DNA of 40,033 nt from Subtercola sp. (GTDB lineage: Bacteria > Actinomycetota > Actinomycetes > Actinomycetales > Microbacteriaceae): positions 1-40,033 of the forward strand of contig JAODBB010000189.1 of assembly GCA_025463745.1 (NCBI GenBank). Reading direction: 5' to 3'. Under the pieces are notes generated by a model. It was given only the letters and a program-made list of their open reading frames with translations, had not been told where the DNA came from and ran no database searches. A program made the translations under genes and the position numbers. Positions 1 through 40,033 of this stretch are shown here, in pieces (the first letter of the stretch is position 1; the number at the start of each line of letters is the position of its first letter).

Positions 1-132
1 CCCACCTCCTACCTCGCCGGGCAAGGCGCCCGTCTGGGTCGCGATGGGCGGGTGCACATCGAGCAACTCGGGGCGCAGGTCTGGGTCGGCGGAGACGGCG
101 TCACGTGTATCGCCGGCACGGTCATCCTCTAG
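1..132 (+). CDS. PhzF family protein, C-terminal fragment (5' end outside window)
   Basis: An open frame enters from the left edge and stops at TAG 130-132, giving 43 residues. The segment reads Q-G-x-x-L-G-R-D-G-R-V-H followed by V-W-V-G-G and a hydrophobic end. That is the typical last stretch of PhzF/YddE-type proteins (diaminopimelate-epimerase fold, often annotated as phenazine biosynthesis-like isomerases). The catalytic N-terminal half is not in the window, so neither activity nor substrate can be judged. Family assignment rests only on this C-terminal pattern. Confidence 0.6.
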   Translation, partial: PTSYLAGQGARLGRDGRVHIEQLGAQVWVGGDGVTCIAGTVIL

Positions 133-310
133 CGACGGCCCAGCTACCGCACGCCGCTCGTCGAGTCGCGGGTTCGGGTTGGTCGCACGGCTGGTGACGA
201 GCCGAAACTCGTAGCTCGATCATCCATTCGCCAGCCGGCGACGGCAACCGCGGACTCGCACCGAGGCCGGCCCGCAGCTCGCGCACCCCGCGGCATGCGA
301 TGATGAATCG

Positions 311-1519
311 GTGACACCCCAGCTCCCCGACAGCGTGCGTGCTCGCCGCCGGCGCTGGCCCGTGGTGCTTTTCTCCGTGGTCGCGGTGATCGTTCTGGTC
401 GCCGCGGGTCTGACGGTCGTCGAAGCGCTGGTGATCATCCGCCCGCCCGCCGTCTCGTCTCTCGCCGCCGCCAAAACGGGCCAGTGGAGCAGCGTCGCGT
501 TGCCGCAGCCGGCAGAGAACGGCGACGGTTCGGCCTACAACATTTATGTGAAGCCCGGTTCGAGCACGAATCTGATGGTCTTCTTCGGCGACGGCGGCAT
601 GAACTGGAACGAAGCGACGGCGATTCAGCCCGTCACCCTGCCGAGCAGCATTTTCGGCGGCGGCAATTTCTATACGCCGAACGTGCCGTTCTACGTGGTG
701 AACACGTTTGGTGGCATGCTTTCGACCGAGCAGCGCAACCCGTTCAGCGACTGGACCAGCGTCTATATTCCCACCACCACAGGCGACCTCGGCATCGGTG
801 ACGGCTCGGCACATTTTTTGCCCGAAACCGGCAGCAGCACTAGTGGCGGCGACGACTCGGTCACGGCGAGATTCAACGGCTACAACAACACGAATGCCGC
901 CCTCAACTGGGTCTACGCCAACGTGTCGAACCCGGCGAAGGTGCTGGTCGCGGGCTCCGGCACGGGTGGGCTCACCGCCGCATTCTGGCTCAGCAAGATC
1001 GGCGACCACTTCACCGACGCCCCGCTCTACGAGTACTCCGACAGTGCGTACTACGCCGCAACCCAGTTGCCCTACACGGTCGACCCGGTGTGGGGGGCGA
1101 GATTCGAGGGCCGGTTCGGCTACCAGTTGACCCGCAATCCGCTGAAGGATGCGGTCACGTTCAACACGGCGCGCTACGGCGACCGGCTCACCACGCTCAT
1201 CTCGCAGACCCTGCTCGACAAGACCAACGCTGCCTTCTCGGCCGACCTCGACGACGGAGGCTACTCGGCGCAGACCGGCGCCGACTGGAACTACGGCCTC
1301 AAACAGACCCTGCGCTCGCTGCAGGGCGCGGCCCAGCCACCCAACATCTTTCTCACCGATTTCGGCGCCGATGAGCATGGCGAAACCCCGCACATCCTGG
1401 CCACCAACCCCAGGTTCTGGGCCGCGACGCAAGACGGAGTCACCCTCGACCAGTGGCTGAGCGGGGCTGTCATCGACGGGCATCCGCAGTCTGCGGGCGC
1501 GGAGCTCTTGACGCAGTAG
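311..1519 (+). CDS. Membrane-anchored pectinacetylesterase/NOTUM-like protein with a degenerate nucleophile motif
   Basis: The 402-residue protein starts at GTG 311; no better in-frame start or clear Shine-Dalgarno is visible. Residues 1-16 are basic, 17-42 form one transmembrane segment, and the rest would be extracytoplasmic. The body resembles the pectinacetylesterase family: a G-D-G-G-M-N-W segment near residue 95, then N-P-F-x-D-W and T-G-D-L-G-I-G-D-G, the equivalents of the family's NPF-dwn and TGD-hxGD motifs. Where family members have S-G-C-S-A-G-G, this protein reads A-G-S-G-T-G-G, so the nucleophilic serine appears to be replaced and the family cysteines are missing. A candidate acid/histidine region, D-F-G-A-D-E-H-G, lies near residue 350. 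It may be a non-catalytic carbohydrate-binding relative or use another residue. The M18 peptidase gene follows after a tandem repeat. Confidence 0.55.
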   Translation: MTPQLPDSVRARRRRWPVVLFSVVAVIVLVAAGLTVVEALVIIRPPAVSSLAAAKTGQWSSVALPQPAENGDGSAYNIYVKPGSSTNLMVFFGDGGMNWNEATAIQPVTLPSSIFGGGNFYTPNVPFYVVNTFGGMLSTEQRNPFSDWTSVYIPTTTGDLGIGDGSAHFLPETGSSTSGGDDSVTARFNGYNNTNAALNWVYANVSNPAKVLVAGSGTGGLTAAFWLSKIGDHFTDAPLYEYSDSAYYAATQLPYTVDPVWGARFEGRFGYQLTRNPLKDAVTFNTARYGDRLTTLISQTLLDKTNAAFSADLDDGGYSAQTGADWNYGLKQTLRSLQGAAQPPNIFLTDFGADEHGETPHILATNPRFWAATQDGVTLDQWLSGAVIDGHPQSAGAELLTQ

Positions 1520-1525
1520 GAGCAT

Positions 1526-1621
1526 GCCCAGCCGGGAGCCCAACCGGAGGCCCAGCCGAGAGCCCCGCCGGAGGCCCAGCCGGGAGCCCAGTCGGGAGCG
1601 CGCCGCGAGCCCGGCGCGACA
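1526..1621. repeat. Degenerate 12-bp tandem repeat, about 8 copies
   Basis: Units are variants of GCCCAGCCGGGA (GCCCAACCGGAG, GCCCAGCCGAGA, GCCCCGCCGGAG and so on). They lie between the stop of the pectinacetylesterase-like gene and the M18 peptidase gene. The array could be read as an Arg/Pro/Ser/Glu-rich N-terminal extension of the peptidase from ATG 1524, but the family-like start is ATG 1674, so I treat it as intergenic. Confidence 0.75.
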
Positions 1622-1673
1622 AGCGTCGGCGCCGTGGGTTTGTTCGAGCGATGGTCGGTGGTTGACTGGCCTC

Positions 1674-2999
1674 ATGGATGCCGCACCCACCTACATCGAC
1701 GACTTCGCCCAGTTCATCACCGCGTCGCCCTCGTCGTATCACGCCGTGGCCGAAGTGGCCCGGCAGCTTGAGGGCGCCGGCTTCGTGCAGCTGTTCGAGA
1801 CCGACGAGTGGCCGGTGGGCGAGGCGGATGCCCGCTTCTACGTCATCCGAGACGGCGCCATCGTCGCCTGGATCACCCCGGCGGCCGCGGGCCCCACCAC
1901 CCCATTCCGTATTCTCGGCGCCCACACCGACTCCCCCGGCTTCAAACTCAAACCGAAACCCACCACCTCGTCGAACGGCTGGTTGCAGGCCGGGGTCGAG
2001 GTGTACGGCGGCCCGCTGCTCAACTCCTGGCTCGATCGTGAGCTCGAGCTCGCCGGCCGCATCGTCACCCGAGACGGCGCCGAGCACCTCGTGCGCACAG
2101 GGCCGTTCTTGCGCATACCGCAGCTGGCCATCCATCTCGACCGCGACGTCAACAACGGCCTGAAGCTCGACCGCGAACGCCACACCAGCCCCGTTTTCGG
2201 CGTCGGCGACGTGACTCAAAGCGATCTGGTCGACCACCTCGCGAGCCTGGCCGGCGGCGGCGGCAGCCTGCGGGGGGCGGATGTCGCGGGCTACGACATT
2301 CTGACCGCCGACACCGCACCTCCGCGGCGCTTCGGCCTCGACGGCCAGCTGTTCGCGGCGGGCCGCATGGACAATCTCACCTCCGTCTTCGCGGGCCTTC
2401 GTGCCCTGCTCGCGGTCGCCGCAGCCTCGAGCCCGCCCTCGTCTGGCAACTCGGCGGCCGACACCGGCATCAGCGTGCTCGCCGCATTCGACCACGAAGA
2501 GCTCGGCTCCGAGTCGCGGTCGGGGGCGAGTGGCCCGCTGCTCGACGACATTCTCACCCGAATCTCTGGCACCCTCGGCGCCACCACCGAGCAACGGCTT
2601 CGGGCCTACGCGGGCTCGTGGTGCCTCTCGGCCGATGCGGGGCATGCCGTGCATCCGAATTACCCCGAGAAGCACGACCCGGTGAACCGGCCGATCGCGG
2701 GCGGCGGCCCCTTGCTGAAGATCAACGCGAACCAGCGTTACGCGACCGATGCGCGCGGCGCCGCGCTCTTCGCCGCCGCGTGCGAACAGGCCGGTGTCGC
2801 GTACCAAGAGTTCGTATCGAACAATGACGTGCCCTGCGGCTCCACCATCGGCCCGCTCACCGCGACGCGGCTCGGCATTCGTACGGTCGACGTGGGCGTG
2901 CCGCTGCTCTCCATGCATTCGGCTCGCGAGCTGGCGCACATCGCCGACCCCCCGGCGCTCGCCGCCGCCATCACCGCGTTCTTCGCGCCCGCCGGGTAA
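1674..2999 (+). CDS. M18 family metalloaminopeptidase
   Basis: This 441-residue protein has the usual M18 (aspartyl aminopeptidase-like) length when started at ATG 1674. An upstream in-frame ATG (1524) would only add translated tandem repeat. Visible family motifs are G-A-H-T-D-S-P-G at residues 82-89 (H84 and its Asp bind zinc), D-H-E-E-L-G-S near residue 270 (catalytic and metal Glu), N-P-rich P-N-Y-P-E-K-H after it, and the C-terminal M-H-S-A-R-E metal histidine. The enzyme releases N-terminal residues, typically acidic ones, from peptides in the cytoplasm. No neighbouring gene is functionally linked. Family is secure; the exact residue preference is inferred from the family. Confidence 0.92.
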   Translation: MDAAPTYIDDFAQFITASPSSYHAVAEVARQLEGAGFVQLFETDEWPVGEADARFYVIRDGAIVAWITPAAAGPTTPFRILGAHTDSPGFKLKPKPTTSSNGWLQAGVEVYGGPLLNSWLDRELELAGRIVTRDGAEHLVRTGPFLRIPQLAIHLDRDVNNGLKLDRERHTSPVFGVGDVTQSDLVDHLASLAGGGGSLRGADVAGYDILTADTAPPRRFGLDGQLFAAGRMDNLTSVFAGLRALLAVAAASSPPSSGNSAADTGISVLAAFDHEELGSESRSGASGPLLDDILTRISGTLGATTEQRLRAYAGSWCLSADAGHAVHPNYPEKHDPVNRPIAGGGPLLKINANQRYATDARGAALFAAACEQAGVAYQEFVSNNDVPCGSTIGPLTATRLGIRTVDVGVPLLSMHSARELAHIADPPALAAAITAFFAPAG

Positions 3000-3208
3000 C
3001 CTCGGTTTCGCGCGCTCGTGAGGTCTGGTGGCTGGTGGCTGGTGGCAGAGTCACCCTCAGCCCTAGCAGACGTACGTGATGCTCTGAGCGGCACGCCTGC
3101 CTCATCGGAGGTGCCGGATGATCCTGCGCCTGAGTCGGTGTTTGCGGCACTGCAGTCCAACCCTTGCACGGGGCGGCCTGGCCTTTCGTGAGGCTTCGGC
3201 TGGTTCAG

Positions 3209-3688
3209 TCAGGCCCGCGGCGACTCGACGAGCGTCGCGAGTTGCGCCGTGACCGTACCCCAGCCGTCGTAGAAGCCGAGTTCGTCGTGGGTATCACGGT
3301 CGGCGATGTTGCGATGCATCGCGGTCGCCTCATAAAGGGTGCCCTCGGGGTGGTCGCTCAAGCTGATGATCGCCGTCATGAATGGTTCTTCGGCGGGGCG
3401 CCAGCCTTCGACGAGCGAGTTGGTGAAGACGATGCGCTCGAGTTCGTCGACCGCGAGAAAACAGCCCGAAATGTGCGGCTCGAAGTCGCCCGCATCTTCG
3501 CTGATCTGAGTGCGGAACGCGCCTCCTGGCTCGAGCACCATGTCGACGACCCTGCAGGCAGAGGGCGCGGGCACCCACCACTGTTCGAATTGGGCCGGGT
3601 CGGTCCACGCCGCCCATACCGCGCTTCGCGGTGCCCGGATGACGCGTGAAATTGTCAGGTCGAGTTCGGGGTGCTTCGTACTTGTCAT
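3209..3688 (-). CDS. SRPBCC/AHSA1-domain protein coupled to an ArsR regulator
   Basis: 159 residues, started at the ATG whose first bases overlap the stop of the upstream ArsR gene (ATGA, 3685-3688). The protein shows the AHSA1/START-like pattern: I-x-A-P-R-x-x-V-W-x-A-W-T-D-P at the N-terminus, W-W-x-P after it, the G-G-x-F/W strand, and a G-W-x-x-x-x-x-L C-terminal helix. Such proteins form a hydrophobic-ligand cavity, and many are encoded with ArsR-type repressors, as here. A longer start at 3760 would overlap the regulator by 75 bases and add an unrelated basic extension. Ligand or activity is unknown. Confidence 0.85.
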   Translation of the reverse strand: MTSTKHPELDLTISRVIRAPRSAVWAAWTDPAQFEQWWVPAPSACRVVDMVLEPGGAFRTQISEDAGDFEPHISGCFLAVDELERIVFTNSLVEGWRPAEEPFMTAIISLSDHPEGTLYEATAMHRNIADRDTHDELGFYDGWGTVTAQLATLVESPRA

Positions 3689-4035
3689 TGTGAGTCGGCT
3701 TTCGTCTGAGAGATGTCTGATGTCACGAACTGGTCGAGCCGGTCGGTTCGGCCTTCCCACAACGCACGCTGTTCGCTGAGCCAGGTGTCAACCACGTCGA
3801 ACGAAGCCCGTTCGATCGTGCAGGTGCGAACGCGCCCGACCTTGCGTGTGCGAATCCATCCGCTCTGTTCGAGAACGCGGATGTGCTTCATGAATGAGGG
3901 CAGCGCCATGTCGAACGGCCGTGCCAGCTCGCCGATCGACGCCGGGCCCCGGCTGAGGCGCCTGAGTACGGTGCGCCGTGTGGGGTCGGCCAGAGCCTGG
4001 AAGACGCCATCCGCAAGAGTCGAATACTGAGCCAT
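3685..4035 (-). CDS. ArsR-family winged-helix transcriptional regulator
   Basis: 116 residues from ATG 4035. It begins with the standard ArsR pattern (F-x-A-L-A-D-P-T-R-R-x-V-L-R-R-L) followed by S-I-G-E-L-A and a recognition helix around S-F-M-K-H-I-R-V-L-E, then a wing with R-T-x-K-x-G-R-V-R. No metal-binding ELCVCDL-type cysteine box is visible, so it is probably one of the non-metal ArsR proteins paired with SRPBCC genes. Its stop overlaps the start of the SRPBCC gene, so the two are likely translationally coupled and co-regulated. An upstream in-frame start (4068) would place the coding region across the probable promoter. Confidence 0.88.
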   Translation of the reverse strand: MAQYSTLADGVFQALADPTRRTVLRRLSRGPASIGELARPFDMALPSFMKHIRVLEQSGWIRTRKVGRVRTCTIERASFDVVDTWLSEQRALWEGRTDRLDQFVTSDISQTKADSQ

Positions 4036-4080
4036 AAGGCAAAGTATCACGCGCCAGACACTAAGCACAAGGGCTAAGTA
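4036..4080 (-). promoter_or_regulatory. Candidate promoter/operator of the arsR-SRPBCC pair
   Basis: Read on the minus strand, TTGTGC is followed after about 16 bases by GATACT, about 10 bases before the arsR ATG. This would give a very short or absent leader. The stretch also carries two CTTAG half-sites separated by eight bases (ACTTAG...CTTAGTG), which could be an autoregulatory ArsR site. This is an eye-read prediction only. Confidence 0.35.
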
Positions 4081-4213
4081 TCGGCGCAGACCTGGCTGCG
4101 TGTCAGGCCGACGAAATGTCCTCGTTTATGCCGACTGTGCTCGCCGTGCGGCGCCCGTATTCTGATCGGGCGGACTGGAATCGACGTGAAGCCAGTGGCC
4201 GACAGGACGTGAC

Positions 4214-4321
4214 ATGACAAACGGTAGACCCGGCGCCACCCGTTACTGGCCCCAGATTCTGACCATCGGCGTCTTGGTTCTCACAGGCGTCGTCGCCTAC
4301 ATCATCATTTCGCCGAGCTAG
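4214..4321 (+). CDS. Small single-pass membrane protein (35 aa)
   Basis: ATG 4214 to TAG 4321 encodes 35 residues: a polar N-terminus (M-T-N-G-R-P-G-A-T-R-Y-W-P-Q) and one continuous hydrophobic helix from about residue 15 to 32 (I-L-T-I-G-V-L-V-L-T-G-V-V-A-Y-I-I-I), ending S-P-S. An AGGA sequence lies about seven bases upstream of the start (gacAGGAcgtgacATG). Small proteins of this layout are common between larger actinobacterial genes. No family is recognised and the function is unknown; the call rests on the ribosome site and the clean helix. Confidence 0.5.
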   Translation: MTNGRPGATRYWPQILTIGVLVLTGVVAYIIISPS

Positions 4322-4470
4322 CACTGTGCGAGCTTCCGGCCCGCTGGCACGACGAGAAACGCTTCGATGACCTGAGCTTGCTGAGCCCCACCCCTCGAAC
4401 GCGAGGCCCGGCGCATTCAGCGGGCCAGAACCGAGGCACGCAACGGGGGGTACTCACCCAGCAAGCGGAG

Positions 4471-4489
4471 TTAGGCTTGCCTTACCAAT
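4471..4489 (+). promoter_or_regulatory. DtxR/IdeR-type iron box upstream of the siderophore-interacting protein gene
   Basis: The 19 bases starting TTAGGCTTGCCTTACC match about 15 of 19 positions of the DtxR/IdeR consensus (TTAGGTTAGCCTAACCTAA), centred 25 bases before the ATG at 4505. This position is typical for iron-dependent repression. It fits the downstream gene, whose family handles ferric siderophores. Confidence 0.75.
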
Positions 4490-4504
4490 CGAAAGAAGTC
4501 GCCG

Positions 4505-5365
4505 ATGGATTCGCAAACTGTGCCAGACGTCACTCGGCCGCCGAGGCGCGCCGGCCGCCCGCAGACCACGCTCGAGGTCGTGCGTCGTGAGCAGCTCAGC
4601 CCGCACCTCGTGCGCCTCACGTTCGGTGGCCCGGCATTCGACGCCTTCGTTCCGAAGTTCGCGACCGATCAGTACGTCAAGGTGTACTTCGCCAAGCCAG
4701 AGCTCGGCCTGACCCGGCCGTACGATCTCGAGTCGCTGCGTGAGACTCTTGCTCCTGACGACCTGCCTGTGACGCGCACGTACACCGTCCGCTCGTTCGA
4801 CCTGGCGGCGAAAACCCTCGCGATCGAGTTCGTTGTGCATGGCGACGACGGTATCGCCGGCCCGTGGGCGGCTTCGGCCCAGCCCGGTGATCTTCTCACC
4901 TTCTCTGGACCAGGTGGCAACTACGCACCCGACCCCACCGCAGGCTGGCACCTCTTCGCGGGAGACCAATCGGCCCTGCCCGCCATCGCTGCGGCCCTCG
5001 GCGCGCTGCCGGCCGACGCCATCGGTCTGGCCTTTCTCGAGGTGGGCGACTCCGCCGACGTCTTCGAGCTGGATGCTCCCGCCGGCGTCACTCTGAACTG
5101 GCTCTTCAGCGGCGGCACCGAACCGGGCACCTCCACCGCACTCCGCGACGCGATCGCGGGTTCGGTGTGGCCGCAATCACGGCCGCACATCTTCGCGCAC
5201 GGAGAACGTGGGGCGATGAAGTCGCTGCGCGATCACTTTCGCGAGCGTGGAGTCACCCGTGACCAGCTCTCGCTCTCGGGCTACTGGGCCGCCGGCCGCG
5301 CCGAAGACCGCTTTCAGGCCGAGAAGCGCGAGCCGATCGGCCAGATCGACCCCGTCTCCGACTGA
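4505..5365 (+). CDS. Siderophore-interacting protein (FAD-dependent ferric-siderophore reductase family)
   Basis: 286 residues from ATG 4505, preceded by a purine-rich AAAGAAG. An N-terminal FAD-binding barrel carries R-T-Y-T-V-R-S at residues 91-97 (family RxYTxR flavin site) and a V-V-H-G-D-D-G-x-A-G-P segment. A C-terminal NAD(P)H-binding domain follows with G-D-Q-S-A-L-P-A-I, and the protein ends with the family's S-G-Y-W-A-A-G-R-A-E-D. Family members reduce ferric-siderophore complexes in the cytoplasm to release iron. The iron box directly upstream agrees with expression under iron limitation. No siderophore importer genes are adjacent. The 15 bases ending at its stop are repeated three times. 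Confidence 0.92.
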   Translation: MDSQTVPDVTRPPRRAGRPQTTLEVVRREQLSPHLVRLTFGGPAFDAFVPKFATDQYVKVYFAKPELGLTRPYDLESLRETLAPDDLPVTRTYTVRSFDLAAKTLAIEFVVHGDDGIAGPWAASAQPGDLLTFSGPGGNYAPDPTAGWHLFAGDQSALPAIAAALGALPADAIGLAFLEVGDSADVFELDAPAGVTLNWLFSGGTEPGTSTALRDAIAGSVWPQSRPHIFAHGERGAMKSLRDHFRERGVTRDQLSLSGYWAAGRAEDRFQAEKREPIGQIDPVSD

Positions 5366-5395
5366 CCCGTCTCCGACTGACCCGTCTGCGACTGA
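5351..5395. repeat. Stop-codon-containing 15-bp tandem repeat, 3 copies
   Basis: Unit CCCGTCTCCGACTGA: copy 1 (5351-5365) is exactly the last five codons of the siderophore-interacting protein gene including TGA, copy 2 is identical, and copy 3 differs at one base. Each copy repeats the in-frame stop. Confidence 0.9.
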
Positions 5396-5422
5396 TCGGC
5401 GGCGATTGATCCGCCGCCGATC
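5394..5422 (+). terminator. Strong hairpin, probable transcription terminator
   Basis: GATCGGCGGCG pairs perfectly with CGCCGCCGATC across a 7-base loop (11-bp stem), 29 bases after the siderophore-interacting gene stop. No T-run follows, which is common for actinobacterial terminators. A second hairpin (GCACAGCC-tt-GGCTGTGC, 5433-5450) stands right behind it. Confidence 0.55.
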
Positions 5423-5456
5423 CATCGTCAGAGCACAGCCTTGGCTGTGCGATCAA

Positions 5457-5477
5457 AATGTTACGATAGTTAACATT
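5457..5477. promoter_or_regulatory. AT-rich palindrome, candidate operator upstream of the isochorismatase-like gene
   Basis: AATGTTA-N7-TAACATT is a perfect 7-bp inverted repeat in an otherwise GC-rich region, with a possible -10 (TACGAT) inside it. It lies about 190 bases before the isochorismatase-like ATG, so the link to that gene is plausible but not proven. Confidence 0.45.
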
Positions 5478-5668
5478 CCCGAACTAATGATGATCGCGAG
5501 AACAGAGCCCAAGACCGTCGCAGGCGAGCATCCTGTCGTGCCCGGTCGGCCGACCAGGGGTCGGTGTGAGCAAGCAGACACAGGCGATACCCTCTCCTCG
5601 CAATCGGCCATTCTGCTGCTCGAACGGGCCCACCCGACATTCAGCCCTCAGCCCACCAAGGAATCACC

Positions 5669-6238
5669 ATGGCCCTCACGACTCTCGACCACCGCACCGC
5701 CCTCGTCATCATCGACCTGCAGAACGGAGTCGTCGGCCTGAACACCGTGCATCCCACCGCCGACATCGTGGCGCGGTCTGTCACCCTCGCCGAATCGTTT
5801 CGCGAGCACGGCCTGCCCGTCGTTCTCGTGAACGTGAACGGTCGGCCGCCCGGCCGAACCGACCGCAGCCCGGCCGCAGGCGCTCTCGCCTTTGCGGCCG
5901 GCTGGGACGAACTGGTACCCGAGCTGGCACCACAGCACGATGACCTTCTGATCACAAAGCAGACGGGCAGCGCCTTTCCGAACACCGGTCTTCACGAAGC
6001 GCTCACGGCGAAGGGTGTGACGCACATCGTGCTGGCGGGAATCTCGACAAGCAACGGTGTCGAATCGACGGCAAAGTCGGCCTTCGAACTGGGCTACAAC
6101 GTCACGGTGGCAGTGGATGCCGTGACCGACGCCAGTGAAGAGAACCACAATCACTCCCTCACCCGCGCACTGCCGAGCCTTTCCGAAACCGGCACCACCG
6201 ACGACATCCTCGCCCTGCTGGCCAACACTCGGTCGTGA
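5669..6238 (+). CDS. Isochorismatase-like (cysteine hydrolase superfamily) protein
   Basis: 189 residues from ATG 5669, preceded by CAAGGA. The Rossmann-like core shows I-I-D-L-Q-N-G with catalytic Asp16, I-T-K-Q-T-G-S-A-F with Lys97, and G-I-S-T-S-N-G-V-E-S-T-A near 124-135. The usual nucleophilic Cys of nicotinamidase/carbamoylase members is Gly130 here, as in true isochorismatases of the PhzD type, so thiol chemistry is not expected. The reaction could be vinyl-ether hydrolysis, but no isochorismate pathway genes are nearby, so the substrate is unknown. It stands alone, with its own promoter region and a candidate palindromic operator. Confidence 0.82.
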   Translation: MALTTLDHRTALVIIDLQNGVVGLNTVHPTADIVARSVTLAESFREHGLPVVLVNVNGRPPGRTDRSPAAGALAFAAGWDELVPELAPQHDDLLITKQTGSAFPNTGLHEALTAKGVTHIVLAGISTSNGVESTAKSAFELGYNVTVAVDAVTDASEENHNHSLTRALPSLSETGTTDDILALLANTRS

Positions 6239-6326
6239 GCACGCCCGGCACCCCTGCGGAGCCGGCTATCCCGACACACCACTCGACCCCGGCAGATCCT
6301 TCTGCCCGGCGGGCGCAGCGCGCCAG

Positions 6327-6383
6327 CTGAGGATGAGCGGGCCGCGGTGGCAGACTTGGTCTCCGTTACGCGCTCATCCTCAG
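6327..6383. repeat. Perfect 13-bp inverted repeat upstream of the lactonase-like gene
   Basis: CTGAGGATGAGCG at 6327-6339 and its exact complement CGCTCATCCTCAG at 6371-6383 enclose 31 bases. The right arm ends 38 bases before the ATG at 6422. It could be an operator pair, a leader hairpin or a terminator of the preceding gene. Confidence 0.8.
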
Positions 6384-6421
6384 TCAGCATGCGGCGAACG
6401 TGCGGCTGCCAGACTAGACGC

Positions 6422-7621
6422 ATGACACTGTCACGCGAGATCTGGGTCGGAACGTACACGGCTGACTCCGGGCGAGACGGAGTCGGCATCGGAGTACTTC
6501 GGCTGAGCGTCGAGACTCTCGAGCCCGCTCAGTTGGCTGCCCCGAGGGCGTCGTGGTTGGGGCGGGCAGTGGATGCTCCGTCGCCGTCGTTCGTGGCCGT
6601 GCATCCATCGCTGCCCATCGTCTACGCCGTCGCCGAGCGCGCTGGCACGGTGGCGGCGTATCGTCGTGCCGCCGACGTCGATGGCGTTCCGCAGCTCGAA
6701 CCGTTCGGTGAGCCGTGGGCCGCCGGCGAAGCCGTCTGCCACATCGCTGTCGACCCGCTCGGGCGCTACGCGGTTGCCTCCTGCTGGGGCGACGGGCGGG
6801 TGGTGCTGTACGAACTCGACCCCGACGGCCGCATCGTGTCGCGGTTCGAAGGCGAACCTGCCACCGACCCGCACGCGGCTGCCGCGCTGGCCGAACCCGA
6901 CACCGCGGGGATGCTCGCGCGAACCGGTTTCGCGCCACGAACCAGCCGTGCGCACTGCAGTCTCATGCTGCCCGACGGTCGCATCATGAGCACCGATCTC
7001 GGGGTCGACCTCGTGCGTGTGTGGAACTACCAGCCCGGCACGGGCCTCGTCTTAGACCACGAGATCACCCTGCCGTTCTGGTCGGGCCCGCGTCACCTCA
7101 TCGCCCACCCCAACGGAACCGTGCTCATCGTCACCGAGTACTCCGTCGAGGTGGTCGTTCTGTCGACCTCCTCTGCGGTCATGGACGCTGGTGCGGTCGC
7201 GACATCGTCGATCGTCACGTCCGCCGGCCAGAGCGCATCGCGGCTCGCCGCGCCACCGGTGCTCCCGCGGTACACCGTCGTTCAGATCGGCCCGGCCACC
7301 GCGCGCCGGGCGCAGCCGTTCGATGGTGGTGCCGAGATCGCCCTCTCCGCCGATGCCGTGTTCGTGTATGTGACGGTGCGAGGGTCGAACACCGTTACAA
7401 CACTGCGAGTGGATGATCGGGGCCACGTGCATCCGCTCGCCGACACCTCGAGCGGAGGAAACTGGCCGCGGCACCACCTCGTGCTGGGCCGAACTCTGCT
7501 CATCGCTCACGAACGTTCGAGCGACGTCACCCTCTTCGACCTCGACCCCGAGACAGGGCTGCCCGTCGGCCCCACCCAGCACATTGCCGTCGGAGCCCCG
7601 ACAGCGCTCGTCCCCGCCTGA
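6422..7621 (+). CDS. Lactonase-family beta-propeller protein (6-phosphogluconolactonase Pgl-like)
   Basis: 399 residues from ATG 6422; a longer frame from 6347 adds an unconserved Arg/Cys-rich extension. The protein starts with W-V-G-T-Y-T, as in YbhE/Pgl-type lactonases, and continues with repeated blade patterns: P-S-F-V-A-V-H-P, V-Y-A-V-A-E, H-I-A-V-D-P-x-G-R-Y-A-V-A-S, then S-G-P-R-H-L-I-A-H-P-N-G and N-W-P-R-H-H-L near the C-terminus. These fit the seven-bladed lactonase propeller. Family members hydrolyse 6-phosphogluconolactone or related sugar lactones. There is no pentose-phosphate gene next to it, and a Thr/Ser/Val-rich insertion near residues 245-290 is unusual, so the substrate is uncertain. 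Confidence 0.8.
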   Translation: MTLSREIWVGTYTADSGRDGVGIGVLRLSVETLEPAQLAAPRASWLGRAVDAPSPSFVAVHPSLPIVYAVAERAGTVAAYRRAADVDGVPQLEPFGEPWAAGEAVCHIAVDPLGRYAVASCWGDGRVVLYELDPDGRIVSRFEGEPATDPHAAAALAEPDTAGMLARTGFAPRTSRAHCSLMLPDGRIMSTDLGVDLVRVWNYQPGTGLVLDHEITLPFWSGPRHLIAHPNGTVLIVTEYSVEVVVLSTSSAVMDAGAVATSSIVTSAGQSASRLAAPPVLPRYTVVQIGPATARRAQPFDGGAEIALSADAVFVYVTVRGSNTVTTLRVDDRGHVHPLADTSSGGNWPRHHLVLGRTLLIAHERSSDVTLFDLDPETGLPVGPTQHIAVGAPTALVPA

Positions 7622-7743
7622 GAGCCTTTCGGCCTCCTGCGGGGATGAGCTAACACTGCGCGACGCTCTGCGGCGAAACTGATTACGACGGCTGGGCGAG
7701 CGAGATGAGCAAAGATTGTGCGCCTCATCTGCCTCGCGCTCGG

Positions 7744-8826
7744 CTACCGACGTGCCTTGCGGGCGAATCGTCGGTAAGCGATGCCGATCAGCACGCCCGT
7801 CACACCGAGTGACGTGATCGCCGCACCGATGAGCACCGGGCTCTGCGTGGCGAGGCCCGTGCTGGCCAACTGCGACGACGTCGTGGTCGTCATGCTTGTC
7901 GTCTGGTGCGACGACCCGGTTCCGGTGATGGTGGCCGGAGGGGTGCTGGTCGGAGTGGGAGTCGGGGTCGGAGTCGGCGAGGGTGTCACGGCCGCCGCAG
8001 AACCGACGACGTCAAGATCTTCGATCACGTTCGGCAATTCGGGAAACGTCGATGCGTTGACACCGACGATGTGCACCGTTGCGCTGAGCGACCCGCTCTC
8101 GGTCGGCGTGTAGGTCAGGTCGAATGTTGCGGACTCGCCCGGTTGGTAGACAGCGCCGGCGTCGCCGAACGACGAGTTGGAGATGGTGATGCTGGGTACG
8201 GCTGCCCCCGACTCATCCTCGACGGTCAGCGCGCTATTCATGAACCGCAGCGGAATGACTCCGTCGTTCGACAGGGTGACGGTGCGCTTCACGGTATCGC
8301 CCACCGTCAGCGAACTGAAGTCGACACCGCTTCCGCCGCCGGAGTTCGTGATGGCGAAGTGCCCCGGATCGGTCGCGAGAGACTTCGCGGTGAAGGTGAT
8401 CGGTAACGTCGTGGTGCTCAGATCGGTCTGGTCTGTTGCAGTCAACACGATCGGCTGACTCGTGTTCGTACCCGCCGTTGGCGCCGTGTATCGAACGGTG
8501 AAGGAAGCGTGACCGTTTTGAGGAATGACGTGCCCGGTGAAATCGATTGCCGTGACGACGAACGGAACGTTCAGGCCGCCCAGGCCCGTCGGGTCGATGA
8601 TGATGTCGTCGTCGCCATCGTTGAGCAGGCTGAACGTCTGGGTGACGACCGAGCCTTCTTTCACGAAGCCGAAGTCGGGATTGCCCGACACGAGCTGAAA
8701 GTCGGGCGGCGCGGCTTGCGCCGGCGCGGCGACCACCACGGCGCCAGCCAACACGGCGAGCGCAGCGAGAGCTACTGCCGCTCGCCGCGTTCTTGTTGCG
8801 GGGTGGAGTGATCGTTGGGTTGCCAT
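7744..8826 (-). CDS. LAxTG-anchored surface protein with Ig-like (choice-of-anchor D/HYDIN-type) domains
   Basis: 360 residues from ATG 8826. Residues 1-39 form a signal peptide (R-T-R-R-A-A-V then a hydrophobic core ending A-Q-A-A). Two beta-sandwich repeats follow, each with F-x-L-x-N-D-G-D or V-T-L-S-N-D-G and G-x-x-x-F-x-V/L-x-Y-T-P, resembling ASPM/SPD-2/HYDIN-type domains. After a Pro/Thr-rich spacer near 285-300 comes L-A-S-T-G at 320-324, a hydrophobic helix and the basic tail R-R-F-A-R-K-A-R-R. This is the layout of a class E sortase substrate that ends up covalently linked to the cell wall. No sortase gene is in the window. The function at the surface is unknown. Confidence 0.85.
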   Translation of the reverse strand: MATQRSLHPATRTRRAAVALAALAVLAGAVVVAAPAQAAPPDFQLVSGNPDFGFVKEGSVVTQTFSLLNDGDDDIIIDPTGLGGLNVPFVVTAIDFTGHVIPQNGHASFTVRYTAPTAGTNTSQPIVLTATDQTDLSTTTLPITFTAKSLATDPGHFAITNSGGGSGVDFSSLTVGDTVKRTVTLSNDGVIPLRFMNSALTVEDESGAAVPSITISNSSFGDAGAVYQPGESATFDLTYTPTESGSLSATVHIVGVNASTFPELPNVIEDLDVVGSAAAVTPSPTPTPTPTPTSTPPATITGTGSSHQTTSMTTTTSSQLASTGLATQSPVLIGAAITSLGVTGVLIGIAYRRFARKARR

Positions 8827-8946
8827 GGAGTATTCCGCCTTATGTCAGTGACGTCGAGATCGACGGCCGTCATGACCGCCGATCTTTCGTGAGCATAAGT
8901 CACCAAAGCGAAAAGAAGAAGATTACTCAAACAACGAAAACAGACA

Positions 8947-10629
8947 CTACTGCTTCGGCGGCGTGTCGGGGGGAGGAGTGTCGTCTGAGATGACTTCGGT
9001 CGGCGCCGTCTCAGAGGCGGAAGTCGCCGGTGCCGCCTTCGGAGCGACCTGCGGCGTCGCCTCGACGATCACCAGGGTGTCGGCAGTGCCAGAATCGGCA
9101 GTAGTGCCAACCGAACCGGCCGCGCCAGCCGAACCACGGGTACCGGTGGCGTCGCCATCGCGGTCGCCCGCAGCTACCGCATCACCCTCGGCTGCGACCG
9201 CACTCGATGCGGCTGCCGAGGCCTCCGCGGCCGACGCGACGGCCGCCTCTTCCGCCGTCAACGTCGAGGGCGCCACGATCTCGTCGACCGGCCGCTGAAC
9301 CAGCTCCGTCACGATGAGCACGATGACCGCGCCGAACAGCGTCCAGAAAATGCCCGCGGGCGAGATCGGCCGGTTCAGCAGAATGATGGCCGCGCCGATC
9401 ACCGCGACAGCCGCCCGAATGACATACCGGAGCTTGTACACCCACTCGCCGAACCGCCCGGTCGTGAATCCGCGGTGAGCGGCAGCCCCACGCAACCACG
9501 CGGCACCCGACCCTGCCAGAGACCGAGCGGCGCGCGGGAACCGGTACGGCCCAGCCAGCCAGCCCACGATGGCAACCACCACGGCGAGCACGGCGATCGA
9601 GGTGGCACTGCTCGAAACGAGCGAGAGGATGTGCGTGTACAACGTATCGGCCACGTCGCTCGGTATATACGTGGGCGACACCGCCCCGATGAAGATCAGA
9701 TGCCCGATGGCTACTCCCGAGGCCGTCAGGATCATCGCAATGGCCAACGCGACTGCGGCCCAGATGAGCGCCAGCGACCGCCGCCGGGCGACCACGACGC
9801 CCGCCACCAGGAACAGCAGCGCGATCCAGGGCAGCCAGGCCCCGACCGCGATGGCGAGGTTGTAGCCGAGTTGCGCCTGCACGACCGAATCGGATTGCGC
9901 GATCACGATGGTCTGATTGATCTCGGGTATGTTCGCAGCGAACGTGACGCCCTTCGCCACGAGCACCTGTTTCACCTGGTCGATGATCGGGCCGAGGGCG
10001 ATGCCCACCTGACCCTTGCCGTTGATGGTGAGCGCCGCATTCGGGTCGTTCTGCATGGCCGCGATGAGCTGCTCGTGGCTGGTGGTGAGTGCTTGCCGCC
10101 AGACGTCAGCGAACGCATCCGATTGCACGAAGGCGCTGACCGCATTCGTCATGACGCTCCGGATGCCGTTTGCGGCGACGCCCTTGAACGACTCGAGGGC
10201 CGATGTCGCCGCTGGCCCGAGGCCGAGGCTGGCGATGGAGTCGAACACGTCTGAGGTGAGTTTGTCGATGTCGATCTGATTGTCGATCGCCAGAACGACC
10301 TGGTCGGTGACATATGACTGCACGGCCGGGTCTTTGGCGAGCGGAGCGAACGTGTCGACGAAGGTGGTGGTGTCGGCCAGCTGCAGTTTCGCCCAGTTGG
10401 CCACCACGGCGACAGGGGCGAGCAGGGTGCCGATGAGAATGAGGGCGGTGGCGAGAACCGTCCAGCCGCGGCCACGCGGTTTGCGTGGCGCAGTCTTCGA
10501 AGCCGGCCCCGTGGCATCCGGAACCGTGACCTGCACCGATACATTCTGCAATTCGTCGCGCAGACCGGTGTTCTCTGAGCGCAATTGCTCGACGAGTTGC
10601 TCGAGTTGCGCCTTCGTCAGCTGTGCCAT
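8947..10629 (-). CDS. Multi-pass membrane protein with N-terminal coiled coil
   Basis: 560 residues from ATG 10629. Residues 3-30 look like a short coiled coil (Q-L-E-Q-L-V-E-Q-L-R-S-E-N). A transmembrane helix lies at about 56-78, then a ~170-residue extracytoplasmic region starting L-Q-L-A-D-T-T-T-F-V-D-T-F-A-P-L, followed by about five more hydrophobic helices and an Ala/Thr/Glu/Pro-rich cytoplasmic tail. The arrangement resembles conserved actinobacterial integral membrane proteins without assigned function. A longer frame to 10803 crosses the hairpin at 10694-10734 and is unlikely to be translated. It precedes the LAxTG protein gene on the same strand after 120 bases, so co-transcription is possible but unproven. 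Confidence 0.8.
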   Translation of the reverse strand: MAQLTKAQLEQLVEQLRSENTGLRDELQNVSVQVTVPDATGPASKTAPRKPRGRGWTVLATALILIGTLLAPVAVVANWAKLQLADTTTFVDTFAPLAKDPAVQSYVTDQVVLAIDNQIDIDKLTSDVFDSIASLGLGPAATSALESFKGVAANGIRSVMTNAVSAFVQSDAFADVWRQALTTSHEQLIAAMQNDPNAALTINGKGQVGIALGPIIDQVKQVLVAKGVTFAANIPEINQTIVIAQSDSVVQAQLGYNLAIAVGAWLPWIALLFLVAGVVVARRRSLALIWAAVALAIAMILTASGVAIGHLIFIGAVSPTYIPSDVADTLYTHILSLVSSSATSIAVLAVVVAIVGWLAGPYRFPRAARSLAGSGAAWLRGAAAHRGFTTGRFGEWVYKLRYVIRAAVAVIGAAIILLNRPISPAGIFWTLFGAVIVLIVTELVQRPVDEIVAPSTLTAEEAAVASAAEASAAASSAVAAEGDAVAAGDRDGDATGTRGSAGAAGSVGTTADSGTADTLVIVEATPQVAPKAAPATSASETAPTEVISDDTPPPDTPPKQ

Positions 10630-10693
10630 GCCCCGTTGCCCCGTTCTCGCGGAGCCGCCCCCGTGCGGCGGGCGACTCATCCACTTGAACAGT

Positions 10694-10734
10694 AGTCTCA
10701 CCGCACCCCTTTCGGTTCGGTGTGCGGTGAGACT
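10694..10734 (-). terminator. 13-bp perfect hairpin downstream of the SDR gene
   Basis: AGTCTCACCGCAC (10694-10706) pairs exactly with GTGCGGTGAGACT (10722-10734) around a 15-base loop. It lies about 90 bases beyond the SDR stop and just upstream of the membrane-protein start (10629). It is best read as a terminator separating the two minus-strand genes, although no U-run follows. Confidence 0.55.
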
Positions 10735-10825
10735 TAACCCGATCGAGGCGAAGGGCGCCATGCTTCTCTCGGGTTCGGGATGCCCGGCAGAATGCCACGG
10801 CAATGGCTGGCTTCAGCGGGGCCGA

Positions 10826-11527
10826 CTACCCCGCGAACTGCGGATACAGCGCTTCGATCGGGGCGGCGAGCCCTCGCTTGACGTCGGCGCTCAACTGGTC
10901 GGCGAGTACTTCGAGTTCGCCGGCCTCGAGGCCGTCGTACGCCGCCGCCACGACATCGGCCGGGTCATTCATCGGAGCATCGATTCCGGCGGTCATCGGG
11001 GTGTCGGCATAGCCGAGGTGCAACCCGACGACCTGGGTACCCTGCGGCGCTAGTTCGATGCGCAGCGAGTTCGTCGCTGACCAGAACGCAGCCTTCGAGG
11101 CGCTGTAGGCGCCCGACAACCCGATCCAGCTGAGCACGGAATGCACGTCGACGTAGGCGCCGCCGCCGTTCGCGCCCACGACGGGAGCGAACGCGCGAGC
11201 CACACTGATGGCGCCGAAGAAGTTCGTCTCCATGATGCGGCGGATCTCGCTCAGTTCGCCAGTGGCGATCGGTGCGAGACCTGCGACCCCAGCGTTGTTG
11301 ATCACGATGGTGGTATCGGCTGCGGCGGCCGCGGCGGCGACGACGGATGCTTCGTCGGTCACGTCGAGGGCCAGCGGAACGACTCGGGGGTCTTCCCAGT
11401 CGCGGGGAGTGCGGGCGGTCGCGTAGACCTTCACGGCTCCGCGGGCGAGGGCCTGGGCGACGAATTCGATGCCGAGGCCCCCGTTCGCTCCGGTGACGAG
11501 AACAGTTGCGCCTTCGAGGGTGGTCAT
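10826..11527 (-). CDS. Short-chain dehydrogenase/reductase (SDR)
   Basis: 233 residues from ATG 11527. The classical SDR signature is complete: T-G-A-N-G-G-L-G at 12-19 (dinucleotide site), D-V-T-D near 55, N-N-A-G at 77-80, catalytic Ser around 130-133, and Y141-S-A-S-K145. An Arg pair after the second strand (A-T-A-R-T-P-R) hints at NADP(H) preference. The substrate is unknown. A longer upstream frame exists but includes an intergenic palindrome-rich stretch. It is followed on the same strand by a 13-bp hairpin and then an unrelated membrane protein gene. Confidence 0.88.
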   Translation of the reverse strand: MTTLEGATVLVTGANGGLGIEFVAQALARGAVKVYATARTPRDWEDPRVVPLALDVTDEASVVAAAAAAADTTIVINNAGVAGLAPIATGELSEIRRIMETNFFGAISVARAFAPVVGANGGGAYVDVHSVLSWIGLSGAYSASKAAFWSATNSLRIELAPQGTQVVGLHLGYADTPMTAGIDAPMNDPADVVAAAYDGLEAGELEVLADQLSADVKRGLAAPIEALYPQFAG

Positions 11528-11706
11528 GGGACTCCAATGAGAATGAGAGGGAATGGGTAGGTGACTCATCAGCCTCAACCACGTGTGCTGGCTTGGATAT
11601 TCCCACCCAGACCTTCGGAGTCGACATGGATCACGAAAATCGCCCTTCTCCGGCACGGTTGGGGCGGTTATTGTGATCCATGTTGACGACGACAGGGCGG
11701 GTCGCG

Positions 11707-11949
11707 TCAGTCGGTGGGGCAGTAGAGCTGGGTGCGCTCGCCGGAGCGGTCGACCACGTGCTCTGACATCGGGTGGCCGCAGAGCGGGCATGCACCGGCC
11801 AGAGCGGCCTGCGCCTTCGTCTCTTCAGAGCGGGTGTCGACGACCCCGAGCGGCGGCGGCCCGAGGTACGGAAAGAGCCGCCGGTTCAGCCAGTTGCCCA
11901 CGCCACCCGATTCTTTGACCGTGGCCTTGTGCTCCTTGTTTGTACGCAT
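11707..11949 (-). CDS. Small zinc-ribbon protein
   Basis: 80 residues from ATG 11949. The N-terminal half is basic and contains L-N-R-R-L-F-P-Y-L-G-P. The C-terminal half carries C-P-L-C-G-H-P-M-x-x-H and ends Y-C-P-T-D, a likely zinc-binding cluster of three Cys plus His. The gene is divergent from an OhrR-like regulator across 125 bases containing the palindrome TTAGTGTACTAA, so that regulator may control it. No function can be assigned; proteins of this kind are often conserved actinobacterial hypotheticals. Confidence 0.65.
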   Translation of the reverse strand: MRTNKEHKATVKESGGVGNWLNRRLFPYLGPPPLGVVDTRSEETKAQAALAGACPLCGHPMSEHVVDRSGERTQLYCPTD

Positions 11950-11953
11950 ATCA

Positions 11954-11965
11954 TTAGTGTACTAA
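11954..11965. promoter_or_regulatory. Candidate MarR/OhrR operator between divergent genes
   Basis: TTAGT-GT-ACTAA is a perfect palindrome in an AT-rich patch immediately upstream of the zinc-ribbon gene start and about 110 bases before the OhrR-like gene. A further ACTAA lies just after it, giving an overlapping half-site. Confidence 0.45.
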
Positions 11966-12074
11966 CTAAATCCGCCGTATGCACCTGTGGATCGCATTTT
12001 TCAGGAACGTCGGGGCTTCACCAGACCGATGCGACGATGGTTTGCAACACCACGAACCGAAAGTAGGAGAAACG

Positions 12075-12539
12075 ATGGTCGACGAGCTCGCTGAGCCGAA
12101 CATCCTCGCGCTCGAGAACCAGGTGTGCTTCGCCTTGGCGATCGCCGCCCGCACAGTGATCGGGTTGTATCGACCGTTGCTCGAGCCGCTCGGGCTCACG
12201 CACCCGCAATACCTCGTGATGCTCGCGCTCTGGCAAGAGAGCCCGCGTTCGGTGAAGAACCTCAGCGCCGCGCTGAGCCTCGAGCCCGCCACGCTGTCTC
12301 CGCTGCTCAAACGCCTCGAGGCGGCGGGGTACGTGACGCGTGAGCGCAGCAGCTCAGACGAGCGGATGCTCGACCTCACCCTCACGCCCGCGGGACGTGC
12401 ACTGAGGGAGGTGGCGCTGACGATTCCGCCGCGGGTCGCCTCGGCGCTGAACATGAGCGTGCCAGAGCTCGTGCAATTGCGCGAGGTGCTGCACGGAGTG
12501 ATCGCGTCGACGGCGACAACGTCGGCAGCCGCGGCGTAA
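12075..12539 (+). CDS. MarR-family regulator, OhrR-like redox sensor
   Basis: 154 residues from the ATG near 12075, preceded by AGGAG. The N-terminus reads L-E-N-Q-V-C-F-A-L with Cys18 in the place of the peroxide-sensing cysteine of OhrR proteins, followed by L-Y-R-P-L-L-x-P-L-G-L-T-H-P-Q-Y-L-V-M-L-A-L-W, also typical of that group. The winged helix covers about residues 50-115, with D-E-R in the wing. OhrR represses a peroxiredoxin-like Ohr gene until the Cys is oxidised by organic hydroperoxide. No ohr gene is adjacent here; the divergent zinc-ribbon gene and itself are the nearest possible targets. Confidence 0.85.
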   Translation: MVDELAEPNILALENQVCFALAIAARTVIGLYRPLLEPLGLTHPQYLVMLALWQESPRSVKNLSAALSLEPATLSPLLKRLEAAGYVTRERSSSDERMLDLTLTPAGRALREVALTIPPRVASALNMSVPELVQLREVLHGVIASTATTSAAAA

Positions 12540-12752
12540 CCGTCCACGTCGGCAGCATGCGCTGAGTCAGCGCAACCGCGCGCGCTGCAGCGGCCCCGTG
12601 ACAGTCGGCGGCGGCGGCGGCAGCGGCAGCGGCGGAGTCAGCGCAACCTCGCACGTCGCGGCGGCACCGCCGGTAACATCGAGGTAGCGTCGCCCCGACT
12701 ACTCCCTTCGCCGGTGCGGCAGCGCTTCACGCACCGCCACAGGAGGAACCTC

Positions 12753-13193
12753 ATGACCGACGGCATCACCATCACACGCACTTTCGCCGCCCCGCGCGAG
12801 CTCGTCTACGCACTGTGGACCACCCCCGAGCACTTCTCGGTGTGGTTCGGCACTGATGCGGTCGAGGTTCCGCTCGACACCCTGTCGATGGATGTACGCG
12901 TCGGCGGCGCCTGGGCCGCCACGATGCACATTCCCGGCGGCCCGACCATCAACTGGGTCGGCGAGTACGTCGAGGTCGACCCGCCCGAGCGGCTCGCTTT
13001 CACCATGACCGACGACCCGTCGAATCCCGCGCGCGAGCCGGTGACGGTCGACTTGGTCGAGGTCGACGGTGGCACCGAGATGACCATGACGCAGACCGGC
13101 GGAAACCTCAGCGAAGAGCAGTACGCGCAGACGATCGTGGGCTATAACGGCTTCTTCGACGTCATGGAGAAGATCGTCGCCGAGCGGGCGTAG
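12753..13193 (+). CDS. SRPBCC/AHSA1-domain protein
   Basis: 146 residues from ATG 12753 with a strong AGGAGG seven bases upstream. The N-terminal strand I-T-I-T-R-T-F-A-A-P-R-E-L-V-Y-A-L-W-T-T-P-E-H and W-F-G, the central V-G-G-A-W strand with a P-P-E-R-L-A-F-T segment, and a C-terminal Y-x-G-F-x-D-V-M-E-K helix are typical of the AHSA1 group. Ligand and function are unknown. Unlike the copy at 3209-3688 it has no adjacent ArsR gene. Its stop codon lies in a small duplication that repeats GCGTAG. Confidence 0.85.
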   Translation: MTDGITITRTFAAPRELVYALWTTPEHFSVWFGTDAVEVPLDTLSMDVRVGGAWAATMHIPGGPTINWVGEYVEVDPPERLAFTMTDDPSNPAREPVTVDLVEVDGGTEMTMTQTGGNLSEEQYAQTIVGYNGFFDVMEKIVAERA

Positions 13194-13229
13194 CAGGCGT
13201 AGGGATAGTTGCGATTCGCGGAGACTCGG

Positions 13230-13598
13230 TCAAGCCCGGCGCGCACAGGTGATGCAGAGCTCGGCGGCGGGCAGTGCATCCAGTCGGTCGAAGCCGATCG
13301 GCAGGCCGCAGCGGATGCACACCCCGTAGTCGCCCGTTTCGACACGCTGCAGGGCGCGATCGATCGCGGCCGAGCGCGCCTCGAGCTCGGTGGTCAGCCC
13401 GCTGATGCGCGACCATTCCGACGAAAGCGTCGGGCCCTCCGGGTCGTGTTCGTCGTCGGTATCGGAATCGCTCCGGGCCGAGCGCACCTCGGCGAGCGAC
13501 CCCGCCATGCGGGCCTGCTCGGTGTCGAGCTCGGAGCGCTGGCGCCGAAGGGTGCGTTCGAGGTCGGTGAGCTGGGCATCCGTGAGTCGTTCGGGCAT
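13230..13598 (-). CDS. DksA/TraR-type C4 zinc-finger protein
   Basis: 122 residues from ATG 13598. A long helical N-terminal part (residues 5-90, rich in Glu/Arg/Leu, coiled-coil like) is followed by Y-G-V-C94-I-R-C97-G-x-x-I and L-C115-I-T-C118, the C4 finger of the DksA/TraR family. Family members bind RNA polymerase through the secondary channel or act in DNA-damage and stress responses; actinobacterial copies are poorly characterised. The short acidic insert D-S-D-T-D-D-E-H-D is at the coiled-coil tip. The start avoids a non-conserved upstream extension. Confidence 0.88.
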   Translation of the reverse strand: MPERLTDAQLTDLERTLRRQRSELDTEQARMAGSLAEVRSARSDSDTDDEHDPEGPTLSSEWSRISGLTTELEARSAAIDRALQRVETGDYGVCIRCGLPIGFDRLDALPAAELCITCARRA

Positions 13599-13746
13599 GA
13601 CCCACACGACTCTACGCCGACTGCAGCGACCTGCGCCGTTCAGCTTCGGTGACAGAGGATGAGCTCGGCCTCGAGTACACATCTGCCGCCGTACCCCGCA
13701 CATCCTCGGTTGACGGCCGCACTTCGCGGCGGCACGCCGAGATGCG

Positions 13747-14523
13747 CTACCTCGCCGCAGCCGCCTGAAGCTGGGGGATGAGGTTCTCGACGTAGGCCGC
13801 CGTGTCGTGCCAGCCTTCGACGGCGAAGCACTCCACACCCAAGGCCTTGACCGGATAGTCGTTGCCGTCGGGGTCGAGGCGGTCGCCCACGAAGAGCATG
13901 TCGGTCAGTGGGATGCCCGTCATCTCGGCGAGCTTCTTCATTCCGTATGCCTTGTCGATGCCTTGGCGGGTGATGTCGACAGAGGTCGAGCCGCCGGAGC
14001 GCACCTCGAGGTCGGGTAGCTCTGCCTGAACGGCCTCGCGGAGGGCGTTCTTCTTGGCGCCCGTCGGATCCCACGCGACCTTCTCAGAGACAGGCGCACT
14101 CTGGCCGAGGGCCGAGAACGTGATCTGCGAGCCGCGGTCTTCGAGAATCGGGCCCCAGGTCTTCGTCTCCCAGAACCCCAGCTCGCGGGCGACTCGTTCG
14201 ACGGCCTCGAGGGCGCGTTGTTTCTCGTCGTCGGTGAGGTTCTGGGCGTAGACCTGATTCCATGCGCCGTCTTCGTGGCGGTAGTACTGGGTGCCGCAGG
14301 TGGGCATGAGGTGCAACCGTTCGAGCGCTTGGTCGCTGGCCCCCTGCAGGTTGTCGATGAGCTGCATCTCGAACTGGGCGATCTGGCCGCCCGAGATCAC
14401 GCAGACGTCGACCACGTCGAGCAGCCGCACGAGCAGCTCGGCCATCTCCGGGTCGAGCGGTGATTTCGATGGCGCAAGGGTGTCGTCGAGGTCGAAGGCA
14501 ACCAGGCGGGGAGGTGTCGTCAC
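13747..14523 (-). CDS. HAD-IIB family phosphatase, similar to eukaryotic-type phosphomannomutase
   Basis: 258 residues from GTG 14523, with AGGAAA about nine bases upstream. The HAD nucleophile motif is F-D11-L-D13-D-T-L-A. Later come V-I-S-G-G (motif II), a cap domain with M-P-T-C-G and Y-Y-R, and F-V-G-D-R-L-D-P-D-G-N-D-Y (motif IV). The Q-F-E-M-Q-L helix after motif II and the W-x-x-x-x-G-x-x-K region resemble the eukaryotic-type PMM fold, but the substrate of bacterial relatives is not settled. Hydrolysis or transfer on a sugar phosphate is the likely chemistry. The gene is followed by a spacer and then by the DksA/TraR-type gene. Confidence 0.82.
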   Translation of the reverse strand: MTTPPRLVAFDLDDTLAPSKSPLDPEMAELLVRLLDVVDVCVISGGQIAQFEMQLIDNLQGASDQALERLHLMPTCGTQYYRHEDGAWNQVYAQNLTDDEKQRALEAVERVARELGFWETKTWGPILEDRGSQITFSALGQSAPVSEKVAWDPTGAKKNALREAVQAELPDLEVRSGGSTSVDITRQGIDKAYGMKKLAEMTGIPLTDMLFVGDRLDPDGNDYPVKALGVECFAVEGWHDTAAYVENLIPQLQAAAAR

Positions 14524-14899
14524 GGAGATGTTTCCTGTCGGTCTGACGCCGGCGGGGCGGCGTGGTCGGCGAGGTCTGGCTGATGGGCAGATAGTGCGAA
14601 GCGCGCGCGTTGCGGGCTTGGCCGGGTGTGTGAGGGGTCGGCGGCAGCCGCCGCGCGCTTGCTCTAGCGTATTCGACGCGGCCGCTAACCGCGATTTCGT
14701 CTCCGCTGGCCCGCGCATCCCCGCCGCCCATACGTGATGATCGATCGAGTAGCGCGCCGTTTGGCGGGGCGAGCCGCCGCAGCAGACACACCTCGCCGTT
14801 CGAAACGGCACCCCGCATCGAGACACGATCCGTACGGGTGCGGCGCCAGCTGACCGGCCGAATTTCGCTGCCCGAATTCGGCGCGAAGTGGATGATCGG
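14524..14899. other. Intergenic region without a recognisable gene (376 bp)
   Basis: Between the HAD phosphatase start and the remnant of the FUSC-type gene. All frames read as low-complexity Arg/Ala/Gly peptides. It must contain the HAD promoter, but I see no clear -10/-35 pair and no strong palindrome. Confidence 0.6.
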
Positions 14900-15541
14900 T
14901 CAGACTTGAACGAGAGTATCGAGCAATTGCGCCTGCGCCTCGGTGATTGCTGCGAGGGCGGCATCGGTGCCGGTGGGTGAGGGCTTGCCGCCGCTCGTGA
15001 GTGCGCGACGGGCTTCGCCGACCGTGCGGGCGAGTGTGCCGAGCCGCGCTCGACCGAATTCGGGCGGCAGAGCTGTGGTGGCTCGAAGTGTGGGTGCGTC
15101 TTCGCCGGGGATGGCGGCCGTGGCCGATTGCGAGGCGGGTCTGCGTGTCGCCGCGGCCAGCCGCTCCAGGAAGTCGGCGACAAGCGGCTCGAGGCCTGCG
15201 ATGGCGGCGGTGAGTTCGGCCTGGTGCGCGGAACGGCGCCAGCGGCGGGTGACGGTGTGGTTCACGCGAACGACCCGCGCCATGTGTTCGACGCGCCTGA
15301 GTTCGTGCTCGAAACGGTCGAGTGCTTCAAGGCGCGCGGAAGGTTCGGTGTTGGGGTGAACGGCCACCGAGAGGGGTGGGTGCAAGGGCATCCGCGAGCC
15401 GTCGCCTGACCACCGCCTCGGTGCGCACTGGCAGCAGAAACCAGGAGGCGAGCAGTCAGAGTGCGCCGAGCCCGATGGCGACGATGCGTTCGCCGAGCAA
15501 CGGGCCGGTGGTGAGCACGGCCGCACCCGTCGCCCCGCCGT
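14900..15541 (-). pseudogene. Decayed C-terminal part of a FUSC-type membrane transporter
   Basis: Read on the minus strand, one frame from about 15541 gives a hydrophobic segment ending V-A-I-G-L-G-A-L, then a TGA. After the stop the same frame continues L-L-A-S-W-F-L-L-P-V-R-T and V-V-R-R-R-L-A-D-A-L, the usual membrane-exit region of fusaric-acid-resistance-like (FUSC) proteins. A one-base shift around 15390 then moves to the frame that reads R-L-E-A-L-D-R-F-E-H-E-L and R-W-R-R-S-A-H-Q-A-E-L, a helical cytoplasmic tail ending at 14900. A premature stop, a frameshift and the missing N-terminal half indicate a dead gene. The tail alone could be called as a 163-aa ORF (15391-14900). The FUSC assignment is from memory of the family and is moderate. 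Confidence 0.5.
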
Positions 15542-15661
15542 CTCGCCGCTCGTGGCGGGAGCGTGGGGTCGGCGTGCGAAAGCGCTGCGGTGTGCAGGCC
15601 GGCGGCCACCGACTCACCACTCGTGGCGGAAGCGTTGAGGTCGGCTCGCGAAGGCGCTGCC

Positions 15662-15697
15662 GCATGTGGACCGGCCGAGCGCGACCGGTCCACATGC
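15662..15697. repeat. Perfect 13-bp inverted repeat, 10-base loop
   Basis: GCATGTGGACCGG at 15662-15674 pairs with CCGGTCCACATGC at 15685-15697. First of four hairpins in this gene-free stretch. Confidence 0.85.
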
Positions 15698-15835
15698 TCA
15701 ACAACCCCGTCGGCCTCCGCATCCTCTCGGGCCGATGCCTCGAGGTCTGCTCGGGGTAAGAAGCCGGCGACTCTCGCCGCCCGTTGCAGCACCTCGACCC
15801 AGGCCACCAAGCGACACCCCGTGCCCGCGCTCGGC

Positions 15836-15883
15836 TTTGCGCAGAAGTACGCTAACGCGCGTTTTAGGGTGCTTCTGCGCAAA
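15836..15883. repeat. Long nearly perfect hairpin (about 20-bp stem)
   Basis: TTTGCGCAGAAG (15836-15847) pairs exactly with CTTCTGCGCAAA (15872-15883). The pairing continues inward through one G-U pair and one mismatch to CTAA/TTAG, leaving an 8-base CG-rich loop. This is the longest stem in the window. Confidence 0.85.
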
Positions 15884-15946
15884 ATGGATCGCGGCAGAAA
15901 TAGCGTCGGGGGGAGAGGGGGAGTTTCGCACGTCTCGTGCGCAGAA

Positions 15947-15977
15947 ACTGCCACCCGGTCATCCCCTGGGTGGCAGT
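15947..15977. repeat. Perfect 10-bp inverted repeat, 11-base loop
   Basis: ACTGCCACCC at 15947-15956 pairs with GGGTGGCAGT at 15968-15977. A weaker hairpin (AGTTTC...GAAACT, 15922-15949) overlaps its left arm, so alternative pairing is possible. Confidence 0.8.
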
Positions 15978-16027
15978 GTCGTACACCGGCGGATTCAGTT
16001 GTCAGCCTCGTGAGCAGCGACGCTGGC

Positions 16028-16067
16028 CGAGGTCGGTACCGAAAACACTGTGCCGGTACCGACCTCG
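16028..16067 (-). terminator. 14-bp perfect hairpin at the end of the metQ-like gene
   Basis: CGAGGTCGGTACCG (16028-16041) pairs with CGGTACCGACCTCG (16054-16067) around a 12-base loop. It begins 10 bases after the metQ-like stop on the minus strand, so it is the probable terminator of the monooxygenase-metNIQ operon. The usual T-run is missing. Confidence 0.6.
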
Positions 16068-16076
16068 ATTGACGAC

Positions 16077-17009
16077 CTACTGATTGAGGGGCAGCAGGAT
16101 GCCTTTCACTGTGGGGTCGGTCTGCAGGAACTGCTGCACGGCTGGGTCTTGGAAGGCCTGCACGAGTTTCTTGATGTTGTCGCTGTTGGCGTAGTTCGTG
16201 CCGATGGTGAGCTGGCCGGCGAATTCATCGGGGGCCTGGGGTGCGAAAATCTCCTTCTCGACAGGGATGCTCGCCGCGAGGTAGTACTCGGTGTAGCCGA
16301 CTGCGGCGTCAAGGTCGGGCAGAGCGCGCGATTGTGCCGCGAAGTCGAGCAGGGTGAACTTGAGGTTCTTCGGGTTCGAGGCGATGTCGTCTTGTGTCGC
16401 GGTGCCCTTGGGGGTGCCCGGCTTCAGCGTGATGAGGCCGGCGCTGTCGAGAATCCACAGCCCCTGCGCTTCGTTGGCGGGGTCGGAGTACAGCGAGACT
16501 GTGCCGCCGTCGGGAATCTGGCTGGGGTCGGTGTATTTGTCGGACCAGAGCCCGAAGCCCCAGCGGAACACGGGAGTCGCAGCCTCTTCTTTGAAGTCGG
16601 GGTTGGCTTCGAGTACCTGCCCGAGCCAGAGCTTGTGCTGGTAGATCGTGCCGGCGACTTCGCCGTCGCTCACCGCTCGGTTGATGGTGTTGCTGTCGGA
16701 AAGGCCCTTGAAAGCCACCTTGATGCCGTACTTCGGTGCGATGTTCGCTGCGACATAGTTGATGAGTGCTTCTTCTGAGGCGTTGCCCTCCGCTGTGGCC
16801 ACGTACAGGGTGGCGCCGGCCGTGTCGTTCGCTGATGCGGTGGGGCTCAGCAGCGGAATGGTGATGGCGGCGACGACGCCGACCACCACAACGACGCCGC
16901 CGAGAACCCACGGCCACTTGCGGCGCTTTTTCAGTTCGAAGCCGAGCCCGGAGTCGGGTGTCGGGGGAGTTGCGGGTGTTTCGGGTGTGCTGGGGGTGTT
17001 TTCAGACAT
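16077..17009 (-). CDS. metQ: MetQ/NlpA-family ABC substrate-binding protein with a membrane anchor
   Basis: 310 residues from ATG 17009. Residues 1-30 are Thr/Pro-rich and basic, 33-54 form a transmembrane helix, and the periplasmic-binding-type domain follows: T-A-E-G-N-A-S-E-E-A-L, I-A-P-K-Y-G-I-K-V-x-F, Y-Q-H-K-L-W-L, V-S-L-Y-S-D-P-A-N and F-A-A-Q-S-R-A-L-P-D-L-D-A-A-V-G, as in NlpA/MetQ proteins. Family members are usually lipoproteins with a cysteine after the signal; here no lipobox Cys is visible and the helix anchors the protein instead. It is the last gene of the operon after metI, separated by 142 bases with short direct repeats. Ligand may be methionine or another sulfur compound given the monooxygenase in the operon. 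Confidence 0.85.
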   Translation of the reverse strand: MSENTPSTPETPATPPTPDSGLGFELKKRRKWPWVLGGVVVVVGVVAAITIPLLSPTASANDTAGATLYVATAEGNASEEALINYVAANIAPKYGIKVAFKGLSDSNTINRAVSDGEVAGTIYQHKLWLGQVLEANPDFKEEAATPVFRWGFGLWSDKYTDPSQIPDGGTVSLYSDPANEAQGLWILDSAGLITLKPGTPKGTATQDDIASNPKNLKFTLLDFAAQSRALPDLDAAVGYTEYYLAASIPVEKEIFAPQAPDEFAGQLTIGTNYANSDNIKKLVQAFQDPAVQQFLQTDPTVKGILLPLNQ

Positions 17010-17105
17010 GGGTGTAGTGCCTTTCGGGCTGCTGTGTGGAAGAACTGCTGGGTGAAGGGGGTGGTGCAGGGTGCGGCGCGGTGCGGGGTGTGGTGCTGGG
17101 GGGAA

Positions 17106-17148
17106 GAAACGCTGGGTGTGAGAGAAGCGGGCTGGGTGTGAGAGAAGC
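17106..17148. repeat. Direct repeat of about 19 bp between metI and metQ
   Basis: GCTGGGTGTGAGAGAAGCG occurs twice in tandem (with one inserted spacer base group) just 3' of the metI-like stop on the minus strand. The rest of the 142-bp gap is G-rich. The metQ start has a weak AAGG-like site. Confidence 0.6.
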
Positions 17149-17151
17149 GAT

Positions 17152-17967
17152 CTAGACCGGAGACGCGGCGTTCGCGCTCTCGATGTCGAGCCGCGCCACC
17201 TTGCGGGCGAAGCGCCGGTCGCTCGCCGTGGAGCTGTGCGGCGTGGTGAGCCGCACCAGCGCGTCGCCGATCACCTGAACGGCGGCGACGAGCGCCACCA
17301 GAATGATGATCGTGGCGAGCATCACCTGGTTGTCGAAACGCTGGTACCCGTAGGTGATCGCGACGTAACCGATGCCGCCGGCGCCGATCGTTCCGGCGAT
17401 GGCCGAGTACTCGATCATGGCGATGGTGTTGATGGTCAGGCCACCGATGAGCGAGGGCACGGCTTCGCCGAGCTGAGCGGTGCGGATGATCTGAAAGCTC
17501 GACCCGCCCGATGACTTCGCCACTTTCACCAGCGAGGGCGGAACGCTGCGCAGCGAATTCTCGACGATGCGGGTGAAGAACGCGATGCCGGCCACCGACA
17601 TAGGTACGACCGCGGCCGCGATGCCGATGTTCGTGCCGGTGAGCAACCGGGTGAACGGAATGATCGCCACCATCAGAATCAGAAAGGGCAGGGAACGGCC
17701 GACGCTCACGATCCAGCTGAGCGCCGAATGCAGGCTCGGGTTCGGAAAGAGGCCGTCGCGAGCGAGGTTGTGGATGATCGCGCCGAGCGGCACGCCCACG
17801 ACCACCACCACGGCCATGACGATTCCGACCATGATCAGGGTTTCGCCCAGGGCCGGCAGAACCAGCGCGGGGATGTCGGCAAGCGGAACGTCGTTGGCGT
17901 TGGCACGCAGCGGACCGGCGAGTACTGGCCCAGCGAACAGTGCTCCGGCGAATACGGTGGCGCTCAT
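17152..17967 (-). CDS. metI: MetI-family ABC transporter permease
   Basis: 271 residues from ATG 17967, whose first bases overlap the metN stop (ATGA). Five to six hydrophobic segments are visible. The family region L-S-W-I-V-S-V-G-R-S-L-P-F-L-I-L-M appears near residue 85. The EAA-type loop contacting the ATPase is L-V-K-V-A-K-S-S-G-G-S-S-F-Q-I-I, followed by E-A-V-P-S-L-I-G-G-L-T and E-Y-S-A-I-A-G-T-I-G-A-G-G-I-G, all typical of MetI. It forms the membrane channel of the importer with the MetN ATPase and the MetQ binding protein. Confidence 0.92.
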   Translation of the reverse strand: MSATVFAGALFAGPVLAGPLRANANDVPLADIPALVLPALGETLIMVGIVMAVVVVVGVPLGAIIHNLARDGLFPNPSLHSALSWIVSVGRSLPFLILMVAIIPFTRLLTGTNIGIAAAVVPMSVAGIAFFTRIVENSLRSVPPSLVKVAKSSGGSSFQIIRTAQLGEAVPSLIGGLTINTIAMIEYSAIAGTIGAGGIGYVAITYGYQRFDNQVMLATIIILVALVAAVQVIGDALVRLTTPHSSTASDRRFARKVARLDIESANAASPV

Positions 17968-19088
17968 GCGGCGAACTCCCGCTCGGCGCGTTCGGTGCCG
18001 CGCTCAGCGCCGGTGTCGGTAACGCCGCGGTCGGTAGGTACTGCGTCGCTGAGATCGTCGGCAGAAACCGCCGCGCCGGCCTTGGGGGAGGAGGCGGAGT
18101 CGGTCACGGAGTCGGTGAGCCGGGCATCCAGCCCCAGCCGCTTGGCGGCGGCGATGACGGCCTGCGGGTCGGAAGCGCGCAGGCCCACCGTGGCGTGCCC
18201 CACCGCGTTGCCGCCGATCGTCTCGATCGAGGCGCCGAGCAGCGAGACGGGTGAGTGCAGGTCGGCGGCCAGCCGAGTGACCCAGTCGGTGGGAACGCCT
18301 GCAGAGCTGTAGCTGATGAACCAGCTGCTCTCATCGGGAGCGCCGACCTGAGCCGGCTTCGCGGGGTTCAGTGCACGACCGAGTTCAGACGACGGGTCGC
18401 GCAGCAGGTCGACGACGCGACCAGACTCCACGATGTGCCCGTGATCGAGCCGGGCCACCGAATCGGCGACCTGCAGAACGGTCTGCATCTCATGGGTGAT
18501 GAACAGAATCGACAGCCCCAGATCGTCACGCAGCTCTTTCAGCAGCGACGTGATCGAGGCGGTGGAGTCGGGGTCGAGGCCCGAGGTCGCCTCGTCGGCG
18601 AGCAGAACGGTCGGTTTCAGCGCGAGCGCACGGGCGATACCGACGCGCTGACGCTGGCCGCCAGAGAGCTGGTGCGGGTAGTAGTCGGCGCGTGACGACA
18701 GCCCGACCCGGTCGAGCAGCTCGGCGACACGACTCTTCGACTCGCGACTGGTCACGCCGAGGTAACCCAGCGGCAAGGCGATGTTCTGGGCGGCCGTGCG
18801 CCGGCTGAAGAGCCCGTCGGCCTGAAACACGGTACCGATGCGCCGGCGTGCGGTGCGCAGCTGAGACTCGTTCAACTGAGACAGGTTCTCGCCATTGACG
18901 ATGACCGATCCCGAGGTGGGGCGCTCGAGCAGGTTGACGCACTGCGCGAGTGTGCTCTTGCCCGCACCACTGGGCCCGACGACCGCGAAGATCTCGGCCG
19001 CGCCGACGCTGAAGTCGAGGTTGTCGAGCACGGTGACGGCGTTCTCGCCGTGCCCGTAGACCTTGGTGAGCTTTTCGAGGGTGATCAT
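17964..19088 (-). CDS. metN: MetN-family ABC transporter ATPase with C-terminal NIL domain
   Basis: 374 residues from ATG 19088, overlapping the stop of the upstream monooxygenase gene by the ATGA arrangement. Walker A is G-P-S-G-A-G-K-S-T at 38-46, the signature is L-S-G-G-Q-R-Q-R-V, Walker B is V-L-L-A-D-E-A-T-S-G-L-D, and the H-loop is T-H-E-M. A NIL-type regulatory domain follows from about residue 255 (S-W-F-I-S-Y, then S-L-L-G-A-S-I-E and G-x-A-V-G), the site where methionine inhibits transport in characterised MetN proteins. A ~45-residue Ser/Thr/Ala/Glu-rich tail is extra. Coupling with an FMN monooxygenase suggests the importer serves organosulfur uptake. Confidence 0.92.
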   Translation of the reverse strand: MITLEKLTKVYGHGENAVTVLDNLDFSVGAAEIFAVVGPSGAGKSTLAQCVNLLERPTSGSVIVNGENLSQLNESQLRTARRRIGTVFQADGLFSRRTAAQNIALPLGYLGVTSRESKSRVAELLDRVGLSSRADYYPHQLSGGQRQRVGIARALALKPTVLLADEATSGLDPDSTASITSLLKELRDDLGLSILFITHEMQTVLQVADSVARLDHGHIVESGRVVDLLRDPSSELGRALNPAKPAQVGAPDESSWFISYSSAGVPTDWVTRLAADLHSPVSLLGASIETIGGNAVGHATVGLRASDPQAVIAAAKRLGLDARLTDSVTDSASSPKAGAAVSADDLSDAVPTDRGVTDTGAERGTERAEREFAA

Positions 19089-20467
19089 GTTCTCGCTGAC
19101 ACCCCGAAACGGTACTGCGCGCCGAGGTGCTCCTCGGGAAGACGGTCACCGCGGCCGTGGAGCTTGTTGCGCAGGCTGCCCTCGACATACTCGTCGGGGT
19201 AGGCGCCGCGGCGGCGCAGCTCAGGGATGACGAACTCCACGACATCCTCGAATGTGCCCGGCGTGATGGCGTAGGCCAGGTTGAACCCGTCGACGTCGGT
19301 ATCTTCGACCCACTCCTGCAGGTGATCAGCCACTTCTTCAGGCGACCCCACGATGAACGGGCCGAGACCACCGATGGCGCCGAGTTTCGCGATGTCGCGC
19401 ACCTTCCACTCACCGCCGTCTTCGTTGGCCTCCTGAAAGTTCGCAACTGCCGACTGAATGGCGTTGCTCTTCACGTTGCCGATGGGCTCGTCGAGGTCGT
19501 ACTGCGACAGGTCGATCCCCATCCAGCCCGACATGAACACCAGCGCGCCTTCTTCGCTCGCGTAGGTCAGGTAATCCTGGTGCTTCGCAGCCGCCTTTTC
19601 GCTGGTCTCGTCGGTGATGATGGTGAGCAGCGTGTAGATCTTGGCGCTGTACCGGTCGCGGCCCGCTTCTTCGAGCGCATCCCGAATTCTCGACACCGTC
19701 GCCTTCAGGCCCGCCTTCGTCGACGAGGCCACGAAGATCGCCTCGGCGTTGCCGGCCGCGAACTTGATGCCGCGCGGTGACGCTCCGGCCTGGTAGATGA
19801 CGGGCGTGCGTTGCGTCGACGGCTCAGACAAGTGGATGCCCGGCACCGTGTAATTCTTGCCGTAATGCCCGATCTCGTGCACCTTGCTCGGGTCGGTGAA
19901 CACGCCCGATTCGCGGTCGCGGATGACGGCGTCGTCTTCCCACGAGCCTTCCCACAGCTTGTAGAGCACCTCGAGGTACTCGTCGGCCACGTCGTAGCGG
20001 TCGTCGTGCTCGAGCTGGTCGTCGTGCCCCATGTTGCGGGCGGCGCTCGGCAGATACCCGGTCACCACGTTCCAGCCGACCCGGCCGTTGGTGAGGTGGT
20101 CGAGCGTCGACATGCGGCGCGCGAAGGGGTACGGATGCTCGTAGGCCGTGCCGGCAGTGATACCGAACCCGAGGTGCTCGGTGACCGCGGCCATGGCAGA
20201 CACCAGCAGAATCGGATCGTTCACCGGAACCTGGGCGCCGTGCCGAATCGCGGCCTCGTTCGAGCCGCCGTACACGTCATACGTGCCGAGCACGTCGGCG
20301 ATGAAGATGCCGTCGAAGTTGCCGCGCTCGAGGAGCTTGGCGAGCTCGGTCCAGTAGGAGAGTTGCTTGTACCGCCACGACTGGTCGGCGGGGTGACGCC
20401 ACATGCCAGAAGACTGGTGGGCGACACAGTTCATGTCGAAGGCGTTGAAACGAATCTGGCGGGTCAT
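19085..20467 (-). CDS. FMN-dependent monooxygenase, NtaA/SnaA/DszA(DmoA) family
   Basis: 460 residues from ATG 20467. The N-terminus R-Q-I-R-F-N-A-F-D-M-N-C-V-A-H-Q-S-S-G-M-W-R-H-P is diagnostic of the class C flavin monooxygenase group that includes DszA, DmoA and NtaA. F-D-G-I-F-I-A-D-V-L-G-T-Y-D-V-Y, G-R-V-G-W-N-V-V-T and Y-Q-A-G-A-S-P-R-G also fit. These enzymes use FMNH2 supplied by a separate reductase to oxidise sulfides, sulfones or aminopolycarboxylates. The three downstream metNIQ-like genes overlap or follow closely, so the operon probably imports a sulfur compound and breaks its C-S bond. No flavin reductase is in the operon. No Shine-Dalgarno is visible; the start codon sits inside a palindrome. 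Confidence 0.9.
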   Translation of the reverse strand: MTRQIRFNAFDMNCVAHQSSGMWRHPADQSWRYKQLSYWTELAKLLERGNFDGIFIADVLGTYDVYGGSNEAAIRHGAQVPVNDPILLVSAMAAVTEHLGFGITAGTAYEHPYPFARRMSTLDHLTNGRVGWNVVTGYLPSAARNMGHDDQLEHDDRYDVADEYLEVLYKLWEGSWEDDAVIRDRESGVFTDPSKVHEIGHYGKNYTVPGIHLSEPSTQRTPVIYQAGASPRGIKFAAGNAEAIFVASSTKAGLKATVSRIRDALEEAGRDRYSAKIYTLLTIITDETSEKAAAKHQDYLTYASEEGALVFMSGWMGIDLSQYDLDEPIGNVKSNAIQSAVANFQEANEDGGEWKVRDIAKLGAIGGLGPFIVGSPEEVADHLQEWVEDTDVDGFNLAYAITPGTFEDVVEFVIPELRRRGAYPDEYVEGSLRNKLHGRGDRLPEEHLGAQYRFGVSART

Positions 20468-20485
20468 ACACCAAGGGTGGTGTAT
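20466..20485. promoter_or_regulatory. Palindrome overlapping the start codon of the monooxygenase gene
   Basis: ATACACCA-N4-TGGTGTAT is a perfect 8-bp inverted repeat whose left end covers the start codon (minus strand). A -10-like TATAAC (20516-20511, minus) would place the start of transcription about 18 bases before the palindrome. It could be a repressor site or an RNA hairpin that hides the start; no ribosome-binding sequence is otherwise visible. Confidence 0.55.
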
Positions 20486-20683
20486 TGCAGGTTCCGGCGC
20501 GAACCGAGTCGTTATACTGCGTCACAATTCTGGACTCAGTTCAGAAACCTGATGTTCTCCAACGTCTCTGTGCAGCGCAGGTCGCCGGTGTGGGCGCAGC
20601 CTCATTTCCGAGGGATGAGAACGCCGCTGAGATACCATCTGACTCGTGCCCACCTCTGATGCAGTACGACGAACGGCAAGAGA

Positions 20684-21466
20684 ATGCGTCGGCGCGCAAA
20701 CGGCTTGAGGCGAACGCGCATGCTGCAACGCGCAGCCAACCGGCCGCTGACCGACGAAACCGTCGAAAGTGTCGGATCGGTCGGCCCTCAGGGGAGAGGG
20801 TCGGGGCGAAGAGAGTCGGGGCGAAGAGAGTTGGAGAGAACACGGTCGGAGCGCGACCTCCGCCGGCTCGTCACGTTCACCGATGCAGTTGTCGCCATTG
20901 CGATCACGCTGATCGTCTTGCCGCTCGTCGAGTCTGCTCGCGAACTCGAGACGCAGCCCGCCATCGCGTATCTGCAGTCAGATGCACTGAACATCATGGC
21001 GGCCGCTCTCAGTTTCATCGTGATCGCGACGTTCTGGAAGCAGCATCATCGGCTCTACATCCATGTCGAGGTTCCGACGCGTGGGCTGGTGAATGCGAAT
21101 CTGTTGTGGGTGGCCGGCATCATCTTTCTGCCGGTGCCCTCCGTTCTGATTCTGGGCAACCCCGATGCCGATACGCTCGGCTCGGCGATCTACATCTTCA
21201 CGATTCTGTTGTCTCAGGTGGGGGTTCGCATTCAGGAATTCCTCCTGGTGCGCGCCAACTGCTTCGAGCCCGGTTATGCGCCCGTGGCCCGGCATCTGTG
21301 GGCTCACTGGATCACGGTGGCTCTCACCGTCGGTGCATTGGCACTGAGCATCCTCTTCCCGAGCCTCGGGCCGACGAGCCTGGTGCTGTTGCTGCTGGCA
21401 CGGCCCATCAACTGGGCGGTGCGACGGGGTGAAAGCCGAGTCGAGCGTGAACGCCGCATCCTCTGA
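20684..21466 (+). CDS. TMEM175-family (DUF1211) potassium-channel-like membrane protein
   Basis: 260 residues from ATG 20684 (an alternative ATG is at 20720). After a basic, repeat-containing N-terminus, the segment R-L-V-T-F-T-D-A-V-V-A-I-A-I-T-L-I-V-L-P-L matches the TMEM175 signature (RxxxFSDAVxAIAxTLL) near residues 60-80. Five more hydrophobic helices follow, including F-W-K-Q-H-H-R-L-Y, the usual second-helix pattern of the family. Bacterial members form potassium-selective channels with two or more repeats; this one has a single repeat and would act as a tetramer. The N-terminus contains a translated 15-bp tandem repeat (20792-20836). Confidence 0.85.
   Translation: MRRRANGLRRTRMLQRAANRPLTDETVESVGSVGPQGRGSGRRESGRRELERTRSERDLRRLVTFTDAVVAIAITLIVLPLVESARELETQPAIAYLQSDALNIMAAALSFIVIATFWKQHHRLYIHVEVPTRGLVNANLLWVAGIIFLPVPSVLILGNPDADTLGSAIYIFTILLSQVGVRIQEFLLVRANCFEPGYAPVARHLWAHWITVALTVGALALSILFPSLGPTSLVLLLLARPINWAVRRGESRVERERRIL
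20792..20836. repeat. 15-bp tandem repeat, about 3 copies, within a reading frame
   Basis: Units are close to GTCGGGGCGAAGAGA, starting AGGGTCGGGGCGAAG; the last copy is degenerate (GTTGGAGAGAACACG). In frame it encodes repeated S-G-R-R-E. It lies in the non-conserved N-terminus of the TMEM175-like protein. Confidence 0.7.
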
Positions 21467-21534
21467 GCACGAACCGACTTTCACGCGCTGGAAATTTTCG
21501 TCAGGGTGCCAAAGGGCTGATCTAGGGTGAGGAA

Positions 21535-22401
21535 ATGCAGAAGGATATGACGTCAGAGAACAACACCCGAGATCTTGAACCGGGCATTGTGACCGACCTG
21601 GCAGATCGCATGACGTACAGCTCGTATCTGTCGCTCGACACGTTGTTGAGCGCCCAGAACCCCGTCAGCGACCCTGTTCATCACGACGAACTGCTGTTCA
21701 TCATCCAGCACCAGACCACCGAACTCTGGCTGAAGCTGGTATTGCACGAATTGCGTGAGGCCTGCGATCTGCTCGCCGATGACGACCTTGGTTCCGCGTT
21801 GAAGAAGATCGCGCGGGTGAAGCACATTCAGAAGACGATGACCGAGCAGTGGTCTGTTCTGGCCACCCTGACCCCGAGCGAGTATGCCGAGTTCCGGGGC
21901 GCGCTGGGCAACGCATCGGGTTTTCAGTCGTTTCAGTATCGGGCCGTCGAGTTCATTCTCGGCAACAAGAATGCCAAGATGCTTGCGGTTTTCGACAGCG
22001 AGCCGAGTGCACGAGCCGTGCTCGAAGACCTGCTCAACCGCCCGAGCCTCTACGACGAGTTTCTGCGCTATTTGGCTCGCCAGGGCTTCGCCGTGCCGCT
22101 CGAGCTGCTCGAGCGTGACGTGACGGTGGCTCATGTGATGTCGTCGTCGCTGCTGCCCGTGTACGTCGAGATCTACGAGAACTCACGAAAGTATTGGGCT
22201 GTCTACGAGGCGTGCGAAGAGCTTGTCGACCTCGAAGAGAACTTTCAGCTCTGGCGATTCCGTCACTTGCGCACTGTTCAGCGCACCATCGGCATGAAAA
22301 TCGGCACCGGCGGGTCGACGGGCGTCGACTTCCTCCGCCGAGCACTCGACCTGACCTTCTTTCCCGAACTGTTCGCTGTGCGCACCGAAATCGGGCGCTG
22401 A
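21535..22401 (+). CDS. kynA: Tryptophan 2,3-dioxygenase
   Basis: 288 residues. The family is unmistakable: Y-S-S-Y-L-x-L-D-x-L-L-S-A-Q near residue 28, [13 protein letters not shown] at 55-67 (distal-site His), [12 protein letters not shown]-x-Q-Y-R at 121-136, and [11 protein letters not shown] with the region of the proximal heme His, then [11 protein letters not shown]. The enzyme oxidises tryptophan to N-formylkynurenine. The gene for an alpha/beta hydrolase with the features of the next enzyme starts three bases after its stop. ATG 21535 and ATG 21547 are both possible starts; GAGGA precedes the first very closely. Confidence 0.97.
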
Positions 22402-22404
22402 TAA

Positions 22405-23166
22405 ATGGCAATCGGTCCTGACCTCGAGATTCGTTACGGTATGGAGGTTCTGCACATCGCCGATGTCTATCTTCCGCCGTCACCGAGCCTCGGGCTCGTT
22501 ATTCTCCTTCACGGCGGATTCTGGAGAACGAAGTACGACCGAACGCACCTCAGACCCCTTGCACGAGCGTTGGCCGAGAACGGGTTCAGCGTCGCCCTGC
22601 CTGAATATCGGCGTATCGGCGACGAAGGGGGAGGCCACCCCGGCACTTTCGACGACATCGAACTCGCCGTTGCCGTTCTGCCCCGTCTCGTGAACGCCCT
22701 GATCCCAGACGTGCATCGAGTCGCACGTGTCGCCGTCGTCGGTCATTCCGCCGGAGGACAGCTCGCTCTCTGGAGCCAACGTGCACGACGTTCAGGTGGC
22801 GAGGTTTCCCGGGTTGTCGATCGGGTGGTATCGCTGGCGGGGGTGCTCGACATGGCCGAAGCGCGTCGGTTGCACCTCAGCTCCGATGCGGTGGCAGAAC
22901 TGCTGAACGAGTCTGCGCCGGGATTCTGCGAGAGGCTCGCCGCTGCCGACCCGATGCGATTGGCGATCCCAGATCACGCCACCACCCGAACTGTGCTTCT
23001 TCACGGCACAAAAGACACTGCGGTGCCCGTCGATTTCAGTCGGGCTTATGCGGTGCGCGACGCGAGCATCGAGTTTCACGAACTCCCGCAGGCCGGCCAC
23101 TACGAATTGATCGACCCGCAGAGCGACGTCTTCCCTGTTCTCCTCGGTGTCTTGCAGCGCAGCTAG
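22405..23166 (+). CDS. Alpha/beta hydrolase, probable arylformamidase (kynurenine formamidase)
   Basis: 253 residues from ATG 22405, three bases behind the tryptophan dioxygenase stop. The oxyanion motif is H-G-G-F-W at 36-40 and the nucleophile elbow is G-H-S-A-G-G-Q near residue 113. An Asp near G-T-K-D-T-A-V-P and His in A-G-H-Y-E complete the triad. HGGFW plus a position next to kynA is typical for the alpha/beta-hydrolase class of N-formylkynurenine formamidases, so the pair probably converts tryptophan to kynurenine. The substrate is inferred from context. No kynureninase is in the window. Confidence 0.82.
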   Translation: MAIGPDLEIRYGMEVLHIADVYLPPSPSLGLVILLHGGFWRTKYDRTHLRPLARALAENGFSVALPEYRRIGDEGGGHPGTFDDIELAVAVLPRLVNALIPDVHRVARVAVVGHSAGGQLALWSQRARRSGGEVSRVVDRVVSLAGVLDMAEARRLHLSSDAVAELLNESAPGFCERLAAADPMRLAIPDHATTRTVLLHGTKDTAVPVDFSRAYAVRDASIEFHELPQAGHYELIDPQSDVFPVLLGVLQRS

Positions 23167-23197
23167 GTCACGACCTCAGGCCGCAGTCAGACCTCGT

Positions 23198-24934
23198 TCA
23201 GCTCGCTGCCTCACGCAACTCGAGGTACTTCGTGATGAGCGACTTGGTCGACGAGTCTTGGGCATCGAGTGCCTGCTCATCACCGTCGACGGCCGGCGCC
23301 ACCTGCAGCGCGAGCTGCTTGCCCAGCTCGACGCCCCACTGGTCGAACGAGTCGATGCCCCAGATCGTACCTTCGGTGAACACGATGTGCTCGTACAGGC
23401 CGATCAGCTGGCCGACGACGCTCGGTGTGAGTGCGGGGGCGAGGATGCTCGTGGTGGGCCGATTGCCGCTGAAGACCCGAGCCGGCACTACCGACTCCGC
23501 GGTGCCCTCGGCGCGCACCTCGTCGGCCGTCTTCCCGAACGCCAGAGCCTTCGTCTGGGCGAAGAAGTTGGCCATGAAGAGGGCGTGAACATCTTGGCCG
23601 GGTTTGACGGTCTTGCCGTCGCCGCTCTCGTCTTTCAGGGGGTGGGCCGGATTCGCGACCGCGATGAAGTCCGCCGGAATCAGCCGGGTGCCCTGGTGGA
23701 TGAGCTGGTAGAACGCGTGTTGGCCGTTCGTGCCCGGCTCGCCCCAGAAGATCTCGCCGGTATCGCTCGTCACGGGTGATCCATCCCACCGTACGCTCTT
23801 GCCGTTCGACTCCATCGTGAGCTGCTGGAGATAGGCGGGGAACCGGTGCAGGTATTGCGCATACGGCAGCACTGCGTGGCTCTGCGCCTTCAGAAAGTTC
23901 GTGTACCAGACATTGAGCAACCCCATCAGCACGGGCACGTTCTGTTCCAGCGGTGTGGTGCGCATGTGCTCGTCGATGGCGTGGAAGCCCGAGAGAAACT
24001 CGCGCCAGTTGTCGGGCCCGATGGCGATGACCACCGACGTGCCGATGGCCGAGTCGACCGAGTAACGGCCCCCCACCCAGTCCCAGAAGCCGAAGGCGTT
24101 CTGCGGGTCGATGCCGAAGGCGGCGACCTTGTCGAGAGCGGTTGACACCGCCACGAAGTGTTTTGCGACCGCGTTCTTACGGTCGTCGTCGGTGTCGGCG
24201 ATGGCGCCCGACTCGCTGAGGTTGTTCCACAACCACTGGCGCGCCAGTCTGGCGTTCGTCAGTGTCTCGAGAGTGCCGAAGGTCTTCGACGCGACGATGA
24301 AGAGCGTGGTCTCGGGGTCGAGGTCTGCTGTCTTCTCGTAGATGTCACTCGGGTCGATGTTCGAAACGAAACGGCACTGGATGCCCGCCTGCACATACGG
24401 CTTCAGAGCTTCGTACACCATCACCGGGCCGAGATCCGAGCCGCCGATGCCGATATTGACGACCGTCTCGATTCGTTTGCCGGTGATCCCGGTCCACGCG
24501 CCAGATCGCACGCTGTCGGCGAAGGCGAACACCTTGTCGAGCGTGGCGTGCACCTCGGCGTCGATGTCTTCCCCGTCGACCAGGAAACCCTTCGGCGGCA
24601 CCAACGCTTGGCCGTCTTTCGGCCGCCGGAGCGCCGTGTGCAGAACCGCGCGGTCTTCGGAACCGTTGATGTGCTGCCCGGCGATCATGGCCTGGTAACG
24701 ACCGGCGACGTCGGCATCCTTCGCCAGCTGCAGCAGGTGTCTCAGAACCTCCTCCGTCAAGAAAGACTTCGAGAGATCGACCGTGAGGTCGGCTGCCTGG
24801 AAGGTGTACCGAGAGGCCCGCGAGGCATCGGAAGCGAACCAGCCGCGCAGATCAGGCGAAAAACCCGTCGCGATGTCGCTGAGCTGTTTCCAGGCATCGG
24901 TCTGAGCGGAATCAACGGGAACGGATTCGGTCAC
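23198..24934 (-). CDS. pgi: Glucose-6-phosphate isomerase
   Basis: 578 residues, slightly longer than the typical ~550. Family motifs are [21 protein letters not shown] (phosphate site), the [10 protein letters not shown] region, [10 protein letters not shown] with the catalytic Glu, and [20 protein letters not shown]. It interconverts glucose-6-phosphate and fructose-6-phosphate in the cytoplasm. It is convergent with the arylformamidase gene, about 30 bases away, and divergent from nothing in particular. AGGAGA precedes the start at 24934. Confidence 0.97.
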
Positions 24935-25060
24935 AATTCTCTCCTGAACGCTGGTGCGGTGGAAGGCCCGTGATTCCCCGGCGCCGCGGAAAGGGCCGCC
25001 TCAACACTATTCCTTCTGGTCGCCCATCGACGCTCTCCCCGGTTCTTGCACTGTGTGCGT

Positions 25061-26407
25061 TCAGCGTTCGTCACCCACGGTTCTGGTGGCCGCGACAGCG
25101 TACGCCAGAGTCGCGCGAGCGGCGGCGCCCTCGGCCCGGATGGTCGCTATGTCGCCGTTGACGAGCTGACCGTCGTGTACGACGAGCTCACCTCCGACCA
25201 GCACTGACGACACCGTGACTGTTGAGCCGGAATAGACCAGGTGATCTACGGCGCTCTCGCCCGTCCGAGCCGTGAATTGAGGTGCCCGAAAAACGGCGAT
25301 GTCGGCGATCATGCCGACCGCGATCGCTCCGAGTTCGCCTTCTCTGCCCAGAGCTCGCGCGCCATTGAGCGTGGCCATGTCGAACGCCTGTGAGGCTGGC
25401 ATCGCTTGAGGATCGCCGCTTGCACGATGAATGATCGAGGCGAGAAACAGCTCTCGCCTCGCATCGAGCGTGTTGTTGCAGGCCGCCCCGTCGGTTCCGA
25501 GGCCGACATTCACCCCGTGACCCCGCAGGCGTGGCACGTTGGCGATGCCCGAGCCGAGCTTGAGGTTCGCGGTCGGGCAATGGGCGACAGTCGTACCGGA
25601 GCCGGCCAGCAGAGTCACCTCCTCGTCTTCGAGCCAGACGCAGTGCGCGAGAACAGTGCGGGGGCCGAGAGCGCCCAGTTCAGAGAGCAGGAGCACATCG
25701 CGCGTGCCGTTCGCTTCGGAGACTTTGTCTGATTGCCCCCGGTTCTCGTTGACGTGCGTGTGGATCGTGAGGTCGTGTTGGCTCGCGAGAGCAACCGAGT
25801 CCGCCCACATCTGCGGGGTGGCGGCGCTGGGAGCTCGCGGCGAGACAGCAACCCGGATTCGATCGTCATAGCTCCCATGCCAGGTCTCGACCAGACGAAC
25901 GAGATCGGCCCACGCCGCCTCGGTCGACTCTCCGAGCAAGCGAGTGCCGGGCTCTTCTCTGTCCATGATCGCTTTGCCGATCGTGGCTCGGGCGCCGAGG
26001 TCGGCCGCTGCCTGGAAGGCCTGATCGGTGTGATGAGTGGTCTCCATGCTGAGAAAGGAGGTGGTTCCCGAAAGCAGCATCTCGGCTACGCCCCATCGTG
26101 CGGAAGCAGACATGGTGTCGGCGTCGAGCGCCTGTTCGAGCGGCCAGATCCATTGGTCGAGCCACGACATCACGTCGAGGTCTTCGGCGAGTCCGCTGAA
26201 CGCGGTCTGGCAGAGGTGCACGTGGGTCTGCACGACACCGGGGGTGACGATGCATCCGGTCGCGTCGATCTCGCGGGCGTCATCGGGCGCAGAGACGTCG
26301 GTGCCGACCGCGGTGATGAGCCCGTTCTCGACGAGAACATCGGCCTGCAGAGTGCCGAGCTCGCCCTGGGTGACGACGGTGGCATGACGAATGATGACTG
26401 ATTGCAC
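25061..26407 (-). CDS. Amidohydrolase: 5'-deoxyadenosine/S-adenosylhomocysteine deaminase-like (Atz/Trz subgroup)
   Basis: 448 residues from GTG 26407, with AGGAG six bases upstream; the longer frame to 26506 is an Arg-rich artefact. Metal-binding motif Q-T-H-V-H-L-C-Q-T is followed by G-L-A-E-D-L, I-W-P-L-E and M-E-T-T-H-H-T-D-Q-A-F, a pattern seen in DadD-type 5'-deoxyadenosine deaminases. Further metal and catalytic residues are T-H-V-N-E, L-A-H-C-V-W-L and G-L-G-T-D-G-A-A-C-N-N. The reaction would be deamination of an adenine nucleoside or related aminopurine to the oxo form. The gene begins the purine-type gene cluster and has a promoter with the CATTG-N5-CAATG operator, divergent from an aldo/keto reductase. 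Exact substrate is inferred. Confidence 0.82.
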   Translation of the reverse strand: MQSVIIRHATVVTQGELGTLQADVLVENGLITAVGTDVSAPDDAREIDATGCIVTPGVVQTHVHLCQTAFSGLAEDLDVMSWLDQWIWPLEQALDADTMSASARWGVAEMLLSGTTSFLSMETTHHTDQAFQAAADLGARATIGKAIMDREEPGTRLLGESTEAAWADLVRLVETWHGSYDDRIRVAVSPRAPSAATPQMWADSVALASQHDLTIHTHVNENRGQSDKVSEANGTRDVLLLSELGALGPRTVLAHCVWLEDEEVTLLAGSGTTVAHCPTANLKLGSGIANVPRLRGHGVNVGLGTDGAACNNTLDARRELFLASIIHRASGDPQAMPASQAFDMATLNGARALGREGELGAIAVGMIADIAVFRAPQFTARTGESAVDHLVYSGSTVTVSSVLVGGELVVHDGQLVNGDIATIRAEGAAARATLAYAVAATRTVGDER

Positions 26408-26537
26408 GGTGATCTCCTCTGAAAATTCTGCGCTGGTGCGACCGAACAAGCGGCTTCGCCGCCTGCCGGTGCTCGCGGGTGCGGCGAGACGGCCTCTGCG
26501 GCGCAACTCGGAGCCTCCACTGCCGCGTCTATGGCAT

Positions 26538-26566
26538 TATTGTCCATTGTTGGGCAATGAAACCAA
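26538..26566 (-). promoter_or_regulatory. Promoter of the nucleoside deaminase gene with GntR-type operator in the spacer
   Basis: On the minus strand TTGGTT (26566-26561), a 17-bp spacer and ACAATA (26543-26538). The spacer contains the perfect palindrome CATTG-CCCAA-CAATG (26559-26545). The same palindrome in the same promoter position occurs before the PfkB gene. The aldo/keto reductase start is at 26645 on the other side and may share the site. Confidence 0.6.
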
Positions 26567-26644
26567 TCGAGGGCGATTTGTTCACAAGGCTGTTACGTGC
26601 ATACCGTTCCCCCGCCCGCGCTCCTTCATTCGAGAGGCTTCACG

Positions 26645-27664
26645 ATGGATTACACCACACTCGGCGCGCGAGGCCCTCGCGTCTCGCGCTTCGGACTCGG
26701 AACGATGACGATTCTGGGCGCGGGCGAGGCCGAGGCGCACACGCTGGTTCGGCACGCCATCGACGAAGGGCTCACGCTGATCGATACCGCCGATGTCTAC
26801 GGCGACGGGCGGGTCGAAGAGGTTCTCGGTGCCGCGTTGAAGGGCCGACGAGACACTGTCGTGCTCGCAACCAAGTTCGGGTTGCCGATGCAGGGCGACA
26901 CCACGCGCGCGGGAGGGTCGAGGGGCTGGATGATCCGGGCCGTCGACGACAGCCTGCGCCGCTTGCGAACCGACTACATCGATCTCTATCAGCTGCACCG
27001 GCCCGACCCGGCGACGCCCATCGATGAGACCGTCGCCGCTTTCGATGAGCTCATCACTGCGGGAAAGGTCCGCTTCGCAGGCTCGTCGGTGTTCTCTGCC
27101 GAGCAGATCGTCGAGAGCCAATGGGCTGCGGAGCGCATCGGCGCACGACCCTTCGCAACGGAGCAGTCGCCCTACTCGATCTTCGTGCGCGGCGGCGAAC
27201 GCGCCACATTCTCGACCTGCCGCGCTCACCGGGTGGGTGTCATCGCCTGGAGCCCTCTGAACGGCGGCTGGCTCACGGGCAAGTACCGCGTCGGGCAGGA
27301 GGTTCCTGCCGATTCCCGTGCTGCCTCGGGAAACCCGTTCGTCAGAGCAGACGATGAGACCAAGCTCGCGCTCGTCGATCGGCTCAGTGCCGTCGCCGCC
27401 GACGCCGGCCTGACGCTCACTCAGCTGGGGCTGGCCTTCACTCTGGCGCATCCGGCGATCTCAGCGACCCTCGTCGGGCCGCGCACCGATGCCCAATTGA
27501 CCGAGCTTCTTGCAGCCGTCGACGTTCAGTTGTCAACCGCAACACTCGACCAGGTCGATGCCATCGTCGCGCCGGGCGTCGACGTCGACCCGCGAAATGC
27601 GGGCACGACTCCCCGCGGACTCCTGGTCGGCGAACGGCGTCGGCCCGAGCTGATCGGCGGATGA
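26645..27664 (+). CDS. Aldo/keto reductase
   Basis: 339 residues from ATG 26645 (the longer start at 26597 adds a Pro/His-rich unconserved stretch). The catalytic tetrad is complete: Asp47 and Tyr52 in L-I-D-T-A-D-V-Y-G, Lys77 in A-T-K-F-G, and His118 in Y-Q-L-H-R-P-D. The C-terminal G-V-I-A-W-S-P-L-N-G-G-W-L-T-G-K is also typical. It probably reduces an aldehyde or ketone with NADPH. It is divergent from the nucleoside deaminase gene and convergent with the gntR gene, so a role in the same pathway (for instance removal of an aldehyde product) is plausible but unproven. Its stop lies inside an 11-bp duplication (TGATCGGCGGA). Confidence 0.9.
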   Translation: MDYTTLGARGPRVSRFGLGTMTILGAGEAEAHTLVRHAIDEGLTLIDTADVYGDGRVEEVLGAALKGRRDTVVLATKFGLPMQGDTTRAGGSRGWMIRAVDDSLRRLRTDYIDLYQLHRPDPATPIDETVAAFDELITAGKVRFAGSSVFSAEQIVESQWAAERIGARPFATEQSPYSIFVRGGERATFSTCRAHRVGVIAWSPLNGGWLTGKYRVGQEVPADSRAASGNPFVRADDETKLALVDRLSAVAADAGLTLTQLGLAFTLAHPAISATLVGPRTDAQLTELLAAVDVQLSTATLDQVDAIVAPGVDVDPRNAGTTPRGLLVGERRRPELIGG

Positions 27665-27723
27665 TCGGCGGCGCTCGAGGTCACTGACGAGGCCTCAGCG
27701 CAACTTCGTCGGCGTAGCTCTGA

Positions 27724-27748
27724 AGGGCGGCCTCTTTCGGCCGGCCCT
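27724..27748. terminator. Bidirectional hairpin terminator between convergent AKR and gntR genes
   Basis: AGGGC-GGCC pairs with GGCC-(g)-GCCCT around a TCTTTC loop, a 9-bp stem with one bulged base. It lies 60 bases past the aldo/keto reductase stop and overlaps the last codon of the gntR gene, so it could end transcription from both sides. Confidence 0.55.
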
Positions 27749-28568
27749 AAAGCGCGTCGAGCGTGAGCGAATCGGCACCCGAGGGGTTTTCGCCCACCGC
27801 GAGCACGACCGAGTCGAGCCGGATCAGGTACTTGGCGAGGAACACGGGTTTGCCTTGCCTGCTCAACACCGTCGTCAGGCTGGTCTGGTGGCCGCGGGGA
27901 ACCAGATTGAACCCCGTGCGCGAGCCTGATGACGACCCAGGCGCCAACCGCCACAACGTCGGGATGCACTTGGATCGGAATTGCGGCCCGAGTGCAGCGA
28001 GCAGAGTCTGGCCGACCCCCTCGGGTTCGGCGGAGTGGTCGGCCAGATGCACCGGGATGTTCCCCTCGGCGGCGGGCACCAGTTCGATCGCCGAGGCGAC
28101 GGGCTCATCGCCGAGGTAGAACAGACTCTCGCGGCAGAGCAGCATCTTGTCGCTGTCGCCCAACTCGAGCAGCACCCGGCTCCAGTTGGTGATGGCTACC
28201 GGCTCGGTTCGAATGATCTCTACGCGCAGCGGAGCGGTCGCCTGAAGCATGTCTTCCAGTGGGGCGTTGAACGTCGGCGGCCGCGACGAGGGCTTCGCCA
28301 GTTGTCGGCGCCGGGGGTCTGCGCCGCGTTCGATCACGCCGTCTTCTTCGAGCAGGCGCAGTGCCTCGCGCAACACGGTTCTGCTCACGCCGAGGTCGGC
28401 CGAGAGTTCTACCTCCGGCGGAATGCTGTCGCCGACACGACCATACTTCAGCAGTGCCTCGACCAGCCTGTCGTAGACCTGAACAGAGAGCGGTCGACGA
28501 TCACGCACCGGTTTCATTGTGGGGAGAGAGTCGCCTGTCACTGGGCCCTTCTCGTCTTCAGCACTCAT
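27747..28568 (-). CDS. GntR-family regulator with UTRA ligand domain (HutC subfamily)
   Basis: 273 residues from ATG 28568. The winged helix covers about residues 26-95 with the GntR core I-P-P-E-V-E-L-S-A-D-L-G-V-S-R-T-V-L-R-E-A-L, though split by a slightly unusual G-R-V-G-D-S. A UTRA-like domain runs from about 105 to 265, where ligands of HutC-type regulators bind. Its gene is divergent from the PfkB operon, and the palindrome CATTG-N5-CAATG stands in that operon's promoter and in the deaminase promoter, so this protein is the best candidate for the regulator of the nucleoside cluster. The inducer is probably a nucleoside, base or phosphorylated intermediate (inference). Confidence 0.85.
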   Translation of the reverse strand: MSAEDEKGPVTGDSLPTMKPVRDRRPLSVQVYDRLVEALLKYGRVGDSIPPEVELSADLGVSRTVLREALRLLEEDGVIERGADPRRRQLAKPSSRPPTFNAPLEDMLQATAPLRVEIIRTEPVAITNWSRVLLELGDSDKMLLCRESLFYLGDEPVASAIELVPAAEGNIPVHLADHSAEPEGVGQTLLAALGPQFRSKCIPTLWRLAPGSSSGSRTGFNLVPRGHQTSLTTVLSRQGKPVFLAKYLIRLDSVVLAVGENPSGADSLTLDAL

Positions 28569-28645
28569 TGTCTAACGCGCCGGGGTGGGGAGCTCGTGTC
28601 GATCAGATTACCAATGTAACGGCCGTGTAAACAAACACGTCTCAG

Positions 28646-28674
28646 TTCGGTGCATTGCTAAACAATGAACAATG
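28646..28674 (+). promoter_or_regulatory. Promoter of the kinase/LOG-like/BMP-transporter operon with GntR-type operator in the spacer
   Basis: TTCGGT (28646-28651), a 17-bp spacer and ACAATG (28669-28674). The spacer carries CATTG-CTAAA-CAATG (28653-28667). Architecture and palindrome match the deaminase promoter. A second inverted repeat, CGTGT-AAACAA-ACACG (28624-28639), lies just upstream, towards gntR. Confidence 0.6.
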
Positions 28675-28727
28675 ATGGAAAACATGTTCCACGATTTCTC
28701 CTTCATCACCGGTCAGGCGGGTACGCG

Positions 28728-29747
28728 ATGAGCGCCGTTCTCGCCATCGTAGGCGCTCTGAGCATCGACAGCATCGTGGCTCAAGACGGTCGCCATGTCT
28801 TGGGCAAGGTCGGCGGAAATGCTGTGTGGTCTTCGCTCGGCGCGACCATCTCGGGCAACGCTCCGCGCATTCTGTCGATGGTCGGAACCGACTACCCGGC
28901 ACATGTTCTCGAAACGCTTTCTGCGGCGGGCGTCGATACGACGGCTGTCGTGCAGCTCGAACGCGAGCATCCGGTTCGGGTCACCTTCGCGCATCTGCCC
29001 GACGGCGGGCGGATTCAGCCCGTGCCGACGGAGATGATCGCGGGGCTGCCGGCGGCGGCTCAGGCCGAATTCATCGACACCACGAAGACACCCGAGATTC
29101 TGCGTCTCGGCTCGCCCGAAGGCCACGACATTCCCGAGTCGTGGCTCGACGAGGTGGACTTCTGGCACCTTCCCCTCCTGCCGCTCGTGCGGCACCGCAG
29201 CGTGGTCGAGCGGCTCGCTCGGGCGCGCGGAAGGCTGCACACCGATTGCCCCGCCCGCTCCGACCTGATCGGCGACCCCTTCGGGCGGCTGTCTCCGACG
29301 CTTCCGTCGATCACGGTCTTTCTGCCGAGCACCTCGGATTTCGACGTGATCGCGCCAGACCAGTCGACCAGCGACAGCGTCGCCGAGCTCCGTGCGGCAG
29401 GCTCGCGGGAGCTCATCGTCAAGGCCGGCGGCTCGGGATCGTTCGTTCTCGACGGTGACTCGGTGTGGCATGTGCCGGCCTTCTCTGACCTGCCGATCGA
29501 TCCGACCGGTGCCGGCGACACCTTCTGCGGAGGATTTCTGGTGGGCATGGCGTCGACCGGCGATCTGGTCGAGGCTGCGGCGCTCGGCTCTGCCGCGGCG
29601 TCGTTCGCCGTCGCCACAGAGAACCCGCTGACGCTCATCGATATCGAGCCCGAACGCACCCTCGCTCGGGCTCGGTCGATTCTCGGCAAGACCACACGAC
29701 TCTCCGGCTCCATCGACGACTATGAACGGGCTGTATTCTCATGCTGA
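28728..29747 (+). CDS. PfkB-family carbohydrate/nucleoside kinase
   Basis: 339 residues from ATG 28728; the upstream ATG at 28665 lies in the promoter. Motifs are G-K-V-G-G-N-A-V-W-S-S-L-G-A (substrate-side GG signature) and D-P-T-G-A-G-D-T-F-C-G-G-F with the catalytic Asp (PfkB signature 2). The family phosphorylates a sugar or nucleoside hydroxyl at C5' or C1. Here the next gene, overlapping by seven bases, encodes a LOG-like protein, and a nucleoside importer follows. That combination suggests nucleoside-5'-phosphate formation followed by base release, which is inference. The region around residues 180-200 is not closely like ribokinase. Confidence 0.88.
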   Translation: MSAVLAIVGALSIDSIVAQDGRHVLGKVGGNAVWSSLGATISGNAPRILSMVGTDYPAHVLETLSAAGVDTTAVVQLEREHPVRVTFAHLPDGGRIQPVPTEMIAGLPAAAQAEFIDTTKTPEILRLGSPEGHDIPESWLDEVDFWHLPLLPLVRHRSVVERLARARGRLHTDCPARSDLIGDPFGRLSPTLPSITVFLPSTSDFDVIAPDQSTSDSVAELRAAGSRELIVKAGGSGSFVLDGDSVWHVPAFSDLPIDPTGAGDTFCGGFLVGMASTGDLVEAAALGSAAASFAVATENPLTLIDIEPERTLARARSILGKTTRLSGSIDDYERAVFSC

Positions 29748-30313
29748 AAATCGGAGTGATCGGGCGCAGTTGGCGCGAGGGCGAAACCCTGCCGCCCCAC
29801 GTTCTCGACACCGCGTACGCCGTGGGCAAAGGAATCGCCGAGGCTGGTGCCGTTCTGGTCACCGGCGGCACCGGCGGTGTGATGGAGGCTTCGAGCCGCG
29901 GCGCGTTCGAGGCCGGCGGCCTCAGCATTGGTTTTCTGCCCTACGCCGACACCGAAAAGGCGAATCCGTTCGTCACCATCGCCTTCCCCACGGGCATGGG
30001 CACCATCCGCAACATCCTCACTGCCCGGTGCTGCGACAGCCTGGTCATGATCGGCGGCGGTGTGGGCACACTGAACGAAGTGACTATCGCTTACGACTCA
30101 GGCGTGCCCGTCGTCGTCGTCGAGGGCAGCACCGGCTGGGCCGATCGGCTGCGCTCGTCTATCGACGAAGGAATCTGGATGGACGACCGCCACGTCGTTC
30201 CGCTGAGCTATGCTGCCGACCCTGCCACGGCAGTGGCGGCGGCACTAGAACGAGCGCTCGAGCCTCGACAGGGGTCGAAGCTCAGCGCCTACACCGGTTG
30301 GGCGGGCCAATGA
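29741..30313 (+). CDS. TIGR00725/LOG-like protein (possible nucleotide phosphoribohydrolase)
   Basis: 190 residues, ATG 29741 overlapping the kinase end by seven bases. It has the Rossmann-like fold signature of the LOG/lysine-decarboxylase-like superfamily: L-V-T-G-G-T-G-G-V-M-E-A at 40-50, M-G-T-I-R-N at 86-91, and I-G-G-G-V-G-T-L-N-E at 104-113, the equivalent of PGGxGTxxE. LOG and PpnN members hydrolyse the N-glycosidic bond of nucleoside 5'-monophosphates, giving a base and ribose-5-phosphate. TIGR00725 relatives have no settled function, and G-G-G-V differs from P-G-G-x, so activity is not certain. The position between a kinase and a nucleoside importer makes such a role worth considering. 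Confidence 0.8.
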   Translation: MLKIGVIGRSWREGETLPPHVLDTAYAVGKGIAEAGAVLVTGGTGGVMEASSRGAFEAGGLSIGFLPYADTEKANPFVTIAFPTGMGTIRNILTARCCDSLVMIGGGVGTLNEVTIAYDSGVPVVVVEGSTGWADRLRSSIDEGIWMDDRHVVPLSYAADPATAVAAALERALEPRQGSKLSAYTGWAGQ

Positions 30314-30434
30314 TCCGCTCGCACCGATGGAGCACCACAAGCACCACCGGCACCACGAACACCGGTGCGCTGCATCCGCGGCACATCGTTCTGTAACTGC
30401 ACTCCCTTCACACACCCGCAAACAAGGAGTTCTC

Positions 30435-31514
30435 GTGATCACGAAACGCACCCTCGCTCGTAACGCCAAGAAAGTCGCCACTCTCACCCTCAGCATCGCT
30501 GCAGTCGCCGGCCTCGCTGCCTGCTCCTCCGGCGGCGCATCAGCCGCTTCCACCGCGGCAGCAGGCGCCCCCGTCTGGGCCATGGTCACCGACCAGGCCG
30601 GCTTGGGCGACAAGGGCTTCAATGACCTGGCCAAGGCAGGCATCGATGACAGCGTCACCAAGCTCGGCGGTACCGAGCAGATTCTGCAGTCGACCGACCA
30701 GTCGCAATACGTGACCAATCTGCAGCAGGCGGTGACCGGCGGCGCGACCGTCACAACCGGCGTCGGATTCCTGCTGACAGATGCCATGGTGCAGATCGCC
30801 CAGGCAAACCCGAATGCGAAGTTCACCCTGATCGACTCGATCGCAGCCGACAGTGCCGGCAACCCGGTGCCGAACGTGGCCAGCATCACGTTCAAGGAGC
30901 AGGAAGCCTCGTTTCTCGCGGGAATCGTGGCCGGCCTCACCACGAAGACGAACAACATCGGGTTCGTCGGCGGTATCGAGATTCCCTCGGTCGACCGGTT
31001 CTACTCGGGGTTCGCTGCCGGCATCCAGGAGGTCAATCCTTCGGCCAAAGTGACGGCAGCGTATGTCGGTGACTTCGCCGACTCCGCGAAGGCCAAAGAA
31101 CTTGCGACCGGCTTCTACGACCAGGGTGCCGACATCGTGATGGATGTCGCGGGCGCCGCTGGTCTCGGAACGTTCGACGCCGCCAAGAGCCTCGGTGCCA
31201 ACCACTGGGTGGTGAGCACCGACACCTGCAAGGAGTCGCTGGCACCCGACAACTTCCTCACCTCCGCCGTGAAAGACGTGCAGGGCTCCGTGCTCAATGA
31301 GAACACCGCTGCTGCGAACGGAACGTTCAAGGGCGGTTCGACCGTGCTCGGTCTCGCAGACAACGGGGTCGGTCTCTGCCAAGACAACATCTCGACCATC
31401 CCGTCGTCGATCATGACCAAGGTCACCGCGGCAACGGCGGCGATCAAGGCCGGCACACTCGTGCCGCCGGCGACTCCCGACGAACTGAAGACGTTCAAAC
31501 CCGGCACCCTGTGA
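30435..31514 (+). CDS. BMP-family (BmpA/Med-like) nucleoside-binding lipoprotein of an ABC importer
   Basis: 359 residues from GTG 30435 with AAGGAG just upstream. The lipobox is G-L-A-A-C, giving an acylated Cys30 after a typical signal. The mature protein shows BMP-family patterns: D-Q-A-G-L-G-D-K-G-F-N-D-L-A near the N-terminus, F-K-E-Q-E-A-S-F-L-A-G-I, G-F-V-G-G-I-E-I-P-S-V-D-R-F and D-V-A-G-A-A-G. BMP-family lipoproteins usually bind purine nucleosides or related compounds. ATPase and two permease genes follow directly, so this is the binding component. The 121 bases before it contain a small hairpin and no palindrome of the GntR type. Confidence 0.9.
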   Translation: MITKRTLARNAKKVATLTLSIAAVAGLAACSSGGASAASTAAAGAPVWAMVTDQAGLGDKGFNDLAKAGIDDSVTKLGGTEQILQSTDQSQYVTNLQQAVTGGATVTTGVGFLLTDAMVQIAQANPNAKFTLIDSIAADSAGNPVPNVASITFKEQEASFLAGIVAGLTTKTNNIGFVGGIEIPSVDRFYSGFAAGIQEVNPSAKVTAAYVGDFADSAKAKELATGFYDQGADIVMDVAGAAGLGTFDAAKSLGANHWVVSTDTCKESLAPDNFLTSAVKDVQGSVLNENTAAANGTFKGGSTVLGLADNGVGLCQDNISTIPSSIMTKVTAATAAIKAGTLVPPATPDELKTFKPGTL

Positions 31515-31559
31515 AACTCGCAGGCTGACTCCCACTGATTGACCAACAGAGAGCATCCC

Positions 31560-33113
31560 ATGAGATCTGCTGCGGTTCGACTCGTCGACATCTCCAAGAG
31601 CTACGGCGATGTGTGGGCGAACAAAGACATCTCGCTCACCGTCGAAGAAGCATCGATTCACGGACTGCTCGGCGAGAACGGCGCCGGGAAGTCGACGCTG
31701 ATGAAAATTCTGTTCGGCATGGTGAGCCCCGATTCCGGTCTGCTCGAGGTCAACGGTCAGCCGGCGGCGTTTCGGTCGTCGGCTGACGCCCTCGAACACG
31801 GAATCGGCATGGTTCAGCAGCACTTCAGTCTGATCGGCACTTTCACCGTGGCAGAGAACCTCATTCTGGGCCGGGGATCGCAGAGCTTCGGCGGTCGATG
31901 GGTGAAAAGGCTCGATCTCAAGGCAGCCGCGCAGCGTACCCGCGAGCTCTCTGATCGCTTCGGTTTCGGTATCGATCCGTTCGCGCTCTGCCACGACCTC
32001 TCGGTGGGAGCCCGGCAGAAGGTCGAAATTCTGAAGGCACTCTGGGGCGGTGCGACGACTCTCGTTCTCGACGAGCCGACAGCGGCCCTTTCACCGCCAG
32101 AAGCCGAAGAACTCTACGAGGTGCTCGAGCGTTTGCGGCGTGAGGGCACCACGGTCATCCTGATCAGCCACAAGCTGCCCGAGGTGATGAGGCTCTGCGA
32201 CCGGGTGACGGTCTTGCGTGACGGTGCCGTGGTCGGAGACCGTGAGATCGCCCTCGCCGCTCGCCGGCCAGGTGGGCAGCGCGCCGCGATGGAAGCCGAT
32301 CTGGTGCAGCTGATGATCGGCCGAGAGCGACCGGTGGTTTCGCAGCGTGCGCCGCGCGACCTGCCGCCGGTGCTCTCGATTCGCGAGCTCAGCGATGGCA
32401 AGCGCATCGACGGGCTTGATCTCACGGTCAATGGCGGCGAGATCCTCGCCATCGTCGGGGTCGAGGGCAACGGCCAGAGCGAACTTGTCGAGCTCTTGAT
32501 CGGGCAGCGCAAGCGCATCTCGGGCGCGGTCGAGCTCGACGGTACCGATATCACCGCTCTCTCTACGAAACAACGCTTCGACAAAGGTCTCGCGCACATC
32601 GCCGAAGATCGTCATGCGTCGGCCATCGCCGATTCGATGTCGCTCACCGACAACGCGAGCTTCGGATTCATCGACGGTGCACCTTTCGCGCCCACTCCGT
32701 TCTGGCTCTCCCGCCGGCTGCGCTCGCGCTTCGCTGCCCTCTTGGTCGCCCGTCAAAACGTGCGGGCCTCCTCCCCCGACGCGCTCATCGAGTCGCTCTC
32801 GGGCGGAAATCAGCAGAAACTCGTGGTTGCGCGCGAGCTGGCCAGGGCACCTCGCCTGATGATCGCCGCCCAGCCCACCCGAGGCCTCGACATCGCGTCG
32901 ACCACAGCCGTGCATGAGGCGCTGCTCGCCTTGCGAGACCGAGGCTCGGCCGTTCTGCTGCTCAGTCTTGATCTCACCGAAGTCTTCACGGTCGCCGATC
33001 GTATCGCTGTGATTCGCGGCGGAAGAATCGTGGGCGAGTCGCCGATCGCCACCGCCGATGCCACGCAGATCGGCCAGTGGATGTCGGGCGCGGCCAGCAA
33101 GGAGCCGGTATGA
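31560..33113 (+). CDS. ABC transporter ATPase with two nucleotide-binding domains (nucleoside importer)
   Basis: 517 residues from ATG 31560 (a TTG start at 31539 is possible). The N-terminal domain has G-E-N-G-A-G-K-S-T (Walker A), L-S-V-G-A-R-Q-K-V (degenerate signature) and L-V-L-D-E-P-T-A-A-L-S. The C-terminal domain has G-V-E-G-N-G-Q-S-E in place of Walker A, with the Lys and Ser/Thr replaced, then L-S-G-G-N-Q-Q-K and a weak Walker B (L-M-I-A-A-Q-P-T-R-G-L-D). A duplicated ATPase with a degenerate second site is typical of ATPases that serve BMP-type nucleoside transporters (RbsA-like/BmpB class). Its stop overlaps the start of the first permease. Confidence 0.93.
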   Translation: MRSAAVRLVDISKSYGDVWANKDISLTVEEASIHGLLGENGAGKSTLMKILFGMVSPDSGLLEVNGQPAAFRSSADALEHGIGMVQQHFSLIGTFTVAENLILGRGSQSFGGRWVKRLDLKAAAQRTRELSDRFGFGIDPFALCHDLSVGARQKVEILKALWGGATTLVLDEPTAALSPPEAEELYEVLERLRREGTTVILISHKLPEVMRLCDRVTVLRDGAVVGDREIALAARRPGGQRAAMEADLVQLMIGRERPVVSQRAPRDLPPVLSIRELSDGKRIDGLDLTVNGGEILAIVGVEGNGQSELVELLIGQRKRISGAVELDGTDITALSTKQRFDKGLAHIAEDRHASAIADSMSLTDNASFGFIDGAPFAPTPFWLSRRLRSRFAALLVARQNVRASSPDALIESLSGGNQQKLVVARELARAPRLMIAAQPTRGLDIASTTAVHEALLALRDRGSAVLLLSLDLTEVFTVADRIAVIRGGRIVGESPIATADATQIGQWMSGAASKEPV

Positions 33114-34390
33114 CCAGCACACAGTCTCCACCGCGCCGTTCGCGTCTCGACAACGAACTGCGTGCGCAACTCGCCGTTCCCTCGCGGCTCTCGGCCGGCG
33201 GTCGTGGCGGCACCGGCTTCGGCACCTTCCTCGCCTCCCTCGGCGGCACGTCGAGATCTGTCACGGCCAAGATCGTGTCGTTCGCCGTCACGATCGCGGT
33301 CGCTCTCATAGCGGCTCTGCCGATCGTCTACCTGTCGGGGTCCAACGCGCAGGTCGCCCTTCAGGCCCTCATCGGGGGCAGTTGGGGCAGCCCGCAGGCG
33401 GTCGCAGAGACCTTTGTGCAGACCATCCCGCTGCTGATCACCGGCCTCGCCGTGGCGCTGGCCTTTCACGGCGGCATCTTCAACATCGGCGTAGAAGGTC
33501 AGCTCATCATCGGCGCTCTCGCCGCAGGAATCGTCGGCGCGACGCAGCATCTGCCCGGGTCGCTCCTGCTGCTCGCGTCTCTCGCCAGCGGAATGATCGC
33601 GGGAGCCCTCTGGGCCCTCATTCCGGCGTTGCTCAAGGCCTATCGCGGCGTGCACGAAGTGGTGACGACCATCATGATGAACTACATCGCGATCAACATC
33701 TCGACGTTCGCGGTGACCACTGGCGGGCCGTTCGCGGCGAAGACACAGCCTTCTGCAACCGAGAAGGTGCCTCTGGATGCCCAGCTCCCCGTGATCACGC
33801 CAGGCACCCGCCTCCACGCCGGCCTGTTCATCGCCATCGCGGTCATCGTCATCTTGATGTGGGTGCTCTATCGAACACCCGCCGGATTCCGGCTGCGGTT
33901 GATGGGCGCCAACCCCCAGGCCGCCGCCGCTACCGGAATCTCGCTGCCGCGCACCATGATCACGGCGATGCTGGGCTCGGGCGCGATCGCCGGCCTCGCC
34001 GGGGCGGTGCAGGTTCTCGGTGTCTACGGGCGATACTTCGACGGTTTCTCGCCGGGGTACGGCTACAGCGCTATCGCTGTGGCGCTTCTCGGCGCCCTCT
34101 CACCCGTCGGCATCGCGGCCGCGGCCTTGTTCTTCGGCACGCTCGATGCGGGGGCCGTGCAGCTGCAGGCGGTGGCCGGCATCAGCCGCGAAATGGTGAG
34201 CGTGGTGTCGGGGCTCGTCGTCGCCTTCGTCGCTGCCCAACCGGCCATCTTCCGGCTTCTGCACCATCTGCAACGAACGGTTCTGGCGGGTCGAACCGCG
34301 CGACGTGCGGCTGCGCCCGTCTTGCCGCCCCCGATCAACGGCGACAACGACCTCATCTCGGCCGGCCTCGACAACAAGGAAGTGCTCTGA
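33110..34390 (+). CDS. ABC transporter permease 1 (nucleoside/BMP type)
   Basis: 426 residues from ATG 33110, overlapping the ATPase stop by ATGA. The N-terminal ~55 residues are polar and basic, followed by about eight to ten hydrophobic segments. The pattern F-H-G-G-I-F-N-I-G-V-E-G-Q-L, K-A-Y-R-G-V-H-E-V-V-T-T-I-M-M-N-Y-I-A and G-S-G-A-I-A-G-L-A-G is typical of the permease that pairs with BMP-type binding proteins. The C-terminal tail is Ala/Arg-rich. Its stop (TGA) overlaps the start of the second permease. Confidence 0.93.
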   Translation: MTSTQSPPRRSRLDNELRAQLAVPSRLSAGGRGGTGFGTFLASLGGTSRSVTAKIVSFAVTIAVALIAALPIVYLSGSNAQVALQALIGGSWGSPQAVAETFVQTIPLLITGLAVALAFHGGIFNIGVEGQLIIGALAAGIVGATQHLPGSLLLLASLASGMIAGALWALIPALLKAYRGVHEVVTTIMMNYIAINISTFAVTTGGPFAAKTQPSATEKVPLDAQLPVITPGTRLHAGLFIAIAVIVILMWVLYRTPAGFRLRLMGANPQAAAATGISLPRTMITAMLGSGAIAGLAGAVQVLGVYGRYFDGFSPGYGYSAIAVALLGALSPVGIAAAALFFGTLDAGAVQLQAVAGISREMVSVVSGLVVAFVAAQPAIFRLLHHLQRTVLAGRTARRAAAPVLPPPINGDNDLISAGLDNKEVL

Positions 34391-35310
34391 TGGATATTCT
34401 GACCATCTCGCTCGTCATCAGTGCCATCCACCTCGGTGTGCCGATCATCCTGCCGATGCTCGGCGGCCTGGTGAGCGAGCGCAGCGGCGTCATGAACATC
34501 GGGCTCGAAGGCATGATGCTCGGGGGAGCGCTCGCTGCCGTGGCGGTGACGTTCATCACCGGCAATCCGTGGCTCGGCCTGCTCGGAGCGATCGTCTCCG
34601 GTCTGCTCTCCGGGCTGATTCTGGCGATTCTCACCGTGACGTTGCGCGGTAATCAGGTCGTCGCATCCACCGCGATCAACCTGATCGGCGCCGGCATCAC
34701 TGCGGCGCTCGTGCCCATCATCTGGGGCGTCGACGGCACCTCGCCGAGCGTGCCGAAGATTCCGTCGATGACGATTCCCGGCCTCTCCGATCTGCCCGTG
34801 GTCGGCCCGCTGTTCTCGAGTCTCACGGCGATGGACTACGGAACGTTCGTGCTCGCCATCGTCGTGTGGTGGGTTCTGTTCCGCACCGACGCAGGTCTGC
34901 GCATCCGCGCCGTCGGCGAGTCGGCCGAGTCGGCAGACGCCGCAGGCATCGCGGTGGTTCGAACGCGATTCATCGCGGTCATGACCTCGGGGGCGTTCGC
35001 GGCGCTGGGTGGGGCTTACCTCTCGATCGTCACGCTCGATGTCTTTCAAGCGTCGATGACCCAGGGCCGCGGGTATCTCGCCCTCGCCGCCCTCGTGTTC
35101 GGCAAGTGGCGGGTGTGGCCCGCCCTGGCGGCGTGTATCGTCTTCGGGCTGGCCGACGCCTTCGCCCTGCGCTCGCAGATCGTGGGCATCGGCATTCCAC
35201 ACGAACTGCTGCTCGCACTGCCGTATGTTCTCGCCCTGGTCGCGCTCGCGACGTTCGTCGGGCGAACTTCTGCCCCGGCGGGTGTGGGAAAGCCTTTCGT
35301 CAGGGCTTGA
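34390..35310 (+). CDS. ABC transporter permease 2 (nucleoside/BMP type)
   Basis: 306 residues from ATG 34390, one base inside the stop of permease 1. A far longer open frame (from 33058) continues upstream in this frame but is only a GC-rich shadow; the protein family starts here. The sequence G-L-V-S-E-R-S-G-V-M-N-I-G-L-E-G-M-M-L, followed by G-N-Q-V-V-A-S-T-A-I-N-L and A-F-A-A-L-G-G-A-Y-L-S-I, is typical of the second BMP-family permease. The C-terminal codons lie in a 15-bp tandem repeat shared with the convergent deaminase gene. Confidence 0.93.
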   Translation: MDILTISLVISAIHLGVPIILPMLGGLVSERSGVMNIGLEGMMLGGALAAVAVTFITGNPWLGLLGAIVSGLLSGLILAILTVTLRGNQVVASTAINLIGAGITAALVPIIWGVDGTSPSVPKIPSMTIPGLSDLPVVGPLFSSLTAMDYGTFVLAIVVWWVLFRTDAGLRIRAVGESAESADAAGIAVVRTRFIAVMTSGAFAALGGAYLSIVTLDVFQASMTQGRGYLALAALVFGKWRVWPALAACIVFGLADAFALRSQIVGIGIPHELLLALPYVLALVALATFVGRTSAPAGVGKPFVRA

Positions 35311-35345
35311 TCCCTCAAGGCTTGATCCCTCAGGGCTTGATCCAC
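35301..35345. repeat. 15-bp tandem repeat, 3 copies, carrying stop codons of two convergent genes
   Basis: Unit CAGGGCTTGATCCCT, with CAAGGCTTGATCCCT and CAGGGCTTGATCCAC. Copy 1 holds the stop of permease 2 (35308-35310). The stop of the deaminase on the opposite strand begins at 35332 in copy 3. The same bases therefore encode the end of both genes. Confidence 0.9.
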
Positions 35346-36313
35346 TCGGCGATCTTGCCCAGGGCGTTCTGCTTCAGGTCGGCTGGGGCGCCGGATGCCC
35401 GAACCGAGTCGGTCGCGATGGTGGCGAGCTGAGCATCCGAAACCCCGAGCACGTCTCGAGCCAACTCGTATTCGCTCAGGATGGTGCAGTCGAACATCAC
35501 CGGATTGTCGGCGTTCATGCTCACCGGAACACCGGCTGCAAGCAGCACCGGCAGAGGATGAACGTCGAAGCTCGCCACCGATTTCAAGACGATGTTCGAT
35601 GTCGGGCACACATCGAGGCACGTGCCGGTCTCGCGCAGGCGCTCCATGAGCGCTTCGTCTTCCGATGCTCTGATGCCGTGCTGAATGCGGTCGGCATGCA
35701 GCACGTCAATGCACGCTGCCACGCTGTCGGGCCCGGCCAGCTCGCCTCCGTGCGGGGTGAGAATCAGCCCCGCTTCGCGTGCGACATCGAAGGCCCCGGC
35801 GAACGGTTCGGGCGGGAACCTGCTCTCGTCGTTGTGAAGGCCGAAGGCGACCACGCCGCGGCCGGCCCAGCGCGCGGCGATGCGCGCCTGCTCGATTGCT
35901 TTGTTCGGCGGATCATTGCGGTTCGAGGCGATCAAGAATCCGATGCCCACGCCGGTGGCCTCGGTCGCCTGGCGCGCGGCGTCGACCAGAATCTCGAGCG
36001 TCTCTTCGTCTGGCCCGATGTGCGTGCGGTGCAGCGGAAGCCATACGGCGGGTTCGATCCACACGCACCCCTGTGCGGCGGCGTCTTCGGCGATCTCGTG
36101 CACCATGCGCTGCAGGTGGGCCGGCGTTCGCATCACTTCGGCGGCGCCCTGGGCCAGGTGGTCGAACTCTATGAAGGTCGTGAATCCGCTCATGCGTGGA
36201 GTGGGGCGCCCGAGTTCGCGCGCGAATTCGTCAAGCGTGCCCTGCCGAATGCCCTCCTCGAAATGCAGGTGCAGGTGCGCTTTGGGCAGGCCGGTGAGAT
36301 CGCGCTGGAGCAT
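35330..36313 (-). CDS. Adenosine/adenine deaminase family protein
   Basis: 327 residues from ATG 36313. The family start L-P-K-A-H-L-H-L-H-F-E carries the metal ligands; further metal and catalytic groups are P-H-G-G-E-L (metal/Glu), H-G-I near residue 215, C-P-T-S-N and M-N-A-D-N-P-V-M-F. The last motif has Asn where many members have Asp-Asp (N-x-D-D-P), a variant I recall from actinobacterial deaminases, so loss of function need not follow. It probably deaminates adenosine, adenine or an N6-substituted analogue in the cytoplasm. It is on the same strand as the MarR gene 82 bases upstream, so the two may be co-transcribed, linking purine deamination to the Rieske operon. Confidence 0.88.
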   Translation of the reverse strand: MLQRDLTGLPKAHLHLHFEEGIRQGTLDEFARELGRPTPRMSGFTTFIEFDHLAQGAAEVMRTPAHLQRMVHEIAEDAAAQGCVWIEPAVWLPLHRTHIGPDEETLEILVDAARQATEATGVGIGFLIASNRNDPPNKAIEQARIAARWAGRGVVAFGLHNDESRFPPEPFAGAFDVAREAGLILTPHGGELAGPDSVAACIDVLHADRIQHGIRASEDEALMERLRETGTCLDVCPTSNIVLKSVASFDVHPLPVLLAAGVPVSMNADNPVMFDCTILSEYELARDVLGVSDAQLATIATDSVRASGAPADLKQNALGKIAEWIKP

Positions 36314-36395
36314 GCGGTGCCGTCTTTCGGTAGAGGTACGGGAGAGGGGCAGGTCGGTAAAGGGGGTGTGGCCCGGGCCTGGAGGGGTGCCGGAT

Positions 36396-37013
36396 TCAGT
36401 AGCGCCGCTCTCGCGCCTCGCCTGTCACAGTGCGGCCGGCGAGCACTCGGAGCATGTCGAGAAGGGCCTCGGGGTCAGGAACCTCGTTGAAGAATCTCGA
36501 GTCGGCCTCGTCGAGGGCCGCGACCGCCCGCTCGGCCAGATGCTGGCCCTGGTCTGTGACGCTGAGTGCCATGGCGCGAACGTCGGTCGCACTGGTCTGG
36601 CGCAGGATCATTCCATTGCGTTCGAGCAGACGCAAGACCTGCGACGCCATCACCTCCCCGATACCAGCGTGCTCCGCCACCTGTCGTTGATTGGGCAGCT
36701 CCCCGCCCCGGCCGAGATACCACGTGGTGCTCAACAGAGCGAATTGCGCATGCGTCAAGTTGAACGGTTCGAGAACGGCGTCGGTCTGACGCTGCCACCT
36801 CAGGGTGGTGTGCCACAACATGTAACCGAGGCTGTTGCCGGCGGAATGCTTGCGAATTGCGTCGTGGAGCCGGTCTTCTGCCTGCTGGTCGGTGGCGGGC
36901 GTCGCTGTGCTGTGATCTGTCGGTGCTGCTGGAATGATCCGCCCCGCCCTTCGATGGCAATAGTAAACGCATTCAGCATATCGAAACACGGCTGTAATAG
37001 TCGGCTCGTACAC
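36396..37013 (-). CDS. MarR-family regulator divergent from the Rieske operon
   Basis: 205 residues if started at GTG 37013; another GTG in the same frame (36989) is possible, and the first 50 residues are not MarR-like. The MarR winged helix covers about residues 60-180: L-W-H-T-T-L-R-W-Q-R, then T-H-A-Q-F-A-L-L-S-T-T-W-Y-L, the L-P-N-Q-R-Q-V-A-E-H-A-G recognition helix, and the D-V-R wing with L-T/S-V-T-D-Q-G. It stands opposite the three Rieske-type genes, with two palindromes in the 60 bases between, so it probably represses them until an aromatic or purine-type ligand binds. The deaminase gene follows on the same strand. Confidence 0.88.
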   Translation of the reverse strand: MYEPTITAVFRYAECVYYCHRRAGRIIPAAPTDHSTATPATDQQAEDRLHDAIRKHSAGNSLGYMLWHTTLRWQRQTDAVLEPFNLTHAQFALLSTTWYLGRGGELPNQRQVAEHAGIGEVMASQVLRLLERNGMILRQTSATDVRAMALSVTDQGQHLAERAVAALDEADSRFFNEVPDPEALLDMLRVLAGRTVTGEARERRY

Positions 37014-37017
37014 TCCA

Positions 37018-37057
37018 TACTAAAGGCACGTAGTATTCACATGCTAAAGGTGTTTAG
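37018..37057. promoter_or_regulatory. Two palindromes in the MarR/Rieske intergenic region
   Basis: TACTA-N8-TAGTA (37018-37035) and CTAAA-GGTG-TTTAG (37044-37057) are both inverted repeats, and the segments CTAAAGG-N4-5-TAGT are also direct repeats of each other. They lie between GTG of marR (37013) and ATG of the first Rieske-type gene (37074), a typical setting for MarR binding. GAGGAG (37063-37068) is the ribosome site of the Rieske gene. Confidence 0.6.
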
Positions 37058-37073
37058 TGGGTGAGGAGTTCAG

Positions 37074-37997
37074 ATGATGCAGCCCGGCGAAGACATACTT
37101 CTCGATAACGACGACGCGCGGCTGAGGCGGGCGTGGCATCCGGTTGCTCGCTCGGTCGACGTCACGTCGACTCCGCTCGCCGTACACCTCAACGGCGACG
37201 AATACACCCTGGTGCGCCACGGCGACGTTGCACGCGCAGGGCACGGGCTCGAAGACGCGCCGTTCTCTGCGATCGAGGTCATCGGAGACGTGACCTGGGG
37301 GCTGCAAGAGGTCTACGGCCTGGTCTGGATCGCTCAAGAACGACCCGTCGCCGAGCTGCCGCCGATTCTCGAATGGTTCGATCAGGGCTACCATTCGGGA
37401 GTTCTGACCCGTTCGACCGTGGCTTCTGCCGGCGTGCTGATCGACAATTTTCTCGACGTCACCCATTTCTCCTATCTGCATCGACAGTCGTTCGGGCGTT
37501 CTCGGCCCGTCACTGACGACGGGTACGCCATCGCCACGACAGACGGCCGAGTGCAGCTCACTCACGACACGGTGTTGCAAGAAGGCCGACGCAACTCAGC
37601 GGGCGGCCTCGGCCAGCGCCGCATCGCCACCTATACCTATTGGCCCCCGTACATCACCCACCTCCAGATGGTCTTTCCTGAAGATGGGGCGCAAGCGGCG
37701 GCCACCCTCATCTGCCAACCCGAATCGAAGCACTCGACCAAGGCCTACGTGCTCGTGCTGTTGCCGCTCTCCGACCCCGACCTCGACGACCAGATCAACT
37801 TCTCCGATCGGGTGCTGAGCGAAGATCTGGTCATCATCGACAAGATGGCGGATGCCCGGCTCATGCTCTCGTGGAAGTCGGAACTGCACACGCGCGCCGA
37901 CCGCGCGAGCATCGAGATGCGCCGCAGTCTCTCGAAGTTTCTCGACCTCTGCGAGGCGGCCCAGTCTGCTGTCGACCAGAAGGAGGTCTTGGTATGA
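37074..37997 (+). CDS. Rieske-oxygenase-type catalytic subunit lacking the Rieske cluster
   Basis: 307 residues from ATG 37074 with GAGGAG upstream. The N-terminus (L-R-R-A-W-H-P-V-A-R-S) and the strands after it match the start of VanA/PaO-type oxygenases. The ~60 residues that should hold C-x-H and C-x2-H are absent: after V-R-H-G-D-V the sequence passes directly to the post-cluster strands and L-V-W-I-A-Q-E. The catalytic domain is intact: D-N-F-L-D128-V-T-H131-F-S-Y-L-H136, the facial triad with a later R-A-D-R-A-S-I-E-M-R-R Asp. It needs electrons from a Rieske cluster on another protein. The next gene overlaps by ATGA and encodes one. Known precedent: NdmC of caffeine degradation lacks its Rieske domain. 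Confidence 0.88.
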   Translation: MMQPGEDILLDNDDARLRRAWHPVARSVDVTSTPLAVHLNGDEYTLVRHGDVARAGHGLEDAPFSAIEVIGDVTWGLQEVYGLVWIAQERPVAELPPILEWFDQGYHSGVLTRSTVASAGVLIDNFLDVTHFSYLHRQSFGRSRPVTDDGYAIATTDGRVQLTHDTVLQEGRRNSAGGLGQRRIATYTYWPPYITHLQMVFPEDGAQAAATLICQPESKHSTKAYVLVLLPLSDPDLDDQINFSDRVLSEDLVIIDKMADARLMLSWKSELHTRADRASIEMRRSLSKFLDLCEAAQSAVDQKEVLV

Positions 37998-38713
37998 CCG
38001 ACTCGATCGTTCGCCGCTCCGGCGACCGCGCCCAGCAGGTGGCGCTGATGGACTGGAATTCGCCGGCTCATTGGTGGCCGCTCGCCCTGGAATCCGAACT
38101 CGCCGACGCGGGCCGCAAGCCGATTGCCGTCACCCTGCATTCCATCCCCTGGGCGCTGGTCACGCTCGACGGTGAGATCGCTGCTCTGAAAGACCTGTGT
38201 CCGCACCGGCGAGTACCTCTTTCCGCCGGGGTCGTCGCCGACAGTGCTGCTGGCGAGGTGCTCGAGTGCGGGTACCACGGCTGGGCGTTCGATCGTTCCG
38301 GGGCCTGCGCGGTCATCCCTGCACTGGGCGAAGGCCGCGCGCCGCGCGGGATGGGCGGCACTCCGACGATCTCGCTGATGCTGCACGAGGGTCTGGTGTG
38401 GGGTTCGGCCGACGAGTCTGCCGACCGTTCATCCATTCTCAGGTCGATGAGCTCTTCGGGTGTTCTTCTTCGGGCCCAGGTGGTGATGCAGCCGGCGGCG
38501 GATGTCGCATGGCTGCTCGCGGGGGAGCAGGCGGGGCCCGGCGCTGTGCTGAGACTCGCCCACTCCTCCGAACTGACCTTCGCGATTCGGCCCGAAACCG
38601 AGTTCAGCTGTGTGGTCTTTCCGATCGTTCCTTCTGAATCGTTCGAGTCGGGCATGCAGACCTGGGTGCAGACCTTGGCCGCACTCGAGTCGGCAGTGGC
38701 CCTGCCGCTCTGA
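37994..38713 (+). CDS. Rieske-cluster protein with an eroded oxygenase domain
   Basis: 239 residues from ATG 37994, overlapping the catalytic-subunit stop; AGGAGG lies seven bases before it. The Rieske ligands are complete: C69-P-H71-R-R-V-P-L-S and C92-G-Y-H95-G-W. The C-terminal ~110 residues look like the remains of an oxygenase domain. The segment P-A-A-D170-V-A-W-L-L-A-G-E aligns with D-x2-H-x4-H but has Trp173 and Glu178 at the two histidine positions, so the mononuclear iron site is lost. It is best seen as the electron-transfer partner of the preceding gene product in a mixed trimer or hexamer. A longer upstream frame exists but the overlap start has the ribosome site. Confidence 0.88.
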   Translation: MTDSIVRRSGDRAQQVALMDWNSPAHWWPLALESELADAGRKPIAVTLHSIPWALVTLDGEIAALKDLCPHRRVPLSAGVVADSAAGEVLECGYHGWAFDRSGACAVIPALGEGRAPRGMGGTPTISLMLHEGLVWGSADESADRSSILRSMSSSGVLLRAQVVMQPAADVAWLLAGEQAGPGAVLRLAHSSELTFAIRPETEFSCVVFPIVPSESFESGMQTWVQTLAALESAVALPL

Positions 38714-38794
38714 CGCACCGCATTACTTCTTTTTCTCCCTACTTCTCTACCTCTTTCACCCTCATAGTTCACCTCCTCACGAAAGGCTCCGCCG

Positions 38795-39862
38795 ATGCTC
38801 GTCAGTCAAGTGCCCGCCCTCAAGGAATATTGGTATCCCGTCGCCTACACGGCAGATGTCGCCAAAACCCCCGTGCCCGTCAGGCTGCTCGGTGACAACT
38901 ACGTCATCTGGCGCGGCCGCAAGGGCCTGATCGGCGCTGCACTCGACGAGTGCCCGCACCGCGGCTCGCGGCTTTCGCAGGGCTGGATCGAGAACGGCGA
39001 TCTCGTCTGCGGCTACCACGGCTGGTCGTTCGACACCAACGGTGCGTGCACGCGCATTCCGCAGAACGACGAAGACAAGCCGATTCCACCGCGTGCGCGT
39101 GCTCTCGCTGTGCTCATCGAGGAGCGGTACGGAATGGTATGGATCTGCCCGGGTATGCCACGGGCATCCGTTCCCGAACTGCCAGAGGCCGAAGACCCGG
39201 CGTTCGTCGTGCTGCACGAAATCATGGAGGTGTGGAACGCGTCGGCCCCCCGTGTCATCGACAATGCGCTCGACGTGTCGCATCTCTCGTGGACCCACCG
39301 CAACACCATCGGCGACTCTTCGGCGCCGAAGATGCAGAACATGGTGGTCGAACGCGACGGGCACAGCCTGAAATCGCGCGTCAGTTACCAGTCGAAAGTG
39401 ACCGAGGCGCTGCGCAAGAGCACGGGCATCCAGACTGATTTCACGACGCGCACGACGAACTCCGAGCTGATTCAGCCGTTCGTCTTTCGCGATGTCATGG
39501 AATACGAGAACGGTCTGCGGCACGTTCTGATGAAGGTGGCGACGCCCATCGACGACTCGCACACGCTCTTCACCCAATTCATTGCGCGAAACGACGACCC
39601 AGACGACGAGCAGAGGGCGGGCATCGTGGCGCTCGACCGTCTCATCCAGAGCGAAGACCGTGCCCTGCTCGAGCAGATTCGCCCCGAGTTTCCGCTCGAG
39701 GTGCAGACCGAGATGCACACGAGAACCGATCGGATGACCGTGGAATACCGTCGCATTCTGGCCGAGCTCTCGAGCGAGAGTTCGATGGTACCGCCCGACC
39801 GTGTATGGGCCACGCCCTTCTTGCAGGCCGCCCGCGCAGAGGCGTCGGCGACGGCACAGTAA
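38795..39862 (+). CDS. Complete Rieske non-heme iron oxygenase, alpha subunit (VanA/PaO-like)
   Basis: 355 residues from ATG 38795. Both centres are present: C53-P-H55-R-G-S-R-L-S and C72-G-Y-H75-G-W for the [2Fe-2S] cluster, and D-N-A-L-D160-V-S-H163-L-S-W-T-H168 for the mononuclear iron with R-T-D-R-M-T-V-E-Y-R-R near the C-terminus. No separate beta-subunit gene is visible, as is usual for demethylase-type members. It probably works with the reductase gene that follows and may hydroxylate or N/O-demethylate an aromatic or purine-type substrate; the real substrate is unknown. The 81-base gap before it is pyrimidine-rich, and the stop codon is inside a 14-bp tandem repeat. Confidence 0.92.
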   Translation: MLVSQVPALKEYWYPVAYTADVAKTPVPVRLLGDNYVIWRGRKGLIGAALDECPHRGSRLSQGWIENGDLVCGYHGWSFDTNGACTRIPQNDEDKPIPPRARALAVLIEERYGMVWICPGMPRASVPELPEAEDPAFVVLHEIMEVWNASAPRVIDNALDVSHLSWTHRNTIGDSSAPKMQNMVVERDGHSLKSRVSYQSKVTEALRKSTGIQTDFTTRTTNSELIQPFVFRDVMEYENGLRHVLMKVATPIDDSHTLFTQFIARNDDPDDEQRAGIVALDRLIQSEDRALLEQIRPEFPLEVQTEMHTRTDRMTVEYRRILAELSSESSMVPPDRVWATPFLQAARAEASATAQ

Positions 39863-39890
39863 CGACGGCACAGTAACGATGGCACAGTAA
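39849..39890. repeat. Stop-codon-containing 14-bp tandem repeat, 3 copies
   Basis: Unit CGACGGCACAGTAA: copy 1 ends exactly at the TAA of the Rieske oxygenase gene (39862), copy 2 is identical, and copy 3 has one change (A-T-G-G). Each copy carries TAA. The next gene starts three bases past copy 3. Confidence 0.9.
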
Positions 39891-39892
39891 CG

Positions 39893-40033
39893 ATGCTCGA
39901 AAAACTCGATTCTGCTCTCTTCGTCTCGGCGCGAACCCAGGAGGCCGATGGAATCATCTCCATCGAACTGCGCGACCCTCATGGTGCGGATCTGCCCGAG
40001 TGGCAGCCCGGCGCCCACATCGACGTCGAACTC
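39893..40033 (+). CDS. Flavin/ferredoxin oxidoreductase, VanB/phthalate-dioxygenase-reductase type (3' end outside window)
   Basis: Starts at ATG 39893 and runs off the right edge after 47 residues. The start L-F-V-S-A-R-T-Q-E-A-D-G-I-I-S-I-E-L-R-D-P and P-E-W-Q-P-G-A-H-I-D-V-E-L match the N-terminal flavin-binding barrel of VanB/PDR-type reductases, which carry FMN, NAD and a C-terminal plant-type [2Fe-2S] ferredoxin domain. It presumably delivers electrons to the Rieske proteins upstream. Only the first part is visible, so the later domains are assumed. Confidence 0.8.
   Translation, partial: MLEKLDSALFVSARTQEADGIISIELRDPHGADLPEWQPGAHIDVEL

Follow-up and report, generated by a model that had tools for sequence, protein, structure and literature searches.

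Gene content of the locus

The window, a stretch of 40,033 nucleotides, was positions 1-40033 of contig C43 in a draft genome of 253 contigs and 86% completeness. Near its end lay two overlapping genes, A and B, followed by a third, C. The A/B pair was found in three other loci (the pair loci), among them L012 of Herbiconiux and L025 of Microbacterium, and the features were as follows:

25061..26506, reverse strand: amidohydrolase; best NCBIfam match 5'-deoxyadenosine deaminase, below cut-off; homologue in L012
28665..29747, forward strand: PfkB-family kinase; homologue in L012 and L025
29741..30313, forward strand: SLOG cluster 4 / TIGR00725 family protein; homologue in L012 and L025
30327..31514, forward strand: Bmp/PnrA-like substrate-binding protein; homologue in 3/3 other pair loci
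31563..33113, forward strand: ABC ATPase with two ATP-binding stretches; homologue in 3/3 other pair loci
33110..34390, forward strand: ABC permease (BPD_transp_2); homologue in 3/3 other pair loci
34390..35310, forward strand: second ABC permease of the nucleoside-type importer, start codon not fixed; homologue in 3/3 other pair loci
35330..36313, reverse strand: adenosine deaminase-family enzyme, TIGR01430 above cut-off; homologue in 3/3 other pair loci
36396..37013, reverse strand: MarR-type regulator, transcribed away from A; shared with L012 and L025
37074..37997, forward strand: gene A, iron-only Rieske-oxygenase alpha-type subunit of 307 aa, cluster lobe deleted
37994..38713, forward strand: gene B, Rieske-only alpha-derived subunit of 239 aa, most of the catalytic domain missing
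38795..39862, forward strand: gene C, complete Rieske oxygenase (Rieske plus VanA_C) of 355 aa, of a subfamily different from that of A and B
39894..40033, forward strand: presumed reductase, first 46 codons before the contig ends; no NCBIfam match for the fragment itself

Eleven other neighbours in the window were sought by sequence, and all eleven were present in L012; the L025 and L024 loci were partial, and neighbours missing there carry little weight. A complete Fer2-containing reductase-like gene lay behind C in L012 and L025. The earlier note had a complete oxygenase and a reductase following the pair: C was indeed complete, whereas the presumed reductase was present in the window as its 46-codon start, with a complete counterpart in L012 and L025. 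No inverted repeat that could serve as a MarR operator was found upstream of A.

Metal sites of the two proteins

Protein A carried the motif D128-x2-H131-x4-H136, with His131, His136 and Asp251 as ligands and Asp128 at the position of the bridging Asp. Pfam gave VanA_C (E 1.3e-20) as the sole match above cut-off and no Rieske domain, the cysteines were Cys214 and Cys293 only, with none before residue 214, and the cluster lobe was absent in an alignment with six complete relatives; motif, domain, cysteines and alignment thus agreed with the claim of an iron motif without a Rieske motif. Asp128, the Asp of D-x2-H, which we take to be the bridging carboxylate, was invariant in 22/22 aligned rows, complete enzymes among them. 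By manual count along the alignment of a profile of four A proteins, His131, His136 and Asp251 corresponded to His164, His169 and Asp280 of SxtDIOX, the numbering under which PMC7293229 gives the facial triad of SxtT and GxtA. The bridging residue of CntA, Glu205, connects the cluster of one chain with the iron of the next over 12.2 A, and its mutants were inactive (PMC7948474); with Asp128 retained, A has kept a residue known for receiving electrons from the cluster of another chain.

Gene B overlapped A by ATGA and encoded the Rieske ligands C69-x-H71 and C92-x2-H95, with Rieske as its only Pfam match (E 1.1e-17). The motif D-x2-H-x4-H was sought throughout its 239 aa and was absent, in line with the claim of a cluster motif without an iron site. 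The more specific claim, that Trp173 and Glu178 had replaced the iron histidines, was not sustained: B had no significant alignment to complete oxygenases past residue ~143-150. Only a short C-terminal stretch of B, a possible vestige of the catalytic domain, weakly resembled the QPE strand of that domain. Single-comparison P values against two catalytic alignments were 0.02 and 0.14 for B tails, and 1e-4 and 0.035 for B and NdmD tails joined. The tail of B was invariant in 5/96 columns, compared with 41/118 in the Rieske part.

Neither protein was a complete alpha subunit with both metal sites on one chain, A having the iron site only and B the Rieske site only. By descent, the pair belonged to the Rieske oxygenase superfamily (A similar to VanA_C, B similar to Rieske, and alpha-type neighbours in the trees). 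The closest solved structures by sequence were SxtT/SxtDIOX and NdmA/NdmB for A and C, and NdmB/NdmA for B; SxtT/SxtDIOX and NdmA/NdmB differ from the pair in having both metal sites on one chain. The best solved relatives of B were oxygenase alpha subunits (NdmB, E 1e-15), the best ferredoxin reaching E 9.9e-5. The alignment of B to alpha subunits ran on past the cluster over the strands that follow it, and at 239 aa B was longer than the solved dioxygenase ferredoxins (103-115 aa). An origin of B from a ferredoxin was unsupported, its best solved relatives being alpha subunits (the trees contained no ferredoxin).

Conservation and distribution of the pair

Among eight loci obtained by scanning GTDB genome contigs, three had the A/B pair (Herbiconiux moechotypicola, Microbacterium sp. 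67-17 and the actinobacterial MAG RYN_227) and five had complete oxygenases. In 4/4 pairs, the window included, A came first, B was adjacent and the overlap was ATGA. The complementary losses and the ATGA overlap that had been claimed held throughout, and the check proposed with them, conservation of the pair as neighbours in relatives, came out positive in all four split loci. The four metal-site residues checked per half were invariant in 4/4 orthologous pairs, which makes chance implausible, and recurrence of the same pair, overlap and complementary losses in three other genomes excludes a sequencing error. Protein A of the window was 67, 59 and 49% identical to its three orthologues, and B, which was less conserved, 46, 43 and 42%. 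Gene C was present in 4/4 loci, directly after B in three and ~6.5 kb upstream of A in one.

The pair is rare and patchy across the sampled genomes. Split A occurred in 2/299 genomes of the family (the third match was a complete oxygenase), in 1/12 genomes of the genus of the window, in 1/16 of the Herbiconiux genus (G093), and in 1/267 of genus g85 (E 1e-30), this last being the Microbacterium sp. 67-17 locus. The order search matched 9/396 genomes: that of the window, three with fused forms, three with complete enzymes and two with NdmC-type genes. No further A/B pair was found in these 396. The phylum search (396 genomes) gave 12 other matching genomes, with complete enzymes, and the class-wide search (394 genomes) gave 38 with a match, from which 29 loci were read besides that of the window; class and phylum searches scored at most six candidates per genome.

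Fused single-chain forms

In nine genomes, an intact N-terminal Rieske domain was followed on the same chain by an A-type cluster-less oxygenase (L015, L016, L017, L032, L045, L049, L055, L087 and L088, with L015-L017 near-copies). They came from the order search, the class-wide profile search and a single-family search (85 genomes, three matching). The spacing from CxH to DxxH was 182-202 residues in the fused forms; the complete enzymes in the tree set, 36 in number, had 106-114. The modules came in the order Rieske then A, whereas in the window gene A precedes gene B. The nine fusions count as Rosetta-stone evidence for the pairing of A with B. The fused clade may have an origin separate from that of the split pair, and to that extent it shows that the modules can cooperate more than that A and B do.

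The start of an amidohydrolase-like gene adjoined 6/7 fused loci that were fetched with flanks; in the three scanned, it was cytosine deaminase-like.

Origin and phylogeny

In the complete relative L033, A matched residues 32-79 and 139-369 and B matched residues 47-158, with residues 47-79 and 139-158 matched by both. Possession of the segments flanking the cluster lobe by both proteins fits duplication followed by reciprocal loss. Gene fission is ruled out by the same matches, A and B each covering both flanks of the lobe.

In the catalytic-domain tree (56 rows), A fell in a 35-row clade (98/98) that excluded C, HpxD and NdmC, and in the Rieske-domain tree (52 rows) B fell in the matching 35-row clade (97/98), which excluded C, HpxD and NdmD. 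The solved-structure matches, the L033 alignment and the Rieske tree agreed in bearing out the claim that B evolved from an alpha subunit. Derivation of B from C was rejected in the Rieske-domain tree (p-AU = 0.0003). Support in the concatenated tree (52 rows) was 100/99 for the 35-row clade, 100/100 for the split pair, 100/99 for the fused forms and 100/100 for NdmCD. Four rows, the long L008, L021 and L022 and the truncated L090, did not enter the trees; the concatenated tree included 3/7 NdmC rows (those with an NdmD partner), and the CBB5 proteins were outside all trees.

With AU-tested groups that were partly named after the trees were seen, a single origin of all three cluster-less groups was rejected (p-AU = 0.016 catalytic, 0.006 concatenated). 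Joining the split pair with NdmCD was borderline in the concatenated tree (p-AU = 0.054; 0.21 catalytic, 0.155 Rieske), and joining it with the fused forms was not rejected (p-AU = 0.18, concatenated). These tests favour at least two origins of the cluster-less groups.

The split pair was sister to the RO-reductase fusions L026 and L027 at 91/61 only, and long branches meet there. With that weak support, the trees placed L026 and L027 (Paracidovorax, Acidithiobacillus) closest to the pair among complete enzymes. At 7989-10544 of L026 (7824-10520 of L027 in the same Paracidovorax/Acidithiobacillus set), a complete oxygenase of the A/B subfamily was part of a long chain, which in L026, where domains were scanned, had flavodoxin, FAD and NAD domains. 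The oxygenases of both loci adjoined an HpxD-related oxygenase.

Relation to known systems

The 7-methylxanthine N7-demethylase of Pseudomonas putida CBB5 (NdmC/NdmD/NdmE) has, like A, an iron-only alpha-type subunit, with the cluster on its partner, and A resembled that subunit in lacking the Rieske motif. In NdmD the Rieske domain forms the N-terminus of the reductase, and the GST-like NdmE is required (PMC4408171). The window differed in that its Rieske half was a separate 239-aa protein with a Rieske domain only, not fused to a flavin/Fer2 reductase, and in that the reductase-like gene was separate. No GST-like NdmE gene was found among the window genes scanned from 25061 to 39862, the sequence stopping at the contig end. 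Ndm homologues in Sinorhizobium had a Bmp-type importer adjoining, as in the window, and in the NdmC/NdmD homologues fetched the N-termini of both proteins still began, by look, as in complete enzymes. NdmCD and the A/B pair were on different, well-supported tree branches (joint-clade p-AU 0.054-0.21).

Each chain of the chlorophyllide a oxygenase of Micromonas pusilla (MpCAO) reportedly holds one metal site, as Kunugi et al. are said to have described in 2013. A and B had one metal site each. PMC9615114 describes MpCAO as two chains, suggested to form a heterodimer, that make chlorophyllide b in vitro with the foreign reductase VanB. MpCAO differs from the pair in serving eukaryotic chlorophyll b biosynthesis. 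That NdmC/NdmD is a known partial parallel with the Rieske domain on the reductase stood; the closer two-chain enzyme of Micromonas had been missed.

HpxD, the oxygenase of the Mo-independent xanthine hydroxylase, is described from Klebsiella. In the plasmid collection, a Pantoea record of it ranked near the top of the named relatives of A (26% identity); it adjoined a PDR/VanB-family oxidoreductase, belonged to purine catabolism by annotation, and differed from A in having both metal-site motifs on one chain.

Proposed function and alternatives

In an ordinary Rieske oxygenase, each chain has both metal sites, but the iron of one chain receives its electrons from the chain next to it. A and B are likely the two halves of one Rieske oxygenase, arisen by duplication and reciprocal loss and working as a mixed oligomer on a purine or nucleoside substrate. 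The sequences indicate that an ancestral gene for a complete alpha subunit duplicated, copy A losing the cluster lobe and copy B the catalytic domain. The two proteins are probably translated together, and could assemble head to tail like an alpha3 trimer, as A3B3 or similar, with the cluster of B taking the place of the lobe lost by A. Following the chemistry of Rieske oxygenases, the reductase would reduce the cluster of B, and the electron would cross the A-B interface via Asp128 to the iron on His131, His136 and Asp251 of A, where O2 would be activated. Judging by the neighbours, a purine or purine nucleoside is the probable substrate, for N-demethylation or ring hydroxylation, for example; C may be a second, ordinary oxygenase of the same pathway, probably sharing the reductase.

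We infer a pathway of purine or nucleoside oxidation or demethylation from the neighbouring genes (the importer, the adenosine deaminase-like enzyme, the amidohydrolase resembling 5'-deoxyadenosine deaminase, the PfkB kinase and the SLOG protein) and from the relatives HpxD and NdmA/B/C. Uricase genes were present in 3/4 pair-carrying genomes and absent from the Microbacterium, a distribution that fits purine catabolism without proving it. For cytokinin or methyladenine degradation as the pathway, the literature searched offered nothing usable.

Protein A might instead enter mixed trimers with C and draw electrons from the cluster of C, leaving B as a mere Rieske ferredoxin that carries electrons from the reductase. 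The constant company of C (directly behind B in 3/4 loci, ~6.5 kb upstream of A in the fourth) speaks for this arrangement, and Rieske ferredoxins are normal in three-component oxygenases. We consider it unlikely: A and C in the catalytic domain, and B and C in the Rieske domain, were in different clades, while A and B each fell in the corresponding 35-row clade; a grouping of B with C was rejected (p-AU = 0.0003); and the best solved relatives of B were alpha subunits (NdmB, E 1e-15) rather than ferredoxins (E 9.9e-5). Loss of the cluster, taken alone, would suggest decay, and inactive alpha-like subunits are conceivable, so that A could be a pseudo-subunit with a structural or regulatory role and B an electron carrier unrelated to it, with no oxygenase reaction through A. 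Invariance of the three iron ligands and Asp128 in four split A proteins and 22 aligned rows, together with a fused clade that has both modules on one chain, makes this very unlikely. That A and B are decaying pseudogenes or an assembly error, as a 253-contig draft of 86% completeness and a gene cluster running into the contig end might suggest, is exceedingly improbable, and for the pair as a whole it is refuted by the same open frames, overlap and ligand pattern in four genomes.

Another alternative concerns descent and is compatible with a mixed oligomer as the mechanism: the pair could be an actinobacterial NdmC/NdmD whose reductase part became detached. The division of labour is equal in the two systems, NdmC homologues occur beside Bmp-type importers (L095, L091), and a joint clade of the split pair and NdmCD was not formally rejected (p-AU = 0.054; 0.21, 0.155). 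Such a descent is nevertheless improbable, the split pair lying inside a 35-row clade (100/99) without NdmCD (itself 100/100), with the same result per domain, a single origin of the three cluster-less groups being rejected (p-AU = 0.016; 0.006), and a separate NdmC/NdmD-type pair existing in actinobacterium G531.

Novelty and significance

A stand-alone Rieske subunit derived from an alpha subunit had been called unusual. As to splitting itself, NdmC/NdmD and MpCAO are precedents; as to a free-standing bacterial half, the claim stood within the literature searched. Titles and abstract starts searched named no earlier free-standing bacterial pair or fused form, most subscription literature lying outside that scope, and a term search of the 2025 review PMC12445004 returned neither NdmC nor CAO. 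What appears to be new is the free-standing bacterial pair, on a branch that the trees separate from NdmC/NdmD (shared origin p-AU = 0.054).

With confidence evenly balanced between yes and no, Rieske oxygenases may have become obligate two-part enzymes repeatedly by duplication and reciprocal loss of metal centers, in bacteria at least twice (A/B and NdmC/NdmD) and perhaps a third time (the fused forms), besides the algal CAO; the window would then hold the first free-standing bacterial pair. The normal passage of electrons between subunits would predispose a homotrimer to this ratchet once it is duplicated. With its two sites on separate chains, a natural pair of this kind would allow inter-subunit electron transfer, cluster potential and iron chemistry to be measured separately, without mutants. 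It also illustrates the passage from a homo-oligomer to an obligate hetero-oligomer through duplication and complementary loss, with a single-chain form for comparison. In annotation, proteins resembling A and B can easily be mistaken for truncated dioxygenases.

NdmC/NdmD-type genes in other genomes

Several NdmC-type loci were met in the course of the searches. In the part of Sinorhizobium meliloti pSymA examined (L091), three iron-only NdmC-type genes and one NdmD-type gene, unannotated in the table used, were at 2856-3905, 9107-9997, 9998-10939 and 10970-12748, which suggests that one Rieske-reductase serves several catalytic subunits. S. medicae (L095) had an NdmC homologue with an annotated GST and a Bmp-type importer. 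The rhizobial NdmC-type genes of L092 (4010-4879) and L093 (3965-4834) had no Rieske partner in 4-kb flanks; that of L093 was annotated between amidohydrolase and molybdopterin-hydroxylase genes, and L092 was similar by look. On the small contig L090, an NdmC-type gene (4672-5337) was shortened to 221 aa, had a transposase-like gene downstream and no NdmD-type Rieske ORF in view, and was apparently decayed. At 261-9064 of L089, an actinobacterial NdmC/NdmD-type pair lay beside uricase, HIU hydrolase and OHCU decarboxylase genes, along with a zinc alcohol dehydrogenase and a xanthine/uracil-type permease, and is a possible cluster for demethylation of methylpurines or methylurates.
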